Virus record (IMG/VR): IMGVR_UViG_3300030107_003883
Location: 1-56,206 of that record
Source: a virus
Direction: 5' to 3' (one strand)
Length of the DNA: 56,206 bases
Shown here: piece after piece, positions 1-56,206 of the stretch
Layout: the number at the start of each line of letters is the position of its first letter
Numbering within the stretch: position 1 is the stretch's first letter
The notes under the pieces: generated by a model
Databases searched by the model: none
Told to the model about the DNA's origin: nothing
The model's input: only the letters and a program-made list of their open reading frames with translations
Position numbers and translations under genes: made by a program

Positions 1-1
1 T

Positions 2-778
2 GGTGGAGATATTATATCTGTACTTCGTGCGGATGGAGTTACTGCTGGAAATTTTAGACCTTGTAGAAAAATATCTCCATCAATGCAATCACAAGTTACA
101 GATACAGAAAGTCTATCTTTTGCATCAAAATATCATCCAGTATATATGGTTAGTGGCAGCAATATAAAAGTATTTCCTGCACCATCAGATAATTCTGGTA
201 AAGATTCTTATAAAGTAGTATATGTTAATAATACACCTAAAGATGGAAATGGAACTTCATTAACACATTCAGATAGTAACTTAGGATACTTTCCAGCAGA
301 TAAAGTTCATCTTGTAGTAATATATGCATCTATAAGGTCCTTACATACAGCAATGGTAAATGTAATAACTGACTTGTCTAGTTTTTCAACTACAGCAGTT
401 CCACCTAATTTTGCAGATAGTTATGAATCTACTACTGCTTCTGTTAGCGATGGAACTATTGAAGAAGAAATATCTAAAATGCAAGATTATATAGAAGACA
501 ATGAAGACGTAGAATTAGCTAATGCTAAAAGTGCTGAGCTAGATGTAAGATTTAAAAGGGCTATGGATAAGTTTCAATCTGGCTTATCTAAATATAGAGA
601 AGAGTCTGGAGGTTATTCACAAGAAATAAATGCTGAGATAACAGAAGAAGCTCAAAAGGTACAAACTGAAGCTGCTAGATACCAATGGTATCAAGATAGG
701 TTTACAGCATTACAGGCTGAGTACTTAGGAGCGTTTGCAGTGCCTCAACAGGCAGAACAACAAGGAGCTCGTAGATAA
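2..778 (+). CDS. Head-tail adaptor-like protein, C-terminal part (gene crosses the circle junction)
   Basis: This is the 3' part of a gene that begins at 55905 and continues through the 98-bp terminal overlap; the whole product is about 326 aa. The reading frame is open from base 2, so the ATG at 83 is internal. The N-terminal part (IDGVLDVTEKW and following) resembles small helical head-completion adaptors that sit between portal and tail in podoviruses. The C-terminal third is helical and rich in Glu, Gln and Ala. It lies downstream of the capsid and decoration genes and its stop overlaps the next start (TAATG), so it is part of the virion operon. The adaptor role is inferred from position and size; no catalytic motif is seen. 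Confidence 0.75.
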   Translation, partial: GGDIISVLRADGVTAGNFRPCRKISPSMQSQVTDTESLSFASKYHPVYMVSGSNIKVFPAPSDNSGKDSYKVVYVNNTPKDGNGTSLTHSDSNLGYFPADKVHLVVIYASIRSLHTAMVNVITDLSSFSTTAVPPNFADSYESTTASVSDGTIEEEISKMQDYIEDNEDVELANAKSAELDVRFKRAMDKFQSGLSKYREESGGYSQEINAEITEEAQKVQTEAARYQWYQDRFTALQAEYLGAFAVPQQAEQQGARR

Positions 779-1170
779 TGGCATTAACTATTAGATATGG
801 TAGTTATTGCGTTCCTCAAGAACAAGTAGGTGCTGATAAACCTTTTTGGCTAGACGGTGATTCTACTGGAAAATTAAGTGGAAGTGCTACGGAAACTGTA
901 ACTTCTTATGTTGCACCTCTTCCAATAACTGAAACAACTTTATATAATTTAGCTTTGGATTTTATAGCTGTAAAAGCATTAAACATAGAAACTGGCTCTT
1001 ATATACTTATATCTCTTGATAGTGGAGATAGTTATCCTATTAGACTATTAAAAGATGAATGTTTTGCATCTAAAATAGCCCCTACTGCTCGCTTAAGAGT
1101 AGCAATATGCACAGCTTTAAATGGAAGTGGAACTGGTGTTGGCAAAGCTGAAGTATGGAGTGGTACATAA
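778..1170 (+). CDS. Hypothetical virion-operon protein, 130 aa
   Basis: The start codon overlaps the previous stop (TAATG) and the stop overlaps the next start in the same way, so translation is probably coupled. The product is acidic to neutral, predicted to be beta-rich, and has no membrane segment or recognisable motif. Its position between the adaptor and the fibre gene suggests a neck or tail structural component. I do not recognise the family. Confidence 0.75.
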   Translation: MALTIRYGSYCVPQEQVGADKPFWLDGDSTGKLSGSATETVTSYVAPLPITETTLYNLALDFIAVKALNIETGSYILISLDSGDSYPIRLLKDECFASKIAPTARLRVAICTALNGSGTGVGKAEVWSGT

Positions 1171-1715
1171 TGGGTACTCCTAACGCAAGACAAATACAAT
1201 TTGCTACTTCTGTAGTTCCTAAAAAAACTGCTAGCACTGTAAGCACTCAAGAAACAAGAGAAGATGGAGGTACAGTAGGGGTGGCAAGTTATACAGATAC
1301 TGTATTAGACACAACTATAGGGAAAAGATTTGGTGGCAAGGGTGTAGTAACAATAGCTGAAGATCAAGCATTGCAAGGATGGATATCTACAAATGAGCCT
1401 CAAGACGAAATAGATGGCTTAGAAGCTAAATGGGACGAAACAAATACTCACTGGGATGAAGTTATAGAAATAACATCTACAGATCATACTATTAGGCATG
1501 ATAGCGCAACTTGCAATTTCATATATGTAAAAAATGTTGGCTCTGTGGAAGCACGTCTTTTTTTAGATGGCTCAGAACCTGATATACTTATTCCTCCAGG
1601 AGCATCTGTTTCTGCCAGGCTTAATAATGTACCTGCAACTGATATAAAAGTGGATGTAGCAGATGGGGCCAATCCAACAAAAATAGAATTCGTAGTAGCA
1701 AAGGCAAAGGCATAA
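1170..1715 (+). CDS. Hypothetical tail/neck structural protein, 181 aa
   Basis: A start at 1170 (MGTPNARQIQ) is preferred over the in-frame ATG at 1155 because it gives the TAATG coupling used throughout this operon. The C-terminal half (residues about 115-175) reads like a small beta-sandwich: a segment with NFIYVKNVGSVEARLFLDGS followed by a loop with LIPPGASVSARL. That pattern is common in phage base or fibre attachment proteins. It is followed within two bases by the S74 fibre gene, so it may be an accessory or attachment factor for that fibre. Function is inferred from context only. Confidence 0.75.
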   Translation: MGTPNARQIQFATSVVPKKTASTVSTQETREDGGTVGVASYTDTVLDTTIGKRFGGKGVVTIAEDQALQGWISTNEPQDEIDGLEAKWDETNTHWDEVIEITSTDHTIRHDSATCNFIYVKNVGSVEARLFLDGSEPDILIPPGASVSARLNNVPATDIKVDVADGANPTKIEFVVAKAKA

Positions 1716-1716
1716 A

Positions 1717-4326
1717 ATGGCACAAGGAACTTTAACAAATTTAGCAATAAAAGACACTTATAAATCTTTACTAAAGATTGGTGCTGCAAATGGAACTGAT
1801 GCAGCTGCTAATACTAATATTTTACATGCAACCGATTTAAAAATTGTAGAAGATGGAGACGGTAATAATTCTCCAATACAGATAGCTCAAAATAGGCTAA
1901 AAATTGTACCTTCTGCAGCTAATCATGCAAATGCATTTGAAGTATCTCAAGAAGATGGCACTCAAATACTTAATGTAGCATCAGACACTCCAGCTGTAAC
2001 TATGACATCTACTCTTACATTGTCTGGAAATGCAGATTTCAATGGAGATTTGGATGTAGATGGAACTGCAAATCTTGATGTAGTAGATATAGATGGTGCA
2101 GTAGATATGGCATCTACTCTCACTCTAGCAGGAAATGCTGATTTTAATGGTGATCTTGATGTAGATGGCACTACTAATTTAGACGCAGTAGATATTGATG
2201 GTGCTGTGCAACTTGATAATACGCTTATTGTGGGTGTTGATGATACTGGCTATGATGTTAAATTTTTTGGTGCAACAGCTACAAATGGATATATGTTATG
2301 GGATGAAAGTACTGATGCCTTGATTCTTGGAAGTGCTTCTAAAATTGGTATTGGAGATACTTCTCCTCAAGCTTTATTGTCTTTAAGGGGAGATGCAACA
2401 AATACAAGTCAGCCTGATGGGCTTCAAACTGGTACTGATGTTCATACTGCGTTACATATATGTAATATAGGAGATGCAGTTAATGAAAAATATGGTATGC
2501 AATTTGGCTGTACAGATAATTATAGTTTTGGAGGAATATTTGGAGTAGGCTTGGGCACATCTGGAAACACCTGGGGTGCTATAACTTTTGACATGAGAGC
2601 GTCAAATAGTGCTACTGCTCTTACTGAAGTTATGAGGGTTAACTATGATGGCAAAGTTGGTATTGGAAATACCGACCCTCAAGGGAAATTACATGTAGGT
2701 GGATCTATATCTAGTCCTTCTAGTGATGGTGATAATATAATTTTTCCTTCTGATATAGGCCTTGAAACAGTAGCTTCTAGTTCCTCAAATGGCTATGGGT
2801 TTAAATTTCAATCAACTGATGATGGTTCGGGTCAATGCTCACTAAGATTATATTCAAGAGCAGACAATGCTAGCTGGGAAGATGAAATTATGCAATTTGT
2901 AACCAGTACCAACTCTAATGAAGATGGATGTGTTGGCATTGGAGGTGATCCTAATACTGCTACTTTATATGTAAATGGCGATGTTGGTATTGGGACTAAT
3001 AGTCCAGACTATTTATTAGATGTTGAAAATGCATCAGGGCATTCTAAAGTTAGAATACATGCTGGAACTGACAGCTCTGCACAATTATTGCTGCAAAATG
3101 ATGCTCAAATATGGAATGTAAATTGTCAAACAAGTGACAAGTTTGCTATATATGACGATACAGCTGACGTTGAAAGACTTGTTATATTAAGTAGTACTGG
3201 TAGGGTTGGTATTGGGACTACTGCTCCAGCATCAAATTTTGCAGTCTCAGCTGGAAACTCTCCTCCTGCTGGTTCTAGTAGTGTTGTAAGTATTAATGTA
3301 GGAGACGATGCTACATACCATGATGGAGATGCTCTTTTGCATATTAAAAATAGTGGAAATAGAGGTGCTATAAGTCATGCTAATGGTTCTCATTTGCTAA
3401 GATGCGATTATAGTGATGCATGTGCATTTATTATAAACGAAGATGGTCATATTGGTATGGGTGAGGCAAGTCCAACAAATCTATTACATTTAACAGCAAC
3501 TACAGATGATAATGCAGATTCATTAGCAGAGGTAGACACAGAATCAGAACTTAGAATACAATATCTTGCTGCTGAAGAAGCATCTATGTACTTTGGAGGT
3601 CTTGGCTCAACAAGAGGATATATTCAAGGGGCAGATGATGATGGTAGTCACGCTTATGATATATGTATTAATCCTTATGGTGGCCATGTTGGGATTGGAA
3701 CATCTGCTCCAACACAAAAGCTTGAAGTGGTAGATAATCACGCTACAGATATACTTGCTAGACTTTTTTGCGATAATACTGCAGATACTACTCACGCATT
3801 AAAAATACAACTTAAACATAATACACCAACTGCTACTAATATATTTACTAGTTTTTGGGACATTGATAGTCAGATAGATACTATGCAAGGGGATGATAGT
3901 GGTGGTGTGAATTTTACAGGAGCTGCCGATGATACATATTCAGATAGAAGGGTAAAAACAGATATTGCTGATTTGACTGGTTCTTTAGAAAAAATAAATG
4001 CTATCAAGCCAAGAACATACAAATATACAGATGAATTTTTAAACCAAAGTTTTCAAGACTATACAATTAAAGATTGGCAAAAAAAGACTCAAATGGGGTT
4101 TGTTGCACAAGAGTTAGGTGAGGTTTTTCCTGATATTTTACAACCTACAACTCATACAGTGCAGAAAGATAATATTACTTATGATGGGAAAGTATATAAT
4201 ACTGGTGATGAAATTGAGATTATAAAGACCTGTTGGGGTCGCAGAGGAACAATGATTTTATTTTCAAACTTAATAAAAGCAGTACAAGAATTATCAGCAA
4301 AAGTAACAGCCTTAGAAAACAACTAA
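1717..4326 (+). CDS. Tail fibre/spike with C-terminal peptidase S74 chaperone
   Basis: This 869-aa protein has a repetitive beta-rich shaft and a C-terminal intramolecular chaperone of the endosialidase type (peptidase S74). The chaperone starts at Ser742-Asp743 in the motif SDRRVKTDI, followed by a segment with LEKINAIKPRTYKY and by MGFVAQELGEVFPDIL. In this family the chaperone helps trimerise the shaft and then cleaves itself off just before the Ser-Asp. The shaft contains a 35-residue tandem duplication (residues about 98-167) and many VGIG(T/N)(T/S)xP units typical of marine phage fibres. The protein is probably the receptor-binding fibre or spike. The domain call is firm; the receptor is unknown. 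Confidence 0.9.
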   Translation: MAQGTLTNLAIKDTYKSLLKIGAANGTDAAANTNILHATDLKIVEDGDGNNSPIQIAQNRLKIVPSAANHANAFEVSQEDGTQILNVASDTPAVTMTSTLTLSGNADFNGDLDVDGTANLDVVDIDGAVDMASTLTLAGNADFNGDLDVDGTTNLDAVDIDGAVQLDNTLIVGVDDTGYDVKFFGATATNGYMLWDESTDALILGSASKIGIGDTSPQALLSLRGDATNTSQPDGLQTGTDVHTALHICNIGDAVNEKYGMQFGCTDNYSFGGIFGVGLGTSGNTWGAITFDMRASNSATALTEVMRVNYDGKVGIGNTDPQGKLHVGGSISSPSSDGDNIIFPSDIGLETVASSSSNGYGFKFQSTDDGSGQCSLRLYSRADNASWEDEIMQFVTSTNSNEDGCVGIGGDPNTATLYVNGDVGIGTNSPDYLLDVENASGHSKVRIHAGTDSSAQLLLQNDAQIWNVNCQTSDKFAIYDDTADVERLVILSSTGRVGIGTTAPASNFAVSAGNSPPAGSSSVVSINVGDDATYHDGDALLHIKNSGNRGAISHANGSHLLRCDYSDACAFIINEDGHIGMGEASPTNLLHLTATTDDNADSLAEVDTESELRIQYLAAEEASMYFGGLGSTRGYIQGADDDGSHAYDICINPYGGHVGIGTSAPTQKLEVVDNHATDILARLFCDNTADTTHALKIQLKHNTPTATNIFTSFWDIDSQIDTMQGDDSGGVNFTGAADDTYSDRRVKTDIADLTGSLEKINAIKPRTYKYTDEFLNQSFQDYTIKDWQKKTQMGFVAQELGEVFPDILQPTTHTVQKDNITYDGKVYNTGDEIEIIKTCWGRRGTMILFSNLIKAVQELSAKVTALENN
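2008..2217 (+). repeat. 105-bp in-frame tandem duplication in the fibre shaft
   Basis: Two copies (2008-2112 and 2113-2217) encode near-identical 35-residue units containing GNADFNGDLDVDGT. Most base differences lie at third codon positions, so the copies have diverged under protein-level constraint rather than duplicated recently. Confidence 0.85.
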
Positions 4327-4338
4327 CAAGGAGAGAAA

Positions 4339-4542
4339 ATGAGTAAAGATAAAGTAAAAGAAGCAGAAGTAGTAGAGCCAACAGCAGATGAAAAAGCACA
4401 AGATGCTATTAAGAATCTGCAGTTACAGCTAGAGGAACATAAAAAACAAGCTGATTATCATTCTACTATGGCAGTAAAAGCACAAGGTGCATTAGAAGTT
4501 TTATTACAATTACATCCGCAAAAGGAGCAAAGTGAAAGTTAA
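4339..4542 (+). CDS. Small acidic/helical hypothetical protein, 67 aa
   Basis: A good ribosome binding site (AAGGAG) precedes the ATG. The product is highly charged and predicted to be a single helix or coiled coil (residues about 17-60), with no Cys and no membrane segment. Its 3' end overlaps the start of the next gene by 11 bases, suggesting translational coupling. Function unknown; a small helical chaperone or assembly factor for the neighbouring adaptor or fibre would fit. Confidence 0.75.
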   Translation: MSKDKVKEAEVVEPTADEKAQDAIKNLQLQLEEHKKQADYHSTMAVKAQGALEVLLQLHPQKEQSES

Positions 4543-4813
4543 AGAACTTATGGAAAGGGTGGGCATGACTCAAACGGGTCGTGCCATAGCCTATATTAAA
4601 GATGGCCTAGATGAGATGAATATGTTAGCAGAAACTCATGTTACTACTGAACGTATTGATATAGCTAAAGATCAAAGGTTTTACGATCTACCTAACGATG
4701 TTATAAGAATATTAGATATTAGGTGTAAAAACCAAAGCAATAGCAGTGATGAGTATAGAAGTATACCTAGAACTGTTGCTCAACCAATAACGGAGGATGC
4801 AGATGGCGTCTAG
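4532..4813 (+). CDS. Adaptor-like protein, N-terminal half of a split gene, 93 aa
   Basis: The start is GTG at 4532 behind AAAGGAG. The sequence (RAIAYIKDGLDEMNMLAE, then RFYDLPNDVIRILDIRCK) resembles the N-terminal half of head-tail adaptor proteins, where a helical start is followed by a beta-strand region with a YDLP-type motif. The frame ends exactly where the next frame begins, and the two products read as consecutive halves of one protein. It may therefore be a split gene with two ribosome binding sites, a frameshift site, or a sequence error. Confidence 0.75.
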   Translation: MKVKELMERVGMTQTGRAIAYIKDGLDEMNMLAETHVTTERIDIAKDQRFYDLPNDVIRILDIRCKNQSNSSDEYRSIPRTVAQPITEDADGV

Positions 4814-5516
4814 TAAACATTACGCGTATTATATAAGAGGAAGTCAACTTGCAATTATAGAGCATGATAGTTCTTCTGGAGATGGGTTAAACTATGTAAC
4901 TGCAGGAGATGATGTAAATGATATTAATGATATAGGACCTTCTGGAAGTTCTTTATGGAAAAGCCCCACTGAAGCTATAGCAGATGGTATAGAAATAGAA
5001 TATGCTTATAGTCCTAGGTATTTTATAAATGAAACTGAAGATAAAAATACTGTTATAGATACTTACGTTTCTGTTGGAGGGTTGCTTAAGATTATAGATC
5101 AAGGAGATGATAATTATTCTGCAAGCCCAGAAAGTTTAAGCGATGGTAGTTATATAGTATTAAAAAAAGCTGGAAAGTTTAACGGCCTACATAAAGTTAA
5201 AGAAGCTGGTGCAGGTTATATTATTTTATATACTAAATATAGCGGCAGTGCTACTGTTCAAAAAGCATTTGAAGAAACTGTAGAATTATACTACAATGTT
5301 GATGCGTTGACGGATGAAGAAGATACAATAGATCTTCCAGAGTATTTAACTAAAGCATTAGTATACTATGTTAAAGCTAAAATAGCTGAAGATCAAATGG
5401 ATTTAGAAGCAAAAGAATACCTTATGAGAGAGTTCAGAAGGATATTAGAAAAACACGAAAGTTCAAAAGTTTGGGGTGCTAGACAATTAGGTGTTGGCCC
5501 TCACGGAATAAGATAA
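4803..5516 (+). CDS. Adaptor-like protein, C-terminal half of a split gene, 237 aa
   Basis: Two in-frame ATGs exist (4797 and 4803). The second is preferred because GGAGG at 4792-4796 lies six bases upstream of it. The product begins with HYAYYIRGSQLAII, a strand-rich continuation of the adaptor fold started by the preceding frame, and ends with a long helical segment (YLTKALVYYVKAKIAEDQMD) like those that plug into portals. It overlaps the preceding frame by 11 bases. The likely role is a neck/connector subunit acting with its upstream half. Confidence 0.75.
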   Translation: MASSKHYAYYIRGSQLAIIEHDSSSGDGLNYVTAGDDVNDINDIGPSGSSLWKSPTEAIADGIEIEYAYSPRYFINETEDKNTVIDTYVSVGGLLKIIDQGDDNYSASPESLSDGSYIVLKKAGKFNGLHKVKEAGAGYIILYTKYSGSATVQKAFEETVELYYNVDALTDEEDTIDLPEYLTKALVYYVKAKIAEDQMDLEAKEYLMREFRRILEKHESSKVWGARQLGVGPHGIR

Positions 5517-5527
5517 AGGAGAAATAA

Positions 5528-5821
5528 ATGGGACTACTAGAATTATCAGCAGCCCAAGCATTAAATGCTCAGTTAGGACAAGGTGGCTTAAAATATATAG
5601 ATCAAGCAGGCACTGCTAATACTGGCACAGCTTCTGCAGGTGTATATTATGTTGCAGTTACTGTAATAGAAACTGGGAGTATTGCAACAGAATCTGATGA
5701 CCAAGATTTATGGCCAGATACTACATTTGCTAGTATTCCTGCTGGAACTACAATTTATGGTAGATTCAATAAGGTTACTGTGTCTGGTAGTAATGCTACA
5801 GCTATATGTTATAGAGGTTAA
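5528..5821 (+). CDS. Small beta-rich virion protein, 97 aa
   Basis: An AAAGGAG site precedes the ATG. The product is Gly/Thr/Ala-rich with a predicted small beta-sandwich (GTTIYGRFNKVTVSG near residues 77-91). Such short proteins often decorate virions or attach fibres in marine podoviruses. No family is recognised. Confidence 0.7.
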   Translation: MGLLELSAAQALNAQLGQGGLKYIDQAGTANTGTASAGVYYVAVTVIETGSIATESDDQDLWPDTTFASIPAGTTIYGRFNKVTVSGSNATAICYRG

Positions 5822-5841
5822 ATAAATAAGGGAGAAGAATA

Positions 5842-6216
5842 ATGGCAACTAATTATGGACTGCAAGAGTTTTCTACTCAAGAAGCAGTAAACTTTGAAGC
5901 ATATAAAGATTGGAACACAGAGGTTTTAGACCTAGAGACTGGAGGAGCTTATCTTCCTTCTTCGTTTATAACAGCTGATAATCCAGCAAAAAAGATAGTA
6001 TTGTATATAGAACCTAATAATCAAGGTTTATCTTCGCTGGAAGTGAATGATGTACTTTCATTAAAGTTAAACGGTCAAGATGCAGCTAGTAAGATTATAA
6101 AGATAGATCCTAATGATTTACCTTTTACACTTACTGGTATACAGCTTACTTCTTTTGCTATTAAAAGCGAGAGTGGAGAAGCTAATGATCACATATCTTT
6201 ATTGAGCTTTCACTAA
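5842..6216 (+). CDS. Hypothetical virion protein, 124 aa
   Basis: The ATG at 5842 follows a GGGAGAAG site. The product is soluble and mixed alpha/beta, with no Cys. Its stop overlaps the next start (TAATG), so it is probably produced together with the coiled-coil protein downstream. Its position between connector genes and fibre genes suggests a structural or assembly role. Confidence 0.7.
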   Translation: MATNYGLQEFSTQEAVNFEAYKDWNTEVLDLETGGAYLPSSFITADNPAKKIVLYIEPNNQGLSSLEVNDVLSLKLNGQDAASKIIKIDPNDLPFTLTGIQLTSFAIKSESGEANDHISLLSFH

Positions 6217-7163
6217 TGTTTAGTCCTAAGAAAAAAGTATCAAAGGCTGATTTAAAAAAGTCTATAGTTTCTGCTAATGAAAAACTTAGGTCAGCAAATA
6301 GCCTTTTAGAAAAGAGCATTAAAGAAAACGAAGTTAAACTTAAAAATATCAAGAAAGTATTGACTGATACCCAAGAAGAACTTGTAGATACTAAAGACTT
6401 AAAGAAGTTTGCAGTAAATGAACTAGATTCTTTACAAGCAGATGTCTTCAACTCAAGAGAAGAGTTAAGAGCATTATTAGGTAAAATAACTAGCTTAAAA
6501 GAGGAGTCTGAGGGATTAAAGAATCAAAATGCATTACTTGAAAGGGAGCAGGAAGCTACTTCTGAAATTATAAACGAGTTAAACTCTGATCAAGAAAAGT
6601 TAGAGTCTTTATTAGAAAACTTAGACTCTTTAAAGCAAGAAGAAGCTAAAAAGATGAAAAAGCTCGAAGATATATCCTTAGAGCTTACAGAACTTGAAAA
6701 TGGAGTAGACTATTACAAAAGTAAAAAAGTCTCCGAGAAAGAAGCATTTCAAGCGTTTATGGAAGATCTAGAGGTTTCTAGGAGAAAAGCAGAGCTAGAA
6801 GTATCAGATATTAAAGAGCTATCTAAAAAGTTAAAACTATCTCATGGTATGGAGATGGGCAAACTTGATACAGCTATTGCTGAAAGACTAACAGAGATAA
6901 ATGATATGAATGATGTTCTTAAAAAGAAAGACTATGAGTTTGTACTTGTTCAGTCTAAGATAACTAAAATAGAAGATCAGTTAAGTGATGCTAAGGAAGA
7001 AGCTGATTATGCAGTAAAAAAGCAACAAGAAAAAGTAGGGAAGATAAAGAAAGATTTTAACAACTGGAAAGTAGAAGCATTAGAGCAAGTTGCTAAGCTT
7101 AAACTTAGAGGTAAAATAGAAAATATAGACAAAGCAGGATTAAAGGAAGTATTAAATGGCTAA
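6216..7163 (+). CDS. Long coiled-coil protein, 315 aa
   Basis: Nearly the entire sequence is Lys/Glu/Leu-rich with heptad spacing (residues about 10-300), indicating an extended coiled coil. No enzymatic motif, Cys pair or membrane segment is visible. It lies between small beta-rich virion proteins and the second fibre gene and overlaps the next gene by 8 bases. A fibre rod, whisker or assembly scaffold is plausible. It is too short to be a tape measure for a long tail and lacks hydrophobic segments. Confidence 0.8.
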   Translation: MFSPKKKVSKADLKKSIVSANEKLRSANSLLEKSIKENEVKLKNIKKVLTDTQEELVDTKDLKKFAVNELDSLQADVFNSREELRALLGKITSLKEESEGLKNQNALLEREQEATSEIINELNSDQEKLESLLENLDSLKQEEAKKMKKLEDISLELTELENGVDYYKSKKVSEKEAFQAFMEDLEVSRRKAELEVSDIKELSKKLKLSHGMEMGKLDTAIAERLTEINDMNDVLKKKDYEFVLVQSKITKIEDQLSDAKEEADYAVKKQQEKVGKIKKDFNNWKVEALEQVAKLKLRGKIENIDKAGLKEVLNG

Positions 7164-7575
7164 TGTTATAGGATCAGGAAAAGGAAGATTTCTCACAGAT
7201 GAAACTGGTGATCCTATTGATGGCACCAATAGACTGCCAGTAGAGACTGAGCAGGATGATGCTTTTAGTTCTTGGGTTAGCTATCAAGCTTTTGAAGTAA
7301 GGACAGATAGCTCTGATTTAACCCATGCTGATCATACTGGACAAAGTATTACTAGCGCTAAGGAAATCTTAATACAAACAGATGATGCAAATACTAGCTA
7401 TATTATGGTTGGAAGCGACACTTCTACTACAGTTGCAGATGCTACTAAAACAAATAGAAAAGGGATAAAACTTAATGGAGGCGAAACATTGGTGCTAGCT
7501 ATATCAACATTTGCTAGTATACATTTAGACGCAGAAACTTCCGGACAAATTGTTTATGTCTCATACTTTGCATAA
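7156..7575 (+). CDS. Beta-rich fibre-associated protein, 139 aa
   Basis: The product is Thr/Ser/Asp-rich, consistent with a compact beta-sandwich (residues about 70-139). It overlaps the coiled-coil gene upstream and its stop overlaps the start of the 898-aa fibre, so its expression is probably coupled to fibre assembly. Possible roles are a fibre adaptor or decoration protein. Confidence 0.75.
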   Translation: MANVIGSGKGRFLTDETGDPIDGTNRLPVETEQDDAFSSWVSYQAFEVRTDSSDLTHADHTGQSITSAKEILIQTDDANTSYIMVGSDTSTTVADATKTNRKGIKLNGGETLVLAISTFASIHLDAETSGQIVYVSYFA

Positions 7576-10271
7576 TGCCAAAAACTAGACTCATATCACC
7601 AGGTTCCATACCTAATCATAAGTTGTTAAAGAATTTACAGCTACAGGATAACTATCTTTCCAATGATGGTGGAGATGAAGGTCTTAGAGTAGATGATTCA
7701 GGAAGAGCTTCTTCTAGTAGTCATTTTACAGTTGGAGGTCAGCTTAAAGTTACAAGTGTAAATGTAACAACAACTGATCACAATAAATTTTTAGTTCTTG
7801 ATGGAACTGATGTTAAATATGTTACAGGAGATACATTGGTTCCTGATATTTTAACTGCTGGGACTAATTGTACTTTAAGTGGAGCTACTTTAAATGTAGA
7901 CGATGCTTTCGTTAAAAATAATGCCAATGATGAGATGACTGGCACTTTAACTTTAAATGTCACAGGTACTGCAAAAGCTATTAGTGAAACACTTGTTCTT
8001 ACAAATAATGTAAATGCTTCAGATATGGATGGTACAGGAACTGCTATAAAGTTTAACCAATGGTATTATGATGCTAGTACTCCAGCTATAGAAGAAGCAT
8101 CAAGAATTGTTGTTGCCACAGAAAGTGACTGGACAAGCACTGCAAGTACAAGAGATGCATATATGGCTTTTGAAACAAGTGCCAATGGGTCTTTACAAGA
8201 AAGGATGAGAATTGAAGGAAATAGTGGCTTTGTTGGAATAGGAACAACTAATCCAAGTTCAATGTTTCACGTAGAAAGGCCTGTAGATGCTTCACAATTT
8301 CAACTTGCATACGATAGTACTAACAAAATGAATATTCAAGTTCATGACGATGGTAAAACTACATTTAGAACCTTTGGAGATGGAAGCTATGATTCAGACT
8401 TAACATTAGATATAGATGGAGATATAGAATTAAATGCAGATGGAGGAGATATTGTATTTAAAGATGCTAGTGCTACACTAGCTACTATTAATGGAAGTGG
8501 CCTTACTATAAATAATATAACTCAAGTAGGAAGCGATACTGATGCATTCTTAATGTCTGATAGTGGCGTAGTTAAATATGTTACAGGTGCAAATTTAAGA
8601 TCGTATATAGGTGCAGGTACAGGTGATGGAGATATTACAGGTGTTAGCATTACAACAGATTCAGGAGATGGCAGTAAAGCAGAAGATACATCAGGGTCTG
8701 CAGACTTTTCTATATTAGGTTCTAGTGGAGTAAATGTAACTAATAGTGGCACCACTATAACAGCTGTGGCAGTTCCTGCAGAAATAGACCATGATTCGTT
8801 AAATAATTTTGTTGCTAATGAACATATAGATCACACTTCTGTAACACTAACTGCTGGTGATGGACTTACAGGTGGTGGAGATATATCATCTAATAGAAGT
8901 TTTGCTGTAAGTGTTGATGATTCTACAATAGAAATAAACTCAGATTCGTTAAGAGTAAAAGATGATGGTATTACATATGCTAAAATACAAAATATGACTG
9001 ATGCAAGAATGCTTGGTAATAACGCTGGTTCAGATGGAGTTATTACTGAAATGACACAAGCTAATGTATTATCATTTTTAGGAGTAAGTGCAGGAGCTAA
9101 TGCTAATGTGAGTGGCGATAGTGGAAATGCAGCTATATATGATAATAGTGGTACACCTGCATTTAAATCAGGTATTACAAAAGCAGAAGTACAAAGTTTA
9201 TTAGACTATGTTACTAGCGATGCAGATGATACTATGACTGGTAATTTAACAATTACTAAATCTTCTGGCCCTCAACTTACACTTGGATATGATGCTAATG
9301 AAAAATTTACAATAGACGTAGCAGATAATGGTGTTACTACTATAGCTACAACAGATAATGATGGTAGTGGAACAGCTGCTAATTTAACTTTAGATGTCGA
9401 TGGTGACATAGAGTTAAACGCTGATGGTGGAGATATATCGTTTAAAGATGCAAGTTCTACCCTTGGAACTTTTAGTACTGCTTATGGTGGGTTAAATCTT
9501 CCTGCTAATACAAAAATATCATGGGCACAACAAGATGATTATATCTATGCTGACACAACTGATATATTTATAACTAAAGCTGATACTGATATTGTTACTT
9601 TTAAAGATAACCAAGTATTAAATGACGTGCCATTTAAAATAAAAGAAGCTGGAAGTGCAGTTACACATACAACTGCATATGGACAGCTTTGGGTAAAAAA
9701 TACAGCTCCTAACGAATTGTATTTTGCTAATGATGCTGGTAATGATATACAAATAACTTCAGGAACTGAACTAGTCCCACATTCAGGAACAATACTAGGC
9801 ATTACATGTCTTAGAAGTGATGGAAGTAATTTTGTATCGCACTCTATTCAAGATGCATTTACTGTAGAAGATTCAACTCATCAAATTACATTTAACACAC
9901 CTCCTAGTGAAAATGTTGAAATAGTAGCAAGTGCATATTTTGATACTACTACAACGACAGATGTTACTCTTTATGCAGGATTAAGTGACAATGCTACATA
10001 TAATTCTATAGGTCAAGCTCACGAATATGATCAAGGTGGATTTATTAAATCTGATGACGAGGCTGATGATCATGTAAAAACTATGAGATGGATATTAACT
10101 TCATCTGAACTAGCTTCTGTTGGAAGCTCAAATACTTTTTATATAGGATTTAAAACAAGTGATGACGAGGATATAAAAATAATGTATGGAGAAAGAAATG
10201 CGTTTGGACTTTCTTTACCTCCATTTATAATAAAGGCAATAGCATTGCCATCAACAATTTATACAGGATAG
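7575..10271 (+). CDS. Large tail fibre protein, 898 aa
   Basis: The sequence is a repetitive, Asp/Thr/Gly-rich beta shaft. It shares vocabulary with the fibre at 1717-4326 (FVGIGTTNPSSMFHVE, LDIDGDIELNADGGDI and similar units appear more than once). The C-terminal ~200 residues (from about 700) are non-repetitive and end in a globular beta domain. No S74 SDRR motif is present, so this fibre folds without the self-cleaving chaperone. It is likely a second fibre or a spike partner. The fibre call is firm; the receptor is not known. Confidence 0.85.
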   Translation: MPKTRLISPGSIPNHKLLKNLQLQDNYLSNDGGDEGLRVDDSGRASSSSHFTVGGQLKVTSVNVTTTDHNKFLVLDGTDVKYVTGDTLVPDILTAGTNCTLSGATLNVDDAFVKNNANDEMTGTLTLNVTGTAKAISETLVLTNNVNASDMDGTGTAIKFNQWYYDASTPAIEEASRIVVATESDWTSTASTRDAYMAFETSANGSLQERMRIEGNSGFVGIGTTNPSSMFHVERPVDASQFQLAYDSTNKMNIQVHDDGKTTFRTFGDGSYDSDLTLDIDGDIELNADGGDIVFKDASATLATINGSGLTINNITQVGSDTDAFLMSDSGVVKYVTGANLRSYIGAGTGDGDITGVSITTDSGDGSKAEDTSGSADFSILGSSGVNVTNSGTTITAVAVPAEIDHDSLNNFVANEHIDHTSVTLTAGDGLTGGGDISSNRSFAVSVDDSTIEINSDSLRVKDDGITYAKIQNMTDARMLGNNAGSDGVITEMTQANVLSFLGVSAGANANVSGDSGNAAIYDNSGTPAFKSGITKAEVQSLLDYVTSDADDTMTGNLTITKSSGPQLTLGYDANEKFTIDVADNGVTTIATTDNDGSGTAANLTLDVDGDIELNADGGDISFKDASSTLGTFSTAYGGLNLPANTKISWAQQDDYIYADTTDIFITKADTDIVTFKDNQVLNDVPFKIKEAGSAVTHTTAYGQLWVKNTAPNELYFANDAGNDIQITSGTELVPHSGTILGITCLRSDGSNFVSHSIQDAFTVEDSTHQITFNTPPSENVEIVASAYFDTTTTTDVTLYAGLSDNATYNSIGQAHEYDQGGFIKSDDEADDHVKTMRWILTSSELASVGSSNTFYIGFKTSDDEDIKIMYGERNAFGLSLPPFIIKAIALPSTIYTG

Positions 10272-10275
10272 TAAA

Positions 10276-10437
10276 ATGATAGACGCAATAGATACATTAA
10301 AAACAACAGGAGCAGGTATAGGTGGGTGGTGGCTTTCAGTAAGTGGATGGCTTTCTGATATAGTAAGTTTACTAGTAGGTATAGCTACTTTAGTATATTT
10401 AGTGGTAAAAATAGTTAAGGAGATCACATCAAAATAG
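10276..10437 (+). CDS. Small membrane protein, holin candidate, 53 aa
   Basis: ATG at 10276, stop at 10437. The N-terminal half is Gly/Trp-rich (GGWWLSVSGWL), followed by a clear transmembrane segment (residues about 28-46, IVSLLVGIATLVYLVVKI) and a short basic tail. Size and topology fit a one-span holin or a holin-associated membrane protein. A second small membrane protein lies 1 kb downstream (11375-11623), so the pair may act together in lysis. Confidence 0.7.
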   Translation: MIDAIDTLKTTGAGIGGWWLSVSGWLSDIVSLLVGIATLVYLVVKIVKEITSK

Positions 10438-10445
10438 GAGAGACT

Positions 10446-11375
10446 ATGAGTAAAATATGTCCTGAATGCGAAAGTGATCGCATATACAAGTACGGTAAGA
10501 GAATAAATAAATATAAGCCTGACGTTCAAAGATACTGCTGTCAGGAATGTAAAAAGCAGTTTGAAGAAATAACAGGTTATAAATCTAGTCCTGGTCGTGA
10601 ATGGGATAAAGATATAAGAAGAGCAATAGTTACTCCTGATAAGCATTTTCCTTATGAGGACAAGCCAGCTATTAATGCTCTTGTTAAAGCAATACATTTA
10701 GTTAAGCCTAGTATCTATGTAGATTTAGGAGATACAGGAGAATGGGAAAGTGTATCTATGTGGAAGTGGAAGAAAAAGAAAAGACCACCTCTAGAGTACA
10801 TTATACCTGATGTAGAGAAGGAAATAAAAGCAGTAAACAAAGGAATGGACATCATTGACGATGCATTAAATATAGTGGGTTGTGATGAAAGACATTTTTG
10901 TGAAGGTAACCACGATAATTGGTTAAACAGATTTGTAGAAGGATATCCTTATTTGAGCCAATATAAGCTCAAGAAAGCGATAAAACTAGATGAGCGAGGG
11001 TATAAGTATCATCCGTTCGGAAAGTTCCTTAAAATAGGTAAACTGCATTTCTATCATGGTCACCAGTATGGAGGACAATATCATACTGCTAATCACTTGC
11101 GAAAGCTTGGATGTAATGTTATGTATGGACATTGGCATGATTTACAACATATGACAGCAACTCATATGGACGGACCTAAAGCAGCATGGTCTATAGGTTG
11201 CTTGAAAGATATGAGTACTGAGGCCAATGCTTGGTTAGACAATAGAAGAATTAATTGGGCACATGCTTTTGCAATAATAGACTTCTACGGAGAAGGAGAC
11301 TTTACTGTAGATGTGGTACAAATCATAGATGGAAAATGCTCAATATGGGGAAAGATGATAGATGGAAATAACTAA
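10446..11375 (+). CDS. Zinc-ribbon / calcineurin-like metallophosphoesterase fusion, 309 aa
   Basis: The N-terminus is a zinc ribbon (C5-x2-C8 and C32-x2-C35) resembling those of IS1-type InsA and other DNA-binding proteins. It is followed by a calcineurin-like phosphoesterase with the expected order of metal ligands: TPDKHFPYED near residue 60, GD(T)GE at 95-98, GNHD at 154-157, HGH at 204-206, and GHWHD at 228-232. These enzymes hydrolyse phosphodiesters or phosphomonoesters using two metal ions. With the zinc ribbon, a nucleic-acid substrate is most likely, for example a phage DNA or RNA phosphoesterase. It sits between two small membrane proteins in the late operon. Domain calls are firm; the substrate is inferred. 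Confidence 0.85.
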   Translation: MSKICPECESDRIYKYGKRINKYKPDVQRYCCQECKKQFEEITGYKSSPGREWDKDIRRAIVTPDKHFPYEDKPAINALVKAIHLVKPSIYVDLGDTGEWESVSMWKWKKKKRPPLEYIIPDVEKEIKAVNKGMDIIDDALNIVGCDERHFCEGNHDNWLNRFVEGYPYLSQYKLKKAIKLDERGYKYHPFGKFLKIGKLHFYHGHQYGGQYHTANHLRKLGCNVMYGHWHDLQHMTATHMDGPKAAWSIGCLKDMSTEANAWLDNRRINWAHAFAIIDFYGEGDFTVDVVQIIDGKCSIWGKMIDGNN

Positions 11376-11623
11376 TGGATATTATTGGAATAATAGAAAC
11401 TCTGGGAATACCAGTAGCAGTAGCACTTGGGCTGGGGTATGCGCTTATGTATTTGATCAAGTTCATCACAAAGGATGTAACTGCAGACATAAGAAATCTG
11501 TACGACATAACAGTGAAGCTGATAGATAGTAACAGACAGGCCAAAGACGAAGTGAAAAAGACTATGACTGGAGTAAATACAATAAAAGATATCGTGCTAA
11601 AACTTTTTAAAAAAGAAAAGTGA
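11375..11623 (+). CDS. Small membrane protein with helical tail, holin-like, 82 aa
   Basis: One N-terminal transmembrane segment (residues about 4-28, IGIIETLGIPVAVALGLGYA) is followed by a charged coiled-coil tail ending in KKEK. This is the layout of many phage holins of the BhlA type and of membrane-anchored lysis accessory proteins. The start overlaps the phosphoesterase stop and the stop overlaps the next tiny gene, so it belongs to the same transcript. Confidence 0.75.
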   Translation: MDIIGIIETLGIPVAVALGLGYALMYLIKFITKDVTADIRNLYDITVKLIDSNRQAKDEVKKTMTGVNTIKDIVLKLFKKEK

Positions 11624-11760
11624 TGAAAATACCTGTACATGACTTAGATTATAGGGTACGATTATTAGAAGAAAAGGTAGAAAAGCTTGAAAAACAGGCA
11701 CATCCTCCTCGGGAATTTGTGCGCTGTAAAGAATGTAAATCTAAAATAAAGGAGAAGTAA
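11623..11760 (+). CDS. Tiny coiled-coil/Cys-pair protein, 45 aa
   Basis: The ATG at 11623 overlaps the preceding TGA, and the TAA at 11758-11760 overlaps the next ATG. The product has a short coiled coil (RVRLLEEKVEKLEKQ) and a C-x2-C pair near the end (RCKECKSK), half of a zinc site. Coupled overlaps on both sides support translation. Function unknown. Confidence 0.65.
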   Translation: MKIPVHDLDYRVRLLEEKVEKLEKQAHPPREFVRCKECKSKIKEK

Positions 11761-11915
11761 TGCCAGCATTAATAGCGTTTATAACAAAGACTTTCTTAAG
11801 TGAAGCAATGTTAAAGAAAGTATTGGTAGTATTAGGTGATTATCTAGTTGCAAGTTCTAAGAACAAGCTAGACGATAAGCTATGGGCTCAAGTTAAGAAG
11901 ATCTTAGTAAAGTAA
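11760..11915 (+). CDS. Small amphipathic protein, 51 aa
   Basis: The ATG overlaps the preceding stop and the stop lies directly before the ATG of the nozzle-like gene. The product begins with a hydrophobic helix (ALIAFITKTFLSEAMLKKVLVVLG) and ends with a Lys-rich segment. It could be a small holin-like or membrane-associated protein; no family is recognised. Confidence 0.6.
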   Translation: MPALIAFITKTFLSEAMLKKVLVVLGDYLVASSKNKLDDKLWAQVKKILVK

Positions 11916-14114
11916 ATGCCCAAAGTATCACTTACTATAAATGATTTTTCTGGAGGGCTAAATACAGATATATCTCCTAGAGATCTTGAAGGTAATCAGC
12001 TTGAAGTCTGCACTAATGTAGATCCTAGTAGTGTAGGAAGGTTAAAAATGGCATCTCAATTTAAAGATGCAGATACCGACATTCAAGGAGGAAACAATGA
12101 TTTTACAAGTGCAGCACATACAACTCCAGGATATGGACTATTTGTATTCAGTAATGACAACGAAGTTCAAACGCAAAGCGATGGAACTCATAGTGCCAAT
12201 GCAGATGATTTTCTTTTAAAAGCTGATGGAACTACAGTAGATGTACAAGAACTATCTGATGGTACTATAACTGCAGATCAATTAGGCACTACTTCTGCTA
12301 CTCCAGCATTTTATGCTGCGGAAGGAGATGTATTTGTAGGTGGCGATCATGGCACAGCGCCTAGTTCTTTAGTTTGGCATTATCAAGCAAAAAGAGATAG
12401 AACTGTAGCTGACTGGCTGCCAGCAGGACAAGCTAAAACTCCTCCTACTAACGGGGTTAATGGCAATATGAGAATACATGAGAGTCTTGCTAATAATGAT
12501 GGGAGTAGTAATGCTAATACAGAATTTAATGTCAGTGGTGGTGGTGGCTCTGGCAGTATTGCAAATATAGCTGACGGATTGCATTGGGTTGTAGTTTATG
12601 GTGCAGATGAATCTGGTGGATGGAATAATGATTCAACAAGCCCAGCAACAGGAGACTTTGTAGAATTTGGAGCTAGCTGGCTTTATAAAAATAAAGCAGA
12701 ATCTGCTATTACTACTCTAGATAGTGGTGATACTATGGAAAATAATGGAGGCACAAACGAACAAATTAATACAACTTTAACTGTACATGCATATGTATCT
12801 GAAGATTATACTTCTGCTACTGATAATTTATATGGAGCAAGACTATATTCTAGGCAGAATGGTGAAAATACTTGGTATCTTCTTGCAGAACTTAGTTTTG
12901 AAGATGGCATTAAAGGGAGTTTAGAAACTGAATTTAATGAATGGAAGGATCGGAATGCTAGCTATGGTCATACTTTAGAGGCTACAGGAGCTATGTGCAC
13001 AACAAACCCTATAACAGATCCTCCTGCCTTGTTAACTTTTGATAGCTTAAATGGGTATGAAACAGATGATATAGCTGGAATTGTATATTGGAAACATGGG
13101 ACGGTTGCTAATAGCAGGGCTTATGTAGCAAATGTAAAAGTCAATGGCAGGGTTTATGGGGACAGAATACTTAAAAGTCCTATATTTCAATATGATGTAT
13201 TTACTGAAAATGCATTTATAGATGTAGCAATAAACGATGGAGACTCTATCACTGCACTTGAATCTTATGCTGATAGATTGCTTGAGTTTAAGAAAAAGTC
13301 TTTATATATTATAAATATATCTAAAGAGTTAGAATTTTTAGAGGATGTAAGAATTGGAGCTGGTGTTGACAATCCTACAGCAGTTGCTAAAACCTCTTAT
13401 GGTGTTGTATGGGCAAATCAAACAGGATGCTTTTTATATGATGGAGAACAGTTAAGCCAACTAAATATGGGAAAGATAAGCGACTTTGAATGGAACAGGG
13501 ATATTACTGAAAATGTTATTGTAGGTTTTGACTTACCTTCAAGACAGGTTATTGTTCTTTGGAATGGAGCTGCGGCAGGCAGCGGGCAAGCTTATGTCTA
13601 TACATTAGATACTCAAAGCTGGCATAAAGTAGACGATATGATGGTTCATGAGTCTAATGTTACTAATATGGTTAATACTAGCAGTGGAAAACTTTTAATA
13701 GGAGGTGGTGACGCTGGAAATAGTGAAGTATATGTTTATGACGCTAGAACAGCTGATACTTCTAATTTTAGTATGAGAACAGGTCATTTAAGTCTAGGCA
13801 ATCCAGGGTCTAAAAAGAACTTATTAAACGTTAAAGTTAGATATAAAAACTCTGGAAGCGCATTAAATGTTAAAGTGATAGTAGATGATGCTGCAGCTAG
13901 CATAGGTGAAGATACAATAACTTTAGGTACTTTAACAAATAATACAGGCGGAAGTTTAGTTACAAAAGAATTTAATACTGCAGCAACTACCACTTTAAAA
14001 GGGCAATATTGGTTTGCAATACAGATAATTGATGAAGATGGTACAGGGACTACCCATAAGTCATTTGAGATTGACGAGATAGTTTTAACCTATAGAGAGC
14101 TAGGTGTTAGATAA
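11916..14114 (+). CDS. Tail nozzle/stabilisation-like protein, 732 aa
   Basis: The N-terminus (INDFSGGLNTDISPRDLEGN, then VDPSSVGRLK) is the classic opening of podovirus tail nozzle and DNA-stabilisation proteins (T7 gp12 or P22 gp10 type): a short strand followed by a loop and the first blades of a propeller-like fold. The rest is beta-rich, with a segment ESYADRLLEFKKKSLYIINI that is characteristic of the family. It would form the tube that closes the portal and through which DNA exits. The identification rests on motif and context. Confidence 0.75.
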   Translation: MPKVSLTINDFSGGLNTDISPRDLEGNQLEVCTNVDPSSVGRLKMASQFKDADTDIQGGNNDFTSAAHTTPGYGLFVFSNDNEVQTQSDGTHSANADDFLLKADGTTVDVQELSDGTITADQLGTTSATPAFYAAEGDVFVGGDHGTAPSSLVWHYQAKRDRTVADWLPAGQAKTPPTNGVNGNMRIHESLANNDGSSNANTEFNVSGGGGSGSIANIADGLHWVVVYGADESGGWNNDSTSPATGDFVEFGASWLYKNKAESAITTLDSGDTMENNGGTNEQINTTLTVHAYVSEDYTSATDNLYGARLYSRQNGENTWYLLAELSFEDGIKGSLETEFNEWKDRNASYGHTLEATGAMCTTNPITDPPALLTFDSLNGYETDDIAGIVYWKHGTVANSRAYVANVKVNGRVYGDRILKSPIFQYDVFTENAFIDVAINDGDSITALESYADRLLEFKKKSLYIINISKELEFLEDVRIGAGVDNPTAVAKTSYGVVWANQTGCFLYDGEQLSQLNMGKISDFEWNRDITENVIVGFDLPSRQVIVLWNGAAAGSGQAYVYTLDTQSWHKVDDMMVHESNVTNMVNTSSGKLLIGGGDAGNSEVYVYDARTADTSNFSMRTGHLSLGNPGSKKNLLNVKVRYKNSGSALNVKVIVDDAAASIGEDTITLGTLTNNTGGSLVTKEFNTAATTTLKGQYWFAIQIIDEDGTGTTHKSFEIDEIVLTYRELGVR

Positions 14115-14599
14115 TGGATGCTAAAACAAGAAGAGTATTAAAAGCTAAGCAAGGAAAAGTTTCTACTAGCAATAAAACTTTAAGTAGTTCAGAGGGCTAT
14201 GAAGGACAAGTACAAATAAGAGATACTAAAGATGGACCTATGTTATTTGCTAAGCTTAAAGGTAAATGGATTCAATCTCCACTCTTGCCCGGAGGTGATT
14301 TCTTTGTACCTAAGGCATTTACAGCTATTATTACATTACCTTCTGCATCAGGCAAGCCTTGTTTTGTGGTGCCTAAATCTATACCTCTTAGGAATATTTT
14401 AAATATATCTATTGTAATTGAGGAGAAAACTGCTTCTGAAACATTTTTTGTACAAACACCACAATTGTATCATGTAGGTGGAAATGCTTATGACTGGATT
14501 GTTGCGCTTAAATCAAGTACAAGACAGATATATTTATCACGTATGGGCGATCCTACTTTTACTAATAAAAAAGCTAAGTTAACAATTTTATACAAATAA
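14114..14599 (+). CDS. Hypothetical tail protein, 161 aa
   Basis: The start overlaps the nozzle gene stop (TAATG). The N-terminus is basic and disordered (residues 1-30), followed by a globular beta domain (residues about 70-161). Coupling to the nozzle gene suggests a role in tail completion or attachment of fibres to the tail tip. No family is recognised. Confidence 0.75.
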   Translation: MDAKTRRVLKAKQGKVSTSNKTLSSSEGYEGQVQIRDTKDGPMLFAKLKGKWIQSPLLPGGDFFVPKAFTAIITLPSASGKPCFVVPKSIPLRNILNISIVIEEKTASETFFVQTPQLYHVGGNAYDWIVALKSSTRQIYLSRMGDPTFTNKKAKLTILYK

Positions 14600-14610
14600 A
14601 GGAATAAGTT

Positions 14611-15294
14611 ATGAGTTATACATGGGAAGAAGTAATGCTTGGGATAGATACTCGAGCTGAAGCTAAAAAAGAACAAAAGCAGTTAGATGATATAAACGAA
14701 AAAAGAGATAAAGAGCAATCTGCTATGGGTGCATGGAGTCTTGGATTAAGTTTGTTAGGAGGAGCATTATTTGGCCCTCTTGGTTATACTGCTGGTAAAA
14801 TTTTAGGAAGACAAGGTGCTGATTATTACTACGACTGGGAAAGTATGGATGTTGAAGAAGGAAAGTTTGATGCAGATATTTCTAGAAAAGTAAATAAACA
14901 GCTCTCAAAAGATGCTAAAGATCAAAACAAAGCTCAAGTAGTTCAAGCTGTTACAGATTTAGGTTCAATGTATATACAGGCAGGAGGAATGACAGAAGGT
15001 TTTGATGCAGACTTTACTACATTTGGTGCAGGAGGAGATCAATGGACTATGTTTGGAAGGGGAGGAGAAGCTCCTACGACTTGGGCTTCTAAAGGAGCTG
15101 GAGGAATGATTAATCCTAATACAGGAGAAGCTATAGGAAGTATGGTTCAGCCTGAAGGTGGCATACCTAGTATATTTGATGTATGGAGAGATGATGGACT
15201 TGGATCTATGGGAAATAAACTAAAAGATGTATATACAGCAGATTTAACTGCTAATAAAGCTATGTCAGAGCTTGACAGATTGGCTAATCAATAA
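14611..15294 (+). CDS. Putative ejection/internal virion protein with glycine-zipper helix, 227 aa
   Basis: The ATG at 14611 follows AAGGAATAAG. Residues about 45-70 (LGLSLLGGALFGPLGYTAGK) form a small-residue-rich hydrophobic helix of the kind found in podovirus ejection proteins that insert into the cell envelope. The remainder is helical and acidic. It begins a block of six consecutive genes leading to the giant 3039-aa protein, the usual place for DNA-ejection proteins in short-tailed phages. Role inferred. Confidence 0.7.
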   Translation: MSYTWEEVMLGIDTRAEAKKEQKQLDDINEKRDKEQSAMGAWSLGLSLLGGALFGPLGYTAGKILGRQGADYYYDWESMDVEEGKFDADISRKVNKQLSKDAKDQNKAQVVQAVTDLGSMYIQAGGMTEGFDADFTTFGAGGDQWTMFGRGGEAPTTWASKGAGGMINPNTGEAIGSMVQPEGGIPSIFDVWRDDGLGSMGNKLKDVYTADLTANKAMSELDRLANQ

Positions 15295-16880
15295 TGGCTA
15301 ATTACGGCACATTATGGGAAGCATTTGCTTCAGGTGAAGGCATGGAAGGTTACGATGCTTTGTCTGGAACCGAAACAGATTATAAGCAAAGAACACAAGC
15401 TTTTTATGATCAAATATTAGGGCCTACTTTTTATGGAGATGAAGGTAAGGATATGGGTTCTGGCGATTACAATAAATATATTGCTAGTTTTAGCACAAAA
15501 GAATTGGAAAAAGCAGAAGCTACATTTAGAACTGCAATAGGAGATCCTTATACATCAGTTTCAGACCCTTTTTCTTGGGAAAAGATTAGCAGGTATGATA
15601 CTTCTGGGGGATTAGAAGGAAGGCTTCAATCCCTTTTAGAAAAGGAACTTTATTCAAAAGGAAAACATCTTGGTGGAAAAGTTGGAGAAACTTATGAAAC
15701 AGATACTTCAAAAACTTTACAAGGTTTTAAAGAAGGAGTTCAAGGCCAAAGAGAAAGTATAAGCCATGGGGCTTTAACTAGTGGTCAATCATTAGCTTCT
15801 GGAACTTCTGGAGCCACTATAAGAAGTGGAGGAAATATAGGAGTTGCTGAAGATGCTCTTACAGATATTTATAAAAAAACTAAAACTTTAGGGTCTGAGT
15901 ATAGAGCAGGAAAAGAAAGTGATGAAAGGTCTTTAGAGAGCGATTTAGATGCAGCTTTAACATCATATATATCAGCTATAGATAGTGAAAAAGATAGATG
16001 GTATCAAGCTGTAATACAAGATGTTCAAAAAGTTGGTAAAGATTTTACTCCAGAAGAGATAGAAAATAGATTGGCTGCAAATCAAGAATGGGATTGCGGG
16101 ATTGGAAAAATAGCAAGTGGAACAGATGCAAATGGAAAAACTATATGCGTAGATGATCCCAATTTTACAGCAACAGAAGGAGCGTTTAGGGGTAATGTAT
16201 GCCCTGTAGGACAGTTATGGGATGGTGAACAATGCGTAGAGATGGAAGGCTTAGATTTTACAAGAGATAAATGGGGTCTTATATGCGATGGAGAAGTTGA
16301 TGAGTGCGGTGTATGCGGTGGAGATGGTTCAAGTTGTAAAGATTGCGCTGGAGTTCCAAACGGTAGTGCTGTAGTAGATGATTGTGGTGTTTGTAACGGT
16401 AATAATGCTTGCTTAGAAGATAAAAATGGAACAATTCCAGAAGGTGGAAAAAATATTATAGATACTGAAGGTGAAATGGATGTTAGGGGAACTGAAATAA
16501 ATGATATTGAAACTAATTGGGAAAATATGCTTTCAGATATTTCAAACTATTGGGATAATACTTCTGATATGATGCAAGACATACATGATTCTCTTCCAGT
16601 ATTAGAGAAACCAACTGGCAGTGGTTTTAGAGGAAAAGGTAGTTCTACTTGGACAAATCCTCTTACTCCAGAACAAGGACAGGTTGAAAAAGAAAAAAGA
16701 GATCGTGAAAGAAGAAATAGAAGCCAATACTCTAGATCTGGAAGAAGAACAAGTAGAAATATATATAACTTTTTTAATACTCCTGCCCAAACTCCTGTCC
16801 AAGAAGAACAGGTTTTTCCTGTCCAAGAAGAACAGGAAGAAGAATTTGAAAGACCTTGGTATGAAAAGACAGGTCCATGA
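15294..16880 (+). CDS. Putative internal/ejection protein with Cys-rich CGVCGGDG domain, 528 aa
   Basis: The N-terminal ~250 residues are helical (ejection-protein-like). Residues about 265-380 are Cys-rich and include DECGVCGGDGSSC and DDCGVCNGNNAC, a repeat common in secreted proteins of uncultured marine bacteria and related to Ca-binding thrombospondin-3-like repeats. The C-terminal region is basic (Arg-rich near 445-480) and then carries two PVQEEQ repeats encoded by a 19-bp direct repeat. The next gene (16900-18003) has a similar helical N-terminus plus a Cys-rich tail, so the two are probably paralogues. Extracellular or periplasmic exposure after ejection is suggested by the Cys-rich domain. 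Confidence 0.75.
   Translation: MANYGTLWEAFASGEGMEGYDALSGTETDYKQRTQAFYDQILGPTFYGDEGKDMGSGDYNKYIASFSTKELEKAEATFRTAIGDPYTSVSDPFSWEKISRYDTSGGLEGRLQSLLEKELYSKGKHLGGKVGETYETDTSKTLQGFKEGVQGQRESISHGALTSGQSLASGTSGATIRSGGNIGVAEDALTDIYKKTKTLGSEYRAGKESDERSLESDLDAALTSYISAIDSEKDRWYQAVIQDVQKVGKDFTPEEIENRLAANQEWDCGIGKIASGTDANGKTICVDDPNFTATEGAFRGNVCPVGQLWDGEQCVEMEGLDFTRDKWGLICDGEVDECGVCGGDGSSCKDCAGVPNGSAVVDDCGVCNGNNACLEDKNGTIPEGGKNIIDTEGEMDVRGTEINDIETNWENMLSDISNYWDNTSDMMQDIHDSLPVLEKPTGSGFRGKGSSTWTNPLTPEQGQVEKEKRDRERRNRSQYSRSGRRTSRNIYNFFNTPAQTPVQEEQVFPVQEEQEEEFERPWYEKTGP
16794..16836 (+). repeat. 19-bp direct repeat encoding PVQEEQ twice
   Basis: CCTGTCCAAGAAGAACAGG occurs at 16794-16812 and again at 16818-16836, in the same reading frame of the Cys-rich virion protein. 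Identity at the DNA level suggests a recent slippage duplication. Confidence 0.9.
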
Positions 16881-16899
16881 TAAATAGAAGGAATAAGAT

Positions 16900-18003
16900 A
16901 TGACGTTAGACGAATTATGGAAAGCATATGAAGATAAAGATCAAGACTTTGCAGGAGATGTTTATGATTTTATGAAAACAGATCTTCCATTCAAGATAAC
17001 TAAAGAAGATTTTGGCAAACAATATGGAATGTATCTTCCTGAGTTTGATTACACAGGAATAGAGCTTGCTGAAAGAAAAAGAGATATAGACTATAAAGAA
17101 GCTAGAAATATATTAGATACTAGTATAGATGCTACTAATCGTGTATATGCTACAGAAATGGATACTCTTAGCGCAGGTTATGGATCTCAAGCAAGTAAAG
17201 CAAGGTCTATGGCTGGAAGAACAGGATTAAAGACTGGAACTTTAGATGAAGCATTAGAGACAACTTATGAGCAAACTGCTAATAAAGCTAAAAGTCTTGG
17301 AGAAAGACTAGATATTGCTCAAGATGAAGCTGGTGATAAATATAATATTGCTATGGTAGATTCAGCATTAGACTATGATAAAACTGTTCAAGATGAAAAA
17401 GAAGATTTTTATAATAGAACTTTAGCAGCTATTGCAAGACTTGACGCAAGGGGAGTGTGGGATAAAAAAGAAGGTGTTAAAATGTGCAATGGTGTAGAAA
17501 TACCTGAAGATCAAGAATGTGTTCCATATCAATTTGAAGGATTAGATCTTGGCTTAGGAGAATGTAACCCAGCTTGCAGTCCTCAAGAAATGTGTATATC
17601 TGGTACATGTGTAACTAATGATCTGTTAAATTGGGAAAATTTAGGCTCAACAGAAGATATAATGTGTGGACAGTATGCAGATTATATTGAAGGCGAAGGA
17701 TGTGTTCCAAATCATCCTGATATGCAAACTGATATTATTACTCCTGATACCTGTCCAACTGGCACTATATGGAGCGATAACGCAGGAGGATGTCTTTATA
17801 TAAATCCTGGTGATAAATCGGTTGGATGCGCAGGACCTTGTGCTTTATATCTTCAAGGTGGAGAAATAGGATATGATTTTTGGTCTAAAGAATGGGATGT
17901 GCTACATAATCCAACTACATACATACCTGGAGCTCCAGATCCTGATGATGATTATGGTAAATGGTATGATTGGGCGTATTGCCTGATCCCAGGAAATTGT
18001 TAA
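16900..18003 (+). CDS. Putative internal/ejection protein, Cys-rich paralogue of the upstream gene, 367 aa
   Basis: The N-terminal ~190 residues are helical and contain a Gly/Arg/Thr patch (GRTGLKTGTLDEALETTYEQ) resembling the segment around residue 170 of the upstream protein. The C-terminal half is Cys-rich (CNPACSPQEMC, a later CPTGTIW element, CAGPCALY), consistent with small disulphide- or metal-stabilised modules. Together with its upstream neighbour it looks like a tandem duplicate that has since diverged. Its location in the ejection block suggests it leaves the virion with the DNA; its molecular role is unknown. Confidence 0.75.
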   Translation: MTLDELWKAYEDKDQDFAGDVYDFMKTDLPFKITKEDFGKQYGMYLPEFDYTGIELAERKRDIDYKEARNILDTSIDATNRVYATEMDTLSAGYGSQASKARSMAGRTGLKTGTLDEALETTYEQTANKAKSLGERLDIAQDEAGDKYNIAMVDSALDYDKTVQDEKEDFYNRTLAAIARLDARGVWDKKEGVKMCNGVEIPEDQECVPYQFEGLDLGLGECNPACSPQEMCISGTCVTNDLLNWENLGSTEDIMCGQYADYIEGEGCVPNHPDMQTDIITPDTCPTGTIWSDNAGGCLYINPGDKSVGCAGPCALYLQGGEIGYDFWSKEWDVLHNPTTYIPGAPDPDDDYGKWYDWAYCLIPGNC

Positions 18004-18025
18004 ATAAACTTAAAGGAAATAAAAT

Positions 18026-19252
18026 ATGTCAGAATTAGCAGATGCATTAAATAAACTATCAGGATTAGCTGATAACTTTATTACAGCTACCACCCAAAGA
18101 CAAATACAGGTTGGTAAAGAGAAAGAAGCTCGTGTAATAAATGCTTATAACTATATGATAGGTAATGAAGAATCAGAAATTGCTGAACTTGAAACAGCAT
18201 TAAGTGCTATAGAAACCAATCTATTAGATAGAGGTGTTGAACTTAAAAGTGTAAAAGAACAGTTTAGAACAACAAACTCTGAAGAACTTTTATCTGCTGC
18301 TAATGAAAGTGCTATAAGTATGACTAATGTTAGGTTAAATGATGCTAGAGATTATAGAAGCAGACTTGAGCAAAGAAAGAGAGAGGCTCAGCAGATAAAA
18401 AGACATATAGATTTGTTTGACGATGCAATGTCTATGGTTACTCCAGGTGAAGATAGTATTGTAGATGCATCTGATGTAGCTAAAGTAGCAAATAAGTTTA
18501 CCAGTGAATACAGTCAGTTTATGCCAGAAATAGAGCAAAGACTAGCAGAACTTCAAACAGAGTCTGCATTAGACTCTCTTGAAGCAGATTACTTTTCTAG
18601 GCTAAAAATAGAAGCTCAACAGAAAATAGATGCAAATACTGCAAGTCAAGTTGAATCTAAGTTAAAAATGGCTTCATTAGAGCCTGTTAAGAAAGAAGCT
18701 GTAGAAGGTGTTGTGGCACTACTTAACAAAGGAAATTCTTTAAGTAAATTAAGAGAAGAGTTTGGAGCTGTTATAACAAGGCAGAAAGAAATTGATGCTG
18801 ATGATGATTTAAATACCAGTGAACTACAAGCTAAAGAAAATGAAATAATGCAAGAGCAACTTAGAATAGGATCTTTTTTATTTCCATGGTCTTTAAGTGA
18901 AGAAGAAGCTATATTCCAAGCTCAAGGCTTACAAGAAGCTTTAGTTAATGCTGTTGCAAATGGAAACTTTCATGATATTATAAACTATTTAGAATCATCA
19001 AACCTACAATACTATACAATGGAGCCTAAAATGGCAGGTCAATATAAAGCTGATGTTTTGAACATGTTAGGTATAGATATATCTGATGATAATTTTATAT
19101 CTCGACTAAAAGAATATCATAGTCTTGCTGGCAGAGTTGATATAAAACAGGCAGAAATTCAAGCAGAAATTTATAGAACTATAGTACCTGAAGATGAGTT
19201 TGACGACAATAGGACTAATGATTTAGACTCATTTCTTAACGAGGACTTTTAA
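18026..19252 (+). CDS. Helical internal virion protein, 408 aa
   Basis: AAAGGAAATAAA precedes the ATG. The product is almost entirely helical and charged, with coiled-coil segments at about 40-140 and 170-280. It has no Cys and no membrane segment. It lies between the Cys-rich paralogues and the giant protein, and its stop overlaps the next start (TAATG). The layout matches ejection (core) proteins of podoviruses. No enzymatic motif was seen. Confidence 0.75.
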   Translation: MSELADALNKLSGLADNFITATTQRQIQVGKEKEARVINAYNYMIGNEESEIAELETALSAIETNLLDRGVELKSVKEQFRTTNSEELLSAANESAISMTNVRLNDARDYRSRLEQRKREAQQIKRHIDLFDDAMSMVTPGEDSIVDASDVAKVANKFTSEYSQFMPEIEQRLAELQTESALDSLEADYFSRLKIEAQQKIDANTASQVESKLKMASLEPVKKEAVEGVVALLNKGNSLSKLREEFGAVITRQKEIDADDDLNTSELQAKENEIMQEQLRIGSFLFPWSLSEEEAIFQAQGLQEALVNAVANGNFHDIINYLESSNLQYYTMEPKMAGQYKADVLNMLGIDISDDNFISRLKEYHSLAGRVDIKQAEIQAEIYRTIVPEDEFDDNRTNDLDSFLNEDF

Positions 19253-20082
19253 TGAACAAGACTAAAGAAGATATAATATCTAAAGCATGGACATTGACTC
19301 AGCAATTTCCTGGAAAGAAAACTGTTATTTTAAACAAACTTTTAAATGCTAAAAGCTTTGATATAAGTATTGATGATTTTAACGCATGGGATAGCACTAT
19401 GATGCATCATGAGATTATTAAAGATGACAGTCTAACTGATAAGTTTCCTTCTGTTTCAGGATTTACTCAAACTGAAAATATGAGTGATACTGAAATATTA
19501 AAAGTATTTCATGCAAGAGATGAGCTAACTAAAAAGAAAGAAGATGTAGGATCTCCTCCTATAGAAGCTGATTGGTTTAAATCAGGAGTTGAAGCTGAAG
19601 AAAGAATAGAAGAGTTAATGCCTTTTTATCAAACTAAGATGGAAGAAGAATGGGCAGGAATGTCAGAAATGGATGCTAAAACAGCAATACCAACAATAGC
19701 AGGACAGGTTGTAAAAGCTCCATTTCAAATGCTAACTCAGCTAACAGCAGGTTGGGGTGATTATGTAGGTAAAAACTTTGAAGAACAAATACATGAAAGA
19801 GGCTTTATGTCATCATGGAATCCATTAACAGGGTTTGGTGCATGGGATATAGCTGAATTTAGAACTAATCCTTTAACAGGAAAGAGAGGTTTTACTCCTG
19901 AACTTTTAGAAATGGAACAAGAACTAGAAGATCTATATGAGGATAAAAGAGTATTTAATAAGAAGATGAATGAAGGTGGATGGCAGGAAAGATACGAACT
20001 AGATGAAGAGCTTCAGTCTTTAAACCAAATAATTATGGAAAATAAACTATTAGACCCAAGACTATATGGAGAAGTTGAATAA
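19252..20082 (+). CDS. Internal virion protein, 276 aa
   Basis: The start is coupled to the upstream stop, and the end is three bases from the ATG of the 3039-aa gene. Residues 1-60 are basic/helical. A central segment (KTAIPTIAGQVVKAPFQMLT, then GWGDYVG) is a weakly hydrophobic helix-turn-helix that could contact membranes. The C-terminus is acidic and helical. It is probably an assembly or ejection partner of the giant protein; this is inference from position. Confidence 0.7.
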   Translation: MNKTKEDIISKAWTLTQQFPGKKTVILNKLLNAKSFDISIDDFNAWDSTMMHHEIIKDDSLTDKFPSVSGFTQTENMSDTEILKVFHARDELTKKKEDVGSPPIEADWFKSGVEAEERIEELMPFYQTKMEEEWAGMSEMDAKTAIPTIAGQVVKAPFQMLTQLTAGWGDYVGKNFEEQIHERGFMSSWNPLTGFGAWDIAEFRTNPLTGKRGFTPELLEMEQELEDLYEDKRVFNKKMNEGGWQERYELDEELQSLNQIIMENKLLDPRLYGEVE

Positions 20083-20085
20083 ACT

Positions 20086-23000
20086 ATGAGTGATAATATA
20101 AGAAAGCAAGCAGAATATTGGGGGCAACAACAGTCGCCTGACTTAAACTTTTTAAAGCAAAAATATAAAGATATGCAACCCTGGCAAGTTAAAGCTAGGG
20201 ATCCTCAAGCTTATAAAGCATTATATGAACAAGCAGCACCTGGTCCAACAGGTATAGCGGACTCTAATCCTGTAACAGATTTCCTTGGAAATATGGCATG
20301 GGCTGTAGGTGAAGAGATGACATTAGGAGCTTCACTAGGTATTGATTTATATGCAGGCGGAGAAGTAAGGGAAACATTAGGCGTTCAAGAATGGGCTGAT
20401 AACTCATGGGCTGGTAGACTTGGTCAAATAGCTGGTCAAGGTGTAGGTTTTATATCTGGTGTAGGACTTATAGGAAAAGGACTAGGAAAAGCTAGTGGTG
20501 CATTAAACTTAGGTCGTAAAGCATTATCTAAAGGAGCTGGTAAAAAGCTTAGATCTGAAACTGGAGAGACTTTAAATAAGATAGTAGGCGATGTAGATGA
20601 TGCAGTAATGAGAGACTTTTCTGAAGAACTATATCAGACAGGTGCAGTTGCTATTAAAACAGGTCAAGAAGCTGCTAAAGCTTTTGGAAGAACTGCCACC
20701 AAGGTAGATCCTTTCAGCAACTTTGACTTACAAGGGGAAATTAGTAAAAACTTTGATGAACTATTACTAGAAAATATTAAGAAGAATAAAAACCTTGGGG
20801 ATAATGTACGTCAGAATCTCTTAGATCCAGCAAATAAGGAGCTTAGAGACGAGATTAGAGATAATAGTATAAAAGCTGCACAAGAATTTAGATCTGAAGA
20901 TGTGCCACGTGTTTTGGCTGCTAAATGGAGTGGTGTTCTAGGTGATCACGGAGCTCAGGTTGCTGGAGATATGGCTTACGAAGCTACTCTTCTTGGTTTA
21001 CATGGTGGATTAAGGAACTTAGTTGAAAGGGGAGTGTCTGCAGGACTAGATATAGATGATGAAAACTATGGAAGAAGGTCTTTCTTTAGTGACGTAATGC
21101 ATGGTATGATAGTTGGTGGAATGTTAGCACCTACTAGATATATACCTGGAGGAGCTAGAGTAGAGGTAGACTTAAGTAAGGGCCTTGGAGGTGTTAGGTC
21201 TGGTGTATTAGCTAATGTAAAGCAAATGGGACAGTCTGTTATACGTAAATACAATGGCAAAAAAGCTACAGATTATACCCCTAAACAGCTACAAACTATG
21301 ATGCGTAATGTTTGGTATGGTTCTAATAAAAACACAGAGTTTTTCAGAGGTATAGAGGGCTGGACTCCTAGACTAGTAGAAGATGTAGGTATGTTAGCTA
21401 ATGCTACTAATGTTAAAGTATTGCAAAATGTATATAATAAAGTCTCTAGAGATCTATCTAAAAACCTTATACCTATGTTAAGAAGAGAAGTTGCTAGAGA
21501 TTTATTTGAATCTGCTCCTAGATATGTAGTAGGCTCAGCTGTTATGAATGCTCAGAACTGGTATCAGAACTATGATCATATCACTGCAGATCAGTTTATA
21601 ACAGATGCTGTAGTTGGTATGTTTTATATGAAAAGAGGTAAAGTATTAAGTGGAAAGCCACCACTTCCTAAGTTTTTAACTTCCAGTGATATTAAAGGTA
21701 ATGAAATAGCTAAAATGTCACAAGCATTTGATGTATTAGGCTATGATAAGACTCAGCTTGATTTTATGGGTAGTGCTTGGGATAAAGTATATGCAGATCA
21801 TATGTTAGGAGAAAGCATTATTCAGCGTGGTAAGGATACTATGCCTGATATACGTAATGCTAATGCTATACTTGAAAAAGATATGGTTCCTGCTACTGAC
21901 TATGTTCAGATGCTTAAAGATCCTACTTTAAAAAACTTTAACGAACAAATATCCTTAGAGTATACACAAAGATTATCAATGGCTAGTGATCTTAGGGCCC
22001 AAGGAAGAGAAGCTGAAGCTAGAAGAATGGAACTTAGTGCTAATGATTTATTAGCTAAGTCAGATATAGCTCAAATGCTAGTTAATGATCTTAACTTTGG
22101 AATGGTTGACAAGAATGTACAACCTATGACTAAAGATGCTGCTATAGAATTTATAAATAGAATGAGCAGTATAGAGCTTAATGGTAAAAAGTTAACTATA
22201 GATAATGTATCTGCTGAAATACAAAAGCTTCGTAAAGCTGCTGCATATAAGACTACATCTCAAATACAGTTAGCTATGGAAGACTATATTAAAAACTCTT
22301 TAGACGCTTTTGGCTTATGGGATGTATCAATGGAAAGTGCTGGAACTATAAACATCCACCCTAGCACTAAAGACTTGTTATTAAAGAAGTTAGCTAGTAA
22401 TGAAAAGCTTGGAGAATACTCTACAGCTATCATGGCATTACATGATGTATTAGAAATGGCTAGCAGAACAGGCGTTATAAGATTTACTGATACTGCTATG
22501 GCTTGGAAAGCAGAAGGTGGACAAAAGCTAACAGCAGAAAAGTTAAATAGAATAGCTGATGAGTATAAAATCAATACAGAAAGAATGCATGATCTTGTTA
22601 TGGGTACAGAAAATAGTGGATGGAGAGACCTTGTAACAAATAAAAGAACTAGTGAAGCTTTTATGGATGATCATATACTAGCTTCTACACCTATATGGCA
22701 TGCAATAGATGCTAATATGAAGCACTTACGTAATGATATAGGGCTACATATACTAACAGGTAAAGGTGGACAAGGAACAGAGCAAACTATAGCCTTACAT
22801 CAAGAGATAATGAATGACTTATTTAAAGGTAAGCGTAAGATTATATTGTCTGAAGAAGCAGGAGAAAGAACTTTAACTGATAAGCCACATCTTATTAATG
22901 TGTTAAATAACCTTAACAGGTCATGGCAGCTAACAGAAGGTGTTGGTAAGAGAGGTGTAACAGAGATACGCTCTAGTCAGTTAGAGGCTATACATGAAAA

Positions 23001-26000
23001 GCTTTCAAGAGAAGTAGGTAATGTATTTAGTGACAACAATGCATTCCAGGCTTTTAAAAACTATTTAGATAATACATATATAGACAATATACTAGGTGGT
23101 AGCGCTTCATATGGTGCTAAGAAAGCATTATCAAGTCTTATACAGGAAGGAAATCCTTTAGCTTTCACTGATCCAGTCACTAATAAACGTGTTATAGCTT
23201 CTGGTGAGGCTATTAGAACAGCTATATTAGGTTCTGAATATGGTATTGAAATGCAAAGAATGAACCCTGAGTTTGCAAGTGAAGTAAGAACTATGGTTGA
23301 TAGGTATATAAAAGAGATTGAAAGACCTGTTAAAGGCAAAGGAGACTACTTAGAATTTAGTGATAAGATTACAATAGATCAAACATCTCAGCATAACCCT
23401 AAAGACTGGATGCAATCCTTACTATCTATGGAAGCATTATTAGATGGTAGTAAAGTAGTTGATATATCTAGAGTTGTAAAGAATGTACATCTACTAGAGT
23501 CTATGAACAGTTCTTTTAATACAGCTGCACACTTTGAAAAACTAGCTCAAGTTGCAGATAATAAAATTACAGTAGAACAGCTCAGGGCTGCAATGGATGG
23601 GCTTAGAACTAATACTAGACAGTTATCTTATTTAGTTACTGATGCTATGCAGAATGGTGATTTCTTAATGATACGTCAATTAGTAGATGCTCAATATGAT
23701 ATACAGAGAGCTATAGATAGAGCTAAACAGTTTACTGCAGAGGGTAAAGGTAGTATAGAAGAAGTTAGCTCTACTATATATAAAGTAACTATGGAAGCTA
23801 TAAATGAGCGTAATAGAAAGCTTTCTTTAGATAGTGTAGAATCTGTAGATGAGTTTATTAGACGTCAAGAAGAGGTAGTCACACGTCAAGACAGGTCAGG
23901 TAAGCCTGTATTAGAGAGTCAAACTATATCTGAGAGTCAGTATAAAAGTAAGTATGGTATAGATCAGACATCTTTAGACCTTATTAAAGGGGATATGGTT
24001 GCATTTAGCAACACTGCACATGACCTGGCAGCAGAGGTTAGCAGTTTTATGAACAATTTCCCTGGCGTCAAGCAAAGACCTGATGCTATGAGAACTGTAT
24101 TAGAAAATTTAGAAAACTTAGGCATACCTGCTGATGCCTATATGTCTCAAATAGTAAAGCCATGGATAGAAACTCAATGGACTAAAGCAAAAGCCTTAGA
24201 TGATAAGCTTAATCGTGATACATTCTTGACTGATACTGCTCAACTACTAGTTAGTGCTTGGGCTCAAAAGAAAGTCACTCTAGGGAACTTTGAGAACGGA
24301 GCATTAAGACTATCAACCAAGTCAGTTACTAACTGGGATGCAGGATTCTTAGGCCTTATTAACTCTTTAGGCATACAGAATAAGCCTAACTCATTTATGA
24401 TAATGGGAGAGCAGTCAATAGCTGGTAATCGTACTGTTAATAAACTTAGCGAAACAATGATGCAAGAGATTAATGCTAAGTTGGCAGCGGGAGCTAATAT
24501 AAAAGTAGAAAGATCAGAGCTATTCTCTGCTAATGAACGTGCTGAATTGGAAAAAATGCTAAAAGATATGCCTATAGTTGGTGAAGGTGCTGATGGCAGG
24601 GCTCAATTCCAAGCATTCAGGCTAGATGAAAAGCAAGCTATTATATTATCTACTAGTACATATCCAGATATAGTTAATAGATGGCGTTCTAAAGGCGAAG
24701 GTTCATTGTTTAACGAGCTTTCTAAAGTTGTTGGAGAGACAGCAGCTAAGAACTATTTAGAGAAGTCTTTAAAGTTAAATGAGTTTAAGAATGATCAGAT
24801 AGATACTCAGAAGTTTACTACTGAAACTATAGAAGGTTTACTTTTAACTACAAGACTATTAAAAGATAATGCATTTTACTTAGATAAGCTGGTTAAAGGT
24901 GAAATGACTAGAGAAGAAGTGTTTAAAGCATTAAAGTACTTAAAGCTATCTAACCCAAGAGGTGGTATTACTTTAAATAAAAAGACTGTAGATATAATGA
25001 GGTACTTTACTAAAGAAATAATGCCTGATACACCTCAGTATAAAGATATAAAAAGACATTTTGAAGGGCAAATGAGTAGACCTCACAGGCAAGTTACATT
25101 GTTTGATGAAAAGGGCCCTAATGAGAACTTCTTTAATAGTGATGCAGAGTATAGAGCAAAGGTTAGAGATCAGTATGTAAATGAAAGAGGCTTTAGTGTA
25201 GAAGAAGCTACTAAGATAGCTAATGAGTTGGCAGATAAACTTGCACCTGAAGCTAAGTCTAAAGTAGATGGTGAACAATATTTAAGTTTACCAGAAATGA
25301 CAGCATTATTAACCTCTAGAGGGGCTGATGCCAGTTGGTTTGTATTTGATGCTAATAATAATGTAGTTGGCTTTAACACTATTATTAAGCCTGTTGTATC
25401 TCAAAGTAAGGTTAATCCTGATGGCTCTATGTCTGTAGTTATAAACAAGACAGCTTTCAAGTATGATCCTACTATGGATGCAGCTATGAAGAATGCTGAT
25501 GGTACATATTTTACAGATAGTATAGCATTTAAATCTGCTAGTAAAGTAAACCAAAGTAAAGCGTCTGCAGAAAGTCCTTGGGTTGAAAATGCAATACCTG
25601 TACAGACACCTACAGATGTCACTAAACCATGGAAGCCTCAAGTTGCATTAGATATTCAAAACCAGAATACAGCTGGAAGTAATATGAGAATAGCAAGTGT
25701 AGACAGGGCTAATATGATGCTTAAGTCTATTAGTGGTCCTCATGATGGCACATTAAGTATGGCTTTTGGTAACTTCTTATCTAATCCAGCACAAGATGTA
25801 ATGAACTCTTGGTTAAAATCTACTAATGCAGTTAAAGATTTAAGTCAGCACATGCAAGACCTATATCAGAATCCATTTGCTTTTAAAGCTATAGCTGAAA
25901 AGCTTAAAGGATTTGATAAAGAGACTGGAGATATAACAGCTAGTCTTACAGGTTTAGAGGCAGTATTATCCGAAGGTGGTATACCTATATATGAACACTT

Positions 26001-29000
26001 GAGACCTCAAATAGAGAGAGCATTAGTTGGTAACTATTTAGGCTCTAGAAACTTTGCATCAGGCAATATAGAAAATGGTGCATATAATGTTATGACTGCA
26101 GCAGACGGACTTAGTCTTCCAGTAAGAGAGAATGGCATGCAATCAAGATTTGGTGGTAGCGGTATACCTCATGCAGAGTCTAATAAAAATATTAGAACAA
26201 TGTTAAGAGATCCAGGTGGTACTGAAAGCGTATCTCTTATATTTAGAATAACAGAGTCTCAAGCTAATGCATTAAATAAGGCTTTTAAAGCTAAGTCTGA
26301 GGTTAAAACAGATATATTTAAAGCAGGTGATGAACTTATAGCATCTGGCGATGGTTCAGTATCAGGTACATTTGATGGCATGTTAAATAGAATCTATGGC
26401 TCTAACCTTGAAGGCTCTTACGGTCCAGGACGTAGAAATGCTATAATGGATAGACAAATATCATCTGAGATTGTTCAAGACCTTATAGGTAAGAACTATA
26501 AAGACATTATACAGGAAGCATTTGAGTTAAAGCATTCAGATGGAGCTGATAAAATACAGACTTTAGGTGAACTTGTAAGGTTTGTAGATGGTAAGCCTCT
26601 TAGCGCTGTTGAACGTCAAAATGAAAAGACATACTTTGAAGACTATACTATCACTGATGGAACAGGTTCAATGGCACAAAAACATGGCTATCAATCTGTT
26701 CGTGTTGCTGATGTAAACTTAAGAACTCCTAAGGATGGTATTAATAGTTGGGTTATAACTGGTATAGAAAAGCTTATAGACAGGCGTAAAGGTGCCGTAA
26801 GCGAAATGAACAGTCAAGACCTTATTAATCCTCAGGATGCTGACTTTGATTTAGATAAATCAGCAAGCTTCTTTGGAACACCAGGGCCTATCTTAAAAGA
26901 AATACATGCTGCATCAGGATACCATGAGATATCGTCAGAAAGAATATGGGATAAAGCATTAACTGAAGTTAGTTATGAAATGCCACAGATGAGCTCATAT
27001 ATAAATGAGTTAAAGAACTTAGAGTCTGCTAGGCCAGTAGTTGTTAGACAGCATTCTTTAACATCTTTAATGTATCAGTACTTTACATCTTTAGATGGAC
27101 TAGCTCAAAAGAATCTTATTAGACCTGGCTATGAAACAGGTATACATAGAGATAAATATGGCGTAGACAGAGTATCTCAAAGTACCCCAGGTACTAACGT
27201 TGTAATAGATTTTCAAGCTCCAAGTAATAGAACTAAATATCAGATAGCATTTAGACATGGTGGAGAGTTTGTTGACGCTATAGGGCATATGAAGAAAGTT
27301 ATTAAGCATACTATAGATACTTACGGTGATCTTACTAAGCTTAACGATAGAAATATGATGGAAGAGTTTTGGTTCAATGATAACTTTGGACTGTTTAAAG
27401 TTGTAGAAACAGAAGGCTTTAATGCTGGTAGAGAAGTTGGCTGGAACAATTCAGTTGCTGAGATAGCACAGTTTAAAAAACAGATTAAAGATGGGTTCTT
27501 GAATCCTATGAACAAGATCTTTAATCTAGGCCTAGGCGTTGAAACATTAAGTGATGGTACAAGTAGAAAGCTTGGCTTTTATGACTATGTATCTACCTTT
27601 GAAAGAGCTAGGTCAGACATGTCACGTACTGCTGAGTTTAATAAAGAGTTAAAACCTTTTATTGATAACTTTTTAGGGTTCTTAGGTGAGCGTCCAGGCG
27701 CTGCAGGTACTAGTAATCATCCTTTAGTTGATGGTCTTATTAAAATGACTGAAGCTCATAATAAAAACTTTCCTATGCGTATAGAGCGTGGCAATGAGCT
27801 AGGCAATATGCTTAACGGAGCTGCAGTAGATGTTAAGAGTGTTGAAGTTCAAAATGCTATCAATAAGTATATGCAGAACGAAAAGAATTGGGTTCGCTTT
27901 AGCTCATTACAATGGGAAGTAAATCAGCTAGAGAATACATTAAATGACATGCGTGCACGTAGGCAGGACAAGACTAGGCAGTATGAAAATATGGAAAAGC
28001 GTAAGCAAATGTTAACTGAAACATTAGGCCAGGTAGAAGTAATAGCTAATGATAAATTTGTTAGAGAGTCTACTCCAAGAAGAAGGTCAGGTCAAATGGC
28101 AGAAGCTGATGCTAACTATGCAGTATATAAAGTAAGAAATGGTGATGTTAAAAGCGTAACAAGAATTAGTAAAGGAGATAGGTTCTTTTGGAATGCTGGT
28201 GATGTTGTTGTAAAGAATCCTAGAACATTTAGATTCACTGATCCTATACAGCAAAAGCATTTACGCACAATGCATAGAGCCTTTGGTAATTTACTAACAG
28301 GAGTTGAAAAGTTTGATGTTGCAGACAGCAGAGGATATGTCAGGAGTAAGATAAATGATATTAAGCAAGAGTTTTATAATATAGACACACAGTTCTCTGA
28401 TGCATCTGTTAGAAACAACAGTATGTATAAAGATATATATAGCACAAAATTAGAAGCTCTAAAAACTTCGTTTAACGACATAATGATAGCAAGGGGACCT
28501 CAGTATGCTAAGCAGTTTTTACATACGTTATTGACCCCAAGAGTGTCCAATTCTGAGATGTCTATACTAGGTTATGATAATAAGAATGAGTCTTATTACT
28601 CAGGCTTTAGATTTCAGAGTAATAAATCTAGTGAACAGATGGTTATGAGGTTCATGACCGCGGCTATGGATGGTAAAGTATCAGGATTTAATAAAGCTTT
28701 AGCAAAAGAATGGTTTGCAGAAATAGAACAAGCTCGTAAAATAGCCTACCTGATGACACATGATAAATCATTAAGTGGTGATGCATTTAAGATAGGAAAT
28801 CTAGACAGAGGTCTTAATCCTAGCTTTGATGTGTTACCTAGAACAGATGCTAAGCCTAAGTTATTAGATGTCAAGGCTAATAATGAACAGGCTCGTAAAA
28901 CTATACAATCATATCTTACAGGGTCATACTTTTTAGATCCTATAGAACTGTATAGATTAACAGTAGGTCTAGATAAGACAATGAATGAAATGCCTAGCCC

Positions 29001-29205
29001 TCAGTTGATGGGTGATCGTGTTAAAAATCTATGGACTGATGTAGGTAAGAACTCAAATACTATAGAAGTTAAAGAAGATCTAGGTAGGGCAGTATATAGA
29101 ATGTCTAAAGTACCTATTGAGAATAGTATGAATGGCAACAGAGAACATATAAGACGTAAAACATTTTCAGAGAAGCTCTGGGAAGAGATGAACTGTAATA
29201 ATTAA
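20086..29205 (+). CDS. Giant 3039-aa ejection protein with RNA-polymerase-like DFDLD catalytic motif
   Basis: This is the largest gene of the window (9.1 kb). Residues about 100-160 contain a Gly-rich hydrophobic stretch (GQGVGFISGVGLIGKGLGKA) that could help membrane passage; most of the rest is helical. At D2253-F-D2255-L-D2257-K the sequence is NPQDADFDLDKS, preceded about 45 residues upstream by an (R)TPKDGINSW element. The arrangement R-x-P ... N/S ... I ... P ... DFDxDK is that of the second double-psi barrel of crAss-like virion RNA polymerases, whose three Asp bind the catalytic Mg2+. The inferred role is a virion-packaged, ejected transcription enzyme for the early genes. The first barrel with its conserved Lys was not identified by eye, so the call is probable rather than certain. 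Confidence 0.65.
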   Translation: MSDNIRKQAEYWGQQQSPDLNFLKQKYKDMQPWQVKARDPQAYKALYEQAAPGPTGIADSNPVTDFLGNMAWAVGEEMTLGASLGIDLYAGGEVRETLGVQEWADNSWAGRLGQIAGQGVGFISGVGLIGKGLGKASGALNLGRKALSKGAGKKLRSETGETLNKIVGDVDDAVMRDFSEELYQTGAVAIKTGQEAAKAFGRTATKVDPFSNFDLQGEISKNFDELLLENIKKNKNLGDNVRQNLLDPANKELRDEIRDNSIKAAQEFRSEDVPRVLAAKWSGVLGDHGAQVAGDMAYEATLLGLHGGLRNLVERGVSAGLDIDDENYGRRSFFSDVMHGMIVGGMLAPTRYIPGGARVEVDLSKGLGGVRSGVLANVKQMGQSVIRKYNGKKATDYTPKQLQTMMRNVWYGSNKNTEFFRGIEGWTPRLVEDVGMLANATNVKVLQNVYNKVSRDLSKNLIPMLRREVARDLFESAPRYVVGSAVMNAQNWYQNYDHITADQFITDAVVGMFYMKRGKVLSGKPPLPKFLTSSDIKGNEIAKMSQAFDVLGYDKTQLDFMGSAWDKVYADHMLGESIIQRGKDTMPDIRNANAILEKDMVPATDYVQMLKDPTLKNFNEQISLEYTQRLSMASDLRAQGREAEARRMELSANDLLAKSDIAQMLVNDLNFGMVDKNVQPMTKDAAIEFINRMSSIELNGKKLTIDNVSAEIQKLRKAAAYKTTSQIQLAMEDYIKNSLDAFGLWDVSMESAGTINIHPSTKDLLLKKLASNEKLGEYSTAIMALHDVLEMASRTGVIRFTDTAMAWKAEGGQKLTAEKLNRIADEYKINTERMHDLVMGTENSGWRDLVTNKRTSEAFMDDHILASTPIWHAIDANMKHLRNDIGLHILTGKGGQGTEQTIALHQEIMNDLFKGKRKIILSEEAGERTLTDKPHLINVLNNLNRSWQLTEGVGKRGVTEIRSSQLEAIHEKLSREVGNVFSDNNAFQAFKNYLDNTYIDNILGGSASYGAKKALSSLIQEGNPLAFTDPVTNKRVIASGEAIRTAILGSEYGIEMQRMNPEFASEVRTMVDRYIKEIERPVKGKGDYLEFSDKITIDQTSQHNPKDWMQSLLSMEALLDGSKVVDISRVVKNVHLLESMNSSFNTAAHFEKLAQVADNKITVEQLRAAMDGLRTNTRQLSYLVTDAMQNGDFLMIRQLVDAQYDIQRAIDRAKQFTAEGKGSIEEVSSTIYKVTMEAINERNRKLSLDSVESVDEFIRRQEEVVTRQDRSGKPVLESQTISESQYKSKYGIDQTSLDLIKGDMVAFSNTAHDLAAEVSSFMNNFPGVKQRPDAMRTVLENLENLGIPADAYMSQIVKPWIETQWTKAKALDDKLNRDTFLTDTAQLLVSAWAQKKVTLGNFENGALRLSTKSVTNWDAGFLGLINSLGIQNKPNSFMIMGEQSIAGNRTVNKLSETMMQEINAKLAAGANIKVERSELFSANERAELEKMLKDMPIVGEGADGRAQFQAFRLDEKQAIILSTSTYPDIVNRWRSKGEGSLFNELSKVVGETAAKNYLEKSLKLNEFKNDQIDTQKFTTETIEGLLLTTRLLKDNAFYLDKLVKGEMTREEVFKALKYLKLSNPRGGITLNKKTVDIMRYFTKEIMPDTPQYKDIKRHFEGQMSRPHRQVTLFDEKGPNENFFNSDAEYRAKVRDQYVNERGFSVEEATKIANELADKLAPEAKSKVDGEQYLSLPEMTALLTSRGADASWFVFDANNNVVGFNTIIKPVVSQSKVNPDGSMSVVINKTAFKYDPTMDAAMKNADGTYFTDSIAFKSASKVNQSKASAESPWVENAIPVQTPTDVTKPWKPQVALDIQNQNTAGSNMRIASVDRANMMLKSISGPHDGTLSMAFGNFLSNPAQDVMNSWLKSTNAVKDLSQHMQDLYQNPFAFKAIAEKLKGFDKETGDITASLTGLEAVLSEGGIPIYEHLRPQIERALVGNYLGSRNFASGNIENGAYNVMTAADGLSLPVRENGMQSRFGGSGIPHAESNKNIRTMLRDPGGTESVSLIFRITESQANALNKAFKAKSEVKTDIFKAGDELIASGDGSVSGTFDGMLNRIYGSNLEGSYGPGRRNAIMDRQISSEIVQDLIGKNYKDIIQEAFELKHSDGADKIQTLGELVRFVDGKPLSAVERQNEKTYFEDYTITDGTGSMAQKHGYQSVRVADVNLRTPKDGINSWVITGIEKLIDRRKGAVSEMNSQDLINPQDADFDLDKSASFFGTPGPILKEIHAASGYHEISSERIWDKALTEVSYEMPQMSSYINELKNLESARPVVVRQHSLTSLMYQYFTSLDGLAQKNLIRPGYETGIHRDKYGVDRVSQSTPGTNVVIDFQAPSNRTKYQIAFRHGGEFVDAIGHMKKVIKHTIDTYGDLTKLNDRNMMEEFWFNDNFGLFKVVETEGFNAGREVGWNNSVAEIAQFKKQIKDGFLNPMNKIFNLGLGVETLSDGTSRKLGFYDYVSTFERARSDMSRTAEFNKELKPFIDNFLGFLGERPGAAGTSNHPLVDGLIKMTEAHNKNFPMRIERGNELGNMLNGAAVDVKSVEVQNAINKYMQNEKNWVRFSSLQWEVNQLENTLNDMRARRQDKTRQYENMEKRKQMLTETLGQVEVIANDKFVRESTPRRRSGQMAEADANYAVYKVRNGDVKSVTRISKGDRFFWNAGDVVVKNPRTFRFTDPIQQKHLRTMHRAFGNLLTGVEKFDVADSRGYVRSKINDIKQEFYNIDTQFSDASVRNNSMYKDIYSTKLEALKTSFNDIMIARGPQYAKQFLHTLLTPRVSNSEMSILGYDNKNESYYSGFRFQSNKSSEQMVMRFMTAAMDGKVSGFNKALAKEWFAEIEQARKIAYLMTHDKSLSGDAFKIGNLDRGLNPSFDVLPRTDAKPKLLDVKANNEQARKTIQSYLTGSYFLDPIELYRLTVGLDKTMNEMPSPQLMGDRVKNLWTDVGKNSNTIEVKEDLGRAVYRMSKVPIENSMNGNREHIRRKTFSEKLWEEMNCNN

Positions 29206-29213
29206 GGAGAAGT

Positions 29214-32066
29214 ATGGCTTGTATTAAAGATCCGTATAAAGAAGATCTCATGAAGGTAGCTACTGCCTTTGAGAGAGATGCAAAGATAAAAGCATTTGGT
29301 TATGGAGACCCTTCAACTGGTGAGTGGCTATGGAATAAGTATGTAGGTGCTCCCAGAGATGCTACTAGACCTGTTACTCAAGTAGAACTTAACAAGTTTA
29401 AGTTAGGTATAGAAGAGTTTAAGAATAATCTAGGCAAGAAAGAGAATCCATTCTTTAAATGGTTTAAACTACCTAAAGCATTAATGCGTAAACTGCCTGA
29501 AACTTCTATGTTTGTAGAAGAGATGTCTAATGCTACTTCATTTAGACAGCGTAACCTTAAAGAAAGCTCTGTAGAGCTAGATAACATGTTCAATGGGCTG
29601 TACGATATGATACTTAAAGGTGATTACTATGGTGGTACACCGTGGTCTAAGTCTGAGCTTAAAAAGTATCAAAACTTAGAAAGAGATTTAGAAATAGCTA
29701 AGACTCCTACTGAGAGAATGGAAGCATTAAAAAGAATAACTGAAGTTGTTGGTGTTAAAGATGGCACTAACAATCCTGTAGGTGGTAAGCTTTTAAGAAG
29801 ATACAATGACCTCCTTACATTTAAAGAGCTACCTAAAACTAGAACTGAAGAGAGAATAGTAGAGAATTGGAATAAGCTTAGAGCTCGTTCAGCTAAAGCA
29901 TTACTTAATGGCATAGAGCAGTCTAAAGCTATTATAAAAACAGTTAATGATGTTGGTATGCGTAATGATCTTATAAAGTCTTTAGAACTGCTGCAATCTG
30001 CTGCAGAACGTATACATTTTCAACAGTCAACAGATGCTCAAACATATAGTGGTGCAATAGACAAGAAGACTGGTAGATTTAAGCTTGAAAACATGGATAT
30101 TAATATGAATGTATATGATGCTGAGACTGGTATGACTAAGCCATATAAAATGATCAATGAAAAAGGTGAGCGTGTTGTACCTAAAGAGCTTACTAAATAT
30201 GCTCCAGAATATGTTATAGAAATGTCAAATGTTGTAAGGAATATAACAGACTATGCTTCAAAGCCTAACGATACTAAATGGGCTAATAAAACATCAGAAC
30301 AAATAAGACTAGAGATAGAGAACAAGGTTGACCTTGGCAACATGATCAATAGACTTAAAGCACGTACTGATGTAGAGACAGGTAAGTTTTCTTCTTTAGA
30401 TCCTATATTCTATCTTAATAAGTATGTTAATGATGTAGCTCACTTTAACTATGTTACACGTGTTAATCTAGCTTACAAAAAAGCAGCTGATAAGATGTGG
30501 GATGTCACTAGAAGAAAAAATATTGGTACTGAACTAGGTGATTATGCTAGACAGATGGGTGACATGTTATCAGAGATAAGAGACTCTGCCTTAAATAACT
30601 ATGAAGGTGGTATCTCTCAAATGGATAGCATTGTTCGTTTTGTTAATGGTATGGAATATGTATCTAAGTTAGGTTGGAGTATACGTGGTGGTATACGTAA
30701 TAGATCTCAGATATTATTTGACTGGACTAGGTATGGTCATAAAGCCTGGACTAATGCATCTAAGTTCTATAATGTAAGAGAGCATGACCTTATGGCTACT
30801 AATCAGTTAAATAGATTTGGTATATTATTTGGTGAAAAAGCTCAAGCTAGTGCTGCTATTGCTACTGCAGGATCTATAGAAGCTGTTACTCCTGCTGGCA
30901 CAATGATGACTAGCGAAGGTGGGTTAAGAAGAAAACAAACTACTGTTGCAGAGAAAGCTGCATCTGGTATGGCTAAAGTAGCTGAGAAATCATCTTTACC
31001 TCTACAAATGGCAGAAAATGCTAACCGTACTGGTACATTTAAAAGATCATTTGCTTTAAACTTTAATGAAATGAACCGTAACAGAGCTTACTTTAAGCGT
31101 AAGTGGATGGAGTCTAAGAAGACTACTAAACCACCTGCAGAAGATGTATTAACTAAATACATAGAGAATCTAGCAGGTAATGCAGCGGCTAAAACAACAA
31201 GAGATCTTCACTTTGAGTATGATAACTGGGCTAAAGCTAAAGCATTACAAACTAAAACTGGCAAGGTAGTAGGACAGTTCCAGACATATAGATTTGCACT
31301 CTGGGATCTACAATTCCAAATGTTAAAAGATGCAAAACGTGCAGCAGGTGCTGGAAAGTATGGCTTGTTTGAAACTGATGCCAAAGGCAATGTTACTAGA
31401 ATAATGCCTGAAATACAGCAAGCAATGCGTTATCTATCTCTTTATTCTTTAGCTGTTCCACTTATATCTGCTGTAAGTAACCTAGATATGAGCAGTTTAA
31501 TACAGAATGAAACATATGATACTGCAGCCAGGTTCTTCGAATACTATACTGCTGATGAAGACAGCCCTGATGCATTAGAAGACAAGTATGGTCAGTTTTT
31601 TGGCAAGTCAGCATTAGCTGGTAACCTAGGTCCTTTCGTGTCAGATATACTTACTCTTACAGATCTATTTGACATATACGATTCAACCCCTGAAGAATTG
31701 CAAGAAACTATGAAGATGAAGTATGATCCCAAAGATCCAGACTGGTGGTATAAGTTTGCTAGAGTATTTAACATTCAGAGTTCTCGTACTGCATGGCATA
31801 CTATACCTGCACTACTTCAAGATCAATACGAACGTGCATTTAGAGTTGAAACAGGATTATATAAACCTAAACATATTTATGATTGGATGCGTAAGTCTGA
31901 TGATGCATTCTATAAACAGAGAAAAGATTGGCTCAAGAAGAGCCCGTACTCCCCCATGAACTGGGCTTATACAGGCACAGTTCTACCTAAAGTAAAGAAG
32001 AAAAAGAAGCGCAAAAATGCTGAAGCAGTGAACGTACTAGAAGGAATGCTAGCTGGTAGATATTAG
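29214..32066 (+). CDS. Large ejection/polyvalent-like virion protein, 950 aa
   Basis: GGAG six bases upstream supports the ATG at 29214. The product is mostly helical. It contains a segment with KLGWSIRGGIRNRSQ and a mildly hydrophobic region near 750 (LSLYSLAVPLISAVSNL), and ends with a C-terminal module (SPYSPMNWAYTGTVLPKVKK) followed by Lys-rich residues. The C-terminal pattern resembles large-polyvalent-protein-associated domains found at the ends of phage ejection proteins. It lies 8 bases after the giant protein and is the last gene of the rightward arm, so it is probably ejected with it. No catalytic residues are recognised. Confidence 0.75.
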   Translation: MACIKDPYKEDLMKVATAFERDAKIKAFGYGDPSTGEWLWNKYVGAPRDATRPVTQVELNKFKLGIEEFKNNLGKKENPFFKWFKLPKALMRKLPETSMFVEEMSNATSFRQRNLKESSVELDNMFNGLYDMILKGDYYGGTPWSKSELKKYQNLERDLEIAKTPTERMEALKRITEVVGVKDGTNNPVGGKLLRRYNDLLTFKELPKTRTEERIVENWNKLRARSAKALLNGIEQSKAIIKTVNDVGMRNDLIKSLELLQSAAERIHFQQSTDAQTYSGAIDKKTGRFKLENMDINMNVYDAETGMTKPYKMINEKGERVVPKELTKYAPEYVIEMSNVVRNITDYASKPNDTKWANKTSEQIRLEIENKVDLGNMINRLKARTDVETGKFSSLDPIFYLNKYVNDVAHFNYVTRVNLAYKKAADKMWDVTRRKNIGTELGDYARQMGDMLSEIRDSALNNYEGGISQMDSIVRFVNGMEYVSKLGWSIRGGIRNRSQILFDWTRYGHKAWTNASKFYNVREHDLMATNQLNRFGILFGEKAQASAAIATAGSIEAVTPAGTMMTSEGGLRRKQTTVAEKAASGMAKVAEKSSLPLQMAENANRTGTFKRSFALNFNEMNRNRAYFKRKWMESKKTTKPPAEDVLTKYIENLAGNAAAKTTRDLHFEYDNWAKAKALQTKTGKVVGQFQTYRFALWDLQFQMLKDAKRAAGAGKYGLFETDAKGNVTRIMPEIQQAMRYLSLYSLAVPLISAVSNLDMSSLIQNETYDTAARFFEYYTADEDSPDALEDKYGQFFGKSALAGNLGPFVSDILTLTDLFDIYDSTPEELQETMKMKYDPKDPDWWYKFARVFNIQSSRTAWHTIPALLQDQYERAFRVETGLYKPKHIYDWMRKSDDAFYKQRKDWLKKSPYSPMNWAYTGTVLPKVKKKKKRKNAEAVNVLEGMLAGRY

Positions 32067-32083
32067 CCAACTAGCACTCCTCG

Positions 32084-32098
32084 TTCGTTTTTAACGAA
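32084..32098. terminator. Candidate bidirectional terminator between convergent arms
   Basis: TTCGTT and AACGAA form a 6-bp stem around a TTT loop, and A/T-rich sequence lies on both sides. It sits in the 50-bp gap between the last rightward gene and the last leftward gene. The stem is short, so strength is uncertain. Confidence 0.4.
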
Positions 32099-32116
32099 AA
32101 CTTAGCCCTATATATA

Positions 32117-32275
32117 CTAACGTTTCACTTTCTTTTTAGAAAGGCCCCCTCCCCTATAGTTAGGATTTTCAGAGCTTTTTACGTTTTTCATATAGCATTT
32201 AGCACAATAAGGAGTCTTATTATCTAAAACTTGTGCATATCTACTACATATAGTGCATTTAGGACTATCAGACAT
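32117..32275 (-). CDS. Small zinc-finger protein, 52 aa
   Basis: Read on the minus strand from ATG at 32275 to TAG at 32117. The product has C-x2-C (KCTICSR) and C-x2-C (YCAKCYM) pairs 16 residues apart, a compact zinc ribbon, and a basic tail ending KKKVKR. The ATG overlaps the preceding stop (TAATG), supporting translation. It is the last gene of the leftward arm. The tail includes SSENPNYRGG, reminiscent of the short zinc-binding segment found near HNH endonucleases, but no HNH motif is present. Confidence 0.65.
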   Translation of the reverse strand: MSDSPKCTICSRYAQVLDNKTPYCAKCYMKNVKSSENPNYRGGGLSKKKVKR

Positions 32276-32478
32276 TAATTATACTCTGTATAATCAAAGC
32301 TAGTCTTATCATGAGAACTAAAAGTTTTCTTTATATCATCTTCTAAAACTGTTAAATTAGCTTTAGTCAGTGAAAATGCTTGATTTACATTCTTTATTTT
32401 TATACTATTAACCATTTCTAGAATGCTTTTAGCATATTGTACAAATGCAACTTTTAGTTTTTCTTCCTTATTACTCAC
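32275..32478 (-). CDS. Small hypothetical protein, 67 aa
   Basis: The start is GTG at 32478, with AAGGAG five bases upstream; no ATG is available. The product is a charged helical protein (two helices, residues about 1-50). It overlaps the nuclease gene upstream by 8 bases and the zinc-finger gene downstream by one base, so the three are co-translated. Function unknown. Confidence 0.65.
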   Translation of the reverse strand: MSNKEEKLKVAFVQYAKSILEMVNSIKIKNVNQAFSLTKANLTVLEDDIKKTFSSHDKTSFDYTEYN

Positions 32479-32839
32479 TTTCTCTCCTTTCGTTTTCGTA
32501 TTCTAACATATCACAAAATGTAGTAAATGGCAGTGCCACATATGGCTGTTTACCATTCTTTTTAAAGACTATAGCTGGTGAACTCCCATCTGGATTATTA
32601 TCCTCACACTGTTCTATTGCTCTCCATATTTGTAGTCTTTCTACATTTTTGCATTCAAAGCTAAAGGTACAAACTTTCTTTGCTGCAGGCGATCTAACTA
32701 TATCTTCACCTGTCATTCCCATAGTTTGTGATTTAATGTCATCAGGTTCTAATTGAGTGTAAACTTCCCTCAACATATCACGAACATAGTTTTGTAGTCT
32801 TCTACCTTTTGCTTTACTTGCTTTTGCGCTTCTTGCCAA
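32471..32839 (-). CDS. PD-(D/E)XK-family nuclease, 122 aa
   Basis: The start is TTG at 32839 with AAAGGAG seven bases upstream. The motif order fits a Holliday-resolvase-like PD-(D/E)XK fold: basic helix KGRRLQNYVRD, metal-binding Asp46 in GEDI, then FSFE62-C-K64 as the E-x-K core, and Gln70 in the following helix. The small size fits junction resolvases and phage recombination nucleases. It lies near primase-helicase, SSB and the Sak4-like ATPase, so a role in recombination-dependent replication or DNA processing is likely. The family is well supported; the substrate is inferred. Confidence 0.85.
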   Translation of the reverse strand: MARSAKASKAKGRRLQNYVRDMLREVYTQLEPDDIKSQTMGMTGEDIVRSPAAKKVCTFSFECKNVERLQIWRAIEQCEDNNPDGSSPAIVFKKNGKQPYVALPFTTFCDMLEYENERRESE

Positions 32840-32948
32840 ATCCAGTCTCCTTTCTTAATCTCTCTAATGCTTTAGATATTTTATGCAAAGGAGTTTTCTC
32901 TTCTGGTATTATTTGCCCACACTCCGTGCAGGTTTTTAAAACGGGGCC
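32814..32948 (-). pseudogene. Zinc-ribbon coding fragment lacking a start, in the frame next to the 62-aa gene
   Basis: On the minus strand this frame encodes a segment with TCTECGQIIPEEKTPLHKI followed by a basic helical tail, but it has no start codon. The preceding 62-aa frame ends at the same spot, next to a run of four G (32943-32946, plus strand). One extra base there would join both frames into a single ~105-aa protein with a smooth junction (EAPVLKTCTEC). A genuine deletion, a recoding site or a homopolymer sequencing error are all possible. Confidence 0.5.
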
Positions 32949-33124
32949 TCAAGCTCTTCCACTTCCAGACATAAGACTAATACCTCCTTTCCATATTGTA
33001 CTTTTCTAAAGATCTCGCCATCGTATATTTCACCTTTAATGTCAACAGTACCTTTAAACATAGGTTCGTTATCCATATCTTTATCATATGCCGAGTTCTT
33101 CAGGAAGTCTGACTGTAGTTTCAT
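32936..33124 (-). CDS. Small hypothetical protein, 62 aa, possibly truncated by frameshift
   Basis: The ATG at 33124 overlaps the stop of the upstream 165-aa gene (ATGA). The product is acidic with a beta-rich C-terminus (TVDIKGEIYDGEIFRKVQYG). It ends at TAA beside a G run, and the adjacent frame continues with a zinc-ribbon-like segment. No function is recognised. Confidence 0.65.
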   Translation of the reverse strand: MKLQSDFLKNSAYDKDMDNEPMFKGTVDIKGEIYDGEIFRKVQYGKEVLVLCLEVEELEAPF

Positions 33125-33317
33125 TTATTTGCTCCCACTTTCTTAGGCTTTTTGACCCCACCTCTTTTCTTGCGCACTTTGCACATATCAGAGCCATTCT
33201 TATTCCCAGGAGATAAGATGCGTCCCCTATCCATAAATAAGCCGCCTTCTGGGCGTGAGATTGAGTCCCACATTGAGCGCATACTTTTATTATCTTCTTT
33301 CCTAGATGAACTACCAT
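33084..33317 (-). CDS. Overlapping zinc-ribbon protein, 77 aa
   Basis: This frame overlaps the 3' end of the 165-aa gene for almost 200 bases in another frame. It has its own Shine-Dalgarno (GAGG, six bases before ATG), two Cys pairs (VCAQCG and ICAKCA) about 30 residues apart, and AGA-type Arg codons like the rest of the genome. The same DNA read in the 165-aa frame uses several CGC codons that are rare here. Both frames may be expressed; this one has the stronger protein signature in the shared stretch. Confidence 0.55.
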   Translation of the reverse strand: MVVHLGKKIIKVCAQCGTQSHAQKAAYLWIGDASYLLGIRMALICAKCARKEVGSKSLRKWEQINETTVRLPEELGI

Positions 33318-33618
33318 TTTCTTCCTCTATCATACCCCATAAGAGCATTAAATATACTATACAGTCCGTAATTCGACCAGTTACGTCCTCTCTTTGTGAT
33401 TTATGGCCTTTTACATAAGCAGCAATACCATCTACATGCTTAAGTGTATATGTCATAAGTACTTTCTTCTTGTCTATTTCAAGCAAATTTGCCACTCTAT
33501 TAAAGTTAGCAAATACATCTTGATCATCATGAGCATATTCTTTTTGACCTTCATCTCTTATAGATATAACATTTTCTAGTATTGTATCCATAAGTTTATG
33601 CATTTCTTTATGAGTCAT
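33121..33618 (-). CDS. DUF1599-like (nucleotide-modification-associated) protein, 165 aa
   Basis: The ATG at 33618 lies just inside the end of the primase-helicase gene. Residues about 1-100 (VFANFNRVANLLEIDKKKVL, LKHVDGIAAYVKG, ITDCIVYLMLLWG) match the all-helical DUF1599 pattern found in phage proteins associated with nucleotide modification, related to MazG-like folds. The C-terminal ~60 residues are basic and overlap another open frame. The stop is coupled to the next ATG. The DUF1599 match is by eye; an enzymatic activity is not demonstrated. Confidence 0.65.
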   Translation of the reverse strand: MTHKEMHKLMDTILENVISIRDEGQKEYAHDDQDVFANFNRVANLLEIDKKKVLMTYTLKHVDGIAAYVKGHKSQREDVTGRITDCIVYLMLLWGMIEEENGSSSRKEDNKSMRSMWDSISRPEGGLFMDRGRILSPGNKNGSDMCKVRKKRGGVKKPKKVGANK

Positions 33619-35353
33619 CTCTAATAATCCTTACGTTATCTAGTTTAAGTCTTACTTGCAAGTGTTCTCTTTCTCTATTAGCATCAGATCTTAGATCTAA
33701 GTACTCTAGTTCTCCAGTCGTCATAGAACGTCTAGGAACAAGAGAAAGTAACTTATTCAAGTTGTACGCTACTCTAAATGAGCCTTTAGTAGAATGTAAA
33801 CCCATACCTTCAGTCATTGCAGTCTTATTTATTTCACTTACCGCAAATACTATGATATTATGCTTAACAGCTAGCTCCATCATTGCCTGTGATGCCTCTT
33901 CTACGCGCATATTAGGGTCTTTAAGGTTACTTTGAAACAAACCCATGTGATCTATCACAACAACTCTAGGCTTAACAGGAAGAGTCAATATAGTCTTTTC
34001 TAAATCTCTTGCAGATATAGGTGAATAATTCACTTGTAACCATTGAAACTTCTTATCTTGACCATTGTTATGATTTGCATAATGATCTCTTAACTGTTCT
34101 TCAGTCCAGCCATTTTCTATTTGTACAAATCTAGACCATATTTGTCTTGGAGACATCTCCATTTCTAAGAAATATGTTGGCACTTTAAATGCACACATCC
34201 AGTTTTGCAATAACATAGTCTTCATAGACTTAGGTGGTGCTTGTAAAACAACAACTTCACCTGGATATATAGGATAGTCACCTCCATATAACTGCCCTAA
34301 ATTTAAGGGAGTTACATCAGATTTGTAAAATTCTATAAGGTTAGTTTCCATGTCTGAAGCATCCATCATAGTCTGGCTTTTCTTATTTCTATACAGTCTA
34401 CATGTATTCTTGCAATATTCGTCCATAATAGGGTCACTACAGCCATATTTATTGCCTTGACCACCATGACCTTCATATGCACTAGTAACGATGCTATCCA
34501 TCTCTTTTTCAGAGAAAGGTTTATCATTGCCACTTACCTGTACTCTCCATACTTCCATAAGCATTCTTACTGTTTCTTCAGGATAAAGCCAACGAAACCA
34601 AGCACTTAGCCTTAATGCTACCATATGTCTTTTACCCATAGGTATAGACTGTATCATACTGCTAATACAAGGATACAAAGAAGGATCAGGAGATCTTCCT
34701 TGTGATAATTGTATGCTTTGAGTCTGTTTCTTTTCCTCTTCGCTTATAATTACATTAAATACAGGTTGTCCCTCCATAACTATATCACTCATAGGTTGAG
34801 GTTTCTTTGCATACTCTATAATAGCATTAACATCTCCTTCCAACATACCTTTTTGTAGCTCAACTTTATATGAGCCTGATTTATTATTTTTGGTATTTGG
34901 AACTCTTATTAATCTAAGCTTGTCTGTTACTGATGGATCAGCATATTCAAATATACCATGCTTTGTAAGTACAGTTTTTATCTTTGTATGCAGGTTCTTA
35001 TGTGGTCTATATGTAAATGAAGTACTAGGTATGTGAAAGTGGAATCCTGTTCCGCTAAAGAATGCTTTATATGGCACATCTAAGTCTTCAAGCATTAATT
35101 TTAGGCCAATAGCTTTCTTTTGTGCGTCATCAGGATTACCACCATCAACATCTAATATAAACTCTTCAGGTATATATATTTTACCATCATAACCAGACAA
35201 TTTCTTGTTTTCAGCAAAGTAGTCCTTAACATCATTATCGTATTCATATAATGACATAAAGGTGTCACTATGAAGATCCATCCAATTTACTATATTAGAT
35301 GAATCTTCAAAGTAATGTCTTCTTGATAAGCCGAACGCAAATTCTCTAATCAT
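33608..35353 (-). CDS. Primase-helicase (archaeo-eukaryotic primase + Cys cluster + RecA-like helicase), 581 aa
   Basis: Three modules are visible. Residues 60-160 are an archaeo-eukaryotic primase (AEP): LDVDGG (D68, D70), SGTGFHFHI (100-108), and LRLIRVPNTKNNKSG. Residues 229-318 contain four spaced Cys (C229, C305, C314, C318) in the arrangement of a PriL-like Fe-S or zinc module. Residues 345-581 are a DnaB/RecA-type ATPase with Walker B VVVIDH (464-469). The Walker A is atypical: APPKSMKT (372-379) keeps Lys-Thr but lacks the usual glycines. The protein would prime and unwind DNA at the fork. No replicative DNA polymerase is seen in the genome, so it probably works with the host polymerase. 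Confidence 0.85.
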   Translation of the reverse strand: MIREFAFGLSRRHYFEDSSNIVNWMDLHSDTFMSLYEYDNDVKDYFAENKKLSGYDGKIYIPEEFILDVDGGNPDDAQKKAIGLKLMLEDLDVPYKAFFSGTGFHFHIPSTSFTYRPHKNLHTKIKTVLTKHGIFEYADPSVTDKLRLIRVPNTKNNKSGSYKVELQKGMLEGDVNAIIEYAKKPQPMSDIVMEGQPVFNVIISEEEKKQTQSIQLSQGRSPDPSLYPCISSMIQSIPMGKRHMVALRLSAWFRWLYPEETVRMLMEVWRVQVSGNDKPFSEKEMDSIVTSAYEGHGGQGNKYGCSDPIMDEYCKNTCRLYRNKKSQTMMDASDMETNLIEFYKSDVTPLNLGQLYGGDYPIYPGEVVVLQAPPKSMKTMLLQNWMCAFKVPTYFLEMEMSPRQIWSRFVQIENGWTEEQLRDHYANHNNGQDKKFQWLQVNYSPISARDLEKTILTLPVKPRVVVIDHMGLFQSNLKDPNMRVEEASQAMMELAVKHNIIVFAVSEINKTAMTEGMGLHSTKGSFRVAYNLNKLLSLVPRRSMTTGELEYLDLRSDANREREHLQVRLKLDNVRIIRDDS

Positions 35354-35484
35354 TTGTTGTTACCTACCTCTCCTCTGGCTATTACTGTAGTTTTACATCT
35401 TTTACAGGTTTTTTGATGATTATGCATTCCCCAGAGTTTACCGCATTTACATCTTATGTGTTTTTCAAGCTCTTTATCCACCAT
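35350..35484 (-). CDS. Tiny zinc-ribbon protein, 44 aa
   Basis: Minus strand, ATG at 35484, TGA overlapping the ATG of the primase-helicase gene. Two Cys pairs (RCKCGK and TCKRCKT) with a central GMHNH segment form a likely zinc ribbon. Coupling to the primase-helicase suggests a replication accessory factor, for example a small nucleic-acid-binding protein. Confidence 0.65.
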   Translation of the reverse strand: MVDKELEKHIRCKCGKLWGMHNHQKTCKRCKTTVIARGEVGNNK

Positions 35485-35674
35485 CTTCTATCTCCTTATC
35501 ATTTATAAAAGTATTAGTTTCAAGCACAAGTCTTAATGCTTCACACCATCCTCTATTTTTCATAAAGTCAAAGTATAACAATCCTTCATCTCCGCTCATA
35601 TTCATTTTTACATAATCTTCATCTACTCTTTCACAATGTTTTAAGACCCTCTTTATTTGTAATGGGCTTAACAT
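35474..35674 (-). CDS. Small hypothetical protein, 66 aa
   Basis: The ATG at 35674 overlaps the end of the upstream gene, and its 3' end overlaps the tiny zinc-ribbon gene. The product is helical and acidic (MNMSGDEGLLYFDFMKNRGW in the centre). No family is recognised. Overlaps on both sides support expression within the replication operon. Confidence 0.7.
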   Translation of the reverse strand: MLSPLQIKRVLKHCERVDEDYVKMNMSGDEGLLYFDFMKNRGWCEALRLVLETNTFINDKEIEDGG

Positions 35675-36069
35675 ATGAAATCCACCAATGCTTTAACTAG
35701 CTCAGGAACTGCAATCTTCGGTAAATAAATAGGATTATGCTTGTCATCGCCAGTAACAGCAATACCATTAGCAGTAGAAGTAATTGTAAAGCATTTCCTG
35801 GGGTCTTTAGTAGCATTATCAATAGGCCATAAACTTTCTGCTTTAGGCCTTTCTTTGGGTTCTGGTACATCTGGGGTAGGTATCTCTTTTGCATGGTTTA
35901 GTCCTAACTCTTCTAATATTTTATCAGTTGCTTGCCTCATTCTAACTTTATTAGCTATAATGCCATCATTGCACATATGTAATAAGTCTTTTTGAAACAA
36001 TTTATACTTTCCGTTAACCACTTTCCAATGCAAATTATCTTTACCACACCCTCTATTACATGTTATCAT
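35668..36069 (-). CDS. Cys/His-containing hypothetical protein, 133 aa
   Basis: The ATG at 36069 has GGAGAG upstream. The N-terminus (ITCNRGCGKDNLHWK ... LLHMC) has three Cys and nearby His that could bind zinc. The middle is a Pro/Glu-rich linker and the C-terminus is beta-rich followed by a helix. It lies between the SSB-like gene and primase-helicase, so a replication-associated nucleic-acid-binding role is plausible. Confidence 0.7.
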   Translation of the reverse strand: MITCNRGCGKDNLHWKVVNGKYKLFQKDLLHMCNDGIIANKVRMRQATDKILEELGLNHAKEIPTPDVPEPKERPKAESLWPIDNATKDPRKCFTITSTANGIAVTGDDKHNPIYLPKIAVPELVKALVDFIC

Positions 36070-36104
36070 ATTCTCTCCGATGTTAGTAAGTTAATTCATA
36101 TAAA

Positions 36105-36142
36105 GCATTAAGGGGCCCCCGTTCAAAGACCCCTTATAATGC
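36105..36142. repeat. Inverted repeat in the gap after the SSB gene
   Basis: GCATTAAGGGG (36105-36115) pairs with CCCCTTATAATGC (36130-36142), with a two-base bulge. The gap 36070-36170 holds no gene. It may be a terminator-like or RNA-processing hairpin in the leftward transcript. Confidence 0.65.
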
Positions 36143-36170
36143 AAACTCCTATAACCGCCTTCTCAACCAT

Positions 36171-36692
36171 TTAGAAGATAGGAGCCTCTACTTGTTCTGT
36201 TGTGCCATTAGCAGGAGCAGGTGTAGATCCGTCTTTTACATAATCTGTATAATACTTCTCTGCACGCCCTTTCCAATAGTCAACATCATTTTCAGTAAAT
36301 TGCTCAATAATGTTCTTAAACTCAGTTGGTGCACATTGCTTTAAAGCACGTGTGTATTCACCATCTTTATGAAAGTATACATTAAGCTCTTTCCCTGTTA
36401 AATGACTAGTATCATCATCAATCTTAACAACCACATTTCCATCTGGTCCGTCAAGTCCATCAGTAATACCAGCGTTAGCAAATCTAAAGACTTGTCCTAT
36501 TGCGAACTCTTCTCCATTGCTGCCTTTCTTTTCATAGACTCTCATGGTAAAGTTCTCAGGATAGTCGTTAAACCACACATCTAAGAATTTAGTGCCATTA
36601 TAGTCACCGTACTTCGCTTTTGAAACAGTAAGTGTATGCCAACCAGTTGTATAGTTAGTACCACCACCTTTTTTTACTGTGAGTGTTCTCAT
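36171..36692 (-). CDS. Single-stranded DNA-binding protein-like, 173 aa
   Basis: The start overlaps the stop of the Sak4-like gene (ATGA), with GGAG upstream. Residues about 10-110 are beta-rich with aromatic positions typical of an OB fold (GWHTLTVSKAKYGDYNG, LDVWFNDYPENFTMRVYE). The C-terminus is Glu-containing and ends APIF, resembling the partner-binding tip of bacterial SSBs (…DIPF). Recombinase-SSB adjacency is standard in phages. The call rests on pattern and context; no full family match was made. Confidence 0.7.
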   Translation of the reverse strand: MRTLTVKKGGGTNYTTGWHTLTVSKAKYGDYNGTKFLDVWFNDYPENFTMRVYEKKGSNGEEFAIGQVFRFANAGITDGLDGPDGNVVVKIDDDTSHLTGKELNVYFHKDGEYTRALKQCAPTEFKNIIEQFTENDVDYWKGRAEKYYTDYVKDGSTPAPANGTTEQVEAPIF

Positions 36693-37438
36693 TTAGTTTC
36701 TCCATTTACTAGTGTTTGCAAACTATAGGTCTTACCTGAACCTGGTGAACCTATTATTAGTACTTTAGCTCCATCAAAGCCCTTGTCACGAGCTGCTGAT
36801 ATAACTTTACCATAATCTTGGTCCATTTCAGCTTCTAATAAGCCTGTTCTATCCTTAGCATGATCATATTTTTCACTACGTGCAGTAACCCATAGATACT
36901 TTCTATTAGTTCCAGATACTACAGTTTTAGTATAAAATACAAAATCAAACCACTTGCTGATATCGTCTTTACTACTGCCATCTATATAAGGTATAACCTT
37001 ATTTCCATCATCCATTGTTTGAATTTTAGAATGACAGTTGCATATTACTATACCAGGGATTTTACTTACGAATGATAGAGCTCCATCAAGTTTATTCTTT
37101 AATTGACCCCATCCTTGTAACTTCATTTTACCATCTTTGTCAGATAGTTCTCTCATATACTTCTTAGATAACTCTGAGAATGTATCCAGAACTAAAGCAT
37201 CAATCTTGGTATCAGTTTGTGCTGTAACAACTGAGCGTTGTTCATCTATTTCTAGATCACCAATATTAACTTTAACAGTTTTGGTCTCTTCCTTATACAG
37301 CTTACCTATAGTATTTTGAAATTGACTAAAGGTACCAGGCTGCATGACTGGAAAGCCAAACTGCTTGTGAATATATTCTTTTGATCCGAGAGTTTGAGAA
37401 CCATGTTCTAGATCGAACATTAGTGTTTTCATGCGCAT
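36689..37438 (-). CDS. Sak4-like RecA-type ATPase with C-terminal P-loop (circular permutant), 249 aa
   Basis: A start at 37438 is chosen because AAGGAG lies just upstream; the longer frame to 37471 lacks one. The elements of a Sak4/RecA-like phage recombinase are all present but rotated. The protein opens with KTLMFDLEHG (residues 4-13), which normally follows the P-loop helix. Walker B is ALVLDTFSEL (81-90), later strands include VICNCHSK and YLWVTARSEKY, and the Walker A motif GSPGSGKT is at 230-237, only 12 residues from the end. Joining the C- and N-termini restores the normal order. It would promote single-strand annealing or recombination with the SSB encoded next to it. ATPase family is well supported; the permutation is read directly from the sequence. 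Confidence 0.85.
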   Translation of the reverse strand: MRMKTLMFDLEHGSQTLGSKEYIHKQFGFPVMQPGTFSQFQNTIGKLYKEETKTVKVNIGDLEIDEQRSVVTAQTDTKIDALVLDTFSELSKKYMRELSDKDGKMKLQGWGQLKNKLDGALSFVSKIPGIVICNCHSKIQTMDDGNKVIPYIDGSSKDDISKWFDFVFYTKTVVSGTNRKYLWVTARSEKYDHAKDRTGLLEAEMDQDYGKVISAARDKGFDGAKVLIIGSPGSGKTYSLQTLVNGETK

Positions 37439-37455
37439 TTCTCTCCTTTTGTTGC

Positions 37456-37471
37456 GTGGTAAATATACCAC
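37456..37471. promoter_or_regulatory. Hairpin/palindrome upstream of the Sak4-like gene
   Basis: GTGGTA and TACCAC form a 6-bp stem around a 4-base loop, directly before the ribosome binding site (AAGGAG) of the ATPase gene. It could be an operator or an RNA hairpin that controls translation. Confidence 0.45.
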
Positions 37472-37822
37472 TGTTTTTCTTTCCTTTGCAAGGAAAACTT
37501 AGCGAGTGTCATATAGGCTAAGGTATTGGCTATAAGATATGCCAGGATTGCGCCCGTACGACCTTACGGTATCGTCTCTCCACTCGCTATAATACTTTGA
37601 AGAGAGGAAGAAACCTCGAAGTAACTCCCCCTCTTCTTGCATAACAAGGCTTAACATAACATGGATAATCACCACACAAATGGAGTGTTAAGCTATGTGT
37701 ATTTTGCTGCTTTGGGTTAGGTGAGCCAACCTATAATGGCCTGAGGGCCCAAATATCGAGCTAGCTTAAACTATAGCCTTACTCCCGCTAGGTTTCCAGA
37801 CTATGGTCCACAAATGGAACCC
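37472..37822 (-). other. Gene-free structured region between the E1-like and Sak4-like genes
   Basis: About 350 bases with no credible open frame but many hairpins. They include an 88-base element closed by AGCGAGTG/CACTCGCT (37501-37508 with 37581-37588) that contains inner hairpins such as CCGTA/TACGG (37554-37569). A second stem is GCTTAACA/TGTTAAGC (37649-37656 with 37686-37693). The nonamer CACAAATGG occurs twice (37675 and 37809). The structure is denser than expected for spacer DNA, so a non-coding RNA, RNA processing region or replication origin is possible. No known RNA family was recognised. Confidence 0.5.
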
Positions 37823-38476
37823 TCATATCTTTCTTAGCATCATAGTAGGAAAATGAAAGCTAAAGTTACTATTAAACGGTTCATCGGTTATGAACTTGCG
37901 AACGGAATTAGCAATAAAGCTTCCACTCATATTTGAGCAGTAACTTGTTGCTTTAGCGTTGCAAGGCTCCTCATCCCCTTGTTCATCAGAGTACCAATGT
38001 TTTTTATATTCAGCAAGTGTTGGCTTTTTGAATATATATTGTTGATAGTGTTCAGCTCCCATTCTCCCGTCTATGATGCATTTTGGCTTAGTCGTAGGGT
38101 TAGAGCATATTGTAGTGACCGCTTCCAACCTTGACCCCATCGAATCAAACCCTAGTATGACTATGTCATTATGATCCTGGAAATAGAATGTATCAAAGTC
38201 ACCATGATGAGTATCTATTACAAGTTCTCGACTTATATTTAATAAATGGCTCTTCAAAGCATTAACTTTGTTACTGCCAATATCTCCTTGAGTATACTGA
38301 GATACTCCGATATTAACATCTTCTACTATATCACGATCATATAGATGAAAATATAGTCCACCCATACGTGCCAATTGAGTGGCTGCGGCACTCCCGATAG
38401 CACCGCAACCTAGTATATGAAATGTGTAGTCATATACCCCTGTGAATAATCCTTCATTTCTTGCTGTTAAGCTCAT
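37823..38476 (-). CDS. E1/ThiF-like ubiquitin-like-protein activating enzyme, 217 aa
   Basis: The start at 38476 overlaps the JAB gene stop (ATGA), and the first residues (MSLTARNEGLF) match usual E1-like starts. The Rossmann nucleotide site is ILGCGAIGS (G23, G25, G28), followed by the acidic YDRD pair (D47, D49), N55, K70, and the GFDSMGSR loop (D111). In this family these bind ATP and adenylate the C-terminal Gly of a ubiquitin-like or sulphur-carrier protein. Two Cys near the end (C172 and C180 in PCNAKATSYC) are candidates for thioester formation or metal binding. It is the last gene of a cassette with a ubiquitin-like protein, an E2-like protein and a JAB peptidase. The family is firm; the substrate is inferred from context. 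Confidence 0.9.
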   Translation of the reverse strand: MSLTARNEGLFTGVYDYTFHILGCGAIGSAAATQLARMGGLYFHLYDRDIVEDVNIGVSQYTQGDIGSNKVNALKSHLLNISRELVIDTHHGDFDTFYFQDHNDIVILGFDSMGSRLEAVTTICSNPTTKPKCIIDGRMGAEHYQQYIFKKPTLAEYKKHWYSDEQGDEEPCNAKATSYCSNMSGSFIANSVRKFITDEPFNSNFSFHFPTMMLRKI

Positions 38477-39384
38477 ACTCCATACCCCCATCCTATACCA
38501 GCTTGATCTAATGTGTCGCCTGTTTGCTTATTTACAACAAAGTCTGATGGCATAGCATGTAATAAAGATTCAAGAGCATTTTCTACTACAAGAGTTACTT
38601 CATATATACTTTTACTATCTACAAGCTCTTTATTTAAATCATCTATTGACATTTTATAAGCTGCATAAGTCATTGATCCTGCTACTACTTCAGATATAAC
38701 CTCGTCAACTTCTTCAAGGATTTCGAAATATGTCTTTGGCTTACCAGACAAGCCTGTCTGACCAGCTGTGGTATGAAAAGGGAGTCGCTCTTGGCGAGGG
38801 TCCTCCGCAGCTTCTTTAAGCAGATCAGTATGATTTCCATTATTCTTTCTCCATGAATAACCTGTATATGTAGGAACTTTATATTCAGGCTTAGTACACA
38901 TTGCTGCTACATTCTCTTTAATCTTTTTGCTTATACGTGCTTTAGGATTAATTATAGTTAGATCAACATCTTCATGTACTTCTACAGGCTTCCATACAGA
39001 TACTCTAAACTTATATTCTTCCTTAAGGTTAACAACTAAGGCAAATGAGAAATCTCCTTGATCATATTCTTTTATAGCTGTTAAATCTGTGCCAGACCAG
39101 AATGCGTTCATTGTATGATGACTATGCCACCAACAAAATCTAAAGTTCTTTTTACCCAATCTTTTAGCCTCTTTAGTATAATATATAGCTAGCTCATCTT
39201 TATCAAGTACAGTATTCCCAGCGCTTATAACTTGCTTAAGTATTACAGGGTTTTCTAAATGCCAATCACCATCTTTATCTTCTACCATTACAGACATTCC
39301 ACCTATTTCAGATTGATGCTCTGTATGGGCTTCTTCTGCGTATCCCAGGATAGTATCCCAGTCTTTCTGTTTTATGTAAAACAT
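38473..39384 (-). CDS. JAB/JAMM metallopeptidase (deubiquitinase-like), 303 aa
   Basis: AAAGGAG lies 7-8 bases before the ATG. All JAMM residues are present: catalytic Glu26 (SEIGG), then HSH (H87, H89), Ser97 and Asp100 in the exact H-x-H-x7-S-x2-D spacing. Such enzymes use zinc to cleave isopeptide or peptide bonds after the C-terminal Gly of ubiquitin-like proteins. The C-terminal half (residues about 150-303) is helical and not part of the core fold, and may bind partners. The stop overlaps the E1-like start. Likely jobs are trimming the terminal Gln of the ubiquitin-like protein at 41646-41852 and removing it from targets. No NlpC/P60 domain is present, unlike lambda-type tail JAB proteins. 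Confidence 0.9.
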   Translation of the reverse strand: MFYIKQKDWDTILGYAEEAHTEHQSEIGGMSVMVEDKDGDWHLENPVILKQVISAGNTVLDKDELAIYYTKEAKRLGKKNFRFCWWHSHHTMNAFWSGTDLTAIKEYDQGDFSFALVVNLKEEYKFRVSVWKPVEVHEDVDLTIINPKARISKKIKENVAAMCTKPEYKVPTYTGYSWRKNNGNHTDLLKEAAEDPRQERLPFHTTAGQTGLSGKPKTYFEILEEVDEVISEVVAGSMTYAAYKMSIDDLNKELVDSKSIYEVTLVVENALESLLHAMPSDFVVNKQTGDTLDQAGIGWGYGV

Positions 39385-39412
39385 ATGTGTCTCCTTTTAT
39401 TTTATAATTTTA

Positions 39413-39471
39413 TGAGGGAAGCTATACTGCTTACGTTTCTCGGTGTCCACAGCTCCAATTAACTTCCCTCA
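39413..39471. repeat. Long-range inverted repeat upstream of the JAB gene
   Basis: TGAGGGAAG (39413-39421) is the exact reverse complement of CTTCCCTCA (39463-39471), 41 bases apart. It lies in the 150-base gap before the JAB gene and probably forms an RNA stem in the leftward transcript. Confidence 0.75.
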
Positions 39472-39481
39472 ACCATTTAGG

Positions 39482-39527
39482 CTAATCTAACCTTGGAGAG
39501 GAAATTCCGACGTTTTCTCTAGATTAG
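39482..39527. repeat. Second inverted repeat upstream of the JAB gene
   Basis: CTAATCTA (39482-39489) pairs with TAGATTAG (39520-39527). Inside it GAGA and TCTC can extend the structure. A 13-base element (CTCAACCATTTAG) just before it at 39468-39480 also occurs at 36162-36174. Confidence 0.7.
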
Positions 39528-39535
39528 ACCCAAAT

Positions 39536-41536
39536 CTATAAGTTATTTGCACTACCATTTCTAATAGCCCATTGAATAGTTCTTTCTTCTATTGTCATTT
39601 CTGCTTCAGGTGTTGTTGTTTGAACAGGTGTACGAGGAACAGATGTCGCAAAAGGATCATCATCTATTAAAGTATCCAAAGGGTCAAATGGAGTTCGATC
39701 TAATATATCATTAGCTTCTTGCTCTATTTGATTTATTTGATCTTGAGTTAGCTCAGGATTATCAGGTACAGGTGGAAGTTCAACGTTATAACCTATTACA
39801 TTCTCTCTATTCCATTCAAAATCACTTGTAAGATCTAAGTATACATTTTCATAGAAATGTTCAAAGTTAACAATAGGCATATTGCAAAGATTTCTTAGCT
39901 TTCTTCTATAAGTAGGTGTATCTTCTAATTCACCACCTGGCTCTCTACCTTCTTTAGCAAGCCATCTTATAATAACCCTATGCATTCTGATATAGTTATT
40001 ATATGAATCAAATATTCGCTCTCTAGTACGTGGAGTTGTCCATAAGCTATCTTCAATAGAATCTATATAGACATCATTCTCAGTAGACAGTATATTATCT
40101 TTAATAGAAAGTTCTAGCATTATACCAAGAATACCTTCTTCTTCAGGTGTCTTATCATCCTTTAATGTAAGAGATATGTTATTATACTGCTCACAATTAG
40201 TGTTAAAAGTACACTTTGCACATGGAAGATTAGCATCAGTTATATGATTATAATATTCTAATTTTCTATTTAAATATTCTTCAGCACCTATAGTATAACT
40301 ATTAGTATTGCTTATACGATAGCTATGATAAAATACATTTCTAGCATGATCATGTGCTTCATCAAATAACTTGCGACTTAAGTTACAACTTAACAATGTA
40401 TTATAAGTATAATTGCCATTTCCTTCAAAGAATGTTCTATATACAATATCATTATCACCTGATTCTGTTAAGAATGTATCAAATACTATGTTTCTGCCAT
40501 GAGACTTACTATAACTTATCCTATTTAAAGGATTAGTTTGAGGTACATAATAGTTTGTAGCCCATCCTACAAGAGTAGTTATATGTGCTAATATATCTAC
40601 ATTCATAATAGAAGCCCTTATTGCATTTTTCATACTGCCAAGACATACATTACCAGATTTTACATCATCACCAGCATAGTATCTATATTTATCATCACCT
40701 TGACTTATATATGGATGTCTATTTAGTCCAAAAGAATCTAAATATAAAGCTTCTAAGAAATGAGTTGCATTACTAGGAGGTGCAGCTTGCAAGAACTCTT
40801 CTCTTCCCCAATGTCTACTTATCAATGGTAATAAGAATACTCCTGATGCAATATATACGTCACCTATAGTATGGTTAAATCTTTTAGTTTCATTTCCTAT
40901 TATTATATGAGTACGCATATTTGCATTCTTTATTTTTACCATAAATAATACAATATAATCCCTTGTTTCAGATACATCACTAGGACCTATAAAATGAGCA
41001 TTGCCTCCATAGCTATATTGTCTTCTTAACATAGCTTTATTAGCACAAGTTTCCATTACTCTACATTGTATTTCTACATGAGGATACATCTCTTTAGCTA
41101 CCTCTAACTGACTGATAATACTAGACTTAACCTTGTCAAACTCTTCTTCAAATTGATCTGTATTATCCTGCCATTTGATGCCGTTAGACTTTAAGTCCTT
41201 TAGTTTATATTCAAGGCTTAACAAGCTTGATTTAAAACCAGACTCTCTCCATCTATAGTCTTGTATTCTTTTAAAGATAGACTCTACACCTCTTGGCTTC
41301 ATATCGTGCCTTAATACATGTTCGTTATAGGCTCTTTTTATTTCATTATAACCACCAGGTTTTAGAGTAAAGCTTTTAGATACACCTAAATTACAGTTAT
41401 ATCTTTCTTTTAATGTTTCTAAAGCCTCAATAATTTCTCCTTGAGGTCCTACAAGTATATTATCAATCAACTCAGACACATTACATTCAAATGTTTCTAT
41501 GTCCACAGAGTTTGCTTCTATCATTTTAAAATTCAT
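39536..41536 (-). CDS. Large E2-like (ubiquitin-conjugating-like) protein, 666 aa
   Basis: The ATG at 41536 has GGAG six bases upstream; an upstream in-frame TTG (41548) lacks this. Residues about 1-170 are helical. At 274-340 the sequence reads RHPYIS ... SGNVCLGS ... ITTLVGWATNYYVPQTNPLN. This is the E2 active-site pattern HPNIY ... G-x-(I/V)-C-L ... PxNPLN, with candidate catalytic Cys298. Bacterial E2-like proteins of the PRTRC-B/Prok-E2 type show the same short motif. The C-terminal half contains a C-x2-C-x5-C cluster (LPCAKCTFNTNC) that may bind zinc, followed by an acidic Pro-rich tail. It would accept the ubiquitin-like protein from the E1-like enzyme and pass it to a target. It is much longer than ordinary E2s (about 150 aa), so it may include target recognition. 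The E2 call is by motif and operon context. Confidence 0.7.
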   Translation of the reverse strand: MNFKMIEANSVDIETFECNVSELIDNILVGPQGEIIEALETLKERYNCNLGVSKSFTLKPGGYNEIKRAYNEHVLRHDMKPRGVESIFKRIQDYRWRESGFKSSLLSLEYKLKDLKSNGIKWQDNTDQFEEEFDKVKSSIISQLEVAKEMYPHVEIQCRVMETCANKAMLRRQYSYGGNAHFIGPSDVSETRDYIVLFMVKIKNANMRTHIIIGNETKRFNHTIGDVYIASGVFLLPLISRHWGREEFLQAAPPSNATHFLEALYLDSFGLNRHPYISQGDDKYRYYAGDDVKSGNVCLGSMKNAIRASIMNVDILAHITTLVGWATNYYVPQTNPLNRISYSKSHGRNIVFDTFLTESGDNDIVYRTFFEGNGNYTYNTLLSCNLSRKLFDEAHDHARNVFYHSYRISNTNSYTIGAEEYLNRKLEYYNHITDANLPCAKCTFNTNCEQYNNISLTLKDDKTPEEEGILGIMLELSIKDNILSTENDVYIDSIEDSLWTTPRTRERIFDSYNNYIRMHRVIIRWLAKEGREPGGELEDTPTYRRKLRNLCNMPIVNFEHFYENVYLDLTSDFEWNRENVIGYNVELPPVPDNPELTQDQINQIEQEANDILDRTPFDPLDTLIDDDPFATSVPRTPVQTTTPEAEMTIEERTIQWAIRNGSANNL

Positions 41537-41554
41537 TGTTGTCTCCAAGTTATA

Positions 41555-41630
41555 ATGGGGTAAAATATTACAATTCAGTTAGGCTTGCATAAAAGGAGCT
41601 TTATCCCGAGCATTGACCACCTTACCCCAT
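41555..41630. repeat. Long-range inverted repeat between the E2-like and Ubl genes
   Basis: ATGGGGTAA (41555-41563) pairs exactly with TTACCCCAT (41622-41630) across 58 bases. It occupies the gap between the ubiquitin-like gene and the E2-like gene and may adjust their relative expression or RNA stability. Confidence 0.75.
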
Positions 41631-41645
41631 AATTGTTATAATATC

Positions 41646-41852
41646 TTACTGACCACCAGTCTTATTACTATTTACATTAGCAACAATGTCCCCATCTTGC
41701 AATTGATAGTCATCTGACTGATCTGTTGCATTTACAGCTACACTTGACCCAGCAGGCATATCAAGTTCAGTTCTTAATGAGCCTATAGTTTGACTAGTTA
41801 CTACTTTTTCAACGAATCCACCGCCACTAAGTACTTTTATTGTTATTGACAT
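41646..41852 (-). CDS. Ubiquitin-like beta-grasp protein ending in Gly-Gly-Gln, 68 aa
   Basis: GGAGG in the end of the preceding gene serves as ribosome binding site, and the ATG directly follows that gene's stop. The sequence has the ThiS/MoaD/ubiquitin pattern: strand ITIKVLSGGG, helix start TIGSLRTEL, strand SSVAVNAT, then the signature LQDGDIVANV and the C-terminal tail KTGGQ (G66-G67-Q68). In this superfamily the di-Gly is adenylated by an E1. The extra terminal Gln would have to be removed first, a likely job for the JAB peptidase in the same operon. Gene order (Ubl, E2-like, JAB, E1-like) supports a conjugation tag rather than a sulphur carrier for cofactor synthesis. Confidence 0.85.
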   Translation of the reverse strand: MSITIKVLSGGGFVEKVVTSQTIGSLRTELDMPAGSSVAVNATDQSDDYQLQDGDIVANVNSNKTGGQ

Positions 41853-42035
41853 TTAAGCCTCCTTATTGATTGTTTCTTTATTACGAAGCGCTTTCCATGC
41901 ACTCTTAGGCATATATTTCGCTTCCTGTTTATTTACTACCTTCTCAGCGTCTTCATCACGTACCCGCAGCAATGTACCTACAGGTAATCGCTTCCAATAC
42001 TGTGAATTTTCTACTACAGTTTTAATTGTTTTCAT
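41853..42035 (-). CDS. Small basic protein directly upstream of the Ubl, 60 aa
   Basis: The product is Lys-rich (YWKRLPVGTLLRVRDEDAEK, then AKYMPKSAWKALRNK) with a predicted small beta-helix fold; proteins with a similar RDEDA(E)KVV...Y.PKS.W pattern are common short phage proteins of unknown role. The stop abuts the Ubl start, so both are made from one message. It may be a partner, adaptor or substrate of the conjugation cassette, or an unrelated neighbour. Confidence 0.7.
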   Translation of the reverse strand: MKTIKTVVENSQYWKRLPVGTLLRVRDEDAEKVVNKQEAKYMPKSAWKALRNKETINKEA

Positions 42036-42053
42036 TTATTGCCTCCAGTTATA

Positions 42054-42090
42054 GTAGACCTGCCAACTCCTTACGAATCAGCAGGCCTAC
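42054..42090 (-). repeat. Hairpin upstream of the 60-aa/Ubl operon
   Basis: GTAGACCTGC (42054-42063) and GCAGGCCTAC (42081-42090) pair over 10 bases. The single non-Watson-Crick position is a G-U wobble only in minus-strand RNA, which argues that the leftward transcript is the functional molecule. Confidence 0.7.
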
Positions 42091-42105
42091 ATGAGAAGTG
42101 GTCAA

Positions 42106-42594
42106 CTACTCTTCATCCACACTAGGATAAGTACATTCTTTTGTCCAGGTATTGGGATCGCCTAGTCCATCTCCATCAAGATCAAGGTACCACATTGTTG
42201 GTCCCTCGCCATTACAGACCCCACATTCATCTCGCCAGTTTTCATAGCAAGTATCATCTTTATCATCAGAGTTTGTGACCCATCTTCCTCTTTCGAGTGG
42301 TTGACTTACATGGAGATCAGTGGTATATTCGTCACCATTCCACCAAAATGTATGTCCCTCACCCTTAGCACGATGTTGTATTCTGAACGCTTCAACAAAT
42401 GGCATATCATCCAAGTTTATCTGTACAGGATCAACGTGCGTATATTTAAACATAGAGTGATCAATTACAGGCTCTTCTTCCATTTGTTTAGCCTTATTTA
42501 ACACTCTGTTAGTTATATTACTGTTATCTTTTGCTTCAACATCACTACATCCCACAAATATCATCATTACTATCATTAATAGATTGCTTCTCAT
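42106..42594 (-). CDS. Phage lipoprotein with CGVCNG/DxDGDG motif, 162 aa
   Basis: The N-terminus is a lipoprotein signal peptide: a short basic start, a hydrophobic stretch, and the lipobox FVGC, so the mature protein should begin at Cys15 and be anchored to a membrane. Near the C-terminus is DECGVCNGEG followed by YLDLDGDGLGDP, a Ca-binding-like repeat seen in secreted proteins of marine bacteria and related to the Cys-rich repeat in the virion gene at 15294-16880. An early-expressed phage lipoprotein is often used for superinfection exclusion or receptor masking; that role is inferred. AGGAG-type sequence precedes the ATG. Confidence 0.8.
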   Translation of the reverse strand: MRSNLLMIVMMIFVGCSDVEAKDNSNITNRVLNKAKQMEEEPVIDHSMFKYTHVDPVQINLDDMPFVEAFRIQHRAKGEGHTFWWNGDEYTTDLHVSQPLERGRWVTNSDDKDDTCYENWRDECGVCNGEGPTMWYLDLDGDGLGDPNTWTKECTYPSVDEE

Positions 42595-42715
42595 TCTTAT
42601 CTCCAGTTTTATTTATTATATTGTTAATTGAATTAAGCATATTCTTAGTCTTGATATACTCTTTGTACATCTCCTCTTCAAACTTGCTTACAGGTACTAC
42701 AAGTGGCTCTTTCAT
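42545..42715 (-). CDS. Small helical protein, 56 aa
   Basis: Minus strand, ATG at 42715 and TAG at 42545. The ATG overlaps the preceding TGA and the 3' end overlaps the lipoprotein gene by 50 bases in another frame. The product is a charged helix (KFEEEMYKEYIKTKNMLNSI). Function unknown; overlaps on both sides support translation. Confidence 0.6.
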   Translation of the reverse strand: MKEPLVVPVSKFEEEMYKEYIKTKNMLNSINNIINKTGDKNEKQSINDSNDDICGM

Positions 42716-42906
42716 AGCACATCATATGGTCTAGGAAAATTAAGCTCAAAGGTTGTTAGATTACCTTTAGGATCTACATCTCCCCAAGCCTTATAATAAC
42801 ACAGTCCAAAGAACCATATTCTAATTTGCGATCCCATTAGCTGGTCGTTTATAAAGCCGTCCACTCCCAGGACTACGCGGTTCATCAAGATTAAATACAT
42901 CTTCAT
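42712..42906 (-). CDS. Small hypothetical protein, 64 aa
   Basis: A strong Shine-Dalgarno (GGAGGAG) precedes the ATG at 42906. The product is hydrophobic/aromatic (IRIWFFGLCYYKAWGDVDPK) and may be a compact beta domain. Its stop overlaps the next ATG. No family is recognised. Confidence 0.7.
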   Translation of the reverse strand: MKMYLILMNRVVLGVDGFINDQLMGSQIRIWFFGLCYYKAWGDVDPKGNLTTFELNFPRPYDVL

Positions 42907-43241
42907 TCTCCTCCTTCATGTCTAGTATTGCCATTATTTTGCACTCTAGGTGTAATAACTGTTCCATTACCGTTAGTTTTAATTTGCTTTGCTCCAAGTT
43001 GTCTCCTTTTCATTGCAGTTTTAAGCTTATCTGACCGTGTCTTATGAGCATTATATGTTAATTTAGCATCATATACTACTGACAGTTTAGCTAAGCGTTC
43101 TTGTGTGATTTTGATTAGTTTCTCTGTAACCTCTATACCATTCTCAGTCTTGTTACCTATCCCTATCTTAACAAACTTATTTAACTGTTCTTGGTAGAAG
43201 TTTACAACCCATAACTTTGACCCATTTATTGCTATATCCAT
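42903..43241 (-). CDS. Basic hypothetical protein, 112 aa
   Basis: A start at 43241 gives TAATG coupling with the upstream 39-aa gene; an in-frame ATG at 43253 is also possible. The first ~70 residues are helical and the C-terminal 40 residues are basic, with a low-complexity tail (NGNGTVITPRVQNNGNTRH). A nucleic-acid-binding role is possible but not shown. Confidence 0.7.
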   Translation of the reverse strand: MDIAINGSKLWVVNFYQEQLNKFVKIGIGNKTENGIEVTEKLIKITQERLAKLSVVYDAKLTYNAHKTRSDKLKTAMKRRQLGAKQIKTNGNGTVITPRVQNNGNTRHEGGE

Positions 43242-43360
43242 TAGTATCCCCATATATATCTATGTGTTTCCATTACAAACCGTATCAAGGCATAAACCAT
43301 GACACCTAAGGACATGCCATAAATTATGACAGTCCAAAACATTTTATCACTCTTCTTCAT
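43241..43360 (-). CDS. Tiny membrane protein, 39 aa
   Basis: Minus strand, ATG at 43360 overlapping the preceding TGA. One transmembrane segment (FWTVIIYGMSLGVMVYALI) with a basic N-terminus. It pairs with the next small membrane protein upstream (43357-43497). Role unknown; early membrane proteins often alter host envelope functions. Confidence 0.6.
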   Translation of the reverse strand: MKKSDKMFWTVIIYGMSLGVMVYALIRFVMETHRYIWGY

Positions 43361-43497
43361 AACACTACCTTAACCCATATCGCTATCGTAAATGATAACA
43401 GTATATTCATAAAGAACACAGCTATAAATCCTACTGGTTCTCTTTCTTCTTTAGTAAATAACCATTCATAAACTACATTTAATTTCTCTAGTATCAT
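43357..43497 (-). CDS. Tiny membrane protein, 46 aa
   Basis: GGAGG precedes the ATG at 43497. An N-terminal amphipathic helix is followed by a transmembrane segment (FIAVFFMNILLSFTIAIWV). Its stop overlaps the start of the 39-aa membrane protein, so the two are co-translated and may form a complex. Confidence 0.65.
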   Translation of the reverse strand: MILEKLNVVYEWLFTKEEREPVGFIAVFFMNILLSFTIAIWVKVVL

Positions 43498-43902
43498 TGA
43501 TACCTCCATATTTATTGTTAGTGTGAATTTAATAAGAGAGTCGTCAATATCCTTACTTCATTGTGCTTTTATTGTCACCTAGGGCTTACACCTAGCTATC
43601 CATGACGGTAATACACAAATGGCTTGACCCTTCCATTACTCTCTTAAATTATACATAGTAGAGGTGAAGTAGGGTTCATCATCATACAAGGCTCCGTTCC
43701 CTTTCGCTTGCCAGCTAATCGTTCACTACCAAGTATTTTTACCTCTTACAGGGGTTAACCTGATTCCGTACCCAAAAGAGGACTATGTAATTCAATTATA
43801 GACTATACGTACACGACTGGTGCTTTTCAACCCAGTCCACCACATTCCTACCACTAACCATCTTAACGATGTTCCCTCTGTATAATCTAATGTTAATTGT
43901 TG
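43498..43902 (-). other. Gene-free region downstream of the tRNA, with inverted repeats
   Basis: About 400 bases with no credible gene. They contain the inverted repeat TAAGAGAGT/ACTCTCTTA (43533-43541 with 43638-43646), a direct repeat CACCTAG (twice near 43576-43597), and one copy of the nonamer CACAAATGG (43614) that also occurs twice in the gap at 37.7 kb. A small stem CCTCTT/AAGAGG lies near 43742-43782. It could be an untranslated leader or a structured RNA. Confidence 0.45.
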
Positions 43903-43975
43903 AGGCGGTGACAGGAGTCGAACCTGCTATCTCTTGGTTATGAGCCAAGCGTGTAAACCATTTCACTCCACCGCT
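43903..43975 (-). tRNA. tRNA with CAT anticodon (Met or Ile2)
   Basis: A full cloverleaf is visible on the minus strand. The acceptor stem is AGCGGTG/CACCGCC with an A1-C72 mismatch, the D stem is GTG/CAC, and the anticodon stem CTTGG/CCAAG surrounds loop CTCATAA. The T arm is GCAGG-TTCGACT-CCTGT. CCA is not encoded. The anticodon stem lacks the three G-C pairs of initiator tRNA, so an elongator Met or lysidine-modified Ile tRNA is more likely. It lies in an otherwise gene-free part of the leftward arm. Confidence 0.85.
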
Positions 43976-44135
43976 ATTGAATGTTTGATAGGCAGTCCAG
44001 TACTCAGGGGGAGCTGAATACAACGTGGTTCATTACTCCACTATAGACCACCATATCAGGTCACAAGGGAACACATCCCAATCCTATAAGTTTATGTGTA
44101 TGTTCATTCTAATAGAGACACACACACCCATACAT

Positions 44136-44165
44136 GTAATAAGGGGAGAATTAACTCCCCATTAC
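44136..44165 (-). terminator. Candidate terminator after the first leftward gene
   Basis: GGGGAG and CTCCCC (44143-44148, 44155-44160) form a strong stem with loop AATTAA, extended by GTAAT/ATTAC with a small bulge. On the minus strand it is followed by TTATT. It lies just after the stop of the 103-aa gene, so it may end or attenuate the leftward transcript. Confidence 0.5.
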
Positions 44166-44169
44166 ACTA

Positions 44170-44481
44170 CTAAACCTCCACTCTACGTCTTAAACTATCA
44201 TTTTCTGCCTTTAACCTTGCAAGCTCATCCTTGGTATCATCTGATGTAGACTTAATTTCCCTCATCACTGCACCAATGTCAGTCAATGCCGCTGCTAAGT
44301 TAGCCTTAGTCTCTACCTTCTCTAATGTTTGTGCTACCAATGCCATCTCTTGCACCCTACCTGATGCTGCCAATGCTACCATCACAGACTCCATTGCGTC
44401 TCTGTTCTCAGGCTTCATGTCTATGCTATCAGTCTTACCAATACTCTTGCTTGCACCAGCTATATCTTTCCAGTTAGCCAT
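44170..44481 (-). CDS. Coiled-coil hypothetical protein, first leftward gene, 103 aa
   Basis: AAGGAG lies upstream of the ATG at 44481. The product is helical: an Ala-rich middle (SVMVALAASGRVQEMALVAQ) and a C-terminal coiled coil (DELARLKAENDSLRRRVEV). Its DNA is richer in G and C at third positions than most neighbours. As the first gene after the divergent start region it is probably expressed very early. Function unknown. Confidence 0.7.
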   Translation of the reverse strand: MANWKDIAGASKSIGKTDSIDMKPENRDAMESVMVALAASGRVQEMALVAQTLEKVETKANLAAALTDIGAVMREIKSTSDDTKDELARLKAENDSLRRRVEV

Positions 44482-44651
44482 CTTCTTTACTCCTTAAGTT
44501 TCTAGTTTTAGTTTACACTTCATAAATAACCTCTATATTGAAATCAAAAATAACGTAATCGTGATAACGTTCAATCACCCCATAGGGGTGTACCTCTTCT
44601 AAAAGACCACACGATAAAATGCCACAATTTTTAAAAGTTTTTCTAAAAAGC

Positions 44652-44681
44652 TTGATAGGAGGTGTAAATACCCTGTATATT
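44652..44681 (+). promoter_or_regulatory. Sigma-70-like promoter for the rightward arm
   Basis: TTGATA (44652-44657) and TATATT (44676-44681) are 18 bases apart and resemble -35 and -10 boxes; transcription would start near 44688, upstream of the first rightward gene at 44717. The 235-base gap 44482-44716 separates the divergent arms and should also hold a leftward promoter, which I could not place with confidence. Confidence 0.55.
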
Positions 44682-44716
44682 GTGATGTAAAACACAAAGC
44701 TATTATTGGGAGTATA

Positions 44717-44986
44717 ATGAAGACTAAGAAAATAACATATAGGCAGTTAATGGACTATATAGAGCAGTTAGAGTTACAGGTTCAGAACAATCAAAAGGCA
44801 GTATATGATGTATCTGGGCTGTTAAATGAGTACGTAGAAATGAAGAAAGATGTTAAGAAACTACAGAATCATATGCAAAAGCGTTTTGGATCTGATGCAG
44901 AGATTCCGACTCGTTGGTCGGTATTTTCTAAGTTCATAAAAAACAAGTACTTACAGCTTAAGAAAGTTCTTGTATTTGGAAAATAA
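44717..44986 (+). CDS. Coiled-coil hypothetical protein, first rightward gene, 89 aa
   Basis: A GGGAG-type site precedes the ATG. The product is basic and mostly helical (YIEQLELQVQNNQKAVYD and LLNEYVEMKKDVKKLQN as coiled coil), with a C-terminal basic patch. It is the first gene behind the candidate promoter, so probably early. A DNA- or host-factor-binding role is possible. Confidence 0.7.
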   Translation: MKTKKITYRQLMDYIEQLELQVQNNQKAVYDVSGLLNEYVEMKKDVKKLQNHMQKRFGSDAEIPTRWSVFSKFIKNKYLQLKKVLVFGK

Positions 44987-45034
44987 ACCTAGTAAACTAC
45001 TACTAGTAACTACGCTTAATATAAAGGAGGTCAC

Positions 45035-45220
45035 ATGAAAGTTTATACTTTAACAATAGTGTATGATGATGAGACTGATGAGATAGAGTATTTAAGCGAG
45101 GAGATTGAAGGTAGCGCAGAAAGCATTCTTGAGGAATGTGGCGCTATAACAAGGGGAGACGAAAACGATAGCGATGAAATAGAGATTAGTACAGGCTTCA
45201 ACATAATAGGAGAAGCTTAA
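45035..45220 (+). CDS. Small acidic protein, 61 aa
   Basis: A perfect AAAGGAGG site precedes the ATG at 45035. The product is strongly acidic (DDETDEIEYLSEEIEG, DENDSDEIEIS), a profile shared by DNA-mimic and inhibitor proteins, but no family is recognised. A candidate terminator follows directly. Confidence 0.7.
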   Translation: MKVYTLTIVYDDETDEIEYLSEEIEGSAESILEECGAITRGDENDSDEIEISTGFNIIGEA

Positions 45221-45221
45221 T

Positions 45222-45239
45222 AAAACGCTAAAGCGTTTT
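45222..45239 (+). terminator. Candidate terminator after the acidic protein gene
   Basis: AAAACGCT and AGCGTTTT form a stem with a two-base loop (or seven pairs with four), ending in a T run. It lies two bases after the stop of the 61-aa gene and may separate it from the next operon. Confidence 0.5.
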
Positions 45240-45259
45240 GATTCTCGAAAGGATAAAGA

Positions 45260-45421
45260 GTGGAGAAAGAAAAGGATGAATCTCGTAGTGGAGGTCTTGG
45301 GGACACTCTTGCGAGAGTTATTCATAGTACTACTGGCATTAAGCCTTGTGATAATTGTACTAGGCGTAAAGAAAAATTAAATAAATGGTTCCCATATACT
45401 AAAAGGAGTGTTGACACATGA
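45260..45421 (+). CDS. Small conserved phage protein (GLGDT...RRKEKLNKWFPY type), 53 aa
   Basis: The start is GTG at 45260 behind AAAGGAT. The product has GGLGDTLARVIHSTTGIKPC followed by CDNCTRRKEKLNKWFPY. This pattern, a GLGDxxxxxxxxxGI element and a Cys pair before KEKLNxxFPY, is common in short proteins encoded next to terminase genes in many marine phages. The Cys pair may bind metal. Function unknown. Confidence 0.6.
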   Translation: MEKEKDESRSGGLGDTLARVIHSTTGIKPCDNCTRRKEKLNKWFPYTKRSVDT

Positions 45422-45466
45422 ACGGGAAAGATCAAGCTGTCCATATATGACCATATTCGGGTAAAC

Positions 45467-45483
45467 CTCATCCGGTGGATGAG
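45467..45483 (+). promoter_or_regulatory. Perfect 7-bp hairpin upstream of the terminase genes
   Basis: CTCATCC-GGT-GGATGAG is a perfect stem with a three-base loop. An ATG (45479) lies inside the stem and would be hidden when folded, so initiation probably occurs at 45512. It may control translation of the next gene. Confidence 0.45.
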
Positions 45484-45511
45484 AAACATAGCATTCGAGG
45501 TGCTGATATAC

Positions 45512-45676
45512 ATGGAGAAGAAACAAATTCGGTTGAATATCGGTATCCAAAAACGGTATACAAAGAAGGGAAGTAATGAGAAAAAGATTTTTGAAGCGGG
45601 TAGAAAGTATGAAAGGAAGCTGTTAATTGAGGTATTACAGCGTGAACGGGATAGAGCACAGAGTTTACGATCCTGA
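45512..45676 (+). CDS. Small basic hypothetical protein before the small terminase, 54 aa
   Basis: A start at 45512 follows GAGGTG; an in-frame ATG at 45479 lies within a hairpin. The product is basic and helical (KIFEAGRKYERKLLIEVLQR). It overlaps the small terminase start by 50 bases. Function unknown; evidence for expression is modest. Confidence 0.5.
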   Translation: MEKKQIRLNIGIQKRYTKKGSNEKKIFEAGRKYERKLLIEVLQRERDRAQSLRS

Positions 45677-46373
45677 TGATCGTGTAGAAAATGGACTCGT
45701 TGTTATTGCTGATTGGCGCGATAGTCGCGTTGGCGACTGGGTCAAAGCAGACGATGACTGTATCATCCAGGTGTTAAGAAAAGGTAAAATGACGCGTAAG
45801 TACGGGAGGAACAAGGTCAGAGAATACGTGGGCACGTGCACAGGGACATTTCCTGTAGGCAAAAACGTTAAAATGGACACAAGTCGCAGAACAAACATTT
45901 ATACTTTCGGGGGTAGCAAAAGTTCTGAAGACATTCTCTTGGATCGGACCACACTAACCCGTTGCGAACTAGTATTTGTCCAATTCTTGACATCTGGCAT
46001 GAGTCCACAAGAGGCTTATCTAAAGGCATATCCAACTAAGAATAAGGATTATGCGCATGTTAAAGCAACACAACTAATGAGAACAGATAGGATATACACT
46101 GCAATGAAAGAAGAATTAAAACCAGTATGCGAAGAGCTAGGAATAGACCCTAAGTCTGTATTGAAAGACATACAAGAAGCATCAAAGAACTCCGAGAAGG
46201 AAGATGTGAGGCTTAGAGCATTATTTAAATTAGCTGATATACTAGATTTAGAAGATAAGAATAAAACAACGGTCACTCAAGTCAGTGGAGCATTATTCCA
46301 GGGCTTTAGCCCTGAGCAATTAGAAAGCGCGGAGCGACCACAATTAATAGAAGGAAATAAAGATGGCGAATGA
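45627..46373 (+). CDS. terS: Small terminase subunit (TerS), 248 aa
   Basis: The first possible start is TTG at 45627 with GGAAG upstream; GTG at 45642 (behind GAGG) is an alternative. Residues 1-105 form a beta-rich N-terminal domain with VGTCTGTF, and residues about 110-200 carry the helix-turn-helix of phage small terminases (LVFVQFLTSGMSPQEAYLKA, ATQLMRTDRIYTAMKEEL). It recognises packaging sites and recruits the large terminase encoded two genes downstream. The C-terminal residues are acidic. The order TerS - small gene - TerL supports the call. Confidence 0.8.
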   Translation: MRYYSVNGIEHRVYDPDDRVENGLVVIADWRDSRVGDWVKADDDCIIQVLRKGKMTRKYGRNKVREYVGTCTGTFPVGKNVKMDTSRRTNIYTFGGSKSSEDILLDRTTLTRCELVFVQFLTSGMSPQEAYLKAYPTKNKDYAHVKATQLMRTDRIYTAMKEELKPVCEELGIDPKSVLKDIQEASKNSEKEDVRLRALFKLADILDLEDKNKTTVTQVSGALFQGFSPEQLESAERPQLIEGNKDGE

Positions 46374-46803
46374 TGCATTTGATATGATGAATAGTGCAGA
46401 TCCTGATATGCATGTTACAGGTGGTGCTATATTAGTTTCTGAATATGAACAGAATATGGATCCTGGTGATCAGAGTAAGTATGAAAAAGCAGTAATGAAC
46501 TCTTTTCAATCTGCTTATGCAGCTGATCCATATAAAAGAAATTTAGATTTTCAACATTGGTTAGGATCGTTAGATCCAAATCTATATAGAGAAAGAGCTA
46601 AAAAGTATGAAGATATAAAAGCTCAAAATAATGGTTATTCATCTTTAGTAGAAAGAGAAGATGGAAGATTATTAGAAGATGCTGGTATGATTCAATCTTT
46701 AGCTCATCTACATACAGGAAGAATTGAAGATTTAATAGAAATAGCTAAAAATCTAGATCCACAGCAAACACCATTTCAACAAGCTGAATTTAGACGTCCT
46801 TAG
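46363..46803 (+). CDS. Hypothetical protein between terminase subunits, 146 aa
   Basis: The ATG at 46363 lies within the end of the TerS gene, behind GGAAATAAAG. The product is acidic and helical with no recognisable motif. The stop TAG overlaps the GTG start of the large terminase. It may be a packaging accessory protein, by position. Confidence 0.7.
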   Translation: MANDAFDMMNSADPDMHVTGGAILVSEYEQNMDPGDQSKYEKAVMNSFQSAYAADPYKRNLDFQHWLGSLDPNLYRERAKKYEDIKAQNNGYSSLVEREDGRLLEDAGMIQSLAHLHTGRIEDLIEIAKNLDPQQTPFQQAEFRRP

Positions 46804-48359
46804 TGGCTAATATAAATACACAGAATGTTTCTACTGCTGAAGAGCAGTTAATAATGGCAAAGAATGATATAATTTCATTTGGTAAATTGTTTTTACCAGA
46901 TGATTTTATGAGATCTGAAACACCATTCTTTCATTATCAGGTAGCAGATGTTGTAAATGATTTAAGTATTAGGCAGTTAGCAGTAATCCTGCCTAGGGGT
47001 CATGGAAAGACAGTATTAACTAAATGCAGTATATTACATGATTTTGTATTTGCACAAGATCCTCTCTTCTATGGATGGGTGGCTGCATCAAGTAAAATAT
47101 CAGTTCCAAATCTAGATTATATAAAATACCATTTGGAGTATAACGATAAATTTTTGTATTATTTCGGCAATTTAAAAGGAAGAAAGTGGACAGAAGATGA
47201 TATCGAGCTTAAAAACGGCACTAAGCTTATTAGTAAGTCTAACCTCTCAGGTATTAGGGGAGGAGCTAAGCTTCATAAAAGATATGATCTCATCGTGCTC
47301 GATGACTTTGAGGATGAAAATAATACCGTTACACCTGAGTCTAGGGCTAAAATTTCTAATCTTGTTACAGCTGTTGTGTTCCCTGCTTTGGAGCCTGGGA
47401 CGGGCCGTCTTAGGATTAATGGAACTCCCGTTCATTTTGATTCTTTTATCAATAATATCCTCGTCAATTACGATAGGGCAAAGTCCGCAGGGGAAAAATT
47501 TAGTTGGAAAGTAATTACGTATAAAGCAATACAAGACGATGGAACACCTTTATGGCCAGGTTGGTTTGGTCAAAAGGAAATGGAAAGAAAGAAGAAGTTC
47601 TATAGTGATTCTGGCCAGCCTCAGAAATTCTATCAAGAATATATGATGGAAGTTCAAAGTGCTGAAGATGCAATCTTTACCAGGGATCACATTAAATATT
47701 GGGAGGGAAGTTTTTTACATGACGACGAAACGGGAATATCGTACGTACACACAAAAGATGGAGATACTAAGCCAGTTAATGTATTCACGGGTGTTGACCC
47801 CGCTACTGATTCTGCTCGTAGGGACAGCGACTTCAGTGTTTTACTTACTATCGGTGTTTGTCCAGATAACAATGTATATGTGCTCGATTATGTGCGTAAG
47901 CGGAGCTTGCCTGTTCTTGGGATACCAGGGGACGGTAAAAAAGGAATTGTGGATCACATTTTCAAGCTTAATAACATCTTCCATCCTTCCCTTTTCACAG
48001 TCGAAGACACTACAATGTCTAAGCCAGTTTTTCAGGCGCTTATTGCAGAAATGCGTAGGCGGAATGACTTCGCTGTCAAGTACGTTGCTGAAAAGCCAGG
48101 TAATAGAATGTCGAAACGTGACAGGATACAGGAAATACTTGCTCAAAGGTTTTCAATCGGTTCGGTCCACATTAAGAAAGACATGTATGATCTTCAAAGA
48201 GAGATTATAACTTTTGGACCTAGAATGGGTCATGATGATACAATAGATGCCTTAGCATACGCATGTAAGTATGCACATCCACCAAAAGGCATTATGACTA
48301 ATAAAGAAGGTGGATATTATAAACATAAACCAAAAGCTAAAAATTGGGTAACTGCATAA
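46803..48359 (+). CDS. terL: Large terminase subunit (TerL), 518 aa
   Basis: The start is GTG at 46803, coupled to the preceding stop. The ATPase has Walker A LPRGHGKT (63-70) and Walker B LIVLDD with catalytic acid following (163-170). The C-terminal RNase-H-like nuclease starts at VDPATD (D332) with DSDFS (D341, D343) and ends with GHDDTIDALAYA. It pumps DNA into the procapsid and cuts the concatemer, acting on the portal encoded at 49652-51988. Length and order are normal for the family. Confidence 0.95.
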   Translation: MANINTQNVSTAEEQLIMAKNDIISFGKLFLPDDFMRSETPFFHYQVADVVNDLSIRQLAVILPRGHGKTVLTKCSILHDFVFAQDPLFYGWVAASSKISVPNLDYIKYHLEYNDKFLYYFGNLKGRKWTEDDIELKNGTKLISKSNLSGIRGGAKLHKRYDLIVLDDFEDENNTVTPESRAKISNLVTAVVFPALEPGTGRLRINGTPVHFDSFINNILVNYDRAKSAGEKFSWKVITYKAIQDDGTPLWPGWFGQKEMERKKKFYSDSGQPQKFYQEYMMEVQSAEDAIFTRDHIKYWEGSFLHDDETGISYVHTKDGDTKPVNVFTGVDPATDSARRDSDFSVLLTIGVCPDNNVYVLDYVRKRSLPVLGIPGDGKKGIVDHIFKLNNIFHPSLFTVEDTTMSKPVFQALIAEMRRRNDFAVKYVAEKPGNRMSKRDRIQEILAQRFSIGSVHIKKDMYDLQREIITFGPRMGHDDTIDALAYACKYAHPPKGIMTNKEGGYYKHKPKAKNWVTA

Positions 48360-48595
48360 TGGCTAAAAAGAAAAAATTTGACTCTGAAAGTTCTGGCTAC
48401 GACTATGAGGCTGCAAAAGAATGTGGCTTAGGTCCTGATGAATCTGGCCATTGGCCTAGTAGATGCCCTTCTTCTGGACAGATATTAAAAGGAAAAGGCC
48501 ATAAGACATGGACATTAACTGTAGATGAAGAAAAAAGAATGGGTTATAATATTTATAAAAAGAATGGAAAGTATTATAGTAAGAAAGGAAAATAA
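48359..48595 (+). CDS. Small basic protein, 78 aa
   Basis: ATG at 48359 overlaps the TerL stop (TAATG). The product is Lys/Gly-rich, with ESGHWPSRCPSSGQILKGKG and a helical stretch KTWTLTVDEEKRMGYNIYKK. The phrase resembles a short module seen near terminases in marine phages, but no function is known. The single Cys pair (C23 and C36) is too spaced for a simple zinc knuckle. Confidence 0.7.
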   Translation: MAKKKKFDSESSGYDYEAAKECGLGPDESGHWPSRCPSSGQILKGKGHKTWTLTVDEEKRMGYNIYKKNGKYYSKKGK

Positions 48596-48666
48596 TGGCT
48601 GATATATTTACAACTAAGGATTTAAGTCCTAAGAAGAAAAAGGAAGAAGATAAAAAAGATGATTAA
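48595..48666 (+). CDS. Very small Lys/Asp-rich protein, 23 aa
   Basis: ATG at 48595 overlaps the preceding stop, and the frame ends at 48666 inside the start of the next gene. It has coupled start and stop signals on both sides but only 23 residues, so it is uncertain. Confidence 0.4.
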   Translation: MADIFTTKDLSPKKKKEEDKKDD

Positions 48667-48799
48667 ACTATTACTACTTACAGCTGTGTTAAATACCAGT
48701 GAAGTAAAAGCATTGCCTCCTACTCCACCAAAGATTGAACGCAGAAAGCGGGGAAAGTCGAATCGGGGGAGAAAGCGTGGCGGGAGCGGGTTAAGATAA
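48659..48799 (+). CDS. Small secreted/spanin-like protein, 46 aa
   Basis: ATG at 48659, TAA overlapping the next ATG. The first ~18 residues (MIKLLLLTAVLNTSEVKA) resemble a signal peptide, followed by a Pro-rich and then Arg/Gly-rich tail (PPTPPKIERRKRGKSNRGRK). A short exported basic protein next to a lysozyme-like gene could aid lysis, for example as a small spanin-like factor. No lipobox Cys is present. Confidence 0.55.
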   Translation: MIKLLLLTAVLNTSEVKALPPTPPKIERRKRGKSNRGRKRGGSGLR

Positions 48800-49416
48800 T
48801 GGCATGGTCAACTGAACCTACAGGGTTAGATACATATTCTACTATTATGGAAAAGGTTTTGGAGAAAGCTCAGGGCTTTAACAATATTGATCAGGATCAG
48901 GTTGAACGAATAATGAATTTAGTGGCTTACCATGAAACTGGCGCTACTATGGATCCATCAATTAGGCAAAAAAGCAATGTTTACAATGAAAAAAAAGAGG
49001 TAATTGGCAGTAAAGAAGGTCCGGGACGAGGCCTTTATCAATATGAATTGGAAACCTTAGGCGGAAGTGGAGCAGGTAGGGTAGCAATGAACAGATTGTA
49101 TGCTGCTTTGGGTGGAGACTTGATAGAAGGTAAGAAGCCTGAAAATATGCCCAAATGGATGAATCAATATTTTTCAATAAATCAGTGGGGCCATCATGAA
49201 GTTTCCGGAGATGTAGATTTTTCTGAACTTACAGAAGAACAGCAAAAGATACTTTTTTTAGCAGATAAATTAATTGCAAGCGACGGCAAAGCAATTAAAG
49301 ATATAGGTATATTAGCTGACGATGAGTGGTGGGCAAAACATCATCATAAAGGTGATAATTCAAATATGCAAAAGTTTAGAGCTGATAAAGATAGATATTT
49401 AAAAAATAGGAAATAA
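48799..49416 (+). CDS. Lysozyme/transglycosylase-like protein, 205 aa
   Basis: The start is coupled to the preceding gene. Residues 40-85 have the pattern of lytic transglycosylases and related virion muramidases: VAYHETG (candidate catalytic Glu46), then MDPSIRQKS, then GPGRGLYQYE. The rest is helical. Lying between TerL and portal, it may be a virion-associated cell-wall enzyme used at entry, or the endolysin; no signal peptide or binding repeat is visible. The fold call is by eye. Confidence 0.65.
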   Translation: MAWSTEPTGLDTYSTIMEKVLEKAQGFNNIDQDQVERIMNLVAYHETGATMDPSIRQKSNVYNEKKEVIGSKEGPGRGLYQYELETLGGSGAGRVAMNRLYAALGGDLIEGKKPENMPKWMNQYFSINQWGHHEVSGDVDFSELTEEQQKILFLADKLIASDGKAIKDIGILADDEWWAKHHHKGDNSNMQKFRADKDRYLKNRK

Positions 49417-49418
49417 TT

Positions 49419-49652
49419 ATGGCAATAAATAGAAACCCTGAAAGGGTAAAACAAACAAGAAAGAATGCTAGAAGACAAGGTTCTTTTAGAGGTGGTATAA
49501 GTACAGATATTACTCCAATGGCACAACCTAACCAGCCTCAAACAAATCAAACATGTCCTTTAGGACAAGAACTTATAACTGGTCCAGATGGAAAGAAAAG
49601 ATGTGGAACTAAAAGACCAAGAATGCCGAAGGCACCTAATAGGGGATATTAA
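49419..49652 (+). CDS. Basic low-complexity protein, 77 aa
   Basis: The ATG at 49419 lies just after the lysozyme-like gene, and the stop overlaps the portal start (TAATG). The product is rich in Arg, Gln, Pro and Asn, with a CPLGQELITGPDGKKRCG segment. It is probably disordered. It may bind DNA or another virion protein; unknown. Confidence 0.65.
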   Translation: MAINRNPERVKQTRKNARRQGSFRGGISTDITPMAQPNQPQTNQTCPLGQELITGPDGKKRCGTKRPRMPKAPNRGY

Positions 49653-51988
49653 TGGCAAAGCGTAAAGATAAACAAGCAGATAGAGTTAGACAGATATTTA
49701 ATAGATCTAACCAGTCTAATCGTATACAATGGGAGTACATAAATCAGAAAGCATTTGATTTTGCTAACGATAATCAGTTAACAGCAAAAGAAACTCAAGA
49801 TCTACAAGATCAGGGAATGCCTACATTTACTATTAATAGAATAGCACCTGTAGTTGAAATGCTTAACTTCTATGCTACAGCCAATAGCCCTAGATGGCAA
49901 GCAGTAGCTGTTGACGGTTCTGATTCTAAGATTGCAGCAGTATTTTCTGATATGGCTGACTATATCTGGAATTTATCTAAAGGTAGTACATTATATGCTA
50001 ATGCAGTAAATGATGCTATTACTAAAAGTATTGGATGGCTACATGTTGTAGTAGATCCTGATGCTGATAGAGGAATGGGAGAGGTAAGAATTGAACAACC
50101 AGAACCTTTTGATATACATGTAGATCCTAAGTCTAGAGATTTATTATTTAGAGATGCTGGGTATATAATGGTAAGAAAGATTTTACCTAAGAATCAATTA
50201 CTTAAGTTATATCCTGATCATAAAGCTAAGATCAATAAAGCATCATCTAGTGAAAATAATGACTATAGTTATACAGAAAAAGCATATGATACATATCAAA
50301 AAGACTTTGGATATAAAGATGTAGTTGAAGCTGATTCTGTAGATCCTGAAACAGGAGATACTGACAAGTTATTAGAATACTTTGAAATGTATGAAAAAGT
50401 TAAAATAGCTTATATGAATGTATTCTATCGCATACCTCCTACAGAAGAGCAAATTAAAGAAATACAAGCTACTGTAACTGCTCAAATAGAAGAAATTACG
50501 CAAGAAATGCAAGTTAAACTAATGGAGCAACAACAGGAGTTACAACAAGCTGTTGAGAGTGGAGAGATGCTGCCTGAAAGAATGGCTTTAGAAATGCAAA
50601 AGGCTGCAAAGGCTATACAAGAAGATATTCAGATGCAAAGAACACAGATGATGAATGATCTTATAAGTAAAGCTACGCAGGTAGATAATAAAGTTGTTAC
50701 TGAAAAAGAATATGCTATACTAGAGAAGGATCCTTCTTTTGCAAATATCTTGCAAGAGGCAATAAGGTTTCATGGGGATAGAATAAGAAAGATTTGCGTT
50801 GCAGGTGATGTGACCTTGTACGATATCTTTTTACCCGACAATATCACGGAATATCCTATAGTGCCATTTCATTATAAGTGGACGGGTACTCCTTATCCTA
50901 TCTCTGCAGTATCACCTCTTATAGGTAAGCAGAGAGAGATAAACAAGTCACATCAACTTATGGTTCACAATGCATCTTTAGGTAGTAGTTTGAGGTGGTT
51001 ACATGAAGAAGGTGCAATAGATACAGATTACTGGGAGAAATACTCCTCGTCTCCTGGTGCGCTGTTACCAGTTCGTCCTGGCTCAGTTCCTCCCACTCCT
51101 GTACAGCCAGCTCCTCTATCTAATGCATTCTTTCAGATAGTTCAGGAAGGGAAAAATGATATGGAATACCTAGCTGGCATTTATTCTTCGATGCAGGGCG
51201 ACACTGGTTCTCAGCACGAAACATATCGTGGTATGCTTGCTCAAGATGAGTATGGAACTAGACGTGTTAAACAATGGATGAAAAATGCAATAGAGCCTGG
51301 TTTAAAGCAATTAGGAGAAGTTATAAAACAGTTTTCACAATCTGTATATACAGCACATAAAGTATTTAGAATTGTACAACCAAATGCATTACAAGAAGAT
51401 AGAGAGGTTCAAATTAACGTTCCTATGTATAATGACTTTGGTGAGGCTATAGGTAGATTCATGGATTATGAAACAGCTAGATTTGATGTACGCATTATAA
51501 CTGGCTCTACATTACCACTTAATAGATGGGCATATTTAGCAGAACTTAAAGATATGATGCAGTTAGGCATTATAGATGACTTAGCAGTTCTTGCTGAAAC
51601 AGATATAAAAGATAAAGAACTTATAGCAGAAAGAAAGAGTCAATTATCTCAACTACAAGGTCAAGTGGCTGGAATGGAGGAACAATTGAAAGATAAGGAG
51701 GGCACTATTGAGACTCTCGAACGGCAGTTGGTTCAAGCAGGTATTAAAGGCAAAGTTATGCAGGCCGAAATGGAAATCGACAAGCAAAAGAACCAGGTTG
51801 CTAATAAAACAGAAAAAGAGTATCTTGAAACTCAAGCAAAACAAAAGCTTTTAAGAAGTAGAATGTCTGATCAAGTTGCTGGAAATCAGAAACAAGCTCA
51901 GGCAGATCTTAAAAATAAGTCAAAGGAAATGGACTTGCAAATAAAAAGTTTAATAAATAACTTGCAAGCTAAAAAAGAAACATCCTAA
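49652..51988 (+). CDS. Portal protein (P22-like), 778 aa
   Basis: The N-terminal half has the podovirus portal signature: WEYINQKAFDFANDNQLTAK, FTINRIAPVVEMLNFYA, KSIGWLHVVVDPDAD, and a segment DIHVDPKSRDLLFRDA. A long helical section with Gln-rich coiled coil (about 260-350) and a C-terminal coiled coil (about 650-778) follow, the latter typical of the barrel of long portals. It forms the 12-subunit ring at one capsid vertex through which TerL packages DNA. Length and position (after TerL, before scaffold and capsid) are as expected. Confidence 0.9.
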   Translation: MAKRKDKQADRVRQIFNRSNQSNRIQWEYINQKAFDFANDNQLTAKETQDLQDQGMPTFTINRIAPVVEMLNFYATANSPRWQAVAVDGSDSKIAAVFSDMADYIWNLSKGSTLYANAVNDAITKSIGWLHVVVDPDADRGMGEVRIEQPEPFDIHVDPKSRDLLFRDAGYIMVRKILPKNQLLKLYPDHKAKINKASSSENNDYSYTEKAYDTYQKDFGYKDVVEADSVDPETGDTDKLLEYFEMYEKVKIAYMNVFYRIPPTEEQIKEIQATVTAQIEEITQEMQVKLMEQQQELQQAVESGEMLPERMALEMQKAAKAIQEDIQMQRTQMMNDLISKATQVDNKVVTEKEYAILEKDPSFANILQEAIRFHGDRIRKICVAGDVTLYDIFLPDNITEYPIVPFHYKWTGTPYPISAVSPLIGKQREINKSHQLMVHNASLGSSLRWLHEEGAIDTDYWEKYSSSPGALLPVRPGSVPPTPVQPAPLSNAFFQIVQEGKNDMEYLAGIYSSMQGDTGSQHETYRGMLAQDEYGTRRVKQWMKNAIEPGLKQLGEVIKQFSQSVYTAHKVFRIVQPNALQEDREVQINVPMYNDFGEAIGRFMDYETARFDVRIITGSTLPLNRWAYLAELKDMMQLGIIDDLAVLAETDIKDKELIAERKSQLSQLQGQVAGMEEQLKDKEGTIETLERQLVQAGIKGKVMQAEMEIDKQKNQVANKTEKEYLETQAKQKLLRSRMSDQVAGNQKQAQADLKNKSKEMDLQIKSLINNLQAKKETS

Positions 51989-51999
51989 ATTACTAGGAT
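51982..51999 (+). terminator. Weak hairpin at the portal stop codon
   Basis: ATCCTA and TAGGAT form a 6-bp stem over the portal stop codon, followed by TTT. It may act as an attenuator between portal and scaffold genes. Confidence 0.35.
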
Positions 52000-52023
52000 T
52001 TAACAACTCAATAAGGAGAGATT

Positions 52024-52875
52024 ATGGAAGATAATCAACAGGAAGGTAACCCAGCACCGATTGGCGCCTCTAGTGATTTCTTTGAAGCGCTGGAAGATAA
52101 TGTCAATAGCGCTATACAAGATAATATAAAAGAAACCGAAGTAACCCGAGCTCAATCTAGTGGCCCCGAACAGGTAACCCACACACCAAAAGAGCAAGGC
52201 ACTGAAGGTAACATTGATTGGGAAAAGAGATATAAAGACTCTACGCGCGAAGCTCAAAGAATGAATCAAGAGCTTCAGACCCTAAAGCCTTATGTCCCAG
52301 TTCTTAATGCAATGAAAAAAGATACTGGTCTTGTGGAACATGTAAGAGACTATCTTCGTGAAGGCGGTGCTCCTGCAAAAAGCTTACCTGAAAGGTTGGG
52401 CTTAGATGAAGACTTTCAGTTTAATGCTGATGAGTTATCTGATCCAAATTCAGATTCATCTAAACTTTTAAATGCCCAGGTAGACGCACAAGTGCAAGCT
52501 AGACTTAAACAGGTTATGGCTGCAGAGCGTCAGCAAATGCAGAAAGGACAAGCAAATCAGAAAAGAGCTCAAGAAGCTGAAGACTTTCAGAAACGACATA
52601 ATATGTCCCCTGAAGAGTTTCAAGCTATGATGGGTGAAGCTGGGAAGCGCAAAATAACTTTGGATGACATTTATCACTTACTAAATAAGGATAAGGTTAA
52701 CCAAAATGTTGCGAATAACACAAAAGATGATATGCTTAAGCAAATGAAGAATGTTAGAAACATACCGACAAGTGCCAGTGGAACCAACAGCGCCAAGGTC
52801 GAATCTAGTCCAGACAGCGATGTCTTTGACAAGATTATAGGATCTGATGGTGATATAGATAACTTGTTCGGCTAA
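52024..52875 (+). CDS. Scaffolding protein, 283 aa
   Basis: GGAG precedes the ATG. The product is acidic at the N-terminus, has a long helical middle (TREAQRMNQELQTLKPYVPV, RLKQVMAAERQQMQKGQANQ) and a short globular C-terminus. Lying directly between portal and major capsid protein, it fits a podovirus scaffold that guides capsid assembly and leaves before maturation. No protease is seen. Confidence 0.85.
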   Translation: MEDNQQEGNPAPIGASSDFFEALEDNVNSAIQDNIKETEVTRAQSSGPEQVTHTPKEQGTEGNIDWEKRYKDSTREAQRMNQELQTLKPYVPVLNAMKKDTGLVEHVRDYLREGGAPAKSLPERLGLDEDFQFNADELSDPNSDSSKLLNAQVDAQVQARLKQVMAAERQQMQKGQANQKRAQEAEDFQKRHNMSPEEFQAMMGEAGKRKITLDDIYHLLNKDKVNQNVANNTKDDMLKQMKNVRNIPTSASGTNSAKVESSPDSDVFDKIIGSDGDIDNLFG

Positions 52876-52972
52876 ACAATCTTTATAACAGACTGTTAGC
52901 GAACTCAATAATACGCTCTACTTGAAGGCTCGAAAGAGTAGCTGATAGAGAGCAAAAAAGGAGACACTAACA

Positions 52973-54538
52973 ATGTCAGATTTTTTAAGCGTAATAACGC
53001 CTAACGAAAATCTTACTGTCGCAGACGTCAATGGACGTGGACCTGACAATAGCACATCGTTGGATACTGGTGATCTAAGAAGAAAATATAACTTCGGTGA
53101 TCGTGTATCTGAGGTATCTATTGCTCAAGACCCTTTCTTTCGTTTTCTAAGTAAGGTTTCAAAAAAACCAACGGACGATCCACAATTTAAGTGGGCAGAA
53201 AAGCGTCCTTCATTTCATAAACGCTATGCTTACTGTGTAGGCCAATACAATGGTGGAGTACTAGATGCACATGATTCAGAGATTGATTTAGCTAGCGTTG
53301 CTGGCACTGCTGCTTCATCAGCTGGTGATATCATTGAATTATCATTTGCTACAGACTATGCAGCTTCTGGTAATATTCAAAATACATACGGTTCATCTGA
53401 TTCTGCTTATGCAATTGGCGGTACAGGAACAAGACCTGTGTTCTTTATTCCTGGACAGCTAATTAAAGTTCCTACAGGAGCAGTAAATACTTCTCAAGGA
53501 TCTGTAGCAACTAGCTATCATATTTGTAAAATCAATGCTGTAAGCACTGCTGATCACAGTAGTACTTTAGGTGTTGATAATGATAATGGAGAAGCTGTAA
53601 AAGTAAACTGTACTATTGTTCAATTTGGTAGTTCTAATGAACTAGCAGGTTTTCATAATAATAACGGTTTTGAAACAAACTCATCTGCAGGTTCTAATGA
53701 AACATATACTGAGTCTATTTCAAGTAAGCTAGAAAACCTAAGAACTTACGTTGTAGGTTCTGCTTTCTCAGAAGGATCTGGATATCCAGAAACTTGGAAA
53801 GATCAGCCATATTCAACAAACTCAGGTTTAACTCAAATCTGGAAGACAAGTATGGCAATGACTAACACTGCTCGTGCTACTTCTTTAAAGTATGACTCAA
53901 ATGAATGGGCTCGTATTTGGAAAGAAAAGCTTATTGAGCATAAGTGGGACTTAGAAACATCATTGCTCTTTGGAAGTCAAGCAAGTGTTGATGATGTTCA
54001 GTATACTCAAGGTGCTTTAGATTATATTAGTACTTATGGTAATGCATTTAGTCTAAGTACAGCTACTAAAACAGCTGATGACTTCTTAGATGATATGTCT
54101 AACTATTTAGATCCTAGATATAATGCATCTAATGCAACTGTATTCTTCTGTAATACAGCAGTATATAACTGGTTACATAAATTAGGTGGATACTTCAAGA
54201 ATAATCTTGAAATCTCATCTAACTTTAGATCAGATCTTGCTATGACAGGTAAGAAAAAAGTCTTTGGTGTAGATATTTCTACATTCTCAACTCCTTATGG
54301 AGATATGAATGTTGCACGTAATATCCACCTAGACGGAACTAACGTTAAAATGGTTGGTATCAACATGAAGAATTGCGCATGGCGCCCTCTTGTTGGCAAC
54401 GGCATTAACAGAGATACATCAGTGTACGTAGGAGTTCAAACATTAGAGAACTCTGGAGTTGATCGTAGGGTTGATCTAATATTAACTGAAGGTGGTATGG
54501 AATGGCAGATGCCTGAATCCCATGCCATGTGGACATAG
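52973..54538 (+). CDS. Major capsid protein, 521 aa
   Basis: AAAAAAGGAG lies before the ATG, the strongest site in the region, as expected for the most abundant virion protein. The sequence contains elements of the HK97 fold: a long helix region with LKYDSNEWARIWKEKLIEHK, a segment with NATVFFCNTAVYNWLHKLGG, and a C-terminal strand region (VYVGVQTLENSGVDRRVDLI). No N-terminal prohead protease site or delta domain is obvious. It follows portal and scaffold in the canonical order. Confidence 0.9.
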   Translation: MSDFLSVITPNENLTVADVNGRGPDNSTSLDTGDLRRKYNFGDRVSEVSIAQDPFFRFLSKVSKKPTDDPQFKWAEKRPSFHKRYAYCVGQYNGGVLDAHDSEIDLASVAGTAASSAGDIIELSFATDYAASGNIQNTYGSSDSAYAIGGTGTRPVFFIPGQLIKVPTGAVNTSQGSVATSYHICKINAVSTADHSSTLGVDNDNGEAVKVNCTIVQFGSSNELAGFHNNNGFETNSSAGSNETYTESISSKLENLRTYVVGSAFSEGSGYPETWKDQPYSTNSGLTQIWKTSMAMTNTARATSLKYDSNEWARIWKEKLIEHKWDLETSLLFGSQASVDDVQYTQGALDYISTYGNAFSLSTATKTADDFLDDMSNYLDPRYNASNATVFFCNTAVYNWLHKLGGYFKNNLEISSNFRSDLAMTGKKKVFGVDISTFSTPYGDMNVARNIHLDGTNVKMVGINMKNCAWRPLVGNGINRDTSVYVGVQTLENSGVDRRVDLILTEGGMEWQMPESHAMWT

Positions 54539-54548
54539 GAGGTTAATT

Positions 54549-55037
54549 ATGGCTAAAATACCAATGTATGGACAAGAAGATGGTGAAGGAAGTGCTTTAG
54601 GTGGAGTTGCTTTAAATGGCAATTTTACAATAGCTGTTGATGGTGGACTCACTTTAACTGGAGCTAATGATGGCGGTATAGTTCTTGTAGAAGATGCTGA
54701 TGCTCATGCTATAGTTCTTCCTACTATAACTAAAGCCCTTAATGGTTTAGAATATACTGTTATTATGGGCGTAGACGCTGGTGGTAGTATTACTATAACT
54801 TCTACAGATTCGGCTGGCAATTATTATCAAGGCGCCTTAGCTGTTAATCAAGTAGATGCTGATGATGGTTTTGCTGCAAACGGCACAAGTAATAATATTA
54901 TTACTATGAACGCAACTACAACAGGTGGACTGCTAGGTTCTAGAGTACATGTTAGGGCTGTATACGGATATGGATGGGCCGTATGGGGCAGTGTATATGG
55001 TACTAATGGAACTGCAGCTACACCTTTTAGTGGTTAG
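54549..55037 (+). CDS. Capsid decoration-like protein 1, 162 aa
   Basis: A start at 54549 follows AGGAGG; a longer frame into the capsid gene is a shadow. The product is Gly/Ala/Thr-rich and beta-rich (SITITSTDSAGNYYQG, GYGWAVWGSVYG at the end). It is similar in layout to the next gene: a strand with ADAHAIVLPTI here and VARTITLPAV there, each followed by a Gly/Leu turn and a Ser/Thr-rich strand. The two are probably paralogues that decorate the capsid or form head fibres. Confidence 0.75.
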   Translation: MAKIPMYGQEDGEGSALGGVALNGNFTIAVDGGLTLTGANDGGIVLVEDADAHAIVLPTITKALNGLEYTVIMGVDAGGSITITSTDSAGNYYQGALAVNQVDADDGFAANGTSNNIITMNATTTGGLLGSRVHVRAVYGYGWAVWGSVYGTNGTAATPFSG

Positions 55038-55047
55038 GAGGTAGATA

Positions 55048-55470
55048 ATGGCTGATGGAAATGGAACTAAGTTAGCGGCAAGAGCCAGTAATGAAGACGG
55101 TGCATATATGTTTAATATGAATGATTCTGCTGCTTCATCCCACACATTAGATATGGGTGATAGTGGAAAAGTATACATGTTATACAGCACGGTAGCTAGA
55201 ACTATAACTTTACCAGCAGTAGCTGCTGGACTTAAGTTTAAGTTTATAGCAACTGACACTACAGCCGATAGTTCAATTACAACAAGTGAAGGCACTGCTT
55301 TATTTAAAGGTGGTGCAGAAGCTGGAAACTCTTATCTTACGTTAGCTGGAACTACTATTATAGTAGAAGCAGCAGCAACAGTTGGAGATTGGCTTGAATT
55401 CATCTGTGATGGAACTTATTGGTATGCTAGTGGTCATACTTCAGCAGGTGCTGGCTTTTCAGTATCCTAG
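55048..55470 (+). CDS. Capsid decoration-like protein 2, 140 aa
   Basis: GGAGG lies before the ATG. The fold pattern matches the preceding gene (VYMLYSTVARTITLPA, then a Gly-rich turn, and a C-terminal strand with VGDWLEFICDGTYWYASG). Such DGTxW endings are common in phage head-fibre or decoration proteins. It is probably a tandem duplicate of decoration-like protein 1. Confidence 0.75.
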   Translation: MADGNGTKLAARASNEDGAYMFNMNDSAASSHTLDMGDSGKVYMLYSTVARTITLPAVAAGLKFKFIATDTTADSSITTSEGTALFKGGAEAGNSYLTLAGTTIIVEAAATVGDWLEFICDGTYWYASGHTSAGAGFSVS

Positions 55471-55488
55471 CAAATAACAAATGACTAA

Positions 55489-55530
55489 GCCCGTCCAACG
55501 GAAGATTTCTCTCCCCGCGGGCGGGTGAGG
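55489..55530 (+). other. GC-rich hairpin region between decoration and adaptor genes
   Basis: In otherwise AT-rich DNA, GCCCG (55489-55493) and CGGGC (55518-55522), with an overlapping CCCGC/GCGGG pair, form alternative GC-rich stems. No T run follows. It may be an mRNA processing or attenuation element that lowers expression after the capsid genes. Confidence 0.5.
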
Positions 55531-55549
55531 TCAATAACAAAGGGAGAAT

Positions 55550-55738
55550 ATGGAAAAAGTTTTAGAAAAGAAAGTAGTAAAAAAAGTATCTACTCCTAAA
55601 GTAGATGCGCAGGTACAAGCTGTTGAAAAGCTAACTATGCTAAACTCAACACTTGTAGACCAAGTTAAAAGCTTATCTACAGAGATAGATAGCATTAAAG
55701 ATAAACTAAAGTTAGTCTCTAGTAGATTAGGTTTATAA
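55550..55738 (+). CDS. Small coiled-coil protein, 62 aa
   Basis: GGGAG precedes the ATG. The product is Lys/Val-rich at the N-terminus followed by a coiled coil (LTMLNSTLVDQVKSLSTEID). It could be a minor capsid or assembly protein; its role is unknown. Confidence 0.65.
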   Translation: MEKVLEKKVVKKVSTPKVDAQVQAVEKLTMLNSTLVDQVKSLSTEIDSIKDKLKLVSSRLGL

Positions 55739-55755
55739 CAAGGAGGTACTTCTCT

Positions 55756-55905
55756 ATGCCAAGTAAACAAAAATGTAGCATGATCGTAGATCCTGTTGAA
55801 AGAAAAAAGTGTGAAAACTATCAAGGCAAGTATGCTAAAAAAGCTGGTTCTCCAGCAAAAGCTCAAAAGAAAATGGTTAAACCTACAGGTGGTGGCTCTT
55901 ATTAA
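55756..55905 (+). CDS. Small Lys-rich protein, 49 aa
   Basis: AAGGAGG lies before the ATG at 55756; the TAA overlaps the ATG of the adaptor gene. The product has two Cys (KQKCSM and KKCENY) and a basic tail with GSPAKAQKKMVKPTGGGSY, typical of short basic proteins found between capsid and adaptor genes in marine phages. Function unknown. Confidence 0.65.
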   Translation: MPSKQKCSMIVDPVERKKCENYQGKYAKKAGSPAKAQKKMVKPTGGGSY

Positions 55906-56206
55906 TGATATTTAGTGACCAAGTTGAATCTTTAACAGGCATTACTATATCTGCTAGCGGCACTCATCCTACTAATGATCAGTTAACTCAATATTTAATA
56001 GATGGTGTATTAGATGTCACTGAAAAGTGGCTTATGAACCATCCTCAAGATAAAGAACTGTTTATGAATGAAACTGCATTGCAAACCTCTCAGGGGGCTG
56101 ATGTAGGCGGTGGAGATATTATATCTGTACTTCGTGCGGATGGAGTTACTGCTGGAAATTTTAGACCTTGTAGAAAAATATCTCCATCAATGCAATCACA
56201 AGTTAC
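55905..56206 (+). CDS. Head-tail adaptor-like protein, N-terminal part (continues at base 100)
   Basis: The ATG at 55905 overlaps the preceding stop. This frame continues across the terminal overlap into 2-778. The first ~65 residues (SDQVESLTGITISASGTHPT, then QLTQYLIDGVLDVTEKWL) are helical and resemble the start of podovirus adaptor proteins. See the entry at 2-778 for the remainder. Confidence 0.75.
   Translation, partial: MIFSDQVESLTGITISASGTHPTNDQLTQYLIDGVLDVTEKWLMNHPQDKELFMNETALQTSQGADVGGGDIISVLRADGVTAGNFRPCRKISPSMQSQV
56109..56206 (+). repeat. 98-bp terminal overlap with bases 2-99
   Basis: The window end repeats its start exactly over 98 bases; the neighbouring base differs (C at 56108, T at 1), a synonymous change in a Gly codon. 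This indicates a circular or circularly permuted genome assembled with an overlap, giving a unit length of about 56.1 kb. Confidence 0.95.

Follow-up and report, generated by a model that had tools for sequence, protein, structure and literature searches.

Organization of the gene cassette

The window analyzed here is an IMG/VR phage record of 56.2 kb. Based on the open reading frame list and the sequence, its minus strand carries four consecutive genes at positions 37823-41852, in the order ubiquitin-like protein (Ubl), E2-like protein (E2L), JAB peptidase and E1 enzyme. An earlier note on this DNA had described four such leftward genes, and all of them are present. The interval it gave, which extended to 42035, also contains a fifth ORF of 60 aa (41853-42035, minus strand) directly upstream of Ubl, which lies outside the recognized pathway parts and matched no Pfam family at E <= 1. 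The reported ATGA overlap of the JAB and E1 genes was found at 38476-38473, where the E1 start lies over the JAB stop, and 38476 is the most likely start of E1. Pfam searches across the cassette gave a clear match for E1, weak matches for JAB and Ubl, and none for the 666-aa E2L.

Replication genes follow downstream on the minus strand (33608-37471) and include a Sak4-like annealing protein (36689), an SSB-like protein (36171) and a primase/DnaB-like helicase (33608). The primase-helicase and Sak4 were assigned by PHROGs matches; the SSB-like label comes from position and appearance alone. Terminase, portal and major head genes are located on the right side of the record.

Ubiquitin-like protein, peptidase and activating enzyme

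The Ubl gene (41646-41852, minus strand) encodes a protein of 68 aa with a match to Pfam ThiS that is under the cut-off (E 0.006). Structure prediction, one of the checks proposed in the earlier note, gave an AF2 model (pLDDT 84) with a beta-grasp arrangement of elements, E-E-H-E-E-E. The best Foldseek match of this model in the PDB is MTH1743 (E 4e-4), and further neighbors are MoaD, ThiS, ubiquitin, NEDD8, SUMO and SAMP1 (E 2e-3 to 2e-2). This is a confident prediction of the beta-grasp fold. Together with the C-terminus K64-T-G66-G67-Q68 (Gly-Gly codons at 41652-41657) this bears out the description of a beta-grasp protein ending in GGQ, and both hallmarks of a ubiquitin-like protein, the fold and a C-terminal Gly-Gly, are present, with exposure of the latter by processing being predicted. 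Among 36 relatives only Lys64, Gly66 and Gly67 are invariant (K-x-GG), and the number of residues following the Gly-Gly ranges from 0 to about 57. Such variable tails imply maturation of a pro-form by JAB. In BilABCD, a JAB deubiquitinase also matures the Ubl before conjugation (PMC11354881).

The JAB peptidase has 303 aa (38473-39384, minus strand). A profile search of the kind suggested earlier found similarity to Prok-JAB (E 7e-5), although the score of 23.2 bits is just under the cut-off of 25. When the JAB profile was compared with PDB sequences, matches were obtained to a 26S proteasome N11-like protein, 6fjv (E 1e-6), and to CSN5. The JAMM motif H87-S-H89-x7-S97-x2-D100 (39085-39126, minus strand) is exact, as had been claimed from the sequence, and with Glu26 it makes up the complete Glu + H-x-H-x7-S-x2-D signature. 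These residues (E26, H87, H89, S97 and D100) are invariant in 70/70 relatives, and in 77/77 to 78/78 after distant phages were added, counting relatives with letters at those columns.

The E1/ThiF-type activating enzyme (37823-38476, minus strand; 217 aa) consists of a single adenylation domain. It matches ThiF (PF00899) at 60 bits, well over the cut-off of 28 (E 2e-16), and the best match of its profile in the PDB is UBA5 (E 3e-15). Arg6, GxGxxG and the Asp/Asp/Asn/Lys/Asp/Arg set are kept in 82-84 of 84 homologues, so the ATP-binding residues are intact and the earlier identification of a ThiF/E1-type Rossmann enzyme holds. Cys172 (EEPCNAKATSYC; 37961-37963, minus strand) is the candidate E1 thioester cysteine. 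It is present in 83/84 E1 homologues; the exception is a Xanthomonas phage with a Cys one column away, which is probably an alignment shift.

E2-like protein

E2L (39536-41536, minus strand) comprises an N-terminal helical part, an E2-like core (residues ~126-345) and a Cys-rich C-terminal part. The earlier note had recognized an E2-type protein by its HP...NVCLG motif; the motif is there, but at 666 aa the protein far exceeds a bare E2. In the window the motif reads HPYIS...SGNVCLG. Judging by sequence, HPYIS (residues 274-278; 40703-40717, minus strand) is the predicted equivalent of HPN in E2 enzymes, and [HFY]PYI is found in most of 39 relatives. Cys298 of NVCLG (40643-40645, minus strand) is the predicted thioester cysteine. 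Pro275 and Cys298 are the sole invariant residues among 42 relatives (42/42), in an alignment with a mean column identity of 16%. The motif can be written as [HFY]PYI...[VIL]C[LTFM][GDS], with the Cys in the contexts VCLG, VCLD, LCLS and VCFG. C-terminal to this Cys there are a Trp and the segment T-N-P-L-N, reminiscent of PNPDDPLN in E2 enzymes. A cluster of four cysteines, C384, C439, C442 and C448 (40193-40387, minus strand), is kept in 36-40 of 42 relatives and could possibly be a metal-binding, specificity or E3-like part.

The AF2 model of E2L is of modest quality (pLDDT 70, pTM 0.66). It contains a helix (126-150) and four strands (154-164, 192-213, 216-234 and 259-267), which are followed by HPYIS, Cys298 and two helices (300-311 and 315-327). 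This helix-4 strands-HP-Cys-2 helices topology has the same element order as E2, so the predicted structure fits the E2 fold in that respect, yet Foldseek of the full-length model against the PDB found no E2. The best PDB rows, virion chains of crAss001 and P22 (E ~0.5, prob below 0.1), were discarded as noise. Seven unnamed A0A516 entries were matched in BFVD and are taken as members of the same family.

Searches of E2L against Pfam, NCBIfam, PADLOC and PHROGs returned nothing, and the search against Prok-E2 families recommended in the earlier note likewise gave no match. No E2 was found with the full or core E2L profile among PDB sequences, nor with six-frame searches of the phage records using Prok-E2_B, Prok-E2_D and UQ_con. 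Single-protein searches with E2L gave no matches in viral contigs or INPHARED because this protein diverges too fast, and its relatives were gathered via the JAB and E1 searches. Motif, predicted topology and context make E2 identity probable; the call goes no further because neither Foldseek nor the profile searches found an E2.

Distribution and conservation in the phage clade

Our E1 profile search matched 404 IMG/VR contigs, 80 of which were kept, and the same alignment matched 4 contigs when run against 84,980 cellular genomes. The order Ubl-E2L-JAB-E1 was found in 48/49 phage loci holding both Ubl and E2L, a set in which the same contig is in a few cases represented by overlapping stretches. 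After removal of near-identical E1s, there are 34 loci with all four genes and a primase. The primase is located downstream of the cassette wherever the contig reaches that far. Anchoring the scan on the primase avoids selecting loci on the cassette itself, and in this way all four genes were detected in 21/22 loci whose upstream sequence spans at least 8.5 kb, some of these loci being closely related. The exception, a 53.5-kb record (L127), has no ThiF match anywhere and lacks the cassette, which is therefore not strictly essential.

The viral and cellular match counts together with the primase-anchored scan indicate that the module is distributed in viruses and belongs to the near-core gene set of an uncultured phage clade, where it stands beside recombination, SSB and primase genes. 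The earlier note had called a whole pathway in a phage replication operon unusual; judging by these results and by the E1 and JAB homologues in crAss-like phages described below, it is no oddity of a single phage. A chromosomal origin of the cassette was considered and rejected, as the matches in cellular genomes amount to four MAG contigs, including one with a crAss-type module (L099) and two with Planctomycetes operons (L100 and L101). With gene order and catalytic residues conserved across dozens of divergent relatives, the cassette is not a chance arrangement.

Pairwise dN/dS values, which are rough and uncorrected for saturation, are 0.03-0.19 for E1, 0.10-0.42 for JAB and 0.11-0.76 for E2L; for Ubl they are mostly 0.05-0.4, with one low-divergence value near 1. 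E1 is under strong purifying selection and E2L is the fastest-evolving part, which fits a component tracking changing partners. Pairwise distances of E2L and of the primase are correlated (0.77), and this fits inheritance of the cassette with the replication genes.

Relatives outside the clade

Homologues of E1 with 27-33% identity were found in Crassvirales, Fpv-type Flavobacterium phages and others. In several crAss-like records (crAss001 gp76-gp79, Kolpuevirus, Dulem virus 41 and Fpv1), a JAB gene with the exact motif adjoins E1, and upstream of the pair are candidate ORFs for Ubl and for an E2-like protein (HSH...CxG). In crAss001, Kolpuevirus, bajarodcaudo and Dulem virus 41 the module has a primase gene as its neighbor; none is annotated in the Fpv1 stretch. 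Proteins of these modules bear no other annotation than "thiamine biosynthesis", "metalloprotease" or "hypothetical". The crAss-like gut phages are a different lineage from the clade studied here, and unlike in the Ubl of this phage, the K-S-G of their Ubl candidate is followed by a C-terminal extension. Comparisons of E2L or Ubl with the crAss candidates by hhalign were not significant, and the crAss-like Ubl and E2-like neighbors are therefore no more than candidates. In a Xanthomonas jumbo phage, E1 occurs along with an ORF containing HPHM...GSLCLG and an ORF ending in SGG; no JAB was seen near its E1.

The two Planctomycetes MAGs carry Ubl, a candidate E2 (with Zn), JAB and E1 as an operon in the same order. 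The candidate E2 contains HPHV...LCEG and E1 is 27-28% identical; in L101, the Ubl ends in HGG-IG. Unlike the phage cassette, this operon is found in cellular MAG contigs, and its Cys-rich C-terminal part is of another type than that of E2L. In an hhalign comparison the candidate E2 was in register with E2L, although the alignment is weak (P 0.005), and Pfam did not identify an E2 in the L101 candidate either.

Comparison with known systems

The gene order A-B-C-D of BilABCD is the same as that of the phage cassette, and all four predicted activities are common to both. In that system, BilA comprises two beta-grasp domains, BilB carries a CEHH motif, and BilD has an inactive and an active adenylation domain with an insertion of ~80 residues (PMC11354881). 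In contrast, the phage cassette has a single Ubl domain (68 aa), a 217-aa E1 with one adenylation domain and a 666-aa E2L with HPYIS...CLG, and it is phage-borne and linked to replication genes.

PRTRC systems resemble the cassette in tying ThiF and JAB to DNA-maintenance genes, a linkage that also includes Ubl and E2-like genes. The scores are far below the cut-offs for this system (PRTRC_ThiF 27 bits vs 145; PRTRC_A 14 vs 102), and no ParB gene adjacent to the cassette was noted in the window. The cassette thus differs from both of the systems, BilABCD and PRTRC, that the earlier note named as known examples. The adenylation domain of the phage E1 matches PADLOC E1-E2 models; unlike CBASS Cap2/E1-E2, the cassette includes a Ubl and encodes E1 and E2 as separate genes rather than one protein, and no nucleotidyltransferase was seen. 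Phage lambda tail-assembly proteins I/K link a phage Ubl to a JAB peptidase (PMC1779556), without E1 or E2 and in a tail module.

By these tests the cassette is outside BilABCD, PRTRC and the E1-E2 fusions, and its sequence suggests a variant that works like the known bacterial Ubl-E2-JAB-E1 operons (PMC1779556, PMC11354881). No account of a complete phage cassette of this kind turned up in open-licence PMC papers, a body of literature with no preprints and few subscription papers, so priority is uncertain; Yutin 2021 makes no mention of ubiquitin, ThiF or JAB.

Possible function of the cassette

Direct support exists for the presence and linkage of the four genes, for the fold predicted for Ubl, for conservation of the catalytic sites and for a near-core distribution of the cassette. 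Conserved catalytic residues, synteny and the predicted fold uphold the earlier proposal of a phage-encoded Ubl pathway with its own remover, and we consider it likely that the cassette is a complete pathway for Ubl conjugation and deconjugation. We infer the reaction steps, thioester chemistry and targets as follows. Ubl would be synthesized as a precursor whose short C-terminal tail (Gln68 in this phage) is cut off by JAB after Gly67. E1, probably a homodimer similar to UBA5/MoeB, would then adenylate Gly67 using ATP, probably take the activated Ubl onto Cys172 and hand it to Cys298 of E2L. The N-terminal helices, four-Cys cluster and variable tail of E2L may represent a built-in substrate-selecting (E3-like) element, and removal of the tag could also be carried out by JAB. 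The most likely targets would be proteins belonging to the replication/recombination complex of the phage, or proteins of the host that are taken over at this site; position and near-core status favor replication/recombination proteins. Tentatively, self-encoded ubiquitin-like tagging may be nearly core to the program of DNA replication in this clade and in crAss-like gut phages, with replication proteins tagged via a new E2 family with built-in substrate recognition.

Another possibility, which we find rather unlikely, is that the pathway serves counter-defense, either by tagging and disabling host defense or takeover targets, or with JAB stripping Bil-type tags off virions and the rest acting as a decoy. 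Known bacterial Ubl operons, BilABCD among them, have been connected with anti-phage defense (PMC11354881), and rapid evolution of E2L is what an arms race predicts. Against this, the cassette is nearly core across a divergent clade and keeps a fixed place next to the SSAP-SSB-primase genes instead of lying in a variable accessory island, E2L distances follow those of the primase, and PADLOC similarity is partial, being limited to E1 and JAB.

It is improbable that E2L is not an E2 at all, with its Cys in another role and the module consisting of Ubl, JAB, E1 and an unrelated scaffold. The lack of an E2 profile or fold match would agree with this. HPYIS...VCLG with the downstream helix and NPLN, the predicted order of elements, and the same-order Planctomycetes operon with a candidate E2 in weak in-register alignment all speak for an E2.

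A sulfur-carrier role, in which E1 thiocarboxylates Ubl to modify a tRNA, nucleotide or cofactor, would suit the resemblance of E1 and Ubl to ThiF/MoeB and ThiS/MoaD. It is very unlikely, given that the cassette includes E2L with its invariant HP...C core in all cases of adequate coverage, that we noted no sulfurtransferase among its genes and that the JAB profile resembles isopeptidases. We give equally little credence to Ubl self-assembly or conjugation to a nucleotide, DNA or lipid, for which there is no positive evidence, even though E2L represents a new family of large proteins, has a Cys cluster and is encoded beside ssDNA-handling genes, and even though ATG8 is joined to a lipid and the protein activated by Cap2 is not a Ubl (PMC12355090).

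The literature cited above treats bacterial ubiquitin-like operons mainly as host defense; the pathway here is viral, near-universal in the sampled phages of the clade, tied to replication genes and, by E1-profile search, almost absent from cellular genomes. If functional, it would mean that phages regulate infection via ubiquitin-like tagging and, should it act in replication, that a virus controls this process post-translationally through a ubiquitin system of its own. Since crAss001 and the Flavobacterium phages have culturable hosts, the pathway is directly testable.

Intergenic RNA-like element

An RNA-like element was detected in 19 intergenic copies among the loci of relatives, including L063:3410-3500, L082:3445-3530 and copies in L061, L066, L087, L151, L171 and other loci, and it frequently lies in the gap separating the Ubl gene from the E2-like gene. 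Its closing stem varies in sequence (GAGAGC/GCTCTC in one form, GGGGA/TCCCC in another), with changes on both sides at several positions, and the stem encloses the conserved CAATAACTGGTCC(TGTAAGTCC)...GGCAAAGGAATATGTGAG. No Rfam family matched the element at the gathering threshold. In the window, the Ubl/E2-like gap (41549-41645) has a 13-bp closing stem, and its stability shows no excess over shuffled sequences (z -0.9). The gap between the E2-like and JAB genes (39385-39535) folds better than its shuffles (z -3.1).

Genes at and beside the cassette site

The sole relative without the cassette, L127, carries other genes upstream of SSB and primase (4705-9410), among them a DUF932-like and an ERF-like gene, both judged by eye. 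An ERF-like protein, again recognized by eye, occupies the place of the window's Sak4 in both L004 (7573-8049) and L127 (8934-9410), which makes the cassette's annealing-protein neighbour exchangeable. A ParB-like gene (by eye) in L009 (1219-2019), approximately 0.8 kb upstream of Ubl, recalls PRTRC cassettes.

Two contigs, L098 and L099, are assigned to Spirochaetia MAGs. The module of L099 consists of crAss-type Ubl, E2-like, JAB and E1 genes, and this contig is probably phage.

In the Flavobacterium phage Fpv1 (L013 4668-6960), the JAB gene is apparently interrupted by approximately 1 kb immediately ahead of the JAMM motif. This interruption, possibly an intron or an insertion, contains an ORF on the opposite strand (5184-5933).

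Other features of the window

The small protein encoded at 42106-42594 bears a signal resembling that of lipoproteins (VGCS). It shares a DECGVCNG / DxDGDG motif with the protein encoded at 15294-16880, whose gene sits among the right-hand virion genes. A tRNA-Met gene lies on the minus strand at 43902-43975.

Follow-up and report, generated by a model that had tools for sequence, protein, structure and literature searches.

The window, a virus record of 56 kb (56,206 nucleotides), encodes on its minus strand a putative E2-like (UBC-fold) conjugating enzyme, P0001 (39536..41536). Read from its ATG, the open reading frame comprises 666 residues and a stop codon; a TTG four codons upstream would extend the protein to 670 residues. 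The N-terminal domain (residues 20-123, 41168..41479) carries the conserved pattern GPQ...TKxFxWxPGxYD and is helical in our structural model, as the initial annotation had proposed. It is followed by the predicted UBC core (40517..41167), in which the full-length model shows the order helix, sheet, HPYI, cysteine, helices. An E2-like core had originally been placed at residues 170-380; the core is present, but its limits are better drawn at about residues 124-340. Residues P275-Y276-I277 of the HPYI motif (40706..40714) occupy the position of the eukaryotic HPN motif, and the predicted catalytic residue, Cys298 (40643..40645), lies in the context SGNVC298LGSM. Beyond the core are the cluster C439-x2-C442-x5-C448 (40193..40222), a probable metal site, and Cys384 (40385..40387), probably its fourth ligand. 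The protein ends in a variable acidic tail, closed by the motif EERxxxWA... (residues 646-666, 39539..39601). The length of the reading frame, Cys298 and the C-x2-C-x5-C cluster are all as first described, and so is the acidic, proline-rich tail, with 16 D/E and 8 P among its 76 residues (591-666).

The main evidence for the function of P0001 is provided by the adjoining genes on the same strand, which encode a ubiquitin-like modifier (Ubl), a JAB/JAMM metalloprotease and an E1-like enzyme. The 68-residue Ubl (41646..41852) is a predicted modifier by its β-grasp sequence and its C-terminal Gly-Gly; its match to ThiS (E=0.006) stays below the cut-off, which is exceeded by the homologue in locus L017. 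It terminates in KTGG-Q, and Gly66-Gly67 (41652..41657) is the predicted activation point once Gln68 has been removed. All 50 of 50 Ubl homologues have K-x-GG followed by 0-60 residues, like the ubiquitin precursor, and those of L019-L021 stop exactly at GG. A conserved 60-residue reading frame directly upstream (41853..42035, minus strand), which has homologues ahead of the Ubl in 10 fetched loci, is possibly a further cassette member in the subgroup of the window. We also observed a lipoprotein-like reading frame of 162 residues with a Cys-rich C-terminal half (42106-42594), homologues of which precede the Ubl in about 20 loci, and, between Ubl and E2 in two loci (L037, 2588-3448; L038, 2083-2958), a radical-SAM-like protein (CxYCYMRR) that resembles spore photoproduct lyase.

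The metalloprotease (303 residues, 38473..39384; Prok-JAB E=7e-5, just under the cut-off) is predicted both to trim and to deconjugate the Ubl. Its JAMM motif, H87-x-H89 ... S97-x2-D100 (39085..39126), is intact in 70/70 homologues at H87, H89, S97 and D100, and E26 is found in 68/70, with gaps in the other two. The E1-like, ThiF-fold Ubl-activating enzyme (222 residues, 37823..38491; ThiF PF00899, E=2e-16) overlaps the stop of the protease gene with its start by 19 bases. The residues that adenylation would require (GxGxxGS, R11, D52, N60, K75 and D116) are all conserved in 74/74 homologues, as is the predicted thioester cysteine, Cys177 (EPC177NAKAT, 37961..37963), which is also invariant in the E1s of crAss phages and FpV4. 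Phage E1s score 137-225 bits, as against at most 77 for cellular ones; in a tree with cellular ThiF, CBASS Cap2 and multi-Ubl E1s the groups meet in long branches and monophyly is not settled.

Direct searches with P0001 were empty: there was no match in Pfam, PHROGs or NCBIfam, none by tblastn in annotated phages and none by peptide-pattern searches in viral contigs. The family could be reached only with the E1 as bait, which gave 19 loci in viral contigs; an E1 alignment then gave 341 relatives, of which the best 80 formed the locus set for our survey of the cassette. The resulting E2 alignment was too diverse to serve in pattern searches; it had no match at a meaningful E-value among PDB sequences, and a Pfam search of 44 P0001 homologues at E ≤ 0.1 returned no E2 family, UQ_con included.

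These 44 non-redundant homologues, from uncultivated phages, are 427-690 residues long and highly divergent (median identity 19%). Even so, C298, P275 and W325 are invariant in 44/44, so that Cys298 passes the check by homologue alignment suggested in the initial annotation, and P336 is kept in 44/44 or 43/44, depending on the alignment. In the HPYI motif, P is present in 44/44, Y in 40/44 and I in 41/44; the position of the HPN asparagine is thus Tyr in 40/44, and Phe in the other 4/44. Eukaryotic E2s have HPNI...GxICLD, to which the HPYI...YGSVCLD of some phage homologues comes close. Among the cluster cysteines, C442 is conserved in 43/44, C384 in 40/44, C448 in 39/44 and C439 in 37/44; all four occur together in 35/44, whereas C384, C439 and C448 are jointly lost in three, a pattern that suggests a single metal site. 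G30, P31 and Q32 of the N-terminal domain are found in 39-40 of the 44 and G61 in 40/44, while W656 of the C-terminal motif, which follows the poorly conserved tail, is kept in 32/44. Judged by mean top-residue frequency, the N-terminal domain (0.41) and the Cys cluster (0.40) are the best conserved parts, followed by the C-terminal motif (0.32) and the core (0.29), which are conserved too, unlike the linker and tail (0.11-0.13). Given this conservation, the sequence features of P0001 are not due to chance.

The fold of the core was addressed by structure prediction. With a pLDDT of 68, confidence in the full-length P0001 model is medium; the model gave mixed structural matches, which include the TSG101 UEV (Z 4.7) and Ubc12 (Z 4.4); a Foldseek search with it was uninformative, and the portal proteins it returned had probabilities <0.1 and were set aside as noise. 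The evidence for a UBC fold, with which the full-length model is consistent, comes from the predicted core of a homologue (L086, 202 residues) rather than from P0001 itself. This core, modelled with 42 relatives including the core of the window's own protein, reached a pLDDT of 92 and a pTM of 0.88. Foldseek matches were weak (E ≥ 0.2), with the UEVs of TSG101 and Vps23 among the structural matches, so that the fold assignment depends on the second-look comparison to PDB structures, in which 50 of the 50 listed matches were E2 ubiquitin-conjugating enzymes (Z 5.7-7.2; alignments over 121-135 residues, the domains having about 150). Since all Z-scores lie below 8, the assignment is carried by the homogeneity of this list and the position of HPYI and the cysteine, not by any single score. 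As modelled, the core of the P0001 family is a UBC fold with the cysteine in the active-site loop, the outcome anticipated when P0001 was first annotated as E2-like. The similarity to eukaryotic E2-25K/UBE2K (2bf8; Z 7.2, 129 residues, 3.5 Å) extends over the whole domain and HP-x-I before the cysteine is common to both; however, the phage E2 differs from eukaryotic E2s in having no sequence-level match to them, Tyr for the Asn of HPN, long insertions, and additional N- and C-terminal domains.

All four cassette genes are found in 50 loci (41 non-redundant) among the best 80 of the 341 relatives, with the active sites of Ubl, E2, JAMM protease and E1 all kept. The order Ubl-E2-JAB-E1 recurs across loci; L085 has the E2 ahead of the Ubl, and in L010, L011 and L014 a 3.3 kb insertion encoding a Cys-rich protein of 239 residues lies between E2 and JAB (2754-6069). 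Median pairwise identity is 19% for the E2, 37% for JAB, 40% for the Ubl and 57% for the E1; the E2, diverging fastest, is thus the part that adapts, whether in response to targets or because constraint is lacking. Replication genes are adjacent in almost all loci. In the window, the cassette adjoins genes for a primase-helicase, an SSB-like protein and a Sak4/ERF-type recombinase, the Sak4-like recombinase (36689-37471) lying next to the E1. Across loci, the genes downstream of the cassette include the primase-helicase in 82, the SSB-like protein in 53 and Sak4 in 31, and ERF takes the place of Sak4 in many others, so it is the recombinase that is swapped while the cassette stays. Of the loci selected by the primase alone, 27 had 4.5 kb of upstream sequence; 25 of these contain the E1, and the other two (L130, L132) lack all four genes, which indicates that the four genes are acquired or lost together and that almost every sampled member of the clade has them. 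In its place, L130 (4705-9400) and L132 (4700-9410) encode a DUF932 protein (PF06067, E 1e-46 in L130) and an uncharacterised protein of 325-342 residues, which could be a functional substitute. We rejected ERF as the replacement, as it also occurs alongside the cassette, as an alternative to Sak4. A scan of genome contigs with the E1 alignment revealed no prophage copy.

A parallel cassette exists in cultured phages. The window E1 finds matches in 80 annotated phages, most of them Crassvirales or Flavobacterium phages; the usual annotation of the matching genes is 'thiamine biosynthesis'. In crAss001 (gp79-gp76; L005, 5262-9672), Kolpuevirus, a bajarodcaudo virus and FpV4 (further loci L002, L003, L004, L177, L178), a Ubl-like protein, a protein with an invariant cysteine, JAB and E1 follow each other in this order, within the replication module and beside primase and uracil-DNA glycosylase. 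Their E1s are 28-32% identical to that of the window, and their Ubls differ in that K-S-G-[AG] is followed by a long C-terminal extension. The protein in the E2 slot has 379-444 residues, with YMHSH and Cys198 invariant in 16 sequences; comparison with the window E2 family in hhalign gave no link (E 0.01-0.2, probability under 5%), so homology of crAss gp78 to the P0001 family is unsupported, even though cysteine aligns with cysteine.

Taken together, P0001 very probably acts as the E2 in a ubiquitin-like conjugation cascade that the phage encodes in full. The JAMM protease would trim the residues after the Gly-Gly of the Ubl. Here only Gln68 is left to remove, which counts against the cascade reading, as do the absence of a sequence match to any E2 family and the Tyr in place of the HPN asparagine. 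The E1 would adenylate the Ubl C-terminus and take the Ubl onto Cys177, from where it would move to Cys298 of the E2 and on to target proteins; the JAMM protease could also remove it from them. The N-terminal domain and the four-cysteine cluster most likely serve to dock E1 or Ubl; target choice may depend in part on the variable tail. With docking domains and a variable tail on the E2, a separate E3 may be unnecessary. The location beside primase-helicase, SSB-like and Sak4/ERF genes makes a role in phage DNA replication or recombination the likeliest use. Candidate targets are replication proteins of the phage or the host, or host factors that would be blocked at an early stage.

A combined E2/E3 role similar to that of BIRC6 or UBE2O is possible: we found no E3 gene in the cassette of the window, and the N-terminal domain and Cys cluster are conserved at least as well as the core. 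Their conservation, however, is no less compatible with docking of E1 or Ubl than with recognition of substrates. That the large uncultivated clade and, with their parallel cassette, the human-gut Crassvirales use a replication-tied, near-core Ubl cascade whose E2 contains its own E3-like substrate-recognition modules is a proposal we make only tentatively. In about a dozen loci (L029, L030, L033, L034, L037-L039, L045-L047, L070) a protein of 61-91 residues with two CxxC pairs overlaps the start of the E2, and in L084 and L087 it is encoded elsewhere. Its gene is not present in the window, which rules it out as a required E3 here.

The conjugation system may be real and yet be directed at host immunity, tagging immune proteins or competing with CBASS- or Bil-type conjugation of the host. 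The E2 is by far the fastest-evolving protein of the cassette (19% identity against 57% for the E1), as in an arms race, the same enzyme classes are used in bacterial defence (PMC10097602), and the E1 matches PADLOC models of CBASS E1-E2 proteins in the adenylation domain. But rapid divergence also fits a large E2 under loose constraints, and a cassette present in 25 of 27 loci, within the replication module of two distant phage groups, is unlike a patchy accessory locus. We regard counter-defence as a possible but unlikely function.

The 'thiamine biosynthesis' annotation of the crAss E1s points to a different kind of chemistry, in which a ThiS/MoaD-like carrier and a ThiF-like E1 would thio-modify a nucleoside or metabolite, with the large protein as the modifying enzyme. 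The Ubl does resemble ThiS, the E1 is a ThiF homologue, and JAB, ThiS and ThiF are known from gene clusters linked to sulfur metabolism (PMC1779556). Yet, in contrast to the true thi operon in L171, the surroundings of the cassette, where the reading frames were identified in part and hold recombination, SSB-like, primase-helicase and unassigned genes, showed no recognisable sulfurtransferase, desulfurase or thiazole synthase; and the large protein has a predicted UBC fold and an invariant cysteine. Sulfur transfer is thus very improbable. Scarcely credible is a non-catalytic, UEV/RWD-like scaffold, with transfer by the E1 or another protein: UEVs of TSG101 and Vps23 are among the structural matches and the HPN asparagine is missing, but to our knowledge UEVs lack the catalytic cysteine, and Cys298 is retained in 44/44 at very low identity, in the catalytic position of E2s after HPYI and before a helix.

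Among known systems, the cassette resembles Bil operons, which unite BilA (Ubl), BilB (E2), BilC (JAB) and BilD (E1) in one operon for anti-phage defence and have no E3 gene. BilA, BilB and BilD are named in PMC11354881. Unlike Bil, the cassette is carried by the phage itself, near-universally in its clade and beside replication genes; its E2 is larger (427-690 residues), with N-terminal domain and Cys cluster, and its Ubl has a single domain. In stand-alone genes for Ubl, JAB, E1 and E2, it is similar to the PRTRC system and to the uncharacterised operon type 6d, with stand-alone Ubl, JAB, E1-like and E2-like genes (Iyer et al. 2006; PMC1779556), from both of which it differs by its place in a phage core genome and its large E2. 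NCBIfam PRTRC models scored far below their cut-offs (PRTRC_ThiF 27 bits, E 2e-6, against 145; PRTRC_A 14 against 102), and those for PRTRC E2 or Ubl had no match in the window cassette. Type II CBASS Cap2/Cap3, for which the thioester has been demonstrated experimentally (PMC10097602), shares the E1, E2 and JAB chemistry; however, cGAS serves as the modifier there and Cap2 fuses E1 to E2, whereas the window encodes E1 and E2 in separate genes and has a true Ubl containing GG. The cassette has no recognisable nucleotidyltransferase; in a PADLOC scan its proteins matched E1-E2 models, in the adenylation part, and JAB models only, and neither the E2 nor the Ubl had a match. Operons of these four components have been known from bacteria since 2006, and lambdoid phages were noted there to carry Ubl and JAB only (PMC1779556). 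We found no published description of the phage cassette in the open literature, outside which subscription journals largely lie; no such conjugation system is described in the genome paper of crAss001, in a large survey of crAss phages or in a review of jumbo phages.

Most ubiquitin-like conjugation known from prokaryotes is found in bacteria, and the systems that have been tested protect against phages. In the present case it is phages that carry a full Ubl set, in hundreds of contigs and as near-core genes of their replication region. Cultured phages of the Crassvirales and of Flavobacterium hold a parallel form annotated as vitamin synthesis, which makes crAss001 and its like tractable systems for asking what viruses tag and why. 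The divergent phage E2 family should also be useful for tracing the origin of ubiquitin signalling.

The plus strand of the window encodes a terminase, which shares at most about 25% identity with the terminase of podovirus-like relatives, as well as portal-like and capsid-like proteins, both read from the sequence. It further contains an open reading frame of 3039 residues (20086-29205), followed by one of 950 residues, which are possibly virion-borne proteins.
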